NCBI GenBank assembly: GCA_019695375.1
Contig: JAIBAC010000010.1
Coordinates: 1 to 40,079, forward strand
Source of the DNA: Acidimicrobiia bacterium
Lineage (GTDB): Bacteria; Actinomycetota; Acidimicrobiia; UBA2766
DNA length: 40,079 bases
Direction of reading: 5' to 3'
The position numbers and the translations under genes are program-made. A model generated the notes under the pieces. The model saw only the letters and a list, made by a program, of their open reading frames with translations. It made no database searches and was not told where the DNA came from. Every line of letters begins with the position of its first letter. Position 1 is the stretch's first letter. Of the stretch, positions 1 to 40,079 are shown piece by piece.

Positions 1-69
1 TCCACTGCTCAAGTCGGGGACTGCACGAGCCGAACCGATGAGCACAGGACCAGGACGGAGGATCGGTAG

Positions 70-384
70 ATGAACATCCGGGCTACCTGCCCCGACTGCG
101 GAGACGTCGTCCTTCCGCGCGAGGACATGCAGGTGCGCATCTGCGCCGAGGATCGCTCGGGCTCGTACTGCTTCCGCTGCCCGTCCTGCGGGGTGAGCGT
201 TTCCAAGCCCGCCGAGGATCGGATCGTGCAGCTCCTCGTCGCAGGTGGTGTCGAGCTCAAGATCTGGCACGTGCCCGCCGAGCTGTTCGAGACCGTGTCG
301 GGGCCGGCCATCAACCATGACGACCTCCTCGACTTCCACCTCCAGCTCCAGGACGAGAGCTGGATGGAGAAGATCCTCGCGTAG
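70..384 (+). CDS. Small zinc-ribbon protein of unknown function
   Basis: A 104-residue protein with four or more cysteines arranged as a probable zinc ribbon: CPDC at residues 8-11, single cysteines near 25 and 34, and CPSC at about 37-40. The C-terminal half is acidic and has no recognisable motif. A strong ribosome binding site (ggagg, 57-61) lies 8 nt before the ATG. It precedes the tat genes by about 110 nt on the same strand, so it may be co-transcribed with them. No enzymatic function can be assigned; zinc binding is inferred from the cysteine spacing. The 69 bases before it hold no feature that I can support. Confidence 0.75.
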   Translation: MNIRATCPDCGDVVLPREDMQVRICAEDRSGSYCFRCPSCGVSVSKPAEDRIVQLLVAGGVELKIWHVPAELFETVSGPAINHDDLLDFHLQLQDESWMEKILA

Positions 385-495
385 TCGCGGCACCGTCAGC
401 GGAGCGGAGTGGTCGAAGAGGACTCCGACGGCCGCGGCGATAAGCTCTCTACTGCCCACGCCCACATACGCGTCCCCCGAGACCGAGGCCGGACC

Positions 496-1029
496 ATGCC
501 GAACCTCGGCGCTGCCGAGATCATCGCAATCCTCGTCGTCGCCCTAGTGGTGCTCGGACCCCAGCGCCTGCCCGAGGTCGGGCGCAAGATCGGGGGCTTC
601 GTTCGGCAGCTTCGGACCCACAGCGATTCGGTCAAGGCCGAACTGCGCGACGTCATCGACATCGACGGCGTCGCCGAAGGGGTCAACTCCGTGCGGCGCG
701 ACCTCAAGGACGCGGTCAGCCTCGGCCCCGTCTTCACGGAGACCGGCGCTGCAACACCACGCAAGAATGCTGAGACACCCGCCACCGCCGGAGATGACGC
801 GGCGTCCGCGGTCCCGGCCAACGGCGCCGCAGAACGAGCCGACCCGATGGTGCGAGCCCTGACCCGGGGAGGAGCAAGCCCGGCGAAGGGGCCCGAGCCC
901 TCGACCGCCTCCGGGCCGACACGACGCCTGCCAGGCGTGTCCACGCCTGCCGGCGGTGGGACCCCACCGGCGGATTCGACCGGCGGGGACGTCACGCGGC
1001 GCCTCCCCGCCGGCAGGGATGAATCCTGA
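496..1029 (+). CDS. tatB: Tat translocase subunit, TatA/TatB family (TatB-like)
   Basis: Component of the twin-arginine translocase that exports folded proteins. From the ATG at 496 the product is 177 residues: one N-terminal membrane helix (about residues 5-21) with Glu8, the hinge motif LGPQRLP at 20-26, an amphipathic helix to about residue 55, then a long Ala/Pro/Thr-rich tail. Glu8, the LGPQRLP hinge and the total length resemble E. coli TatB (171 residues) more than TatA, but actinobacterial TatA proteins at this locus vary, so the subtype is not certain. An upstream in-frame GTG at 409 would add 29 residues without family similarity and was rejected. tatC follows after 3 nt. The TatA/B family is certain. 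Confidence 0.88.
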   Translation: MPNLGAAEIIAILVVALVVLGPQRLPEVGRKIGGFVRQLRTHSDSVKAELRDVIDIDGVAEGVNSVRRDLKDAVSLGPVFTETGAATPRKNAETPATAGDDAASAVPANGAAERADPMVRALTRGGASPAKGPEPSTASGPTRRLPGVSTPAGGGTPPADSTGGDVTRRLPAGRDES

Positions 1030-1032
1030 GCG

Positions 1033-1866
1033 ATGGCCAAGGTCCTGGACAGGTTCCGCCGGCGCAGCCCTGACGAGCGGGAGCGCCGCCGCGTCGGCGA
1101 GATGACCCTTCTCGAGCACCTCGACGAGGTGCGGCGACGCCTCGTGCGGTGCCTGATCTACATCGCGATCGGGTTCGCGATCTCGTTCGTCTTGTTCGAC
1201 TCGGTCCTGTCGTTGATCACCAAGGACTTCCTCGAGCAGATCGGCCAGCCCGAGCTGCAGTGCTTCGGGCCCGCGTGCGCCGTGGCGCTCAAGCTCAAGG
1301 TGAGCGCGTACATGGCGATCGCGATCGCGATGCCAGGCATCCTCTTCGAGCTCTGGCGCTTCGTCGCGCCGGGCCTCACACCCAAGGAGAAGCGGTGGTC
1401 GCGCCCGATCGTGCCGTTGATCTTCGTCTTCTTCGTCTTCGGGATGTTCTTCGGCTGGCTCACGCTTCCCGCGGCGTACGCGTTCATCTTGAACTTCGCA
1501 GGATCCGCCGTGAGCGTGTTCCCCTCGGCGAACGACTTCCTGTCCTTCTTCGTCTTCTACATGCTCGCGTTCGGCCTCAGCTTCGAGTTCCCGTTGGTCC
1601 TGGTCTTCCTGCAGGCGACCGGGATCATCACGTGGCGCTCGTTGCTGAAGTCGTGGCGCTACGCGATCGTGGGGATCGTCGTCTTCGCCGCGGTGATAAC
1701 CCCGTCGGTCGACTGGTTCAGCCTCGCGCTCATGGCTGCGCCGATGGTCGTCTTCTATTTCGGCGCGGCGCTCGTCGGCTGGCTGCTGTTCGGACGTCGG
1801 TCGGCCTCCGACGAGGACCAACCCGTCACAACCGAAGCGGAATCGGCGGTCGAAGTACCCAACTAA
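1033..1866 (+). CDS. tatC: Sec-independent protein translocase TatC
   Basis: Polytopic core of the Tat translocase that recognises the twin-arginine signal peptide. The 277-residue product has the conserved cytoplasmic N-terminal segment MTLLEHLDEVRRRL (about residues 24-37), six predicted membrane helices, and the conserved loop FELWRFVAPGLTPKEKR after helix 2. Length is slightly above the usual 240-260 because of a basic N-terminus and an acidic tail. It lies 3 nt after the TatA/B-family gene, so the two are translationally linked. Probable substrates within this window are the two Tat-signal proteins at 27270 and 28671. Confidence 0.96.
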   Translation: MAKVLDRFRRRSPDERERRRVGEMTLLEHLDEVRRRLVRCLIYIAIGFAISFVLFDSVLSLITKDFLEQIGQPELQCFGPACAVALKLKVSAYMAIAIAMPGILFELWRFVAPGLTPKEKRWSRPIVPLIFVFFVFGMFFGWLTLPAAYAFILNFAGSAVSVFPSANDFLSFFVFYMLAFGLSFEFPLVLVFLQATGIITWRSLLKSWRYAIVGIVVFAAVITPSVDWFSLALMAAPMVVFYFGAALVGWLLFGRRSASDEDQPVTTEAESAVEVPN

Positions 1867-1879
1867 CCTGCGGCACCAC

Positions 1880-3193
1880 ATGGCACTCAAGGGCAAGACG
1901 AAGAAGAGCAGGCGCCACCGCGCGAAACCGGTTGCGCGTCCACCAAAGGCCGCAGTCGCCAAACGCTCCCCGGACCGGCGGCGTATCGACTTGATGCTGG
2001 TCATCGGTGGGCTCTTCGCACTCACGCTCGTCGTAGCGATCGTGTGGGCGCTGGCTGTCGGGGAGAAGCCCAAACCGGTGGCCGGCCTCGACGACTACAA
2101 CAAGGCGACCGCCGAGACGATCACCGACCTCGAGAACGTCTCCGCCGAGTTGGCCGACGCCGCCACGACCGTCGCGTCCGCACAGCCTGACGCCGATCTC
2201 ACCGGTTCGTTCGCCCGCACCGATGGGCTGGCATCGCGGCTGCAGTCGGCATCGGACGTCCTCGCGGCGCAGTCGCCGCAGGGATCGTGGGCGACGGCGG
2301 CATCGGTGCTGCAGACCTCGGTGAAGATCCTGCGCGAAGGAGTCGGCGTCCTCGCGCTGGCGGAGGCTTCGGCACCGCAGCAGATGCAGGCGCAGATGGC
2401 GAGGAAGGCCGCTCGTCTCGCAGCCGCGTCCGACGCCCTGCGCGGCGCGGCCCAGCGCAATCTCGAGAACATCGCGGCAGCCAAGGACTTCGTCGAGGAG
2501 GCGAGTGATTTCGTGCAGTGGCCGGCGCCTCCCGGCGACGTCGAGGCAGAGCCCCTGCTCGGCATCCTGGCCGAGTTGCCGGCACCACCCGGCGGGGGTG
2601 ATGCCGTCGCAGTCGACGCGACCGGCGAGATCGACGTCGTCCTCGAGACCCAGCCCGTGGCCGGCTACGGCACCTCGGTCGGGGCTGCGCTCACGGAGCT
2701 CGACAAGTCGATCGGGCCCATGGGCGAGGTGGTCAGGGCGACACAGACGACTCAGGACTACCCAGCGCTGCAGCTCTCGGCCACCGAATGGTTCCAGTCC
2801 ACCCGCACGGCCTATGCGGCGATCGGCAGCGGGGCGCGCCCGGACCGCGCGGGTCTCGCAGACGTCGCACTGGTGAACTCGCTGTGGCTCCTGCAGGAGT
2901 CGGCACGGTCGTTCGCATCCACAGCCACCGACAGCGGGCAGAGCACAGACCTGATCGAGGACGGCCAGAAGCTCCGGCTCCTCTCCGACGAGCTGCGCCG
3001 GACTGCGACGACGAACCTCGCGACTGCAGGCGTGACACTCGCCCCAGGCACCGATTCCGGGTTCGACCCGACGCTGATCGGCCCGGCGACACCACCCGCC
3101 GGGGCGGGTGCCACCGGTGCCACCGGTGCCGTACCGGGTCCGGGTGCAGGTCTCTCGCCGGGGATCCCTACGGCACCGCCGGGAGGACCGTGA
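1880..3193 (+). CDS. Membrane-anchored protein of unknown function between tatC and helY
   Basis: A 437-residue protein that I do not recognise. The first 36 residues are strongly basic (Lys/Arg-rich), followed by one membrane helix at about 37-59; the rest is probably extracytoplasmic by the positive-inside rule. The central part (about 70-370) is Ala/Leu/Asp/Ser-rich and helical, with coiled-coil-like stretches, and looks like two related halves. The C-terminus (about 395-437) is a Gly/Pro/Ala/Thr tail with a short nucleotide repeat (gccaccggt) and is likely disordered. It starts 13 nt after tatC and its stop overlaps the GTG of the helicase gene, so it belongs to the same operon. A role in the envelope is inference from topology only. 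Confidence 0.75.
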   Translation: MALKGKTKKSRRHRAKPVARPPKAAVAKRSPDRRRIDLMLVIGGLFALTLVVAIVWALAVGEKPKPVAGLDDYNKATAETITDLENVSAELADAATTVASAQPDADLTGSFARTDGLASRLQSASDVLAAQSPQGSWATAASVLQTSVKILREGVGVLALAEASAPQQMQAQMARKAARLAAASDALRGAAQRNLENIAAAKDFVEEASDFVQWPAPPGDVEAEPLLGILAELPAPPGGGDAVAVDATGEIDVVLETQPVAGYGTSVGAALTELDKSIGPMGEVVRATQTTQDYPALQLSATEWFQSTRTAYAAIGSGARPDRAGLADVALVNSLWLLQESARSFASTATDSGQSTDLIEDGQKLRLLSDELRRTATTNLATAGVTLAPGTDSGFDPTLIGPATPPAGAGATGATGAVPGPGAGLSPGIPTAPPGGP

Positions 3194-5736
3194 GGACGCG
3201 CCTGGGTGCCTCGGCGGATGCCGCTGGGCAGCTGGGCGCGTTCGAGGCACGAGTCGACTTCGACATCGACGACTTCCAGCGGCGCTCGATGCGGGCACTC
3301 GCCGAAGGACGATCCGTCGTCGTGGCTGCCCCCACCGGTGCCGGCAAGACCCTCGTGGCCGAGTTCGCCGTCGAGCTGTGCCGCGCGTCGGGCCTGCGTG
3401 CCTTGTACACGACGCCGCTCAAGGCCTTGTCGAACCAGAAGTTCGCCGACTTCTCCGACCTGTACGGCACCGGCGAGGTCGGGCTCCTGACAGGCGACCA
3501 CTCGATCCGTCCGCACGCGCCCGTGGTGGTGATGACGACCGAGGTGCTGCGCAACATGCTCTACGCCGATCCCGTCTCGGTCGACGGTGTCGGCGTCGTC
3601 GTCCTCGACGAGGTCCACTACCTCCAGGACCGCTACCGGGGTGGCGTGTGGGAGGAGGTCATCATCCACCTGCCGCCGCAGGTGGCGCTCGTGTGCCTTT
3701 CGGCGACGGTGTCCAACGCCGAGGAGTTCGCCGGCTGGGTCGAGACCCTGCGCGGGGACACCGAAGCCGTCATCGAGGAGACGCGGCCCGTGCCGCTCGA
3801 CCAGCTCTACTGCGTCGGAGTCCGCGACGAGGTACGGCTCCTGCGCCTCTTCGACGGCGACGACTCCACCGATCCCCAGCTCAACCCGGCGATCACGCGA
3901 CTCGAGAGAGCCCCCAACCCACGCGGACGGCGGGCACGACTGCGCACGCCGCGGCGGTGGGAGGTCACGGAAGCTCTCGACGTCGGACGGATGCTCCCGG
4001 CGATCTACTTCGTGTTCAGCCGCCGTGGCTGTGACACGGCGGTGTCCCAGCTCATGACCGAGGGGATGCGCCTCACGACCAGCGCCGAACGGCGCATGAT
4101 CCACGAGGTCGTGACCAACCATCTCGGACCGCTCGAGGACGACGACCTCGCAGCCCTCGGGTACGACCGCTTCCTCGACGCAGCCCTCTCAGGAATCGCG
4201 TCGCACCACGCAGGGATGATCCCCGCGTTTCGCGAGACCGTCGAGGCGCTCTTCCAGCAGGGCCTCGTGAAGGTCGTGTTCGCGACCGAGACCCTCTCGC
4301 TCGGGGTCAACATGCCGGCACGGACGGTCGTGATCGAGAAGCTCACCAAGTTCGGCGGCGAACGTCACGAGCCGCTGACACCGGGCCAGTACACACAGCT
4401 GACGGGGCGCGCAGGGCGCCGCGGCATCGACGCGAGCGGCAACGCCGTCGTGCTGTGGTCGCCCTATGTCGAGGCCGAATCGGTCGCGATGCTGGCATCG
4501 ACACGCACCTACGAGCTCGAGTCCTCGTTCAGGCCGACCTACAACATGGCGGCCAACCTCGTGGCGCGGTTCGACCGCGACAGCGCCCACCGCATCGTCA
4601 ACAGCTCCTTTGCCCAGTTCCGTGCGGACAAGAGCGTGGTGCGCCTCGAGGCCGCCGCTGCACGCCGCCGGCGTGCGGCCGCGGAGTACTGGGCCAAGGC
4701 CGAATGCGAGCGCGGTGACGTCGACGAGTACCTGGACCTGACGGACGGCGCAGGAGGCGGCCGTGGGCGGCCACGCGTCGGTTCCGTGTTCGGCCACGGT
4801 GGCCGGCCCGTCGTGGTCGTGCACACGTCGTCCGCCCGCGCGCGCGTCGTCGGTGCCGACGCACAGATCCGGTCACTGGCGCTGCGCGACCTCGGGTTCC
4901 GCCTCGGATCGCTTCAGCTCCCGCAGCGACGCGACCTCGGCGACCGGAAGTTCCGGCGAGACGTGGCCGCTTCGCTCGAGCAGTTCCGCTCTGCCGCGGA
5001 GAAGTCGCTGTCGCGCTCGTCGCGTGAGGCCCGCGCCCATCCCGTGGCCTCGTGCCCCGAAGCCGATGCGCACATGCGCTGGGCCAGGCGTGCTCGCGGG
5101 GACGAAGCCGAGGCGGAACGACTCGAGCGGCGTGCACAGCGGCGCACCGAGAGCCTCAGCCGCCGCTTCGATGCCGTGTGCGAGTTCCTCGATGACCTCG
5201 GGTACCTCGACGGCTGGTCGCTGACGTCCTCCGGCGAGCTGCTGGCCCGGGTCTACACGGAATGCGATCTGCTCGTGGCCGAGGCGCTCCGCTCCGGGAC
5301 GTTCGACGGTCTCGATGCGGCAGAGTTCGCAGCGGTCGCATCTGTGTTCACGTTCGAGGCGAGGTTGGAGGGCGCAGCCGAGGAGCTGCCGGCGGTGAGA
5401 CGGGTGCGAGACGCCGTGGCTGCCGCACTCGCCGCCGCACAATCGGTGCGGGGCGCCGAGGAGGCCGCCGGGCTCGAGGTCACCCGCGAGCTCGATGACG
5501 GGTTCTGCGGTCAGGCGTACCGCTGGGCGGCGGGACAGGAACTCGACGCCGTCCTCGCGGACGAGCTCGGCGGCGGTGACTTCGTCAGAAACGTGAAGCA
5601 GCTCGTGGACCTCTCGCGCCAGGTCGCACACGCTCTCGCCGAGACCGACCGGGACCGGGGCGTCGGCGCCGCCGCAGCGGCAGCGGCGGACGCCATGTGG
5701 CGCGGGGTCGTCAGCGTCACCGGGGTCTTCGCTTGA
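3190..5736 (+). CDS. helY: Ski2-family DEAD/DEAH-box RNA helicase, HelY-like
   Basis: ATP-dependent superfamily 2 helicase of the Ski2/Mtr4 group, 848 residues (mycobacterial HelY is about 900). Visible motifs: I APTGAGKT (47-54), II DEVH (140-143), III SAT after about residue 175, VI QLTGRAGRRG (about 403-412), then a long helical C-terminal region rich in Arg and Ala. The GTG at 3190 overlaps the upstream stop (GTGA) and has gggagg just before it; the open frame runs back to 2788, but that part is a shadow of the upstream gene. Position directly after tat genes matches the mycobacterial tatA-tatC-helY order. The role is probably in RNA turnover; the substrate is unknown. Confidence 0.92.
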   Translation: MRTRLGASADAAGQLGAFEARVDFDIDDFQRRSMRALAEGRSVVVAAPTGAGKTLVAEFAVELCRASGLRALYTTPLKALSNQKFADFSDLYGTGEVGLLTGDHSIRPHAPVVVMTTEVLRNMLYADPVSVDGVGVVVLDEVHYLQDRYRGGVWEEVIIHLPPQVALVCLSATVSNAEEFAGWVETLRGDTEAVIEETRPVPLDQLYCVGVRDEVRLLRLFDGDDSTDPQLNPAITRLERAPNPRGRRARLRTPRRWEVTEALDVGRMLPAIYFVFSRRGCDTAVSQLMTEGMRLTTSAERRMIHEVVTNHLGPLEDDDLAALGYDRFLDAALSGIASHHAGMIPAFRETVEALFQQGLVKVVFATETLSLGVNMPARTVVIEKLTKFGGERHEPLTPGQYTQLTGRAGRRGIDASGNAVVLWSPYVEAESVAMLASTRTYELESSFRPTYNMAANLVARFDRDSAHRIVNSSFAQFRADKSVVRLEAAAARRRRAAAEYWAKAECERGDVDEYLDLTDGAGGGRGRPRVGSVFGHGGRPVVVVHTSSARARVVGADAQIRSLALRDLGFRLGSLQLPQRRDLGDRKFRRDVAASLEQFRSAAEKSLSRSSREARAHPVASCPEADAHMRWARRARGDEAEAERLERRAQRRTESLSRRFDAVCEFLDDLGYLDGWSLTSSGELLARVYTECDLLVAEALRSGTFDGLDAAEFAAVASVFTFEARLEGAAEELPAVRRVRDAVAAALAAAQSVRGAEEAAGLEVTRELDDGFCGQAYRWAAGQELDAVLADELGGGDFVRNVKQLVDLSRQVAHALAETDRDRGVGAAAAAAADAMWRGVVSVTGVFA

Positions 5737-6605
5737 GCGATGGGCTCCGGTCGTGGGCGAGGCCGGAGGGTCCGCCCCTGGTCCTCGTCGACGGCTCGGG
5801 CCGGCGTGCGTGGGCCTCCCTCGCGAGCGAGCTGCCCGCCGATCCCGTCGACGTCTGCACGACCTCGGACGGTTGGGCGCTCGCAGCTGCGGTCCACGCC
5901 GCGGCGGTGGAAGGTGTGCGCTTCTTCGTGTGCTGTGGCGGCGAGAGCGCCTGGCGTGCGGTCGCCGCCGGTCTCGCCGACCTCGACGGTGACGGTCACT
6001 ACCTCGTCGCCCACGGCGGCGGCCCGGCCTCGATCGCCCGTTCCTTCGGCCTGCCCGCCGACGCACCACGGTGCGCACGGGTGGTTCTCACCGGTCAAAC
6101 TGCACATCTGGACACGATCCGGATCGAACCACGGCGCGGCGAACCGACGGAGGTCGTGAACGCCGTCTGGTGGGGGTTCGGGCGGGCAGCGGGTTTCGTC
6201 GCCGGGGCCGGCGCGCGCTGGCCCCTGGGATTGCGCCTCGCCTGCGCCTACCCGTGGCACGATCCGCTCGACCTCGGGATGGGCGAGATGGAAAGGGAGT
6301 ACACGGCTTCGGGGATGCTGGTCGCGAACGGGCAGTTCCTGGGCGACCTCGACGTCGCGCCACGGGCCCACCCCGGCGACGGCCGGCTCGAGGTGCTCGT
6401 CTTCGAAGGCCGCGCGACCGACATGTGGCGCATGCTCCCACGGTTGCGCACCGGAACCCACCTGCCGCACCCACGCGTCCGCGAACTGCGTCCGGCCACC
6501 GTGACGGTCAGGTCCGCGGGCCGGATCTTCGGCGACGGGGTCGACGTGGGACGCTGCCCGGCGACGATCTCCGTGCGGCCGCACCGCCTGCGCGTGGCGA
6601 TCTGA
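5733..6605 (+). CDS. Diacylglycerol-kinase-fold (YegS/DagK-like) protein with degenerate catalytic motifs
   Basis: A 290-residue product related to the diacylglycerol/sphingosine kinase family, best seen in the C-terminal half: VVNAVWWGFGRAAGF (cf. the family N-x-x-x-x-G segment), ANGQFLGDLDVAPRAHPGDG (about 198-217), and a G-x-H-x-x-H-P stretch near 246-251. The N-terminal nucleotide-binding signatures are altered: the usual GGDGT reads GGESA at 69-73, and the usual GTGND region reads HGGGPAS. The TTG at 5733 overlaps the helicase stop (TTGA) and was chosen over an ATG at 5697 that would overlap the helicase by 40 nt. It may be a pseudokinase or lipid-binding relative; activity is doubtful. 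Confidence 0.72.
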   Translation: MSDGLRSWARPEGPPLVLVDGSGRRAWASLASELPADPVDVCTTSDGWALAAAVHAAAVEGVRFFVCCGGESAWRAVAAGLADLDGDGHYLVAHGGGPASIARSFGLPADAPRCARVVLTGQTAHLDTIRIEPRRGEPTEVVNAVWWGFGRAAGFVAGAGARWPLGLRLACAYPWHDPLDLGMGEMEREYTASGMLVANGQFLGDLDVAPRAHPGDGRLEVLVFEGRATDMWRMLPRLRTGTHLPHPRVRELRPATVTVRSAGRIFGDGVDVGRCPATISVRPHRLRVAI

Positions 6606-6774
6606 ACCTTCCCCTTGCGCGACTGCGCCGGGGCGACGAGAATGCCCAACCAGGTCTGCGACGCCGATGATTGCTCAACCGGTCGGCTCTCTGCGTCGAT
6701 TGATAGACCGACACTCGGCTCGGGCGGGCCGGATCCCATGATCCGGTGGGGCCTCTTCCCGGAGGACCCCCCAA

Positions 6775-8181
6775 GTGCGCAGACGAACCACCAGACGTAG
6801 CGGCGCTCATGCAGCGGCCGTGGCGATAGTGGCTGCCGTCACGGCCGTCGGACTCGCAGGCCCCGTCAACGCGACCGAGCCCACACAGGCGAGCTCGCGC
6901 TCGAAGTCGTCCACGTACACGGTCGTCAAGGGCGACACGCTCTCGTCGATCGCACGGCGGACCGGTGTACCGGCGTCGACGATCGCGTCTGCGAACTCCC
7001 TCGCGTCACCGGATCGCCTGCGAGAAGGGATGCAACTGCGGATCCCGCAGGCTTCGAAGTCGACGGCGGCCGCCGCGACCAAACCGGCCAGGGCCGCGAC
7101 GATCCCACGGGGGACCTACAAGGTCGTCGCAGGTGACACGATCGAGCGGATCTCGCGCAGGTCGGGAGTGAGTGTCGCCAGCCTCGCCGCCGTCAACGGC
7201 CTGCGCGCACCGGAGTACCCCATCTACGAGGGACAGACGCTCACGATCGCGACCGCGAGAGGGTCCGCTGCGACGAGCGCGGCAAAGTCGGGGGGAGCGA
7301 GGTCCACTGCGTCCGCACGGACGTTGAAGCCGGGCCGGTACACCGTCCAGCGAGGCGACAACGTGATCGGCATCGCCCGCCGCGCGGGGATCGCTCCGCG
7401 GGCGATCATCGCCGCCAACGGGCTCGCGGCGCCCTCGTACATGATCCGTGCCGGTGCCACGCTGACGATCCCTTCAGGATCGGCGGCGGCGAAGCCGGCC
7501 AAGAGATCGGGTGGACCGGGCCCATCGACGGCCCCGGAGACCCGTGGCGGCCCGGTGGCCGGCTCCGGCTACCGGGTCCGCCGCGGGGACACCGTGATCG
7601 GGATCGCCTCGCGAGCGGGAGTCAGCGCCGGCGCGATCATCGCCGCCAACGGACTCGCGCCGCCGCGGTTCATGGTCCGTGACGGCCAGGTCCTGCAGAT
7701 CCCGAAGAAGGGTGCAGGCACCATCGCACGGCGCACGTCGCCGGTGGCGTCGGGATCGGCGTCGACTGGCAGCGGCCGGCACCCGAACCGGGCACAGGTC
7801 GGCGCAGCCCTCGACGCGAACGCCCGCCGCTACGGACTCCCACCCGACCTCGTCAAGGGACTCGCATGGCAGGAGTCGGGCTGGCGCCAGGAGTCGGTCT
7901 CCAGCGTCGGTGCGGTGGGCGTCATGCAGCTCATGCCCGGCACCGCGCAGTGGATCGGTGACAAGCTCCTTCGCCGCAAGATCGACTCGCAGAACTACAC
8001 CGACAACATCCAGGGCGGCACGGCGTACCTGGACTACCTGCTCGGACAGGTCGGCCAGGACGAACGCCGTGCCCTCGCCTCCTACTACCAAGGCCTCGGC
8101 TCGGTGAAGAAGCGCGGCCTCCTGAAGGAGAGCGAGCGCTACGTGGCGAGCGTGCAGGCCAACCGCAAGCGGTTCCGCTAG
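6775..8181 (+). CDS. Secreted lytic transglycosylase with four LysM domains
   Basis: Peptidoglycan-binding and -cleaving protein, 468 residues. An N-terminal basic stretch and hydrophobic helix (about 11-31) ending in VNA form a signal peptide. Four LysM repeats follow at about 48-92, 115-159, 188-232 and 266-310, each starting with a Y-x-V-x-x-GD(T/N) motif and separated by Ala/Ser/Thr/Pro-rich linkers. The C-terminal SLT domain (about 340-460) carries the catalytic glutamate in AWQESGW (Glu367) and the GxxGVMQLMP motif. The GTG start has ggagga 9 nt upstream. It is monocistronic by context, with a terminator-like hairpin after it. LysM repeats 3 and 4 are most alike, which suggests internal duplication. 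Confidence 0.93.
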   Translation: MRRRTTRRSGAHAAAVAIVAAVTAVGLAGPVNATEPTQASSRSKSSTYTVVKGDTLSSIARRTGVPASTIASANSLASPDRLREGMQLRIPQASKSTAAAATKPARAATIPRGTYKVVAGDTIERISRRSGVSVASLAAVNGLRAPEYPIYEGQTLTIATARGSAATSAAKSGGARSTASARTLKPGRYTVQRGDNVIGIARRAGIAPRAIIAANGLAAPSYMIRAGATLTIPSGSAAAKPAKRSGGPGPSTAPETRGGPVAGSGYRVRRGDTVIGIASRAGVSAGAIIAANGLAPPRFMVRDGQVLQIPKKGAGTIARRTSPVASGSASTGSGRHPNRAQVGAALDANARRYGLPPDLVKGLAWQESGWRQESVSSVGAVGVMQLMPGTAQWIGDKLLRRKIDSQNYTDNIQGGTAYLDYLLGQVGQDERRALASYYQGLGSVKKRGLLKESERYVASVQANRKRFR

Positions 8182-8191
8182 CACAGGCGCC

Positions 8192-8228
8192 CCGCGGAAC
8201 GGAGCGCGACGAGCTCGTGGTTCCGCGG
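8192..8228 (+). terminator. Terminator-like hairpin after the LysM transglycosylase gene
   Basis: Perfect 9-bp arms ccgcggaac (8192-8200) and gttccgcgg (8220-8228) enclose a loop that contains a second small palindrome, acgagctcgt. There is no T-run, as is usual in GC-rich actinobacteria. It lies 10 nt after the stop codon. Confidence 0.5.
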
Positions 8229-8260
8229 CAAGCGAAACTGCGAAGGAGGATCCCCAGCAC

Positions 8261-8290
8261 ACGACAGCGAAGGGCGCTCTCACGTAACCT
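8261..8290 (+). promoter_or_regulatory. Candidate promoter for the Mce-type ATPase gene
   Basis: A -10-like TAACCT at 8285-8290 with a weak -35-like acgaca at 8261-8266, spaced 18 nt. Initiation about 7 nt downstream would give a short leader of about 30 nt containing the ggggg ribosome binding site before the GTG at 8326. Confidence 0.35.
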
Positions 8291-8325
8291 TGGCCACGGT
8301 TGTGGCGGGTACGCATGGGGGTGTG

Positions 8326-9360
8326 GTGAGCGAAGCAGTCATCCAGATTCGTGACGTCAGCAAGCGTTTCGGGTCCCACCAGGTGCTCGAGGGAATCAGC
8401 TTCGACATTCCCCGCGGCGCTGTCACGAACATCATGGGTCCCTCGGGCACGGGTAAGTCCGTTCTCCTCAAGAACATCATCGGACTCCTCAAGCCCGAGG
8501 AGGGCTCGATCTGGATCGACGGCCAGGACCTCGTCCAGCTGTCGGACCGCGAGCTGTACAAGGTTCGTATGAAGATGGGCGTCCTCTTCCAGGACGGGGC
8601 CCTGTTCGGATCGATGAACCTCTTCGACAACATCGCGTTCCCGATGCGCGAGCACACGAAGCGGACCGAGAAGGACATCCACGACACCGTCATGGAGAAG
8701 GCGGACCTCGTCGGGCTGGTTGCGCACCTGCGCAAGTTCCCCGGTGAGATCTCGGGGGGAATGAAGAAGCGCGCCGGCCTCGCGCGGGCGCTCGTGCTCG
8801 AACCCGAGATCGTCCTCTTCGACGAGCCGGACTCGGGTCTCGACCCGGTGCGTGTCGCCTACCTCGACGACCTCATCCTGAAGACCAAGGCGGAGACGAA
8901 CGCGACCTTCGTGGTCATCACCCACAACATCGAGTCCACCACGCGCGTCGCCGACTACATGGCCATCCTGTTCCGCTCGCGGCTGGCGGCGTTCGGGAGC
9001 CGCCCGGAGCTGTTCGCGTCCGACGACCCGGTAGTACGGCAGTTCCTCCACGGCGAGACCCACGGGCCGATCGGCATGGACGAGCTCGCCGACGCCGAGG
9101 AGGAGATCGAGCGCACACTCCAGCAGGCTCAGGCCGAGCAGGCCGAGCGCGAGTACGCCCTCGCCGGGGTCGGTGCCGCAGGAGCCGCCGGTGCGGCGGG
9201 GATGGGTCCAGACGTGCAGTCCGCAGCGGCCGACGAGATACCGGACCCGTGGGCCGCGCGCGACACCCAGCAGGTGCCGGTGGTCGTACCCCCGGCGGCG
9301 TCGGCACCGAATCCGCCCGTGCCTCCCACGCCGCCCCAGCCTCCGGCACCGCCGTGGTGA
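8326..9360 (+). CDS. ABC transporter ATPase, Mce/MlaF type (MceG-like)
   Basis: Nucleotide-binding subunit of the family that energises Mce/Mla lipid transporters. The 344-residue product shows Walker A GPSGTGKS (about residues 38-45), Q-loop FQDG, signature ISGGMKKRAGLARAL, Walker B with DEPDSGLDP, and the H-loop THN. The SGGMKKR signature and the GLDPV sequence are typical of MlaF/MceG. After the ATPase core (about 1-245) there is an acidic helical stretch and a Pro/Ala-rich tail ending in PPQPPAPPW. The GTG at 8326 has ggggg at 8317-8321; in-frame codons at 8290 and 8323 are alternatives. No permease or Mce substrate-binding gene is in the window, as with mycobacterial mceG, which is unlinked to its mce operons. 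Confidence 0.87.
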   Translation: MSEAVIQIRDVSKRFGSHQVLEGISFDIPRGAVTNIMGPSGTGKSVLLKNIIGLLKPEEGSIWIDGQDLVQLSDRELYKVRMKMGVLFQDGALFGSMNLFDNIAFPMREHTKRTEKDIHDTVMEKADLVGLVAHLRKFPGEISGGMKKRAGLARALVLEPEIVLFDEPDSGLDPVRVAYLDDLILKTKAETNATFVVITHNIESTTRVADYMAILFRSRLAAFGSRPELFASDDPVVRQFLHGETHGPIGMDELADAEEEIERTLQQAQAEQAEREYALAGVGAAGAAGAAGMGPDVQSAAADEIPDPWAARDTQQVPVVVPPAASAPNPPVPPTPPQPPAPPW

Positions 9361-9388
9361 CCGGCACGGCATCGTCGCTCCGACGACC

Positions 9389-9420
9389 TTGACGGACTCC
9401 ACGCTCGAGCGGACTAAGGT
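9389..9420 (+). promoter_or_regulatory. Candidate promoter for the DUF4193 gene
   Basis: TTGACG at 9389-9394 matches a -35 box and TAAGGT at 9415-9420 a -10 box, but the 20-nt spacing is longer than optimal. Transcription from about 9427 would give a leader of about 46 nt that includes the strong ribosome binding site at 9461-9470. Confidence 0.4.
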
Positions 9421-9472
9421 TTCGCCGCGCGCAGCCTGACGTCACGAACAACCGGCACATGGAGGTGAGGCG

Positions 9473-9811
9473 TTGGCCGAGGACACGGTCGATCTCGAAG
9501 TCGACGACGAGGACATGCTCGACGACGACGAGGAAGAGCTCGAAGCCGCTGACGCCGCCCAGGAGGAGACGTCGCTGCAAGACCTCCATGAGGGCGAGGT
9601 GCTCGCCGAGGCCGCGGGTGCCGCGCTCGAGGACGACGACGAGTACATCGTCAAGCAGATGGAGTCGAGCGGCGAGGAGACGAGTGAGACGCTGAGCCTG
9701 AAGGTGCCGGTCAAGCGGCCGGGCGAGTTCACGTGCTCGGTCTGCTTTCTCGTGAAGCACCCGAGCCAGCTCGCCGAGGGCAGCTCCGACGTCTGCGTCG
9801 ACTGCGCCTGA
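9473..9811 (+). CDS. DUF4193 family protein
   Basis: A 112-residue actinobacterial protein of unknown function. The N-terminal two thirds are extremely acidic (runs of Asp/Glu); the C-terminus carries the family signature FTCSVCFLVKHPSQLA followed by CVDCA, i.e. CxxC...CxxC, probably a metal-binding ribbon. This matches the conserved DUF4193 layout seen in mycobacteria and streptomycetes. The TTG start is supported by ggaggtgagg at 9461-9470. The stop overlaps the ATG of the next gene (TGATG), so it is translationally coupled to the universal stress protein. The family is one of the better taxonomic markers in the window. Confidence 0.88.
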   Translation: MAEDTVDLEVDDEDMLDDDEEELEAADAAQEETSLQDLHEGEVLAEAAGAALEDDDEYIVKQMESSGEETSETLSLKVPVKRPGEFTCSVCFLVKHPSQLAEGSSDVCVDCA

Positions 9812-10254
9812 TGGCCTACTCGACGATCCTGGTCGGAACGGACGGTTCGCGCACCGCCGATCGCGCGGTGGAGGAGGCTTCGCGCCTCGCCGGCGCCACA
9901 GGCGCGAACCTCGTCGTCTCTTGCGTGTACGCGGAACCGACGCCCGAAGAGCTCGACATAGAGGAAGGCTTCTCCGACGCATGGCACATCACAGCCGTCG
10001 CGCAGGCCGAGGACCTCGTCGTTCGGGCTCGTGAGATCGCCGCGAGGGCCGGTGTGCGCAGCGAAGGTCGTACGGTGTCGTCGGCGAACCCGGGGCAGGC
10101 GATCGTCGAGCTCGCCGAGGAGATCGGCGCCGACGTCATCGTCGTCGGGTCAGTGGGCCTGACCGGTGCGAAACGATTCGTGCTCGGCTCGGTGCCCGGT
10201 CACGTGATGCACCATGCCGGCTGCGACGTCCTCATCGCGCGCACTCAAGGCTGA
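9811..10254 (+). CDS. Universal stress protein (UspA family), ATP-binding type
   Basis: A single-domain universal stress protein of 147 residues. It opens with the family beta-strand YSTILVGTDGS and ends with the nucleotide-binding motif G-x2-G-x9-G-S (GSVGLTGAKRFVLGS), followed by VPGHVMHHAGCDVLIAR. The presence of the glycines indicates the ATP-binding subclass. The ATG at 9811 shares one base with the upstream stop; an in-frame start further upstream (9733) lies inside the DUF4193 gene and was rejected. Cytoplasmic; a role in stress or dormancy is family knowledge, not visible here. Confidence 0.93.
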   Translation: MAYSTILVGTDGSRTADRAVEEASRLAGATGANLVVSCVYAEPTPEELDIEEGFSDAWHITAVAQAEDLVVRAREIAARAGVRSEGRTVSSANPGQAIVELAEEIGADVIVVGSVGLTGAKRFVLGSVPGHVMHHAGCDVLIARTQG

Positions 10255-10297
10255 GCCGGCCGCCGCCGGCACGACGGGGCCGCGATCGCGCCCACGG

Positions 10298-11773
10298 ATG
10301 GAGTTCGCCCGCGCGAGCGCCCTCGGCGTGCTCGCCGGAGTCGCGTTGTGGGCGGCGCAGGAGCCCCTGGGTTGGGCACCTGTCGCGTTCGTGGCGCTCG
10401 TCCCCTTGTTCATGGTCGCCGCCGACGGCCGCAGCGGACTGCTCGCCGGTGCCGTCGCCGGGTTCGTGTACTTCGGGCTGCTGCTCAGATGGGTCCTCGT
10501 GTTCGGCTGGTTCGCGTGGCTCCCGCTGGTCGCGGCGCTCGCGCTCGAGCTGCTGGTGCTCGGGTGGCTCGCGGGACGAATGGCGCGGGCGAACTGGGCA
10601 CTGTGGCGCCGTGCGCTGATCCTTCCGTCGGCGATGGTCGTGCTCGAGTGGGTGCGTGACCGCTGGCCCCTCGGCGGTTTCACATGGGGGGAGCTCGGCG
10701 CCAGTCAGGCCCCGTCCGGCTTCACCAGGGCGGCAGCGGCGATCGGCGGTGTCGCACTGCTGACGTGGCTGGTCGTCGCGGCCAACGTGGCGGTCGCGGA
10801 CGCACTGACGCGGCGTCGCGCGTGGTGGCGACCGCTGGGAGTGATCGCCGCGGTCGCCATCACGTTCGGCGCTTCCTGGGCACTGCGGCCGTCGGCACCC
10901 CCGGTCGGGACACTGTCGGTCGGTGTCGTGCAGGCGAACACGTTCGAGGGACGGCGTGTGACCCCCGAGGACATGATCGCCTCGCATCTGGACGCGACCG
11001 AGGCGATGGTGAGCGAGGCAGGTCATCCTCCCGATCTCGTCGTCTGGGGCGAATCGTCCTTGCTGACCGCCGACCCGACACCGCAGCTTGCCGCCCGAAT
11101 CGTGGCGGCTGCAGGCGGTGCGCCGGTGGTCGCCAACGCGAGCGTGATCTCCTCCGACGACGCCACGTTCGAGAACACGACGGTGCTCTTCACGCGAACG
11201 GGGATCGCGGACACCTACGTGAAGCGACACCTCGTCCCATTCGGCGAACGCGTTCCCCTGCGGGGCTACCTGGACTTCATCGGCAGCCTCGCGCAGGTGC
11301 CTCGCGACGCCGTCGCCGGGAGCGAACCAGGGCTCCTCGAGGTGGACGCCACCGCCGTCGGGACGCTGACGTGCTTCGAGACCGTGTTCCCCGACCCGGC
11401 CCGTGAGCTGGTCGCACTCGGCGCCGAGGCCTTCGTCTTCACCACCAACAACGCATCGTTCCGCCGCAGCGCCGAGCCCGACCAGTACGTGGCGCTCACG
11501 CGGCTGCGTGCAGCCGAGACCCACCGTGCCACGACACTCGCGGCGGTGTCGGGCAGATCGGCCAGCATCGATCCCGACGGAGCCGTCGTCGACACCACCG
11601 ACCTGTTCACCCGCGAGGCGTTCACGTGGGACATGCCGCTCCAGACCGACGAGACGTTGTTCACGAGGCTCGGCCACTGGGTCGTGTGGGCATCGCTGGT
11701 GTGCGTTTCGCTCGCGGTCGTGATGTTCGTGCGGACCCGGCTGTGGCGAGCGCGCAGGAGTCGGGTACAGTGA
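10298..11773 (+). CDS. lnt: Apolipoprotein N-acyltransferase
   Basis: Integral membrane enzyme that adds the third acyl chain to the N-terminal cysteine of lipoproteins. The 491-residue product (E. coli Lnt is 512) has an N-terminal set of about seven membrane helices (1-205), then a nitrilase-like carbon-nitrogen hydrolase domain. The catalytic triad is visible: Glu252 in VVWGESS, Lys309 in YVKRHLVPFGE and Cys359 in LTCFETVFPD. A final membrane helix lies near the C-terminus. The start is uncertain: ATG 10298 begins at the first hydrophobic region, while ATG 10214 would overlap the stress-protein gene by 41 nt and add a non-conserved tail. Confidence 0.93.
   Translation: MEFARASALGVLAGVALWAAQEPLGWAPVAFVALVPLFMVAADGRSGLLAGAVAGFVYFGLLLRWVLVFGWFAWLPLVAALALELLVLGWLAGRMARANWALWRRALILPSAMVVLEWVRDRWPLGGFTWGELGASQAPSGFTRAAAAIGGVALLTWLVVAANVAVADALTRRRAWWRPLGVIAAVAITFGASWALRPSAPPVGTLSVGVVQANTFEGRRVTPEDMIASHLDATEAMVSEAGHPPDLVVWGESSLLTADPTPQLAARIVAAAGGAPVVANASVISSDDATFENTTVLFTRTGIADTYVKRHLVPFGERVPLRGYLDFIGSLAQVPRDAVAGSEPGLLEVDATAVGTLTCFETVFPDPARELVALGAEAFVFTTNNASFRRSAEPDQYVALTRLRAAETHRATTLAAVSGRSASIDPDGAVVDTTDLFTREAFTWDMPLQTDETLFTRLGHWVVWASLVCVSLAVVMFVRTRLWRARRSRVQ
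11766..11771 (+). promoter_or_regulatory. Candidate -10 element before the 11835 gene
   Basis: TACAGT fits TAnnnT and overlaps the end of lnt. Initiation near 11779 would give a leader of about 56 nt that ends in the caggag ribosome binding site before the ATG at 11835. No clear -35 box is seen. Confidence 0.3.
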
Positions 11774-11834
11774 GAAGCGCCCGAGTCCGCCCCGAGCCGA
11801 GGCGCGGCCGCCCCGGATCTCGCCAGGAGCGTCG

Positions 11835-12431
11835 ATGAGCAACGACAAGACCCCCCAGGAGCGCCGCGAGGAGGCTCTGAAGCTGTTCGTGTACGCCCCG
11901 ATCGGTGCGGCCATGTACGTCAAGGACATGGCGCCGACGTTCATCAACATGTTCACGGCGCGGGGCAAGCAGCAGGTCGACCAGACCCGCACGATGGCCA
12001 ACAACATGTTCGTGCTGGCTCGCTCCCTCGGACAGGCCAGGGTCAACCAGACCCAACAGGACGTGCGCAAGCGCGCCGACTCCGTGCGCGGTGCCGCCGA
12101 GGGCGGCCTCAAGGTCGTGCAGGGCATCGGCCGCAACGCCGGCTCCGCCGCACAGGCCGCCACCGGCCGCATTCGCCAGGCTGCGCCGGTGGGAGGCAAC
12201 GGCTCCGCCAACGGCGCCACCGCCGAAGCCGCACGACCGGGGAACCGGGCGCGCACGGCTCCTCCGGACCTCGCGATCCCTGACTACGACTCGCTGTCGG
12301 CTACTCAGGTGGCCCAGCGCCTCGGTGGACTCGACGTCGGAGACCTACGGAAGGTGCGTGAATACGAGGTCTCCAACCGCGGTCGCAAGACGATCGTCGG
12401 CAAGATCGACTCGCTGCTGGACGGCGACTGA
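11835..12431 (+). CDS. Actinobacterial-type protein of unknown function with amphipathic N-terminus
   Basis: A 198-residue protein. Residues 1-45 contain a moderately hydrophobic, possibly membrane-associating stretch (KLFVYAPIGAAMYVKDMAP). Residues 45-120 are a Gln/Ala/Arg-rich helical region, followed by a low-complexity Gly/Asn/Ala linker. The C-terminal 50 residues form a compact helical module with the pattern DYDSLSATQVAQRL...LRKVREYE, which I believe recurs at the ends of many actinobacterial proteins, some annotated as lipid-droplet-associated; that link is memory-based. A caggag ribosome binding site precedes the ATG. The GNAT gene starts 7 nt after its stop. Confidence 0.72.
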   Translation: MSNDKTPQERREEALKLFVYAPIGAAMYVKDMAPTFINMFTARGKQQVDQTRTMANNMFVLARSLGQARVNQTQQDVRKRADSVRGAAEGGLKVVQGIGRNAGSAAQAATGRIRQAAPVGGNGSANGATAEAARPGNRARTAPPDLAIPDYDSLSATQVAQRLGGLDVGDLRKVREYEVSNRGRKTIVGKIDSLLDGD

Positions 12432-12438
12432 GCCAGCG

Positions 12439-12906
12439 GTGGAGGGGGTCCGCCGGGCGGTCCAGGCGGATCTTCCGCGACTCCTGGAGCTGTACGAGGC
12501 GCTGAAGCTGGAGCTGAGCGAGTATCGCGGCCGTTGGTACGAGATCGACGCGTGGCCGGAGCCGGCCGACGTCGCGCTGGCAGATGCGATCGCGGCACCT
12601 GACGTCCTCGTCATGGTCGGCACGATCGACGATTTCGTCGTCGGCTATGCGGTCTGTGAGACCTCGGCGACCCTGCCGCAGGCCGACGATCCCATCCTCG
12701 GGCGGATCCGCGACCTCTTCGTGGAGATCGACGCGCGAGAGGTGAGCGTGGGCGAGGCCCTCCTGTCCGCATGCATCGAGTGGTTGCGCGACGAGGGCTG
12801 CCGCAGCGCCGACATCTGCGTCCTGCCGGGCCATCGTGCGGCGAAGAACTTCTGCGAGGAGAACGGGTTCACGGCCCGTTCGCTGACGATGCACGCTCGA
12901 TGGTGA
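12439..12906 (+). CDS. GNAT-family N-acetyltransferase
   Basis: A 155-residue protein with the layout of a Gcn5-related acetyltransferase: N-terminal VRRAVQADLPRLLELYEAL, a central strand with VVGYAVCE, then IRDLFVEIDAREVSVGEALLSACIEWL, in which the acetyl-CoA-binding loop Q/R-x-x-G-x-G/A is degenerate (REVSVGEA), and a final VLPGHRAAKNFCEENGF typical of the family's last helix and strand. The substrate is unknown. The GTG start at 12439 follows the previous stop by 7 nt. The open frame extends upstream through the preceding gene, but that part is a shadow. It overlaps the NUDIX gene (ATGGTGA). Confidence 0.82.
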   Translation: MEGVRRAVQADLPRLLELYEALKLELSEYRGRWYEIDAWPEPADVALADAIAAPDVLVMVGTIDDFVVGYAVCETSATLPQADDPILGRIRDLFVEIDAREVSVGEALLSACIEWLRDEGCRSADICVLPGHRAAKNFCEENGFTARSLTMHARW

Positions 12907-13349
12907 CTGCGGGCTGGCCCGCCGAACAGCAACCCGGCGGCATCCTGGTCGCGGTTGCGGCGCTGGTCGCCGACGCGGACCGGGTCCTGCTCGTGCGCCG
13001 CGCCAAAGAGCCCGCAGCCGGCAAATGGAGCCTGCCGGGTGGCCACGTCCTCCTGGGGGAGACGCTGGCAGATGCCGTCCGGCGCGAGCTGCGCGAGGAG
13101 ACCGCTCTGATCGCCACCGAGGTGGGCGACCTCCTCGAGGTCGACGAGCTCGTCCGGCCCACGGCTCGGCTCCACTACCTGATCCACGTGTACCGGGTCC
13201 ACGTCGACGCGAGCGTCCCGCCACACGCAGGTGACGATGCCGCCGATGCGCGCTGGGCCGATGCCGCCGACCTGGCCGACCTCGAGACGACGTTCGGCCT
13301 CAGGGAGTTCCTCGCACGGCACGGCGTGGGCGTGCCGCCGCCGTCGTGA
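12900..13349 (+). CDS. NUDIX hydrolase
   Basis: A 149-residue NUDIX-fold pyrophosphohydrolase. The NUDIX box runs from GHVLLGE to RELREET and fits G-x5-E-x7-R-E-U-x-E-E-x-G-U except that the last glycine is alanine (ETALI), a tolerated change. The preceding WSLPGG is typical of the MutT/ADP-ribose pyrophosphatase groups; the exact substrate cannot be read. The ATG at 12900 overlaps the GNAT stop by 7 nt; a GTG one codon later is equally possible. Its 3' end overlaps the convergent minus-strand gene by 50 nt. Confidence 0.88.
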   Translation: MVTAGWPAEQQPGGILVAVAALVADADRVLLVRRAKEPAAGKWSLPGGHVLLGETLADAVRRELREETALIATEVGDLLEVDELVRPTARLHYLIHVYRVHVDASVPPHAGDDAADARWADAADLADLETTFGLREFLARHGVGVPPPS

Positions 13350-13926
13350 CCGCGGCCGTGTAGGAACGGTCGCGGCGGCGCCGAAGCCGCGCCTCGGCAC
13401 GTTCGTCGAGAGCGCGGCAGATTCGCTCGACGGTGAACACGAGCATCCGGATCTGCTCGGCCGCCTGCTGCGCGAGGTCGGTGTCGAGCTCACCGGCATC
13501 GAACGCGAGCGCGACCGGCAGCCCGATCCACCCCACATCACCGTTGAGATGCCACGCGAGGCGTGGAGCGTGCAGAGCCTGGGCAAGGACCTCTTCACGC
13601 TCCCTGAGCTGCTCGTAGCGGCGGTTTCCGTCGTCGCTGGACATCTCCACGGTGGCCCACAGCTCGAACGGTCCGTCACTGGCCGGCAGCGTCAGCGCGT
13701 AGCGGCGATCCTGGGACGTGTGCAGCGTCAGACGCGGCTCTCCGTGATCGGTGATCTCGAGCACCCCGAAGGTCCCGAGCTCGCCGAGCGCCCCGAGCAC
13801 GCTGCCGAGGAAGGTCGCGGGACCACCTTCGTCGCACTTGAAGTCGTCGGGGATGGGCGCGTTCGCCTCGGTCAGGACTGCAAAAGCGGTTGTGCCGGCG
13901 AGCGGCGCGCGGGGGCGTCGGACCAT
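13300..13926 (-). CDS. Unknown cytoplasmic protein
   Basis: A 208-residue protein that I do not recognise. No signal peptide, membrane helix or metal-binding motif is visible. The middle (about 70-170) alternates strands and helices (TLPASDGPFELWATVEMS, then WIGLPVALAFDAGELD and a long helix), loosely like the YbjN/secretion-chaperone fold, but this is only an impression. The last 30 residues are Arg/Ala/Thr-rich and lie over the end of the NUDIX gene. It is downstream of the flippase-like gene on the same strand (55-nt gap). Codon use looks normal, and the frame is free of stops over its full length. Confidence 0.6.
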   Translation of the reverse strand: MVRRPRAPLAGTTAFAVLTEANAPIPDDFKCDEGGPATFLGSVLGALGELGTFGVLEITDHGEPRLTLHTSQDRRYALTLPASDGPFELWATVEMSSDDGNRRYEQLREREEVLAQALHAPRLAWHLNGDVGWIGLPVALAFDAGELDTDLAQQAAEQIRMLVFTVERICRALDERAEARLRRRRDRSYTAAVTTAAARPRRAVRGTP

Positions 13927-13981
13927 CGTTGAGGTATTCCCGGGAACAGGGACCAGTTCTGGCTGATCCTTCCAGGTCGGC

Positions 13982-15025
13982 CTAGTCGGGCGCCAATCCG
14001 TGCTCGCCGTCGCCGCCCGTTCCGTCGCCGGCCCTGCGGGCGCCGCCGATCAGGACACTGATCCCGAGCCACGTCACGCAGGCGGCCAGGCCCATCAAGC
14101 GCGACACGAGTCCTGCGAGCAGGGCGGGGCCGTCGGCGATGCCGAGCGCTCCGAGGCCGATCACGATCGCGCCCTCCCGTGCCCCGAACCTGGCCAGCGG
14201 GACGAGCTGGGCAATCGCGAACACCAGGCCGTACAAGGGGATGGAGGCCGTCGGTACCGGTGTCAACGCCGCGAGGATGCAGCCGTTGGCGCAGATCCGG
14301 ACGACGAGCATCACGACCGTTATCCCCGCCGGGCCCCGAAGTGCGCGCCGCGGTATGTCGACCCCGAGGGCATCGGTGTGCTTGTGCCCTATCGAGTCGG
14401 CGATGATGCGGCTCAGACCACCCTGTCGCAGCGTCGCCCATGCCATGGCGAGCATGACGGCGGCGACGAGGAAGACCGCCCATCTGTAGGCAGGGTTCAC
14501 GACGAACGCGAGCCAGATCAGTCCCGGGAAGGTGATGACGAAGCCGATCCCGCTTGCGATCACGAAGTCGTACGCGATCGTCACTGCAGCCGTGAACGGT
14601 TCGAGGCCGACGCGTCCGGCGAGGGCGTAGCGGCCGATGATCGGGCCGATTGGGACCGGCAGGTACTTGAGGGGCTCGACCGCGAACCACACGAACCAGA
14701 CCTGCCGCCTCGGCGCGTCGGCCCCGGCGGCGAGCATCAGCCATTCCCACGAGATCGGGGCGATGCCCTCGGCCACGAGGAGGAGGGCACCGGCGAGGAC
14801 CAGGTACCCCGGACTCACGTCCCAGGGTCCGGCCACGATCTGGTCCCAGTTGGCGACGACGAACCACGCGATCGTCGCAGGCACGGCCACCGCGAGGACG
14901 GCGTTGAGGACTCGTTGGGTGCGACGGCTCACCGGTCGCAGCACCGGCGCATCAGGAGGCGCGTCGGTGTCGCCTTCCTCGACGACCGGACGCGCGGCGC
15001 CGGACTCGGGGTCGTGGTCCGCCAT
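13982..15025 (-). CDS. Lysylphosphatidylglycerol-synthase-type (UPF0104/flippase-like) membrane protein
   Basis: A 347-residue polytopic membrane protein with about eight hydrophobic helices and an acidic, disordered N-terminus of about 35 residues. The segment EWLMLAAGADAPRRQVWFVW followed by LKYLPVPIGPIIGRYAL corresponds to the conserved W-x-P-G-x-x-G-R region of the MprF-N-terminal/AglD2 family, and LARFGAREGAIVIGLGALG to the second conserved half. Members are associated with lipid flipping or with glycosyltransferases; no aminoacyl-transfer domain is present, so this is not a full MprF. It is 43 nt downstream of hemF on the same strand. Confidence 0.75.
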   Translation of the reverse strand: MADHDPESGAARPVVEEGDTDAPPDAPVLRPVSRRTQRVLNAVLAVAVPATIAWFVVANWDQIVAGPWDVSPGYLVLAGALLLVAEGIAPISWEWLMLAAGADAPRRQVWFVWFAVEPLKYLPVPIGPIIGRYALAGRVGLEPFTAAVTIAYDFVIASGIGFVITFPGLIWLAFVVNPAYRWAVFLVAAVMLAMAWATLRQGGLSRIIADSIGHKHTDALGVDIPRRALRGPAGITVVMLVVRICANGCILAALTPVPTASIPLYGLVFAIAQLVPLARFGAREGAIVIGLGALGIADGPALLAGLVSRLMGLAACVTWLGISVLIGGARRAGDGTGGDGEHGLAPD

Positions 15026-15068
15026 CGGGCGAGGATAGGAGGCGGGGGCGGATCCGCCGCCGCGTCGG

Positions 15069-15968
15069 TCAGGCCGGTGTCGACCCCAACCAGTCGCGGG
15101 GCTCGCGCAGAGCCGCGATCGTACGTGCCTCCCAGGAGTCCGGTTCGGGTTCGTGCTCGTGGACCCAACGCACCGGGTCGGGCAGCGACATCAGGATCGA
15201 CTCGACGTTGCCGCCGGAGCGGAGCCCGAACGTGGTGCCGCGGTCGTAGACGAGGTTGAACTCGACGTAGCGCCCGCGGCGGACGAGCTGGTGCGTGCGT
15301 TCGCGGTCACCGTAGCCAGTCGCCATCCGACGTCTCACGATCGGCAGATACGCGTCCAGGAATGCGTGCCCGGCACCTGCCACGAACGCGAGCACGTCGT
15401 CGCCGCCCTCGACGTGGTCGAAGAAGATGCCGCCGACCCCGCGGTGCTCACGCCTGTGCGGCAGGTAGAAGTAGTCGTCGCAAGCCTGCTTCCAGCTCGG
15501 GTAGTCGGCGACGCCTGGATGAGCGGCACAGACCTCTGCGTGGACGCGGTGGAAGTGCCTGGCGTCCTCCTCGAAGAGGTAGTGCGGTGTGAGGTCGGCT
15601 CCACCACCGAACCACCCATGCTCACCGCGCTCGATCCTTCGGTAGTTCGCATGGGTGGTGGGTACCATCGGTGAGCGCGGATGCAGTACCAGGGAGATCC
15701 CCGTGGCACGGAACGTCTCGCCGTCGCCGGGCAGCTCCGTGGCCAGTCCCGGAGGCACGGCCCCGTACACCACCGACGTGTTGACGCCTGCCTTCTCGAA
15801 CACCGAGCCGCCCTGGAGCACCCGCGTGTGCCCGCCGCCACCGCCGCCGCGTTCCCAGTGGGTCGACTCGAACACGGCGTCCGGCTCGACGCCCTCGAGC
15901 GAGCCGCAGATCAGGGTCTGCAACTCGGTCGCCAGCGTCACCATCGAGTCGAAGACGTCACCTGCCAT
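15069..15968 (-). CDS. hemF: Oxygen-dependent coproporphyrinogen III oxidase
   Basis: Converts coproporphyrinogen III to protoporphyrinogen IX by two oxidative decarboxylations in haem synthesis. The 299-residue product matches the usual length of about 300. Conserved blocks are easy to see: WERGGGGGG near the start, SLVLHPRSPMVPTTHANYR, WFGGGADLTPHYLFEEDARHFH, GVGGIFFDH, and RGRYVEFNLVYDRGTTFGL near the end. The ATG at 15968 was chosen because the family begins near here; the frame continues upstream without similarity. It is divergent from the first J-domain gene, with 36 nt between starts. Confidence 0.96.
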   Translation of the reverse strand: MAGDVFDSMVTLATELQTLICGSLEGVEPDAVFESTHWERGGGGGGHTRVLQGGSVFEKAGVNTSVVYGAVPPGLATELPGDGETFRATGISLVLHPRSPMVPTTHANYRRIERGEHGWFGGGADLTPHYLFEEDARHFHRVHAEVCAAHPGVADYPSWKQACDDYFYLPHRREHRGVGGIFFDHVEGGDDVLAFVAGAGHAFLDAYLPIVRRRMATGYGDRERTHQLVRRGRYVEFNLVYDRGTTFGLRSGGNVESILMSLPDPVRWVHEHEPEPDSWEARTIAALREPRDWLGSTPA

Positions 15969-15982
15969 CGCCGCAGTCTGCC

Positions 15983-15999
15983 ACCCCCGTCGCGGGGGT
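15983..15999. promoter_or_regulatory. Palindrome between divergent hemF and J-domain genes
   Basis: Inverted repeat acccccg (15983-15989) / cgggggt (15993-15999) centred in the 36-nt gap between the two start codons. It could be an operator acting on both genes or a leader hairpin. No -10 element is visible beside it. Confidence 0.3.
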
Positions 16000-16004
16000 C
16001 CGCA

Positions 16005-16577
16005 ATGAGCGCACGTCCACGCCCCACCCCGACCGACGCCGACGTCGCGGACGCAGCGGCGCTGTTGGGTGTCACCCCGGGAGCGCCACCAGCCGAGATC
16101 AAGCGCGCATGGCGTGCGGCGGTGCGCGTCACCCACCCCGACCGCGTCGACGGCCCGCCGCGCCGTGCGGCCGAGCACCTCGCCGCCGTCCTCAACGAGG
16201 CTCGCGATGTGCTGCTGGCGGTCGCGGGCCGCCCACGCGGGCCGGTGCCGTTCGGCGCGGTCGACGACGTGACGCCGGCACCCCCGACAGGCACTTGGGA
16301 GGGCGCCGTGGCACAGAAGTCGCCACCGGCCGTCCAGTCCCCGTCACCGGAGCCCTACCGTGCGACGACGACCGCGGAGATCCCCACGATGGCGGACCTG
16401 CCGCGGCCCGTCGCTGCACGCACCCACACGAGCGCGTCCAGCGGGCAGGCGCCGGTGACGGCGGACAAGGCCTGGCCGTTCCGGGCGGCGATCGGACTCG
16501 TGGTGCTCGTCGCGCTCCTCAGCGCCGCTGCCGTCCTGGTGGTCTATCAGCTTCTCGGAGAGCTCTTCCCACATTGA
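16005..16577 (+). CDS. Membrane-anchored J-domain protein 1
   Basis: A 190-residue protein with an N-terminal DnaJ-like domain (about 10-70): ADAAALLGVTPGAPPAEIKRAWR, then the diagnostic HPD at 44-46, and a closing helix with LNEARDVLL. A Pro/Thr/Ser-rich linker follows, then one C-terminal membrane helix (about 160-183) and a short tail. J domains stimulate Hsp70 ATPase activity; here the partner would be DnaK at the membrane, on the N-terminal (cytoplasmic) side. No Gly/Phe or zinc-finger region is present, so it is a type III J protein. It overlaps the following paralogue by its stop codon (TTGA). Confidence 0.82.
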   Translation: MSARPRPTPTDADVADAAALLGVTPGAPPAEIKRAWRAAVRVTHPDRVDGPPRRAAEHLAAVLNEARDVLLAVAGRPRGPVPFGAVDDVTPAPPTGTWEGAVAQKSPPAVQSPSPEPYRATTTAEIPTMADLPRPVAARTHTSASSGQAPVTADKAWPFRAAIGLVVLVALLSAAAVLVVYQLLGELFPH

Positions 16578-17446
16578 GCCAGCGCCGTCCGACGGAAGCC
16601 GAGATCCGCGACGCCCGGCGTCTGCTGGGTGTCGGCCCCGGCGCGGCCGAGGCGACGATCCTCAAGGCGTGGCGCGCCGCTGTGCGCCGCAACCACCCTG
16701 ATGCCGCATCGGAGTCGGACCGCGCCAGAGCGGAGGCCGTTTGCAGCCGCATCAACGCCGCCAAGGACCTCCTCCTCGAGCACCCTGGCGCCACCCCGGC
16801 CGGCAACGGTGCCGGAACTGCGTCGCGCAGCAACGGCAACGGGCGTGGTCCCGCGACACCTGCAACGCGGACGACCTCGGCGAACACCAGCGCGAGCCGG
16901 CGGCGGCAGACTGCGAGCGGAGCCGGCAGCGGTGCCTACGTCCCGACCGGCGTCGGCGCGGCCGGTGATCTCGCACCGCCGCGAACCGGCCTCCTCCTCG
17001 CGTTCCTGGTGATGGGCGTGCTGGCGTTGCTCGCGATCCTGGCGATGACCACCCACGATGACGACAGCACCCAGAGCTCGCGGATCGGTGGTACGCCGCC
17101 GGGGGCGGCGACGGCGGTCGCGTCCGGGTCCGTCGCCGCCACCCCGAGCGAGGCGATGGGGGTGCTCATGAGCGCCGCTGCGAGCCGGCCTGATGGTCTG
17201 GACGGAGTCGTCTCGCCCGCGACGCGCCTCGCCGACGTCCGCGACATCGTCACGCGGATCGCCGCGCTCGAACCCGGAGCGCGCGATCTTGCTCGCAGCA
17301 CGACCCGCTGTGACGCCTTCCAGCCCGGCATCTCCGACCGTGCCGCGTGCGCGGTCGACGCTCCGGAGGACCTGCTGCCTCACCCCGTCGAGATGCGCCG
17401 CGTCGACGGCACATGGCGCGTCCTGGGGTACCTCCCCGGCCGCTGA
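16574..17446 (+). CDS. Membrane-anchored J-domain protein 2 with extracytoplasmic C-terminal domain
   Basis: A 290-residue paralogue of the preceding protein. The J domain (about 8-70) reads ARRLLGVGPGAAEATILKAWR, HPD at 41-43 and INAAKDLLLEH. A Gly/Asn/Ser/Thr-rich linker leads to a membrane helix (about 139-158). Unlike its neighbour it has a further domain of about 120 residues after the helix, with two cysteines (TTRCDAF and RAACAVD), probably outside the membrane and possibly disulfide-linked. The TTG start overlaps the upstream stop. The upstream part of the open frame is a shadow of the first J-domain gene. A cytoplasmic J domain coupled to an external domain suggests signalling or secretion coupling, but this is inference. 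Confidence 0.8.
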   Translation: MSQRRPTEAEIRDARRLLGVGPGAAEATILKAWRAAVRRNHPDAASESDRARAEAVCSRINAAKDLLLEHPGATPAGNGAGTASRSNGNGRGPATPATRTTSANTSASRRRQTASGAGSGAYVPTGVGAAGDLAPPRTGLLLAFLVMGVLALLAILAMTTHDDDSTQSSRIGGTPPGAATAVASGSVAATPSEAMGVLMSAAASRPDGLDGVVSPATRLADVRDIVTRIAALEPGARDLARSTTRCDAFQPGISDRAACAVDAPEDLLPHPVEMRRVDGTWRVLGYLPGR

Positions 17447-17534
17447 CCGCCCGAGCAGACCTGCGCTGCTCGCAAACCCCGGGGGCTGGGGACTATCACT
17501 CGGGCCTGACCGGTTGCCGCCTCAGGAGATCCCG

Positions 17535-18785
17535 ATGGCTACAGGCCTGGTGAGCCCAGGTGCCCTGTTCTCCAGCGCCCGCGCATGGGCAGACATGGAC
17601 GCCTGGCACGACCAGGTGGCCGAGCTGCGTCGGAAGCAGGGATCTGTGCTCGTCGCAGACGAGGGCTACGAGCCGTACCTCGTGCTGTTGCGCCACGCCG
17701 ACGTCTTCGCCGTCTCGCGCGACAACACGCACTGGCTCAACACCGCGCGCTCGGTGCTGGGCCCCGACGCGGAATGGCAGCAGCTCCTCGCCTCCGGTAT
17801 GCCGCCTCCTGCGACCCTCGTTCACCTCGACGGCGACGCCCACCGCGACCACCGGGCGGTCACGAGCCCCTGGTTCAAGCCGGCATCGGTCGGGCGCAGG
17901 CAGCCGCGCATCGACGAGCTCGCACGGCAGTTCGTGGACCGCATGCGGGACCTCGGTGGCGAGTGCGACTTCGCGCGGGACATCGCGCAGCCCTACACCC
18001 TGCGCGTGATCATGGACATCTACGGCGTTCCTGAGGAGGACGAGCCGTTGATGCTCGATCTCACGCAGGGCATCTTCGGCGCCGGCGACCCCGAGTACAT
18101 CGGCGACGCCGAGGATCCGCTGGCGCGCGTGGGCAGCGCCGTGATGACCTTCGTGCAGTACTTCAACACGATGACAGCCGACCGCCGCGAGTGCCCTCGT
18201 GACGACCTCGCCACCGTCATCGCCAACGGCGAGATCGACGGCTGCCCGATGGGTGATGTCGAGAGGCTCTGGTACTACATAATCGTGGCCACCGCCGGAC
18301 ACGACACGACCTCGTTCGCGCTGGCGGGCGGTATGGATGCCCTCCTGCGCGACCCGTCACAGATCGAGGCGCTGCGTGCCGACCCCGACCTCGTCGTGAA
18401 CGCCACCGACGAGATCATCCGCTGGACGTCGCCCGTGCGCCACTTCATGAGATACGCGGCCGCCGACACCGAGGTCGCCGGCCACCCCGTCCGCAAGGAC
18501 GGCCGGGTGCTGCTCTCGTACCCGTCGGCGAACCGCGACGAGGACGTGTTCTCGGACAGCATGCGCTTCGACATCACCAGGAAGGACGCCGAACGGCTCC
18601 TGTCCTTCGGTGTCGGCGCGCATTTCTGCCTCGGTTCGCAGTTCGCACGGCGTGAGATCCGTACGTTCCTCAGCACCCTCCTGCCGGAACTGGACCACAT
18701 CGAGCCTGCAGGGCCGCCCGAGTGGGCCGAATCCCATTTCGTGTCCGGCGTCAAGCACCTGCCCGTCAGGTACCGATTTCGCTGA
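17535..18785 (+). CDS. Cytochrome P450
   Basis: Haem-thiolate monooxygenase of the usual soluble bacterial length, 416 residues. Landmarks: I-helix ATAGHDTTS with the conserved acid/alcohol pair, K-helix E-x-x-R (EIIRW), and the haem loop FGVGAHFCLGSQFARRE with the axial ligand Cys365. The ATG has caggag 6 nt upstream. No ferredoxin or ferredoxin reductase gene is adjacent, so the redox partner must be elsewhere. Similar P450s in actinobacteria act on steroids, terpenes or fatty acids; the substrate cannot be told here. It ends in a 20-nt tail-to-tail overlap with the phosphatase gene. Confidence 0.94.
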   Translation: MATGLVSPGALFSSARAWADMDAWHDQVAELRRKQGSVLVADEGYEPYLVLLRHADVFAVSRDNTHWLNTARSVLGPDAEWQQLLASGMPPPATLVHLDGDAHRDHRAVTSPWFKPASVGRRQPRIDELARQFVDRMRDLGGECDFARDIAQPYTLRVIMDIYGVPEEDEPLMLDLTQGIFGAGDPEYIGDAEDPLARVGSAVMTFVQYFNTMTADRRECPRDDLATVIANGEIDGCPMGDVERLWYYIIVATAGHDTTSFALAGGMDALLRDPSQIEALRADPDLVVNATDEIIRWTSPVRHFMRYAAADTEVAGHPVRKDGRVLLSYPSANRDEDVFSDSMRFDITRKDAERLLSFGVGAHFCLGSQFARREIRTFLSTLLPELDHIEPAGPPEWAESHFVSGVKHLPVRYRFR

Positions 18786-19581
18786 GGAGTTCCGCGAGGG
18801 CTTCGACGAGAGCCGGCGGGCCCGCGACGAGGCCGACATCGCGTTCGCGGGCCGGCGCCGGGCTCGCTCCCGATGCCAGCGCCGTGCTGGTACCGCCGGC
18901 CTCGGTCACCAGCAGCCGTCCCGCGGCGACGTCCCAGATCGCGAGGCCGGTCTCGTAGTAGACGTCGAGGCGGCCCGCTGCGACGTGAGCGAGGTCGAGG
19001 GCCGCCGAACCGCCGCGGCGCACGTCGCGCACGCGAGGCAGCAGGCCCGTGAGCACGGCCGCCTGGCGTGCGCGGATCTCCGGCAGGTACGCGAACCCCG
19101 TCGCCACGAGCGACGTAGACAGCTCACGGCTTGCGGACACCGTCAGCGTCTCGCCATCGAGGCTGGCACCACCGCCCCTTCGGGCCGCGAAGACCTCACC
19201 CGTGCAGGGTTGCGCCACGACACCGGCGACCACGGCTCCCGCCATCTCAGCGGCGATGCTCACGGCCCACATCGGCTGGCCGTACAGGTAGTTCACGGTT
19301 CCGTCCAGGGGGTCGACGACCCAGCGCACAGACCCTGTGCCCTGCTGCGTCTCGCCGCTCTCCTCACCGAGGACGGTGTCCCCGGGGCGGCGGTGGCGCA
19401 GCACCTCGCCGATGGCGGCCTCCGCCAGCCGGTCGGCGTCGCTGACCGGGTCGGTCCTCGACGACTTGGTCGTCACCCCGGTCGCCGGCTTCCGGAAACG
19501 GGACAGGAGCACCGCGGCCGCCGCCGCGGCGGCCTCACGCGCCACGTCCAGGAGCTCGTCGGGATCGGCAGCGGGAGACAC
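18766..19581 (-). CDS. Inositol monophosphatase family protein (SuhB-like)
   Basis: A 271-residue magnesium-dependent sugar phosphatase of the IMPase/FIG superfamily. The metal-binding motifs are intact: GEESG (about 72-76), WVVDPLDGTVNYLYG with the Asp-x-Leu-Asp-Gly-Thr core (about 86-100), and IWDVAAG (about 212-218). Substrates in actinobacteria include inositol-1-phosphate, histidinol phosphate and fructose bisphosphate; the family cannot be narrowed from motifs alone. The GTG at 19581 is 92 nt from the divergent trpS start. Its 3' end overlaps the P450 gene by 20 nt. Confidence 0.92.
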   Translation of the reverse strand: MSPAADPDELLDVAREAAAAAAAVLLSRFRKPATGVTTKSSRTDPVSDADRLAEAAIGEVLRHRRPGDTVLGEESGETQQGTGSVRWVVDPLDGTVNYLYGQPMWAVSIAAEMAGAVVAGVVAQPCTGEVFAARRGGGASLDGETLTVSASRELSTSLVATGFAYLPEIRARQAAVLTGLLPRVRDVRRGGSAALDLAHVAAGRLDVYYETGLAIWDVAAGRLLVTEAGGTSTALASGASPAPARERDVGLVAGPPALVEALAELLSEIGT

Positions 19582-19659
19582 GCGGCCAAGACTGCCACGT
19601 ACGTGTTCCGCGGCCGCGACCGGATCAGGGAATGGCCGGGCGCGCAGGTCGGCCGCAAC

Positions 19660-19665
19660 TACGAT
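19660..19665 (+). promoter_or_regulatory. Candidate -10 element for (near-)leaderless trpS
   Basis: TACGAT fits the actinobacterial -10 consensus TAnnnT and ends 8 nt before the GTG start at 19674. There is no Shine-Dalgarno sequence in the gap, so the transcript probably starts at or beside the start codon. No clear -35 box. Confidence 0.45.
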
Positions 19666-19673
19666 CTCACAAC

Positions 19674-20702
19674 GTGGCCGACGACACCTCAGCAGTACTG
19701 ACCGACCCTGCCGCTGCGGCGGGACGGCGCGTGCTGACCGGCTACCGACCCACAGGCCGGCTGCATCTCGGCCACCTCCTCGGCAACATCCGCAGCAACG
19801 TCGCCCTGCAGGACGTCACGGAGTGCTTCTTCTTCGTAGCCGACTGGCACGCGTTGACCACCGGCTACGAGGACACCGCATCACTGGCGTCGAACGTGCG
19901 CGAGCTCGTCGCCGACCTCGTCGCCGCCGGCCTCGACCCCGAACGTTCCGTCATCTACCGCCAGAGCCAGATCCCCGCGGTTGCCGAGCTCTTCCTGTAC
20001 CTGTCGATGATCACGCCGCTCGGATGGCTGGAGCGCAACCCGACCCACAAGGAGCAGCTCCGCGAGCTGTCGACGCGCCAGATCAACACGTCCGGGAACC
20101 TGGCGTACCCGGTCTTGCAGACCGCGGACATCTCCATCGTCGACGGCGAGGTCGTCCCGGTCGGCGAGGACCAGCTCCCGCACCTCGAGATCGCGCGGGA
20201 GATCGTGCGCCGCCTCGCCCATCTCTACGGCACGTCCCTCCTCGTGGAGCCGGTGGCGCTCCTCAGCGCCGGTGCGCGCGTGCTCGGCTGGGACGGCCGG
20301 AAGATGTCGAAGTCATACGACAACGCCATCTACCTAGACGACGACCCCGGCGAGGTGCTCGACAAGGTCAAGCGATATGTGACCGACCCGGAGAAGGTGC
20401 GGCTCCACGACCCGGGGCGGCCCGAGATCTGCAGCGTGTTCGCGATGCACGAGCTGTTCACCCCTGCAGACGACGTCGAGGTCGTCGCCAAGGAGTGCCG
20501 CGCGGGAGACCGCGGCTGTGTGGCGTGCAAGGCCGAGCTCGCGGGCAACATCTCGCTCGAGATCGAGCCGATCCGCGAAGCCAAGACGTCGCTGATGCAG
20601 CGTCCTGAGGCGGTCGACGAGATCGTCGCAGCCGGAGCCGGCGTCGCCCGCCCCGTCGCGGCGCACACGCTCGAACGCGTGCGCGAGGGGATCAAGCTGT
20701 GA
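19674..20702 (+). CDS. trpS: Tryptophanyl-tRNA synthetase
   Basis: Class I aminoacyl-tRNA synthetase that charges tRNA-Trp, 342 residues as usual for the bacterial form. The HIGH signature appears as HLGH in RLHLGHLLGN (about 30-39) and the second signature as KMSKS. Family-specific blocks include NTSGNLAYPVLQTADI and VPVGEDQLPHLE. The GTG at 19674 follows a TAnnnT hexamer and lacks a ribosome binding site. It heads a nine-gene run; its stop overlaps the GTG of scpA (GTGA). Confidence 0.95.
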   Translation: MADDTSAVLTDPAAAAGRRVLTGYRPTGRLHLGHLLGNIRSNVALQDVTECFFFVADWHALTTGYEDTASLASNVRELVADLVAAGLDPERSVIYRQSQIPAVAELFLYLSMITPLGWLERNPTHKEQLRELSTRQINTSGNLAYPVLQTADISIVDGEVVPVGEDQLPHLEIAREIVRRLAHLYGTSLLVEPVALLSAGARVLGWDGRKMSKSYDNAIYLDDDPGEVLDKVKRYVTDPEKVRLHDPGRPEICSVFAMHELFTPADDVEVVAKECRAGDRGCVACKAELAGNISLEIEPIREAKTSLMQRPEAVDEIVAAGAGVARPVAAHTLERVREGIKL

Positions 20703-21577
20703 CAACGACGATGCACGGCAGCGGGACGGGGCACGCGCGGCCGGCCACACCGGCGCCCGGCGATCCGCTCTTCGTCGACCTCTCCGCGTACTCGGGGCCG
20801 ATCGAAGTGCTCCTCGAGCTGATCAGCCGGCGCAAGCTCGAGATCGACGAGATCAGCGTCGCCGCGGTCGTTGACGACTTCGTGTCGCTCGTCGACTCGA
20901 TGCCGGACATGCCGCTCGAGCCGGCGAGCCGGTTCCTGCTCGTCGCCGCGACGCTGATCCACATCAAGACCAACCGCCTGCTGCCGTCGGAGCCCGACCT
21001 CGAGCTCGATGACGACCTCGGTGCTGACACCGAGCGCGACGTGCTGCTCGCACGAATCCTCGCTGCACGGACCTTCAAGGACGTCTCCGCCGTGCTGCAG
21101 GACCACCTCGACCTCGGAAGCCGCTTCGTACCGCGGGTGGCTCAGGCGGAGACCTCGCACCGCAACGTCGCGCCCGATCTCCTCCGGCAGGTGAGTGCCG
21201 ACGACCTCGCGCGTGTGGCCGCCCGCGTCCTGGCTGGGCGGCCCCCGGAACGGATCGACCTCAGCCACGTGACCGCCGTCAAGGTGTCCGTCGGCCAGGC
21301 AGTCGGCCAGATCTGCGACCACCTCGTCGTGAGCCGCAACGCCACGTTCCGTGAGCTGTGCCGCGGCCGCAGCATCGTCGATGCGGTGGTGCGCTTCCTC
21401 GCGGTCCTCGAGCTCTTGAAGGCCGGCTTCGTGACGGCCGAGCAGCAGGGCTGCTTCGACGACATCGATCTGACCTGGATCGCGCCACCAGGGCTCACGC
21501 GGCCGGCTTCGGCCATCGAGGAGTACGAGAGCCCTCCTGAGCAGGACGCCGAGCACACGTCGGAGATCGCGTCATGA
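20699..21577 (+). CDS. scpA: Segregation and condensation protein A
   Basis: Kleisin subunit of the SMC-ScpAB condensin complex that organises and segregates the chromosome. The 292-residue product contains the kleisin N-terminal helical domain (YSGPIEVLLELISRRKLEI, about 26-44, the canonical GPLDLLLxLI-x-x-x-K-hydrophobic-Asp motif) and the C-terminal winged helix (TFRELCRGRSIVDAVVRFLAVLELLK), with an acidic variable middle. GTG start overlapping trpS; the stop overlaps scpB (ATGA). Confidence 0.95.
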   Translation: MTTTMHGSGTGHARPATPAPGDPLFVDLSAYSGPIEVLLELISRRKLEIDEISVAAVVDDFVSLVDSMPDMPLEPASRFLLVAATLIHIKTNRLLPSEPDLELDDDLGADTERDVLLARILAARTFKDVSAVLQDHLDLGSRFVPRVAQAETSHRNVAPDLLRQVSADDLARVAARVLAGRPPERIDLSHVTAVKVSVGQAVGQICDHLVVSRNATFRELCRGRSIVDAVVRFLAVLELLKAGFVTAEQQGCFDDIDLTWIAPPGLTRPASAIEEYESPPEQDAEHTSEIAS

Positions 21578-22218
21578 GCATGTCCGCTGAGTCGGAACGC
21601 CACCTCGAGGCGATACTGATGGTCGCCGAGGAGCCGGTCGATGCCGGCGTGCTCGCGCAGGTCCTCGAGGTGGCGGTCGACGTCGTTCGCGACGGTCTCG
21701 CGTCATTGGCGGCGCGCTACGAGGAACGCGGCCACGGCTTCTGCCTGCGCGAGGTGGCCGGCGGCTGGCGCTTCTACTCGCATCCGGACTCGGCGGCCTA
21801 CGTCCAGCGCTTCGTGCTCGAGTCGGAGAATCCACGGCTGTCGAAGGCCGCGCTCGAGACGCTCGCGATCGTGGCATACCGTCAGCCGATCAGCCGTGCG
21901 CAGGTCGCCCAGATCCGCGGCGTCAACTGCGATGCGGTCATGCGCACGCTCGTGCTCCGCGGCCTGATCGAGGTCGGCGGCACCGACGACGGCCCCGGCC
22001 AGGCGGCGCTGTACGTGACGACACCGGTGTTCCTGGAGCGCATGGGCCTGCGCGACATCGGTGAGCTGCCGCCGCTGGCGCCGTTCGTGCCAGGCCCCGA
22101 CGCCGCCGCGCGGTGGGACGAAGCCCTCGCCGACACCGAGGCCGCTGCCGCGGATCCCGACATCGCGGCCCGTGTACGCGCCAAGATCGCCGAGGCCGCC
22201 GCCGTCACGCCCACGTGA
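21574..22218 (+). CDS. scpB: Segregation and condensation protein B
   Basis: Partner of ScpA in the SMC complex; 214 residues. Two winged-helix domains are visible, with the conserved HLEAILMVAEEPV at the start and the strongly conserved LSKAALETLAIVAYRQPISRAQVAQIRGVN (the key part of the second domain, spanning about residues 90-118). The C-terminal tail is Ala/Glu-rich. The ATG overlaps the scpA stop and its own stop overlaps the rluB start, so ScpA and ScpB are translationally coupled. Confidence 0.95.
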   Translation: MSMSAESERHLEAILMVAEEPVDAGVLAQVLEVAVDVVRDGLASLAARYEERGHGFCLREVAGGWRFYSHPDSAAYVQRFVLESENPRLSKAALETLAIVAYRQPISRAQVAQIRGVNCDAVMRTLVLRGLIEVGGTDDGPGQAALYVTTPVFLERMGLRDIGELPPLAPFVPGPDAAARWDEALADTEAAAADPDIAARVRAKIAEAAAVTPT

Positions 22219-22952
22219 ACGGCGCCCCCCAGCGCGAACGCCTCCAGAAGCTGCTCGCTCAGGCCGGCTTCGGGTCGCGTCGTGCCTGCGAGGACTTGAT
22301 CGGTGCGGGTCGGGTACGCGTCGGCGAGCGGGTTGCCGGTCTCGGCGATCGTGCCGACCCTGCCGCCGATCCCGTCTTCGTCGACGGGATCCGGGTCCGC
22401 TTCGGCACACGCTCCGTCGTCTACCTGCTCAACAAGCCACGCGGAGTCCTGTCGGCGGTACGTGACGATCGGGGCCGCCCTGTCGTGACCGACTACGTCC
22501 CGGCCGAGCCACGGGTGTTCCCTGTCGGGCGACTCGATCGCGACACCGAGGGGCTGTTGCTGCTGACCAACGACGGTGACCTTGCCCAGCGGCTCAGCCA
22601 TCCGTCCCACGGAGTCCCCAAGACCTACGTCGCGACCGTGAGCGGGGCCCTCGGCGACCGCGCGCTGAAGGCCCTGCGCGCAGGGGTGGATCTCGACGAC
22701 GGACCCGCCAGCGCGCGGCGTGTGCGGGTTCTGGGGCGCCGCAAAGGCTCGACCCTCGTCGAGATCACGATCTCGATGGGCCGCAACCGGATCGTACGCC
22801 GCATGTTCGATGCGGTCGGTCATCCGGTGCAGCGCCTCGCCCGCACCGCGATCGGCACCCTGCGCGACCCCGACCTCGCACCGGGCGACCACCGCCGCTT
22901 GACGGCACCGGAGGTCGCGGCTGTCGAGGGGATGTCAAGAGGAGGCCACTAG
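22215..22952 (+). CDS. rluB: 23S rRNA pseudouridine synthase, RluB family
   Basis: Pseudouridine synthase of the RsuA/RluB/RluE/RluF group, 245 residues. An N-terminal S4 RNA-binding domain (RLQKLLAQAGFGSRRACEDLI, about 8-28) is followed by the catalytic domain with NKPRGVLS and the catalytic Asp in GRLDRDTEGLLLLTNDG. RluB modifies 23S rRNA near position 2605 in E. coli; this specificity is assigned from the scpAB neighbourhood and could differ. The GTG overlaps the scpB stop (GTGA). The open frame upstream of 22215 is a shadow of scpB. Confidence 0.92.
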   Translation: MNGAPQRERLQKLLAQAGFGSRRACEDLIGAGRVRVGERVAGLGDRADPAADPVFVDGIRVRFGTRSVVYLLNKPRGVLSAVRDDRGRPVVTDYVPAEPRVFPVGRLDRDTEGLLLLTNDGDLAQRLSHPSHGVPKTYVATVSGALGDRALKALRAGVDLDDGPASARRVRVLGRRKGSTLVEITISMGRNRIVRRMFDAVGHPVQRLARTAIGTLRDPDLAPGDHRRLTAPEVAAVEGMSRGGH

Positions 22953-22955
22953 TGT
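22950..22955 (+). promoter_or_regulatory. Candidate internal -10 element before aroH
   Basis: TAGTGT overlaps the rluB stop codon and ends 7 nt before the aroH ATG, the distance expected for a leaderless transcript. The only ggagg nearby (22940-22944) is too far from the ATG to be an efficient ribosome binding site, which favours this reading. Confidence 0.35.
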
Positions 22956-22962
22956 TGCGCAG

Positions 22963-23334
22963 ATGCCGGTGGCAGCAATCCGGGGAGCCACGACACTCGA
23001 CTCCGACACCCGCGACGAGGTCGTCGCGCGCACTCAGGAGCTCGTCAAGCGCGTGATGGACGTCAACGAGCTCGAACCTGACGACGTGATCTCGATGCTG
23101 TTCACGGCGAGCCAGGACGTGCGGTCGGAGTTCCCTGCAGCGGCTGTGCGGGCCCTCGGCTTCGGTGACGTGCCGCTGCTGTGCGCGCTCGAGCTCGCCG
23201 TCGAAGGCTCGATGCCGTGCTGCATAAGGCTCATGATGCACGTCGAGGGTGAGCGCGACCGGCGTTCGTACTCCCACGTCTACCTCCATGGCGCCGTCGC
23301 CCTGCGCCCCGATCTCGTCGCCGGAGGCGGATGA
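22963..23334 (+). CDS. aroH: Chorismate mutase, AroH type
   Basis: Monofunctional chorismate mutase of the trimeric AroH fold, converting chorismate to prephenate for Phe/Tyr synthesis. The 123-residue length and motifs match Bacillus AroH: IRGATTLDSDT with the active-site Arg at residue 7, VISMLFTASQD, EFPAAAVR, CCIRLMMHVE and HVYLHGAVALRPDL. It is followed by tyrA with a 4-nt overlap (ATGA), so product and next enzyme are encoded side by side. Confidence 0.95.
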   Translation: MPVAAIRGATTLDSDTRDEVVARTQELVKRVMDVNELEPDDVISMLFTASQDVRSEFPAAAVRALGFGDVPLLCALELAVEGSMPCCIRLMMHVEGERDRRSYSHVYLHGAVALRPDLVAGGG

Positions 23335-24428
23335 AGCCCACGAGGGTCGCTGTCGTGGGATGCGGGCTGATCGGCGGATCGCTCGCACTCGCGCTCGCCG
23401 CCAGCGACGATCACGAGGTCGTCGCGGTCCACGACTCCGACTCCGCCAGCGCCGAAGCAGCGGTCGCCGCAGGGGCAGCATCACGGGCGGCGTCGAGCGT
23501 CGCCGACGCCGCCCGCGACGCCGACGTGGTCGTCGTCGGCGTCGACGTGTCGCGCATCGCCGAGACGGTCTGCGCGGCGCTCGACGCGTCCGGGCCGCAA
23601 ACGGTCGTCACCGACGTCGGCAGCGTGAAAGGCCCCGTGGTGGCAGCGGTCGAGTCTGCGCGGCCCGACAGCGCGGCACGCTACTGCGGCGGTCATCCGA
23701 TGGCGGGATCGGAGCGCCACGGCTTCGAGGCGGCCGACAGCGGTCTGTTCCGCAATGCCATCTGGGTCTTGACCCCGACGCCGACGACCGTGGACGCCGC
23801 TATCACGTGCGCGACCCGACTCGCCTCCGCGGCGGGAGCCGCGCCGCTCGCCCTCGCACCTCACGTTCACGACGACACGGTCGCGGTCGTCAGCCACGTC
23901 CCCCACGTCGCCGCCGCGGCGCTGATGAACGTCGCGCAGAGTCGCGCAGGCGACGCGCCGGTCCTACGCCTCGCCGCCGGTGGATTCCGCGACGTGACCC
24001 GCATCGCCGCAGGCAGCCCGCGCGTGTGGGAGGACATCCTGGCGGAGAACTCGGCAGCGATCCGCGACGCCCTCGACGCATACATCGACGGCCTCACCGC
24101 CATCCGCGCCGACCTCCACGACCGCGCGGCGCTGCGCGCGACGCTGGAGTCCGCGAGCCGCTCGCGCCGTGCGCTGCCGATCCCGGAGGTGGCCGCCGAT
24201 CTCGTGAGCCTCGTCGTCCCCATCAGCGACCGCCCCGGCGCCTTCGCCGAGATCGCCAACGCTCTCGGTGCGGTCGGTGTGAACATCGTCGACGTAGAAC
24301 TGCGCCACTCTGCCGAAGGCGGACGCGGCCTCTTGCAGGTCACCCTCGCCGCCGAGGCGGCCACCGCAGCCGTGACCGCCCTCGCCGACCGCGGGTTCAC
24401 CGCACACACCGAGGACGAGCAGTGGTGA
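23331..24428 (+). CDS. tyrA: Prephenate dehydrogenase with C-terminal ACT domain
   Basis: Oxidative decarboxylation of prephenate to 4-hydroxyphenylpyruvate in tyrosine synthesis. The 365-residue product has an N-terminal Rossmann motif VVGCGLIGGS (8-17), TDVGSVKG, the conserved GGHPMAGSERHGFE block, HDDTVAVVSHVPHVAAAAL with the catalytic histidine region, and GGFRDVTRIA. A C-terminal ACT domain (about 285-360, starting VVPISDRPGAFAEIANAL) implies allosteric feedback, probably by tyrosine. It overlaps both neighbours by 4 nt. Confidence 0.95.
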   Translation: MKPTRVAVVGCGLIGGSLALALAASDDHEVVAVHDSDSASAEAAVAAGAASRAASSVADAARDADVVVVGVDVSRIAETVCAALDASGPQTVVTDVGSVKGPVVAAVESARPDSAARYCGGHPMAGSERHGFEAADSGLFRNAIWVLTPTPTTVDAAITCATRLASAAGAAPLALAPHVHDDTVAVVSHVPHVAAAALMNVAQSRAGDAPVLRLAAGGFRDVTRIAAGSPRVWEDILAENSAAIRDALDAYIDGLTAIRADLHDRAALRATLESASRSRRALPIPEVAADLVSLVVPISDRPGAFAEIANALGAVGVNIVDVELRHSAEGGRGLLQVTLAAEAATAAVTALADRGFTAHTEDEQW

Positions 24429-25741
24429 GCGGCGACCTGATCGTGGGGCCGCCGCCGGGCCCTTTCGCGCCCACCGGCCCGCTGCGGGTTCCCGGCGACA
24501 AGTCGATAGCGCACCGCGCACTGATCCTCGCCGCGCGGGCAACGGGGCCTGCCACGGTGACGGACGCGCCGCCCGGCCTCGATGTCGCCGCGACACGCCG
24601 CTGCATCGAGGCCCTCGGTGCCAAGGTCGTCGCCGACGGGGCGACCCTCACGATCACTCCCGCACCGAGCGGCCACGAGAGGACCGCTGTCGGCCTCGAC
24701 TGCGCGAACTCGGGGACGACCATGCGCCTCCTCTGCGGCGCGCTCGCGGGACGGCCCGGCGCAGCCGTCCTCGACGGCGACGCCTCGCTGCGGCGCCGGC
24801 CGATGCAGCGCGTTACCGAACCCCTCGCAGCGATGGGCGCGCGCATCTCCACCACTGACGGCCACGCCCCGTTGCACGTCGAAGGCGCCGAGCTGCACGG
24901 CATCTCCTACGAGTGCCCTGTGCCTTCGGCGCAGGTGAAGAGCGCGCTCCTGATCGCCGGCCTCGACGCGGGGTCGCCGACGACCGTGACGCTGCCGGGG
25001 CCGAGCCGCGACCACACCGAACGGATGCTCGCCGCGCTCGGGGTACCCGTCGACGTGTCCGCGGACGGACGGACCGTGGCGGTGACCGGCGCCGACCTGC
25101 CCGGGTTCGCCTTGACCGTGCCCGGTGACGTGTCGTCAGCCGCGTTCGTGCTCGGCCTCGCGGCGGTGACCGCGGGCTCGGTACGCGTCGAAGGCGTCGG
25201 CCTGAACCCGTCGCGGACGAGGGTCCTCGACGTCCTCGAGTCGATGGGCTGTTCGGTGCAGGCGACGACGACAGATCAGACCGTGGGCGAACCGCTGGGC
25301 ACCGTGGAGCTCAGTGGGCGTGCGACGCGGGGCTTCGTGCTCGAAGCGGATGCCGTCGCGGACTGCATCGACGAGATCCCGCTCCTCTGCGCCGTGGCGG
25401 CATGCGTCGACGCCGAGTCGGTCGTGCGTGATGCGGAGGAGCTGCGGGTCAAGGAGTCCGACCGCCTCGCGACTATGGCGCGTGGGCTTCGCATGCTCGG
25501 CGCAGAGGTCGACGAGCTCGTCGACGGCCTCCGCATTCGTGGCCGCGTGCGGCGCCGCAGCGGCAGACAGCCCGTACAGGTCATGGCGTCTGGCGACCAT
25601 CGTGTCGCGCTTGCCGCTGCAGTCGCCGGGTGTGCGCTGGGGCCGGTCGAGATCGTCGGCTGGGACGTGGCTGCGGTCAGCTACGCCGAGTTCGCGGACG
25701 TCCTGGCGCAAGCGGGAGCGGTGGTCGGAGACCATGTCTGA
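24425..25741 (+). CDS. aroA: 3-phosphoshikimate 1-carboxyvinyltransferase (EPSP synthase)
   Basis: Sixth step of the shikimate pathway; joins phosphoenolpyruvate and shikimate-3-phosphate. The 438-residue product shows VPGDKSIAHRAL (about 20-31), NSGTTMRL, DASLRRRPMQRV, PSAQVKSALLIAGL, DEIPLLCAVAA and EELRVKESDRL. The RPMxRV and SAQVKSA forms resemble class II (CP4-like) enzymes more than the E. coli type. The GTG at 24425 overlaps the tyrA stop; a GTG one codon earlier is equivalent. The long upstream extension of the frame (to 23249) is a shadow of tyrA. Confidence 0.95.
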   Translation: MSGDLIVGPPPGPFAPTGPLRVPGDKSIAHRALILAARATGPATVTDAPPGLDVAATRRCIEALGAKVVADGATLTITPAPSGHERTAVGLDCANSGTTMRLLCGALAGRPGAAVLDGDASLRRRPMQRVTEPLAAMGARISTTDGHAPLHVEGAELHGISYECPVPSAQVKSALLIAGLDAGSPTTVTLPGPSRDHTERMLAALGVPVDVSADGRTVAVTGADLPGFALTVPGDVSSAAFVLGLAAVTAGSVRVEGVGLNPSRTRVLDVLESMGCSVQATTTDQTVGEPLGTVELSGRATRGFVLEADAVADCIDEIPLLCAVAACVDAESVVRDAEELRVKESDRLATMARGLRMLGAEVDELVDGLRIRGRVRRRSGRQPVQVMASGDHRVALAAAVAGCALGPVEIVGWDVAAVSYAEFADVLAQAGAVVGDHV

Positions 25742-26423
25742 GCCCGTCGCCGTCCTTGCGATCGACGGCCCCGGGGGAGCGGGCAAGTCGACCGTGGCCG
25801 CGCTGGTGGCGCGACTCCTGGGCATGCGCCGCCTCGACACAGGTGCCCTGTACCGGGCGGTGACCGCTGCCGTCCTGCACGAGGGCATCGCTCCTGACGA
25901 CGCCGAGTCGTGCGGAGATGTCGCCGCGCGTGTGCACATCGCGCTCTCCGACGGGCGTGTGAGCGTCGACGGCCGCGACGTCACCACCGAGGTGCGCGGC
26001 GCGGAGGTGACCGCCGCTGTCGCGATGGTGAGTGCGCACCCTCGGGTGCGGCGTGCCCTCGTCGAGCACCAGCGCGAGCTGGCCGCACGCGGTGGGTGGG
26101 TCGTCGAGGGCCGCGACATCGGCACCGTCGTGTTCCCCGACGCGGCGCTCAAGGTCTACCTCACAGCGTCGCCGTCCGTCCGCGCCCGGCGGCGGGCGCG
26201 AGAGATCGGTGAAACGGATCTGGACCGGGTGGAGTCTGAGATCAGACGACGTGACACCGCGGACTCGACGCGTCCGGACTCGCCGCTGCGCCCCGCCGAC
26301 GATGCGGTCACCGTCGTCACCGACGACCTCACGGCGGATGAGGTCGCCGCGGAGATCGCGACCCTTTGGAGGCACCGGTGGGACCAGTCGGGACGGACGT
26401 GGACGACGCGGACCGAAGGCTGA
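25734..26423 (+). CDS. cmk: Cytidylate kinase
   Basis: Phosphorylates CMP and dCMP; 229 residues, typical length. The P-loop is DGPGGAGKST (about 10-19), followed by LDTGALYRAVT and the NMP-binding region, VEGRDIGTVVFPDA, and the LID segment with RRRAREIGE. It overlaps aroA by 8 nt. The scpA-scpB-rluB-cmk order is the common actinobacterial arrangement, here with aroH-tyrA-aroA inserted before cmk. An upstream frame extension to 25314 is a shadow of aroA. Confidence 0.95.
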   Translation: MSEPVAVLAIDGPGGAGKSTVAALVARLLGMRRLDTGALYRAVTAAVLHEGIAPDDAESCGDVAARVHIALSDGRVSVDGRDVTTEVRGAEVTAAVAMVSAHPRVRRALVEHQRELAARGGWVVEGRDIGTVVFPDAALKVYLTASPSVRARRRAREIGETDLDRVESEIRRRDTADSTRPDSPLRPADDAVTVVTDDLTADEVAAEIATLWRHRWDQSGRTWTTRTEG

Positions 26424-27106
26424 CCCGCAAGACGAGGCGCCCGGCGCCGGAGGACCAGCCGATCCTGCTCGACCAGCACCGCACCTACAAGGTCCTGCGC
26501 GCGCTGTCGGTGCCTGCGTACAAGTTCCTGTGGGGGCTGCAGGTCGAGGGAGCGCACCGGGTCCCGGTGGACGGACCGGTCATCATCGCAGCCAACCACC
26601 GCTCGAACTTCGACTCGGCCGTGCTGCCCCGCATCACGCACCGGCCCGTCAACTTCATGGCCAAGAGCGAGTTCTTCGCGACCCCGGGCCTGTCGCGCTT
26701 CCTCGGCCACATCGGCGCCTTCCCCGTCGATCGCGGCCGCCCCGACAAGGCCGCCACCGCACATGCGCTCGCGGTGCTCCGCGCCGGCGGTGTGCTCGCC
26801 GTCTATCCCGAGGGGACCAGGTGCACCGGCCGCGAGATCGGGCCCGTCCAGCGCGGCCCGGTCTGGCTGGCCCAGCGTGCCGACGCGCAGATCCTGCCCG
26901 TCGGGATCGGTGGCAGCGAGTTCACCCAGGTCAAGGGGTCCAAACGCATACATCGGATGCGGATCCGCATCGTCGTGGGCGACCCGCTGCCCCCACCTGT
27001 GTCGCGGAGCCGGGAGGCGCTCGCATCGCGGAGCACCGAGGTCGTCAAGGCCATCGGGGAGCTCTTCCTCGAAGCCGGTGGCCCGGGGCCGATCCCGTTC
27101 CGCTGA
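26378..27106 (+). CDS. 1-acyl-sn-glycerol-3-phosphate acyltransferase (PlsC family)
   Basis: Membrane-associated acyltransferase that makes phosphatidic acid; 242 residues. Motif I is N-H-x4-D (NHRSNFD, about 69-75), motif III FPEGT appears as VYPEGTRC, and PVGIGGSEF marks the last motif. The GTG at 26378 has ggagg 5 nt upstream (26368-26372), better placed than the in-frame TTG at 26366. It overlaps the end of cmk. In many actinobacteria this gene sits between cmk and der; here der is 8.7 kb further on. Confidence 0.92.
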   Translation: MGPVGTDVDDADRRLTRKTRRPAPEDQPILLDQHRTYKVLRALSVPAYKFLWGLQVEGAHRVPVDGPVIIAANHRSNFDSAVLPRITHRPVNFMAKSEFFATPGLSRFLGHIGAFPVDRGRPDKAATAHALAVLRAGGVLAVYPEGTRCTGREIGPVQRGPVWLAQRADAQILPVGIGGSEFTQVKGSKRIHRMRIRIVVGDPLPPPVSRSREALASRSTEVVKAIGELFLEAGGPGPIPFR

Positions 27107-27146
27107 TCCCATCCCAGGGCCGTTCGTCGTAGCACGAACAGGGATC
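27105..27146 (+). terminator. Nested inverted repeat after plsC
   Basis: Outer arms gatccc (27105-27110) and gggatc (27141-27146) enclose inner arms gttcgt (27122-27127) and acgaac (27134-27139). The structure begins at the plsC stop codon, so a terminator for the nine-gene operon is likely; the inner dyad could also be an operator. The remaining bases to 27269 show no clear promoter. Confidence 0.4.
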
Positions 27147-27269
27147 TTCGCGGCAATACCGGACACACCTCCTCAAGATTGGCTGATCTAGGTCGATCTA
27201 CCCATAGGGATGTGGGATGGGGGCAACGTGGGACACGCCGGGGCGGGCTGGACGACCCGGAGCGACCAC

Positions 27270-28481
27270 TTGCACTCACGACGAGACCTACTCAAGGGCA
27301 TTGCGGCGGGGGCCGCAGCGGCTGTCGCAGCACCGATGGGGGCAGCCATCGGCGCCACCGTCACCCCTGAGAACCAGACTCCGGGCAGTGCCGACTGCAC
27401 CCCCGTGGTGGGCAGCGGCTCACCCCGCGCTGGATGGTGCGTGTACGACCACAGTGCGATAGATGCCGCCCACTTCGCAGCGCTGAGGGCATTGCGGCCC
27501 ACGATCCTGAGGTGGTTCGTTTCGTGGGACCGCTACCACCTCCAGCCGCGCAGCGGCGGCAACGGCGGTCTCGTGGCACCTCCGGACTGGCTCAACGGCC
27601 CGTACCGGGAGTTCTTCGAGGAGCTCGCTCCCTCGACCCTGAACCCGAGGGGTACGACGCTCGTCGTGCAGATGCAGGTGAAGGGCCCGAGCTGGGAGGG
27701 TGACAGCCAACCGTCCCAGAACCCGGGCACGAAATGGGCGCGTTGGGACCAGTTCTACGGCCGGCAGTACCCGGACCGCTTCGGTGTCGCCGCGACCTAC
27801 GGAGCGTTCGTCAAAGGTCTCGACGCGGCGCTCGCGTCCATGAACGTGGACGTCATCTGGGAGGCATGGAACGAAGCCGACCTGCGCGGTCAGCTCGGTG
27901 CCAGCGGCGCGGCCGAGAACTTTCTCGATCCCTGGTACGTGAACCCGTTCAACCTGTTCAACGGAGTGCCGTGGTACTACTGGTCGGGAGGCGCCGGCGA
28001 GCTCTGGCACTCCCTCTATCAACAGCTGCCCAGGGCCGGCTGGGGGACGAGCGGGCTCGTCAAGCCGAACTGGGTGCAGCGCACAGCCCAGTTCCCGGAG
28101 GTGGGCTACCTGGGCCTGCACCGGTACTTCCCCTACGGTGCCATCACCGCCACGAACTTCGTCAAGGACATCGAGAAGATGGTCACGGCGTGGGACCAGG
28201 CAGCCCCGCATCTGCCCAAGCGCAAGGTGTTCCTGGGGGAGTGCGGCATCGGTACGACGGTCCAGGACACCAACCTGCAGTTCGCCGCGACTCTGTTCAG
28301 GCGCCACGAGGCGCTGTCGCAGGCGAACGAGGACCCTGCCTCGCCCCTGTACGGCCGGTATGTCGGCACGACCGCTCACAGCGGTGGGCGCGGGGTGCGG
28401 TCGACGTGGGAGCTCGACCCCGCTGACCCCGCTGCCGCCTGGTGGCAGTACAAGTCCGGGTACGAGCAGTACACGGCCTGA
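27270..28481 (+). CDS. Tat-exported glycosidase-like protein 1
   Basis: A 403-residue secreted protein. A twin-arginine signal (SRRDLLK at residues 3-9, then an Ala/Gly-rich hydrophobic stretch) directs it to the Tat system. The body looks like a clan GH-A (beta/alpha)8 glycoside hydrolase: IRW-type strand PTILRWFVSWDR, acid/base candidate Glu202 in WEAWNEAD (the Asn-Glu motif), and nucleophile candidate Glu324 in VFLGECG. The family and substrate are not recognised. The TTG at 27270 was preferred over ATG 27210 because it aligns exactly with the start of the paralogue at 28671 (both 403 residues, both with SRR at positions 3-5) and has cggag upstream. Confidence 0.75.
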   Translation: MHSRRDLLKGIAAGAAAAVAAPMGAAIGATVTPENQTPGSADCTPVVGSGSPRAGWCVYDHSAIDAAHFAALRALRPTILRWFVSWDRYHLQPRSGGNGGLVAPPDWLNGPYREFFEELAPSTLNPRGTTLVVQMQVKGPSWEGDSQPSQNPGTKWARWDQFYGRQYPDRFGVAATYGAFVKGLDAALASMNVDVIWEAWNEADLRGQLGASGAAENFLDPWYVNPFNLFNGVPWYYWSGGAGELWHSLYQQLPRAGWGTSGLVKPNWVQRTAQFPEVGYLGLHRYFPYGAITATNFVKDIEKMVTAWDQAAPHLPKRKVFLGECGIGTTVQDTNLQFAATLFRRHEALSQANEDPASPLYGRYVGTTAHSGGRGVRSTWELDPADPAAAWWQYKSGYEQYTA

Positions 28482-28597
28482 GGGCGGACCTTCGGCACTA
28501 CGACCGCCGAGGCCTGCCGTTCTCACGGACCCTTCAGGAAATGTCTCAGACGCGGGACAATCGCGTCGACGATCTCGGCGCTGAAGTGGCCTTGATG

Positions 28598-28603
28598 TAC
28601 CGT
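28598..28603 (+). promoter_or_regulatory. Weak candidate -10 element before the second glycosidase-like gene
   Basis: TACCGT fits TAnnnT and would give a leader of about 60 nt. No -35 box is evident. The 189-nt gap between the two paralogues otherwise shows only GC-rich sequence with a pyrimidine-rich run near 28630-28650. Confidence 0.2.
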
Positions 28604-28670
28604 CGAAGGTGGTGTCGGGCTCTCCCCGCCCGGGCACCCTCCTCCCCCCAGCCCCGGATCGGTCCCTCCC

Positions 28671-29882
28671 ATGCAATCTCGTCGTCTGTTCCTGAAAGGC
28701 GTCGCGGCCGGTGCCGCAAGCGCCGCTGGCATGTCCGCTGTCGGTGGAGGCCTGCTGGCAGCGAGTCCAGCCGCGCAGGCGGCCGATGACCCGGCGTGCG
28801 CGCCCCAGATCGCCCCGACACCGACGGCTTCGCCCCGCGCTGGATGGAACGTCTACGACTCCGAGGCCATCGATCCCGTTCACCTGTCGGCGCTGCAGCA
28901 GCTTCGCCCCACGATCCTGCGCTGGTTCGTGTCCTGGGACCGCCACCACATACTCGGCGCCGACGAGGCCGACGGGATCCCGGCTCCGCCGGATTGGCTC
29001 AACGGTCCCTACCGTGCCTTTCTCGATCTGTGCCAGGCATCGACCGCGAACCCACGCGGCACGACCCTGGTCGTCCAGTTCACCTGCAAGGAACCCGGCT
29101 GGACCGGAGACGGCTGGCCGACCGGGCGACCGGGCACCACGTGGGCGCGCAAGGACCGGTGGCTGGGCTCCATGTACCCCGACCGCTACGGCATAGCCCC
29201 GACCTACGGCGCGTTCGTGAGGTCCGTCAAAGCGGCCATGGACGAACTCGGCATCGACGCCCACTACGGGGCGTGGAACGAGCCCGACCTGCGCACCAGC
29301 GTCGGCGTTCGGTATGCAACACAGAACTTCGTGGAGCCCTGGGCTGTGAACCCGTTCGACCTCGCCCGCGGTGCTCCGTACCACAACTGGTCCGGCGGGG
29401 CCGGTCCGCTGTGGCAGGAACTGCATGCGCAGCTCCCGGGGTCGTCGATGACGACGAGCGGGATCATCTTCCCCGAGTGGATCACGCGCACTGCGGAGCT
29501 GGCAGGAGTCGGGGTCATCGACATCCACCTCTACGACGCGTCGTCGGACCCGCAGCAGTACGTCACACGTTGTGAGGAGCAGGTGCAGGCCTGGGACGAC
29601 GCCGCGCCCGGCCTCGCCAGGCGCAAGGTCCTCCTCGGTGAGGCTGCCACCGACTTCGCGTTGGCGCACACGGTGTCGAGCGCGGCGTGGCTGTGGCAGC
29701 GTCACGAGGCGCTGTCGCAGGCCAACGAGAACTCGGCGTCTCCGCTCTACGGCCGCTACCTGGGCATGTGCAGCCACTCCGGGAAATCGACAGCGGACGC
29801 TCCGGCGCCGTGGCAGCTCGCGCCGACCGATCCCGCTGCAGGGTGGTGGCAGTACAACCCTGCATACGCTTCCTTCACCTGA
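28671..29882 (+). CDS. Tat-exported glycosidase-like protein 2
   Basis: Tandem paralogue of the preceding protein, also 403 residues. The signal peptide has SRRLFLK at 3-9 and a probable cleavage after AAQA near residue 37. Shared blocks include SPRAGW, LRPTILRWFVSWDR, PPDWLNGPYR, NPRGTTLVVQ, PTYGAFV, RHEALSQANE, SPLYGRY and DPAAxWWQY. The putative catalytic pair is Glu204 in AWNEPD (the classical clan GH-A NEP) and Glu324 in VLLGEAA. Conservation of both glutamates in both copies argues that both are active enzymes. Substrate unknown; polysaccharide or glycoconjugate hydrolysis outside the cell is inferred. Confidence 0.78.
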   Translation: MQSRRLFLKGVAAGAASAAGMSAVGGGLLAASPAAQAADDPACAPQIAPTPTASPRAGWNVYDSEAIDPVHLSALQQLRPTILRWFVSWDRHHILGADEADGIPAPPDWLNGPYRAFLDLCQASTANPRGTTLVVQFTCKEPGWTGDGWPTGRPGTTWARKDRWLGSMYPDRYGIAPTYGAFVRSVKAAMDELGIDAHYGAWNEPDLRTSVGVRYATQNFVEPWAVNPFDLARGAPYHNWSGGAGPLWQELHAQLPGSSMTTSGIIFPEWITRTAELAGVGVIDIHLYDASSDPQQYVTRCEEQVQAWDDAAPGLARRKVLLGEAATDFALAHTVSSAAWLWQRHEALSQANENSASPLYGRYLGMCSHSGKSTADAPAPWQLAPTDPAAGWWQYNPAYASFT

Positions 29883-29892
29883 GCTCCCGCCT

Positions 29893-29898
29893 TATGGT
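29893..29898 (+). promoter_or_regulatory. Candidate -10 element for the carotenoid oxygenase gene
   Basis: TATGGT fits TAnnnT and lies just after the stop of the second glycosidase-like gene. Initiation about 7 nt downstream gives a leader of about 29 nt with gggagtg before the ATG at 29934. Confidence 0.4.
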
Positions 29899-29933
29899 GT
29901 GCGGTGTCCGAGGAGCCGCACCCGGGAGTGACG

Positions 29934-31295
29934 ATGACCGCCGCCGACACCACCAACGCCCAGCTCTCCTATGTGGAGGGGTCCCTCGCTCCCGTCGCCG
30001 AGGAGCTCACGCTCACCGACCTCGACGTGAGCGGCTCCCTGCCGGCAGACCTGTGCGGACGATACGTCCGCAACGGACCGAACCCCATCGGTGCGGACCC
30101 GGCCGCCTACCACTGGTTCACCGGCTACGGGATGGTCCACGGGGTGCGCCTCGAGGACGGCGAGGCACGCTGGTACCGCAACCGCTACGTCCGTACCGCT
30201 GCGGTGTCCGAAGCGCTGGGCGAGGCCCCGATCGACGGACCGCAGCCGCCCGAGGGAGCGGGAGCGTCGGTGAACACCAACGTGATCCGCATCGCCGGGC
30301 GCACGCTCGCGCTGGTGGAGGCGGGCGCGTTCCCGATCGAGCTGTCCGAGGATCTCACCAGTGTGGGCGGCTGCGACTTCGACGGCACCCTCATGGGCGC
30401 CTACACCGCGCATCCCGCGTATGAGCCTGCTGCTCGCAGCTGGCACGCGATGACCTACTTCTGGCCGGAAGAGGGTGTCCGCTACCTCGTGGTCGGCCCC
30501 GAAGGCCGTGTGACCCACAACGAGTTCCTCGACCTCGGTGAGCGCATAATGCTCCACGATACGGCGCTCACGTCGTCGCGAGTTCTCGTGTTCGACATGC
30601 CGGTGACGTTCAACGTCGAAGCGGCGATGTCGGGTGCGACGTTCCCGTACCGGTGGAACCCCGAGCGCCCGGCGCGTGTCGGCGCGATCCCGCTGCGTGG
30701 CTCCGCTGACGAGATCAGTTGGTGCGAGGTACCCCAGTGCTACGTGTTCCACTCGGCCAACGCCCGTGACCTCGACGGCGATCGGGTGTCCATCGACGTC
30801 GTGCGCTGGCCGCGCATGTTCGACACCGACCCCCTCGGTCCCAACGAAGGCGTGTCGACGCTGGAGCGCTGGGTCCTCGACTTCGGGCGCGGCCGGGCCA
30901 CGACCGAGGTGCTCGACGATCGCATGCAGGAGTTCCCCCGCTACGACTACCGCCGCAGCGGCACCGAGAACCGGCACGCCTACGCCATCGCCATGGACGG
31001 CGCCGTCAGGAACGCGACAGCGCTGCTGTGCCACGACCTCGTCGCCGGAACCACCGCCGAGGTCTCCTTCGGCCCCGGTACTGCACCTCACGAGTTCGTC
31101 TTCGTGCCGCGTGCGGGCGCGGCAGCCGACGACGAGACCGACGGGTGGCTTGTCGGCTACGTCTCCGACCGCGCAGCCGGGACGACCGACCTCGTGGTGG
31201 TCGGCGCCGCCGACCCCGGCGCCGGCCCTGTCGCCCGCGTCCACATCCCCGCACGCATCCCGGACGGCTTCCACGGCAACTGGATCAGCGACTGA
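29934..31295 (+). CDS. Carotenoid oxygenase family (RPE65/lignostilbene dioxygenase-like) protein
   Basis: Non-haem iron dioxygenase that cleaves carbon-carbon double bonds of carotenoids, apocarotenoids or stilbenes. The 453-residue product has all four iron-binding histidines: His160 (TAHPAY), His208 (MLHDTAL), His273 (VFHSAN) and His447 (FHGNW), plus the N-terminal RNGPNP block. No signal peptide, so it is cytoplasmic or membrane-associated. The ATG at 29934 has gggagtg upstream; the in-frame GTG at 29904 lacks a ribosome binding site. No carotenoid biosynthesis gene is nearby, so the substrate is open. Confidence 0.92.
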   Translation: MTAADTTNAQLSYVEGSLAPVAEELTLTDLDVSGSLPADLCGRYVRNGPNPIGADPAAYHWFTGYGMVHGVRLEDGEARWYRNRYVRTAAVSEALGEAPIDGPQPPEGAGASVNTNVIRIAGRTLALVEAGAFPIELSEDLTSVGGCDFDGTLMGAYTAHPAYEPAARSWHAMTYFWPEEGVRYLVVGPEGRVTHNEFLDLGERIMLHDTALTSSRVLVFDMPVTFNVEAAMSGATFPYRWNPERPARVGAIPLRGSADEISWCEVPQCYVFHSANARDLDGDRVSIDVVRWPRMFDTDPLGPNEGVSTLERWVLDFGRGRATTEVLDDRMQEFPRYDYRRSGTENRHAYAIAMDGAVRNATALLCHDLVAGTTAEVSFGPGTAPHEFVFVPRAGAAADDETDGWLVGYVSDRAAGTTDLVVVGAADPGAGPVARVHIPARIPDGFHGNWISD

Positions 31296-31299
31296 CCAG

Positions 31300-31333
31300 C
31301 GACCCGCGGCCCGCGGGACACGGTCGCGGGTCG
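31300..31333 (+). terminator. Hairpin after the carotenoid oxygenase gene
   Basis: Perfect 9-bp arms cgacccgcg (31300-31308) and cgcgggtcg (31325-31333), beginning 5 nt after the stop codon. The loop contains the small palindrome ccgcgg. Likely a terminator without a T-run. Confidence 0.5.
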
Positions 31334-31338
31334 GCGAA

Positions 31339-31440
31339 CTCGGCGCGCAGATGCACGTCTAGTCCGGACTCGGCGCGAGGACGGCACCATGGTGCCGTCC
31401 TCGCGCCGAGACGTCGGATCGTGTCCGGATGCGCGCCGAG
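31339..31440. repeat. Large symmetric palindromic element between convergent genes
   Basis: A 102-nt element centred at 31389/31390. The core, 31369-31410, is a perfect 42-nt palindrome whose 20-base arm is ctcggcgcgaggacggcacc. On each side a non-complementary 19-nt segment separates the core from an outer pair of 11-bp arms, ctcggcgcgca (31339-31349) and tgcgcgccgag (31430-31440), at equal distance from the centre. The 9-nt motif ctcggcgcg therefore occurs twice in each arm. It lies between the stops of the carotenoid oxygenase gene (+) and the sulfurylase gene (-), so it could act as a two-way terminator, or be a REP- or MITE-like repeat. Confidence 0.8.
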
Positions 31441-31455
31441 ATTCCGGCGAACGGC

Positions 31456-33180
31456 TCAGTCGGCGCCGATGAAGCCTTCGTGTTCGAGGTGGAGCAGCAC
31501 CTGCTGGGCGGCCTCTTCGGGCGTGACGGTCGTCGTGTCGATGGTGAGGTCGGCGTCCTCGGGCACCTCGTACGGGTCGCTGATGCCCGTGAACTCCTTG
31601 ATGATGCCTTCGCGCGCCTTGGCGTAGAGGCCCTTGCGGTCGCGCTGCTCGCACACCTCCAACGGGGTGGCGACGTGGACGAGGACGTAGCCACCGCCGG
31701 TACCCGAGATGACGCTGCGGTTCTCGCGGCGCACCGAGTCGTAGGGGGCGATCGGCGCGCAGATGGCGATGCCGCCGTTCTTGGTGATCTCCGACGCCAC
31801 GTACCCGATGCGCAGGATGTTCAGATCGCGGTGCTCCTTGGAGAAGCCGAGCTCGGAGCTGAGGTTCTTGCGCACTATGTCGCCGTCGAGGAGCGTGACC
31901 GGACGCCCACCCATCTCGAGGAGCTTGACGAGCAGCACGTTCGCGATCGTCGACTTGCCGCTGCCGGAGAGCCCGGTGAAGAAGACCGTGAATCCCTGCT
32001 GGTGGCGCGGCGGGTAGGAGCGACGCAGCTCGGCCGCGACCTCGGGGTATGTGAACCACGACGGGATCTCGCGGCCCTTGGCGAGGCGCTCGCGCAACTC
32101 GGTTCCGCTGATCGAGAGGGTCTTGGTGCCCTCGGGGATCTCGTCCACCGGGGCGTACTCGTCCTCGTCCGGCTTGTACACCATCATCTGGAACGGGACC
32201 ATCGTGACGCCGAGCTCTGCCTCGTGCTTCGCGAGGAGCTGCTGCGCGTCGTAAGGGCCGTAGAAGGGGTTCCCTGCCGAGTCCTTGCCCGGGCCCGCGT
32301 GGTCGCGCCCGACGATGAAGTGGGTGATCCCGTGGTTCTTGCGGATGATCGCGTGCCACACCGCTTCACGCGGGCCGCCCATGCGCATCGCGAGGGGTAG
32401 CAGCGAGAGCTTGGCGGTGTGGGCGGGGTAGTGGCCGAGGAGGGCCTGATAGCAGCGCACCCGCGTGTAGTGGTCGACGTCGCCGGGCTTGGTCATGCCG
32501 ACGACGGGGTGGATGAGGAGGTTCGCCTCGAGCTGCTTGGCGGCGCGCAACGTGAGCTCGGCGTGAGCACGGTGCATCGGGTTGCGGGTCTGGAAGGCCA
32601 CGACCTTGGTCCAGCCCAGCTTCGCGAACTCAGCGCGGACCTCTGCCGGTGTCGCACGCAGCTCGCGGTAGTCGTAGTGCGCAGGCGCCTGGATGCCCTC
32701 GACGCGGCCCCCGAGGTAGACGGGGTTCGCACGGTTCAGCACGTAGTCGACTCCGGGGTGGGTGGCGTCGGTGGTCCCGAACACGGAGCGGGCCTCGGCC
32801 TCGCGGTCGGGCCTGTAGACGTCCTCGACGTGGAGGGCGGCGAGCATGACGCCCTCTTCGTCGCGAAGGGCCACCGTGGAGCCCACCTCGATGCCCTCGG
32901 CGAACTCCTCGGTGACGTCGAGGGTGATCGGCATCGGCCACAACGTCCCGTCCGCGAGGCGCATGTCGGTGCAGACGCGCTGGTGGTCGGCGGAGACCAT
33001 GAAGCCGCGCAGGGGCGAGAAGGCCCCGCTGATCAGGAGCTCGAGGTCGCAGAGCTGTCGAGGCGTGAGGTCCCACGACGGCCATTCCCGCGAGGCAGCC
33101 TTGAGCTCTGCGGCGCGGGCGTCGTCGACGAGGAGATCGACTAGCTCGCCGCCATGGGGCGGGTTCAGGTGGTCTGCCAC
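31456..33180 (-). CDS. sat: Bifunctional sulfate adenylyltransferase / adenylylsulfate kinase
   Basis: Fusion enzyme that activates sulfate to APS and then phosphorylates it to PAPS. The 574-residue product has an N-terminal ATP sulfurylase domain (about 1-385) with FQTRNPMHRAH (the QxRN and HxxH active-site motifs) and VGRDHAGPG, and a C-terminal APS kinase domain (about 395-574) with P-loop GLSGSGKST, LDGDIVR, and KGLYAKAREG. Both sets of motifs look intact. This sulfurylase-kinase order is known from Aquifex and fungi and differs from the separate cysD/cysN-C system. The GTG start has gaaggg upstream. ispH lies 129 nt upstream on the same strand. Confidence 0.94.
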   Translation of the reverse strand: MADHLNPPHGGELVDLLVDDARAAELKAASREWPSWDLTPRQLCDLELLISGAFSPLRGFMVSADHQRVCTDMRLADGTLWPMPITLDVTEEFAEGIEVGSTVALRDEEGVMLAALHVEDVYRPDREAEARSVFGTTDATHPGVDYVLNRANPVYLGGRVEGIQAPAHYDYRELRATPAEVRAEFAKLGWTKVVAFQTRNPMHRAHAELTLRAAKQLEANLLIHPVVGMTKPGDVDHYTRVRCYQALLGHYPAHTAKLSLLPLAMRMGGPREAVWHAIIRKNHGITHFIVGRDHAGPGKDSAGNPFYGPYDAQQLLAKHEAELGVTMVPFQMMVYKPDEDEYAPVDEIPEGTKTLSISGTELRERLAKGREIPSWFTYPEVAAELRRSYPPRHQQGFTVFFTGLSGSGKSTIANVLLVKLLEMGGRPVTLLDGDIVRKNLSSELGFSKEHRDLNILRIGYVASEITKNGGIAICAPIAPYDSVRRENRSVISGTGGGYVLVHVATPLEVCEQRDRKGLYAKAREGIIKEFTGISDPYEVPEDADLTIDTTTVTPEEAAQQVLLHLEHEGFIGAD

Positions 33181-33241
33181 GAGGGTTCCCTTCTGGAGAT
33201 GCGGTACGTAGGGCTGTGAGCGCGCCGCCGCGGCGACGGGG

Positions 33242-33265
33242 TCGGGGGAGCGCCCCGAGAGTCTA
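33242..33265 (-). promoter_or_regulatory. Candidate promoter and leader hairpin for the sulfurylase gene
   Basis: On the minus strand TAGACT (33265-33260) is a good -10 match; transcription would begin near 33253, giving a leader of about 73 nt. Immediately there, arms tcgggg (33242-33247) and ccccga (33253-33258) can form a hairpin. The sulfurylase gene therefore need not depend on read-through from ispH. Confidence 0.4.
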
Positions 33266-33309
33266 TCGGCAGGTGCGGTGGCCGGATCAGGCGTACGGCC
33301 CGCGACCTG

Positions 33310-34401
33310 CTACTCGACGGCTTCTGCGGTGTCGAGGCCTGCAAGCACGTCGGCGGCGCTGTGGGACCTGTCCGAGCCGGGAGTGCCGGAACCGCCGGTA
33401 CGGCCGGTCGTCGCGCCGACGAGCACGTCGAGCGCTCGGATCAGGTCGCGCAGCTCCCTCGGGAGCGGGAAGTACTCGTCCTCGTCGGTGACGCGGCGGT
33501 ACTCGACCTCGCGTGGCCGAAGGCGCTCGACGACCGCTCTCACCACGCTCTCGGGCGCCGACGCCCCTGCGGTGACGGCGATCCGGCGCGCTCCCGCCAG
33601 CAGGCGGTCGTCGATGTCCTCGGGGCCGTCGATGCGGACCGAGCCGGGGGCACCGGACGCGCGGGCCGTGCGCACCAGCGCCTGCGTGTTGGACGAGTTC
33701 TCGCTGCCGATCACGAGCACGATGTCGCAGTCGGCCGCGACATCACGCACTGCCGCCTGCCGGTTCGTCGTCGCGAAGCAGAGGTCGGAGCGGCCCGGCG
33801 TCCAGAGGTCGGGGAAGCGCTCGCGTGCCGCGTCGAGGATCTCGGACCACTCACCGTGGGCGAGGGTCGTCTGCGCGAGCAAGGCCACCTTGCCGGCACC
33901 AGCCCGCATGGACAGTGCCTCGACGTCGGCCGCCTTCTCGACGAGATGCATCGACTGCGGCGCCTCGGCCATGGTCCCGATCGCTTCGTCGTGGCCGGCA
34001 TGACCGACGTAGATGATGTCGAAACCGGCGGCCGCACGCTTGCGCGCCTCGTGGTGGACCTTGGTCACGAGCGGACACACGGCGTCGACGACGACTCCGC
34101 CTCCGGCACGGGCAGCGGCCACGACCTCCGGCGCCGATCCGTGGGCGGACAACATGAGCGGACTGCCCGCCGGGACCTCGGACACGTCGTCGACGAAGAC
34201 CACGCCGGCCGCTTCGAACGCCTCGACCACCAAACCGTTGTGGACGATCTCGTGGTAGCAGTACACGGGTGGCTCGAACACGCGCAGCATCCAGCCGAGC
34301 GAGTTGATCGCCATCTCGACTCCAGCGCAGAAGCCCCGCGGTTCGCAGACGACGACCCGTTCGACCCCGGGAATGTGATTGCTCTCGGTCTCGGCGGTCA
34401 C
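33310..34401 (-). CDS. ispH: 4-hydroxy-3-methylbut-2-enyl diphosphate reductase
   Basis: Last enzyme of the MEP isoprenoid pathway, an iron-sulfur reductase making IPP and DMAPP. The 363-residue product carries the three cluster cysteines in CEPRGFCAGVEMA (Cys25 the ligand), DAVCPLVTKVH and LCFATTNRQ, plus HGSAPEV and SENSSNT. A C-terminal extension of about 45 residues after the family core makes it longer than the E. coli enzyme (316). The GTG at 34401 lacks a ribosome binding site and is 6 nt after a TAnnnT hexamer. The frame stays open to 35676, but that part is a shadow of the DUF512 gene. The isoprenoid product could feed carotenoid metabolism. Confidence 0.95.
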   Translation of the reverse strand: MTAETESNHIPGVERVVVCEPRGFCAGVEMAINSLGWMLRVFEPPVYCYHEIVHNGLVVEAFEAAGVVFVDDVSEVPAGSPLMLSAHGSAPEVVAAARAGGGVVVDAVCPLVTKVHHEARKRAAAGFDIIYVGHAGHDEAIGTMAEAPQSMHLVEKAADVEALSMRAGAGKVALLAQTTLAHGEWSEILDAARERFPDLWTPGRSDLCFATTNRQAAVRDVAADCDIVLVIGSENSSNTQALVRTARASGAPGSVRIDGPEDIDDRLLAGARRIAVTAGASAPESVVRAVVERLRPREVEYRRVTDEDEYFPLPRELRDLIRALDVLVGATTGRTGGSGTPGSDRSHSAADVLAGLDTAEAVE

Positions 34402-34407
34402 GGCTGA

Positions 34408-34413
34408 AGGGTA
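34408..34413 (-). promoter_or_regulatory. Candidate -10 element for leaderless ispH
   Basis: On the minus strand TACCCT ends 6 nt before the GTG start at 34401, and no Shine-Dalgarno sequence fits in the gap, so a leaderless transcript is likely. It forms a divergent pair with the element at 34468-34473. Confidence 0.4.
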
Positions 34414-34467
34414 GGCGTCCCTCTGCGGTGGGAGCCGGGCGCCTGCTGCGCGGGCGGCCTCGATCGG

Positions 34468-34473
34468 TAACCT
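34468..34473 (+). promoter_or_regulatory. Candidate -10 element for the DUF512 gene
   Basis: TAACCT fits TAnnnT and lies 9 nt before the TTG at 34483, again with no ribosome binding site between them. A very short leader or a leaderless transcript is expected. Confidence 0.4.
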
Positions 34474-34482
34474 GAGCGCGTC

Positions 34483-35793
34483 TTGCGGATCCGCATCGCG
34501 TCCATCGCCGCCGACTCGCCTGCCTGCGCATCCGGCCTGCGCGCGGGCGACGAGATCGACACCGTCTCCGGCGTCCGTCCCCGTGACGTCCTCGACTACG
34601 CGCGGCTCTCGGCCGATCCGGACGCCGAGGCCGTCCTCGGTGACGGCCGCACGGTCCCGGTCGCGGCTCTGAGCGGCGCGACCCTCGACGATGCCGTCTT
34701 CGACGGTGTCAAGACCTGCGACAACCACTGCTCCTTCTGCTTCATCTACCAGCTGCCCAAGCAGATGCGTCCGAGCCTCTACCTCAAGGACGACGACTAC
34801 CGCCTCTCGGCGATGTACGGGAACTTCACGACCCTCACGCGTTTCACCGAAGCCGACCTCGAGCGTGTCCTCGACGAGCGCATCGAGCCGCTGCACGTGA
34901 GCATCCATGCGACCGATCCGCACGTGCGTGCCGGCATGTTGCGCAACCCGAAGGGCGGCATGAGCCTGCGCTGGTTGCGGGCGGTGCTCGACGCCGGACT
35001 CGAGGTCCACGGCCAGGTCGTGTGCTGCCCCGGAGTCAACGACGCCGACGTCCTCGACGCCACGATCGCCGCCCTGCTCGCCGGCTACCCCGAGCTCGCC
35101 TCGGTCGGCGTCGTCCCGTTGGGGGTGAGCCGCTTCAACTCCGAGGACGGTCTGCGTGCGCCGACACCCGACGATGCCAGTGCGACGCTCGAGGCCATCC
35201 ACGCGTGGCAGGCCGTCGCGCTGGAGCGCCTCGGACGCCGCCTCGTGTTCGCATCGGACGAGTGGTACCTCGTGGCCGGTGTCGGCTTCCCGGCGGCGCA
35301 CGAGTACGAGGGGTTCCCCCAGCACGAGAACGGCATAGGGATGGCGCGGGCGCTCGAGGCCGACCTGACGCCGGCACCCGGACGCGCGGTGGGTGCGCCG
35401 GCTTGGGGCTACCGGGCGGAGCGAACCCCGGATGCGGCGTCGGTGTCCGCCCGGCGTGGGGCCACACGTGTGGCGATCATGAGCGGTGAGCTCGGCGCTC
35501 GGGTGGTGGCGCTGCTCGTCGCCGACCGCAGCGACGTCGACGTCGTCGCCGTCCCGAACCGGTTCTTCGGCGGCAACGTCGGCGTCACGGGCCTCCTCAC
35601 CGGCACCGATCTCGCGCACGCGATCTCTGCACTCGATCCTGGCGTGGAGGCCGTCGTGCCCGACGTCGTGTTCCACGAGGGCCGCACCCTCGACGAGTGG
35701 TCGGCCGAGGACCTCGCGTCCCGCACCGGCCGCGCTGTGCGCGTCGTCACCACAGATGCCGCCGGGCTGCGAACAGCGGTGGGTTCCGGGTGA
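34483..35793 (+). CDS. DUF512 family protein (PDZ-like plus radical-SAM-like domains)
   Basis: A 436-residue protein of a widespread but poorly characterised family. The N-terminus is a PDZ-like module (IASIAADSPACASGLRAGDE, about 4-23). The centre has the cysteine motif CDNHCSFCFIYQLPKQMR (about 80-97), which resembles a radical SAM cluster-binding loop, followed by LHVSIHATDPHVR. The C-terminus is the DUF512 domain. The TTG start matches the family's usual beginning directly at the PDZ segment. It overlaps der by 4 nt (GTGA); the DUF512-der pairing is common and hints at a link to ribosome maturation, but the reaction is unknown. Confidence 0.87.
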   Translation: MRIRIASIAADSPACASGLRAGDEIDTVSGVRPRDVLDYARLSADPDAEAVLGDGRTVPVAALSGATLDDAVFDGVKTCDNHCSFCFIYQLPKQMRPSLYLKDDDYRLSAMYGNFTTLTRFTEADLERVLDERIEPLHVSIHATDPHVRAGMLRNPKGGMSLRWLRAVLDAGLEVHGQVVCCPGVNDADVLDATIAALLAGYPELASVGVVPLGVSRFNSEDGLRAPTPDDASATLEAIHAWQAVALERLGRRLVFASDEWYLVAGVGFPAAHEYEGFPQHENGIGMARALEADLTPAPGRAVGAPAWGYRAERTPDAASVSARRGATRVAIMSGELGARVVALLVADRSDVDVVAVPNRFFGGNVGVTGLLTGTDLAHAISALDPGVEAVVPDVVFHEGRTLDEWSAEDLASRTGRAVRVVTTDAAGLRTAVGSG

Positions 35794-37121
35794 CCGCGGT
35801 GCTGCCCCGGGTCGCGATCGTCGGCCGCCCCAACGTGGGCAAGTCGACGCTGCTCAACCGCTTCGTGGGCAAGCGCGTGGCGATCGTCCAGGAGCGGCCG
35901 GGCGTCACCCGCGACCGCGGTGAGCACGAGGTCGATTGGTGCGGGAGGCGCTTCCTCGTCATCGACACGGGCGGATGGCAGGCGCGCCCGGACGACCCGA
36001 TCGACACCGCGATCCGTGAGCAGGCCGAGCGTGCGATCAAGGGCGCCGACGTCGCTCTCTTCGTCATCGACGCGCAGGTCGGCGTCACCGGAGAGGACGA
36101 CGAGGCGGCGCGCCTCCTGCTCAGAGCCGGCATACCCACGCTGCTGGTCGCCAACAAGGTCGACGGTCCCGTGGGTCACGCCGATCTCTCCGACCTGTAC
36201 GGCCTCGGCCTCGGCGACCCGATCCCGGTCTCCGCTCTGCACGGCCGCTACTCGGGTGACCTCCTGGACAAGGTCCTCGAGGTCCTGCCCGAGGTGGACG
36301 ACGCCGTCGGGGTCGACGCCGGCGCGGAGGCGTCCATCGCGATCGTGGGCCGGCCCAACGTGGGCAAGTCGACGCTGTTCAACCGCCTCGCGGGCGACGA
36401 GCGCTCGATCGTGCACGACATGCCCGGCACCACAAGGGACACCGTCGACACGCTCGTCGAGCTCGACGGGACGACGTATCGCTTCGTCGACACCGCGGGC
36501 CTGCGCCGGCGCTCTCGCGTCGACGACGAGACCGAGTACTACAGCCGAGTCCGCGCGTTGAGAGCGCTCGAGCGCGCCGACGTCGCCCTGCTCGTCGTAG
36601 ATGCGACCGAGGGCGTCACGTTCGCCGACCAGAAGGTCGCCGAAGAGGTGCTGGCGGCGGGCAAGGCGGTCGTCGTCCTCTTGAACAAATGGGACCTGCT
36701 CGACGCGGACGCCAAAGCCGCAGCCGCCGACACGGTCACCGACGAACTGCGCTTCCTGGACTGGGCACCGGTGCTTCGCATCTCGGCACTCACGGGCGCG
36801 AACGTCAAGCGCCTCGCCGCCACGCTGTCGCAGGTGCTCGACGAGTTCCGCCGCCGTGTGCCCACCCACGTTCTCACGAAGGTCGTCGAGGAGGCGCAGC
36901 AGCGCCATCCACCGCCGCTCATCAAAGGGAAGCGGCCCACGCGGATCCGTTACGCCACCCAGCCACGTGCGGAGCCGCCGATGTTCGTGATGTTCGCCAA
37001 CCGCCGCCTGCAGACCGACTACCTGCGCTATCTCGAGCACCGCCTACGCGCGCAGTTCGGCTTCGCCGGCACGCCGGTGCGCATCAGGGTCAAGGTCAAC
37101 GAGCCGAAGACGAAAGGGTGA
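35790..37121 (+). CDS. der: Ribosome biogenesis GTPase Der (EngA)
   Basis: Double-GTPase needed for 50S subunit assembly, 443 residues. Two tandem G domains each carry GRPNVGKST (about 10-18 and 185-193), G3 DTGGW and DTAGL, and G4 NKVD and NKWD. The C-terminal KH-like domain contains PPLIKGKRPTRIRYATQ and FVMFANR, then the final PVRIRVKVNEPKTKG. GTG start overlapping the DUF512 gene. The HMG-CoA lyase gene starts 5 nt after its stop. Confidence 0.96.
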   Translation: MTAVLPRVAIVGRPNVGKSTLLNRFVGKRVAIVQERPGVTRDRGEHEVDWCGRRFLVIDTGGWQARPDDPIDTAIREQAERAIKGADVALFVIDAQVGVTGEDDEAARLLLRAGIPTLLVANKVDGPVGHADLSDLYGLGLGDPIPVSALHGRYSGDLLDKVLEVLPEVDDAVGVDAGAEASIAIVGRPNVGKSTLFNRLAGDERSIVHDMPGTTRDTVDTLVELDGTTYRFVDTAGLRRRSRVDDETEYYSRVRALRALERADVALLVVDATEGVTFADQKVAEEVLAAGKAVVVLLNKWDLLDADAKAAAADTVTDELRFLDWAPVLRISALTGANVKRLAATLSQVLDEFRRRVPTHVLTKVVEEAQQRHPPPLIKGKRPTRIRYATQPRAEPPMFVMFANRRLQTDYLRYLEHRLRAQFGFAGTPVRIRVKVNEPKTKG

Positions 37122-37126
37122 GGCAG

Positions 37127-38047
37127 ATGGTCCAGACCCCGGCGAAGCTCCCGAACAGCGCGACCGTGAGGGAGGTCGGCCCCCGTGACGGACTCCAGAA
37201 CGAGGAGCCCGTCGCAGTCGCCGACCGCGTGCGCCTCGTCGATGCCCTGAGCCGCACGGGCCTGCGCCGCATCGAGGTCGGCGCCTTCGTGCACCCGGAC
37301 GCGATCCCGCCGATGGCCGGCAGCGAGGAGGTGTTCGCGCGGATCGAGCGCGTCCCGGGCGTGCGCTACACGGCTCTCGTCCCGAACGCACGCGGCGTGG
37401 AACGGGCGTTCGCAGCCGGCGCGGACGAGGTCGAGGTCGTGGTGTCCGCGTCGACCACCCACAACGAGCGCAACGTGAGGCGCACCACCGAGGAGTCGAT
37501 GAAAGCGGTGCCTGCGCTCGTGACGATGGCGCACGACGCGGCCATCCCGGTGCAGGGCATCGTGGCCACCGCGTTCGGCTGCCCGTACGAAGGAGACGTG
37601 GACCCAATCCGCGTCGCGGCACTGGTGCACGCCTACCTCGACGCGGGTTGCGACTCCGTCTGCCTCGGCGACACGACCGGGATGGCGACGCCGACACGCG
37701 TCTGGGACGTGATCGGCAGGCTGCCGGCGTGCGACCTGACGCTGCATCTGCACAACACGCGGGGGACGGGCCTCGCCAACGTCCTGGCCGCGCTCGAGGC
37801 CGGGGTCACGAACTACGACGCGAGCGTTGGCGGCATGGGGGGCTGCCCGTATGCGCCGGGTGCGACGGGCAACATCGTGACCGAGGACCTCGTCCACATG
37901 CTCGAGGACATGGGTGTCGACACCGGAGTCGACCTAGGCGCCCTCGTGGCGTGTGCGGCGATGGCCGAGGAGATCGTCGGCCGCGAGCTCCCGAGCCAGG
38001 TCCTGCGGGCCGGCCCCCGAACCGCTGCCACGGCGGCCGCCCGATGA
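37127..38047 (+). CDS. Hydroxymethylglutaryl-CoA lyase
   Basis: TIM-barrel lyase that cleaves HMG-CoA to acetoacetate and acetyl-CoA, the last step of leucine breakdown. The 306-residue product has the N-terminal VREVGPRDGLQNE (catalytic Arg-Asp pair), LHLHNTRG (metal-binding His-x-His) and the family signature GGMGGCPYAPGATGN with the active-site cysteine. The ATG has gtgagg just upstream and is 5 nt after der. Its stop overlaps the carboxyltransferase ATG (ATGA), placing two steps of one pathway in a single transcript. Confidence 0.94.
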   Translation: MVQTPAKLPNSATVREVGPRDGLQNEEPVAVADRVRLVDALSRTGLRRIEVGAFVHPDAIPPMAGSEEVFARIERVPGVRYTALVPNARGVERAFAAGADEVEVVVSASTTHNERNVRRTTEESMKAVPALVTMAHDAAIPVQGIVATAFGCPYEGDVDPIRVAALVHAYLDAGCDSVCLGDTTGMATPTRVWDVIGRLPACDLTLHLHNTRGTGLANVLAALEAGVTNYDASVGGMGGCPYAPGATGNIVTEDLVHMLEDMGVDTGVDLGALVACAAMAEEIVGRELPSQVLRAGPRTAATAAAR

Positions 38048-39567
38048 CACACGACTGGCAGGCACTCGCCGCCGAGGTCGACGCAGGCGGCAGTCCGAAA
38101 GCGCACGAGAAGCTGCGCTCGCAGAACAAGCTGTTCGTGCGCGATCGGCTCGAACTCCTGCTCGACGAGGGCTCCCTCGTCGAGGACGGCCGCTACGCCA
38201 ACGCGCTCGCGGGGGACCTGCCGGCGGACGGAGTCGTGACCGGTACCGGGCGCGTCAACGGCCGTCCCGTGGCGGTGATGGCGAACGACCCCACGGTCAA
38301 GGCCGGCTCCTGGGGTGCGCGCACGGTCGAGAAGATCGTGCGCATCACCGAGGTCGCCTACCGCGACGCGATCCCGATCGTGTACCTCGTCGACTCGGCC
38401 GGCGCCCGCATCACCGATCAGGTCGACCTCTTCCCCGGCCGCCGCGGCGCCGGACGCATCTTCCACAACCAGGTGCGCCTGTCCGGCCGCGTGCCGCAGA
38501 TCTGCTGTCTGTTCGGTCCTTCGGCTGCCGGCGGCGCGTACATCCCCGCGTTCTGCGACGTCGTCATCATGGTCGACGGCAACGCTTCGATGTACCTCGG
38601 CTCGCCTCGTATGGCCGAGATGGTCATCGGCGAACACGTCGACCTCGAGGAGATGGGCGGCGCGCGGATGCACACGACCGAGTCGGGCTGCGGCGACTTC
38701 CTCGTCGCCGACGACGCCGAGGCGATCGAGGTCGCGCAGCGCTACCTGGCGTACATGCCGCAGAACTGGCGTCTGCTGCCGCCCGCCGAGCCTGCCGTGG
38801 CGCCGGCGACCGAGACGTCGCGCATCGCCGAGCTCGTCCCGGCCGACGACCGTGACGTCTACGACGTGCGCGACGTGATCGAGGCGACTGTGGACGCCGA
38901 CAGCTTCCTCGAGGTCAAAGAAGGCTGGGCACCCGAGCTCGTCATCGGGTTCGCCCGGCTCGAGGGTGCCTCGATCGGCGTGGTGGCGAACCAGCCCGAG
39001 GTCCTCGGTGGTGTGCTCTTCGTCGACAGCGCCGACAAGGCCGCTCGATTCATCTGGCTCTGCGACGCCTTCAACCTGCCGCTCGTGTTCCTCGCCGATG
39101 TTCCCGGCTTCATGATCGGCAGCGCCGTCGAGCGCGCCGGGATCATCCGCCACGGCGCCAAGATGATCACAGCAGTGAGCGAGGCGACGGTGCCCAAGGT
39201 CTGCGTCGTCCTGCGGAAGGCCTTCGGCGCGGGCCTGTACGCGATGTCGGGGCCCGGCTTCGCGCCGGAGGCGACGCTGGCACTGCCGACGGCGCAGATC
39301 GCGGTCATGGGACCCGAGGCTGCGGTCAACGCCGTCTACTACAACAAGATCCGCGAGCTCCCCGAGTCCGAACGCGAGGCGTTCGTCGCAGCGAGACGTG
39401 AGGAGTACGCGGCCGACATCGACCTCCTGCGCCTCGCGTCGGAGAACGTCGTCGACGCGGTCGTCGATCCCGCGGACCTGCGGTCCGAGCTCGCGAGACG
39501 CCTGTCGAACTCGGCGTGGAAGGACCGCCAGTTCTCGGACCGCCGTCACGGCGTCCCCCCGGTCTGA
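38044..39567 (+). CDS. Acyl-CoA carboxylase carboxyltransferase (beta) subunit, probably methylcrotonyl-CoA type
   Basis: Transfers carboxyl from carboxybiotin to an acyl-CoA; 507 residues, normal for the family. Both crotonase-fold halves are present, with oxyanion-hole glycines in GPSAAGGAYIPAF and later in KAFGAGLYAM, plus YLAYMPQNW between them. The AGGAYIPA form and the adjacent HMG-CoA lyase suggest 3-methylcrotonyl-CoA carboxylase of the leucine pathway; propionyl-CoA or geranyl-CoA are alternatives. No biotin-carrying alpha subunit is in the window. The frame extends back to 37648 as a shadow. Confidence 0.92.
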   Translation: MTHDWQALAAEVDAGGSPKAHEKLRSQNKLFVRDRLELLLDEGSLVEDGRYANALAGDLPADGVVTGTGRVNGRPVAVMANDPTVKAGSWGARTVEKIVRITEVAYRDAIPIVYLVDSAGARITDQVDLFPGRRGAGRIFHNQVRLSGRVPQICCLFGPSAAGGAYIPAFCDVVIMVDGNASMYLGSPRMAEMVIGEHVDLEEMGGARMHTTESGCGDFLVADDAEAIEVAQRYLAYMPQNWRLLPPAEPAVAPATETSRIAELVPADDRDVYDVRDVIEATVDADSFLEVKEGWAPELVIGFARLEGASIGVVANQPEVLGGVLFVDSADKAARFIWLCDAFNLPLVFLADVPGFMIGSAVERAGIIRHGAKMITAVSEATVPKVCVVLRKAFGAGLYAMSGPGFAPEATLALPTAQIAVMGPEAAVNAVYYNKIRELPESEREAFVAARREEYAADIDLLRLASENVVDAVVDPADLRSELARRLSNSAWKDRQFSDRRHGVPPV

Positions 39568-39821
39568 CCCGAACCCCGACGTGGGGACGTGGATCGGCGT
39601 GAGAGCGCGTTTCGCGTCCCCACGTCCGTTCGGGTCGCACACGTGGGGACGTGGATCGGTGTGAGAGCGCGTTTCGCGTCCCCACGTCCGTTCGGGCCCC
39701 CCGACGTGGGGACGTGGATCGGCGTGAGAGCGCGTTTCGCGTCCCCACGTCCGTTCGGGCTGCACACGTGGGGACGTGGATCGGCGTGAGAGCGCGTTTC
39801 GCGTCCCCACGTCCGTTCGGG
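39568..39821. repeat. Four near-identical 56-bp palindromic repeats in tandem
   Basis: Copies lie at 39579-39634, 39641-39696, 39704-39759 and 39766-39821, separated by 6, 7 and 6 nt (tcgcac, ccccccg, ctgcac). The only difference seen is T for C at position 20 of copy 2. Each copy begins acgtggggacg and has the complement cgtccccacgt near its end, so each can fold into a stem of 11 bp or more with a loop of about 25 nt, followed by ccgttcggg. The array is preceded by cccgaac (39568-39574), the complement of the copy-end gttcggg. It fills the gap between the carboxyltransferase gene and the last gene. Confidence 0.93.
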
Positions 39822-39832
39822 ACGCGGGTGAG

Positions 39833-39838
39833 TAGGTT
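39833..39838 (+). promoter_or_regulatory. Candidate -10 element for leaderless last gene
   Basis: TAGGTT fits TAnnnT and ends 6 nt before the ATG at 39845. There is no ribosome binding site in between. Any -35 region would fall inside the last repeat copy. Confidence 0.45.
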
Positions 39839-39844
39839 CAGCCC

Positions 39845-40078
39845 ATGGCGCGAACCTGTCCCGAGTGCGGCTGGATCTGGCCCAAACCCAAGGGTCCCTG
39901 CCCCGTGTGCGGCTCCGACGCGGCACCGGAGCTGGACCTCACAGAGGCCGGCACGGCTCCCGCGGGCGACAGAAGAGCGAAGATGCCGTGGCACCTCAAG
40001 CTCCTCGTGGCGTCGCTCGCGGTCTACCTGGGCTGGCGGGCGTTCCAGGGCATCGAGTGGCTCATCCACCACATCTGA
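39845..40078 (+). CDS. Small zinc-ribbon membrane protein
   Basis: A complete 77-residue protein. The N-terminus is a rubredoxin-like zinc ribbon with CPEC at 5-8 and CPVC at about 19-22; a short polar linker leads to one membrane helix (about 50-66) and a His-rich end (IHHI). The family is not recognised. The ribbon would be cytoplasmic by the basic residues before the helix. It has its own likely leaderless promoter immediately after the repeat array and ends one base before the window end. Confidence 0.75.
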   Translation: MARTCPECGWIWPKPKGPCPVCGSDAAPELDLTEAGTAPAGDRRAKMPWHLKLLVASLAVYLGWRAFQGIEWLIHHI

Positions 40079-40079
40079 A

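What the first reader, a model, noticed from the sequence alone, without database searches (positions are those of the whole stretch)
39568..39821. Array of four almost identical 56-bp hairpin repeats with 62-63 nt period
Copies differ at a single base, so the array is recent or kept uniform by gene conversion. Each unit has near-terminal inverted repeats, and the array is bounded by cccgaac and gttcggg in opposite orientation. The 62-63 nt period equals about six helical turns, so binding sites would face the same side of the DNA. It is placed directly before a small zinc-ribbon membrane protein gene. This could be a regulator or nucoid-protein binding array, an RNA hairpin array, or a mobile repeat.
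Basis: partly seen in the sequence, partly recalled or inferred. Interest (0 to 1): 0.62.

Follow-up and report, generated by a model that had tools for sequence, protein, structure and literature searches.

The report
Phased palindrome arrays at gene ends
The four repeats are one of about 60 short arrays scattered after the ends of genes in this bacterium; each repeat is a strict 47-base mirrored site, neighbours are set whole turns of the DNA helix apart, and two relatives carry the same layout with their own spelling, which suggests protein-binding sites resembling known gene-end repeats but with no known copying enzyme.

Summary
The array is real and belongs to a genome-wide family. The unit is a 47-bp inverted repeat, ACGTGGGGACG-N25-CGTCCCCACGT. 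The genome holds 136 exact copies (reversed-pattern control: 0). I examined 144 units in 60 clusters, spaced 62 bp (74 of 84), 72 bp (6), 61 bp (2) or 63 bp (2).

Clusters sit a median of 12 bp after stop codons. 23 of 50 lie between convergent genes, against 13% of other gene gaps.

Two relatives of the same family carry the same architecture (ACGTGGG-N33-CCCACGT; 59 and 37 copies) with different inner arms, even at orthologous loci. Their spacings are 61-62, 71-73 and 83 bp: steps of one helical turn. A third family member has none; other class and phylum genomes show only 0-2 scattered chance matches.

Outer boxes are nearly invariant (0.1% mismatch) while interiors differ by 30% between arrays, and the halves do not covary as base pairs. 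This favours cooperatively bound double-stranded DNA sites over RNA hairpins.

The family works like REP/BIME elements at transcription-unit ends. However, the REP transposase (Y1_Tnp) was not detected in the three carrier genomes, and interior palindromy is not preserved. I call it a new variant of a known kind; the trans-acting factor is unknown.

The parts
39579..39625 (+). unit 1: 47-bp inverted repeat (outer boxes ACGTGGG/CCCACGT, arms ACGTGGGGACG/CGTCCCCACGT)
39641..39687 (+). unit 2 (one substitution, T at 39660)
39704..39750 (+). unit 3
39766..39812 (+). unit 4
39626..39640 (.). spacer 1, CCGTTCGGGTCGCAC (15 bp, array-specific)
39688..39703 (.). spacer 2, CCGTTCGGGCCCCCCG (16 bp)
39751..39765 (.). 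spacer 3, CCGTTCGGGCTGCAC (15 bp)
39813..39821 (.). partial spacer copy in the right flank, CCGTTCGGG
37648..39567 (+). upstream gene, carboxyl transferase (Pfam PF01039); its stop codon ends 11 bp before unit 1
39845..40078 (+). downstream gene, 77-aa zinc-ribbon/membrane protein (ATG at 39845), no Pfam match; incidental neighbour

Best explanation
The array is one member of a dispersed family of extragenic elements that works like REP/BIME arrays. SHOWN: each element is a 47-bp double-box site (ACGTGGG...CCCACGT) placed just after the ends of transcription units, and elements stand side by side at whole-helical-turn spacings (about 62, 72, 83 bp) so that all copies present the same DNA face. 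INFERRED: a dsDNA-binding protein recognises the two inverted half-sites, and neighbouring copies bind cooperatively. The array then acts as a bidirectional boundary at the 3' end of genes, for example stopping or insulating readthrough from convergent genes or anchoring a topology or nucleoid protein. PARTLY SHOWN: arrays grow by tandem duplication of a 62- or 72-bp segment that includes local flank. INFERRED: the half-site sequence is homogenised across the genome by copying between loci and drifts with its unknown recognition protein, so each lineage has its own version.
For: Family and control: 136 exact copies against 0 for the reversed pattern. Spacing: 62x74, 72x6, 61x2, 63x2 in this genome; 61x12, 62x4, 71x1, 72x2 in G002; 62x1, 72x2, 73x1, 83x1 in G003 loci. 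Ten arrays off the main mode in three genomes all differ from it by 10-11 or 21 bp; under a uniform-residue model the chance is about 6e-8. Same architecture with lineage-specific arms in G002 (59) and G003 (37) and in none of about 390 other class genomes beyond single hits. An orthologous array with both flanking genes conserved (79% and 78% identity) carries G002 arms in G002 and G003 arms in G003. Outer boxes: 3 mismatches in 2880 positions, while interiors differ by 30% between arrays, and no decayed full-length copies in 718 kb. No positive pairing covariation. Placement: median 12 bp from 3' ends; convergent enrichment P = 9e-8, 0.011 and 1e-4 in the three genomes; one array ends 4 bp from a tRNA 3' end. 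Unit orientation is independent of gene direction.
Against: No binding protein has been identified and no experiment was possible. Invariance of the outer boxes could also arise from constant copying by a recombinase that needs intact boxes. The outer 11-bp stem hardly varies in this genome, so RNA pairing there cannot be tested. Most array positions are not shared between G002 and G003, so individual arrays seem dispensable. In several tandem contexts the downstream gene starts only 2-34 bp after the array, leaving little room for a promoter if the array ends all transcription.
Confidence: 0.5

Rival explanations
1. A selfish or mutualistic miniature element population, as REPINs are with RAYT: the inverted repeat is the substrate of an unidentified transposase or recombinase acting in trans. 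Preference for gene ends reflects tolerated or preferred targets, and homogeneous arms reflect enzyme specificity.
For: Gain or loss at orthologous sites: an array in G003 between two genes whose stop codons are only 10 bp apart in G002. Lineage-specific expansions with retained orientation. Placement identical to published REPs (PMC3733652). Intact boxes with drifting interiors.
Against: No Y1/RAYT (PF01797) detected in G000, G002 (98% complete) or G003. No target-site duplication seen around single copies (by eye). No recurrent gene family beside arrays. No degraded full-length copies. Helical quantisation of spacing is not expected for simple insertion.
Confidence: 0.3
2. RNA hairpins: bidirectional intrinsic terminators or 3'-UTR stabilisers that act in the transcript.
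For: Position just after stop codons and between convergent genes. Strong predicted fold. No T-tailed terminators in 20 kb of the window (0 found, 3.9 expected from shuffles). One array abuts a tRNA 3' end.
Against: Interior pairs show no covariation in G002 and G003 and are significantly anti-paired in G000 (Watson-Crick 0.36 against 0.46 in shuffles). RNA hairpins do not need 10.5-bp steps in spacing. Arms are fixed in sequence rather than only complementary. No U-tract. Unit orientation ignores gene direction although one strand folds 9 kcal/mol better.
Confidence: 0.13
3. Ordinary local minisatellite without function, duplicated by slippage.
For: Spacers look like joined flank pieces (48% of arrays match at 0.8 or more against 2.6% of controls), as tandem duplication gives.
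Against: About 60 clusters on many contigs share the same 47-bp unit and the arrays share the period with unrelated spacers. Conserved across two genera. Boxes are invariant.
Confidence: 0.04

Closest known systems
REP / BIME elements (E. coli BIME-2; GTAG- and CGTC-tagged REPs)
   Same: High-copy extragenic palindromes, often in regularly spaced clusters, within about 20 bp of 3' ends and between convergent genes (PMC3733652). BIME-2 arrays bind gyrase (PMC2817692; PMC6379681).
   Different: Unit is exactly 47 bp with outer ACGTGGG boxes. No GTAG tag, and no CGTC tag shared by all three genomes. Spacing quantised by helical turn. Interior palindromy not conserved. No RAYT detected.
REPINs with RAYT transposase
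   Same: Two inverted conserved ends with a variable middle, replicated and kept as an intragenomic population, species-specific sequence (PMC3116915, PMC8049555: abstracts only, and own knowledge).
   Different: No Y1_Tnp in the three carrier genomes. Strict length and phased tandem arrays.
DNA uptake sequence (DUS) dialects of Neisseriaceae
   Same: Related genomes use different versions of a short motif (PMC3630211). From my own knowledge, inverted DUS pairs often sit at gene ends.
   Different: Here boxes occur almost only as 47-bp pairs: 2 exact single ACGTGGGGACG outside units in 454 kb, about 0.6 expected. DUS occur singly and in thousands (own knowledge).
Rho-independent bidirectional terminators
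   Same: Location at convergent 3' ends and hairpin potential.
   Different: No U-tract, no pairing covariation, phased tandem copies.

Membership tests
REP/BIME (broad sense: repetitive extragenic palindromes) | high-copy short inverted repeat in extragenic DNA | tested here: met
   136 exact copies; nearly all clusters in gene gaps
REP/BIME (broad sense: repetitive extragenic palindromes) | placement near 3' ends, mostly convergent or unidirectional gaps | tested here: met
   median 12 bp from 3' ends; 23 convergent, 23 tandem, 4 divergent of 50
REP/BIME (broad sense: repetitive extragenic palindromes) | clusters of regularly spaced units in alternating orientation | tested here: met
   49 arrays of 2-4 units; boxes alternate orientation
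RAYT-linked REP/REPIN | Y1_Tnp/RAYT gene in the genome, flanked by the repeats | tested here: not met
   PF01797 absent in G000, G001, G002, G003, found in 5 of 14 control genomes; the genomes are incomplete drafts (87-98% complete)
RAYT-linked REP/REPIN | palindromic structure preserved by complementary changes | tested here: not met
   no excess pairing at variable interior pairs; deficit in G000; the invariant outer stem is untestable
GTAG/CGTC-tagged REPs | terminal unpaired GTAG or CGTC tag, stem 5-13 bp (GTAG) or 8-9 bp (CGTC) | tested here: not met
   outermost bases are ACGT, paired, in all three genomes; CGTC follows only in part of G000
DNA uptake sequences | motif over-represented singly across the genome including coding DNA | tested here: not met
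   2 single copies in 454 kb
Intrinsic terminator | stem-loop followed by U-tract | tested here: not met
   spacers are G/C rich with no T run
Gyrase- or nucleoid-protein-binding array | bound by the protein in vivo | not testable with these tools
   needs ChIP, Topo-seq or DAP-seq

The most novel reading that the evidence does not exclude
A previously undescribed genome-wide system in one actinobacterial family: a dedicated DNA-binding protein reads a 47-bp twin-box site in helically phased arrays at transcription-unit ends. Site sequence and protein specificity change together in each lineage (a genome-wide 'dialect'), without any REP-type transposase.
Probability: 0.3. Interest if true: 0.8.

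Novelty: new variant of a known kind. Interest (0 to 1): 0.58.

Why it matters
BIME-type arrays have been studied mostly in E. coli and other proteobacteria, tied to RAYT transposases and gyrase. This family has the same placement with no RAYT detected. It adds two clean quantitative clues, a fixed 47-bp site and one-helical-turn spacing classes shared by three genomes, that point to cooperative protein binding. The arms differ between related genomes even at an orthologous locus, so site and reader could be compared as they co-evolve. That makes the open question of whether such repeats are host tools or passengers directly testable.

Tried and rejected
RNA hairpin or terminator as the main role: rejected for the interior by the covariation test. 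RAYT mobilisation: PF01797 not found. Rfam families: no match over the arrays. Viral origin: no match in 2.9 million viral contigs. Named public genomes: the exact-arm pattern hits only three unrelated lone hairpins, in Oscillospiraceae, Bacillota and Propionibacteriales MAGs, with other interiors and no Y1 transposase evident among the listed neighbouring ORFs (by eye). DUS-like single motifs: not enriched. Covariance model in 295 class relatives: none; its strict first look makes that weak, so I rely on the exact pattern search. Spacer as pure target duplication: flanks explain only about half the arrays. Recurrent neighbour gene as trans factor: none. Gene caller: a simple codon model of my own, so gaps of a few bases and some starts may be off. 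The P-value from the ten off-mode arrays assumes they are independent.

Full report
OBSERVATION. The window holds four copies of a 47-bp inverted repeat at 39579, 39641, 39704 and 39766, spacing 62, 63, 62. The GTTCGGG motif ends every copy, so it is spacer sequence, not a boundary mark.

GENOME-WIDE FAMILY. The window lies in a 332-contig draft genome (G000, 3.48 Mb, 91% complete). The pattern ACGTGGGGACG-N10..35-CGTCCCCACGT occurs 136 times, its reversed control never. I fetched 53 loci and, with the window, found 144 units in 60 clusters: 11 singles and 49 arrays of 2-4. All units are 47 bp long. Start-to-start spacing is 62 bp in 74 cases, 72 in 6, 61 in 2, 63 in 2, and nothing else below 200 bp. 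Copy numbers are lower bounds, because arrays sit at contig ends more often than expected (12 of 60 within 300 bp, P about 1e-4), as repeats break short-read assemblies.

ANATOMY. The first 10 bases of each half show 3 mismatches in 2880 positions, whereas the 25-bp interior differs by 30% between arrays and by 4.9% within arrays. No full-length decayed copy was found in 718 kb, so the boxes are either under selection in place or continually renewed. Spacers are specific to each array. In 48% of arrays the spacer equals, at 80% or better, the start of the right flank joined to the end of the left flank (2.6% in controls), as expected if arrays grew by tandem duplication of a 62- or 72-bp segment including local DNA.

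RELATIVES. A 20-stretch sample of G002, of the same family but another genus, showed a tandem repeat of period 61-62 whose unit is also a 47-bp inverted repeat. Searching ACGTGGG-N33-CCCACGT gave 149 copies in G000, 59 in G002 and 37 in G003. G001 of the same family had 0, and about 390 other class genomes had 0 or 1. A sample of 297 phylum genomes (this genome plus 296 outside its family) gave 0-2 in the others; the one genome with 2 had 6 control hits. The outer seven bases and the length are shared, but the next bases are lineage-specific: GACG in G000, CGTAYT in G002, YGGATY in G003. Spacing in G002 is 61, 62, 71 or 72, and in G003 62, 72, 73 or 83. Every clearly off-mode array (more than 1 bp from its genome's mode) differs from it by 10-11 or 21 bp, i.e. 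one or two helical turns (ten arrays; about 6e-8 under uniform residues, assuming independence).

ORTHOLOGOUS SITES. In one gap G002 and G003 both carry a two-unit array, with both flanking genes orthologous (79% and 78% identity) and the flanking DNA alignable up to the array. The G002 copy has G002 arms and the G003 copy has G003 arms. Some positions are therefore old while the arm sequence has been replaced genome-wide. At another gene pair G003 has an array where G002 has 10 bp between the stop codons, and one G002 array has no counterpart in G003. Turnover is thus real. Most positions are not shared.

HAIRPIN OR DUPLEX SITE? If the element acted as an RNA or single-strand hairpin, interior differences should be compensated. 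Keeping left and right columns and shuffling partners, Watson-Crick pairing at variable pairs is 0.62 against 0.61 in G002, 0.45 against 0.46 in G003, and 0.36 against 0.46 in G000. In G000 the halves avoid pairing, perhaps to escape the instability of long perfect palindromes. Both halves follow the same degenerate consensus, as two inverted protein half-sites would. The outer stem cannot be tested because it hardly varies.

PLACEMENT. With a simple gene caller, G000 clusters fall in 23 convergent, 23 tandem and 4 divergent gaps, against 72, 389 and 94 other gaps. The distance to 3' ends has median 12 bp, to 5' ends 66 bp. Convergent enrichment holds in all three genomes (P = 9e-8, 0.011, 1e-4). 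One array (L072:5001-5233) lies 4 bp from the 3' end of a tRNA gene (5238-5311, minus strand), so the mark is the transcription-unit end rather than translation. Unit orientation is unrelated to gene direction.

MECHANISM. I favour a dsDNA binding platform: an unknown protein binds the two inverted half-sites, copies in phase bind together, and the array forms a two-sided boundary at gene ends. This works like E. coli BIME-2, which binds gyrase. The protein, the boundary effect and the copying route are inferred. The main rival is a REPIN-like element driven by an unknown recombinase; the Y1 transposase that defines RAYT systems was not detected in G000, G002 or G003, though all are drafts.

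KNOWN KINDS. Placement and abundance match published REP elements, which lie under 20 bp from 3' ends and between convergent genes (PMC3733652). That paper also describes CGTC-tagged REPs with no associated transposase. But the defining tag is absent, palindromy of the interior is not preserved, and helical quantisation was not mentioned in the REP passages I read. My few text searches found no description of this family. I therefore rate it a new variant of a known kind.

ORGANISM. The class includes a genus of many genomes of about 1 Mb and a family with complete genomes of 4.8-5.0 Mb, which makes me think of Acidimicrobiia (inference from memory, not tested).

Noticed in passing
L093:980-1620; L116:1-261 and about 387-470; L073:7109-7359; L096:2764-3061; L104:1550-1731 (G000): A second array family in the same genome: an inverted repeat of about 80 bp (CCGAGGTGCTTCCTC...GAGGAAGCGCCGAGCGCC) with period 92-94, up to 7 copies, often touching a 62-bp array; 30 pattern matches in G000 and none in G001-G004.
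   Followed up: partly
L090:8148-8271 and L107:12012-12134 (G000): A third array family: CAAACGCGGGTGGG...CCCGCGTTTGG, about 50 bp, period 64. Its centre resembles the centre of the 62-bp family (GTGTGGGCGCGT).
   Followed up: partly
L080:1489-1534, L121:8427-8477, L107:10388-10439, L088:5861-5908, L089:2760-2805 (G000): Single perfect or near-perfect palindromes of the type GTTGGAGCACGGGGCGGCCACATGTGGCCGCCCCGTGCTCCAAC in several loci; a fourth dispersed palindrome family.
   Followed up: no
L239:3957-5167 (G002) against L261:3977-4197 (G003): In G002 about 1 kb of extra, possibly minus-strand coding, DNA lies between two units at a locus where G003 has two adjacent units, as if DNA entered between units or units flank a mobile segment.
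   Followed up: no
L045:5807-5858, L046:6257-6306, L047:5144-5189: Lone hairpins with the same 11-bp arms but unrelated interiors in Oscillospiraceae, Bacillota and Propionibacteriales MAGs; perhaps a different widespread GTGGGGACG palindrome family or convergence.
   Followed up: partly
window 20080-40079: No T-tailed intrinsic terminator found in 20 kb (3.9 expected from shuffles), suggesting this genome rarely uses them.
   Followed up: no
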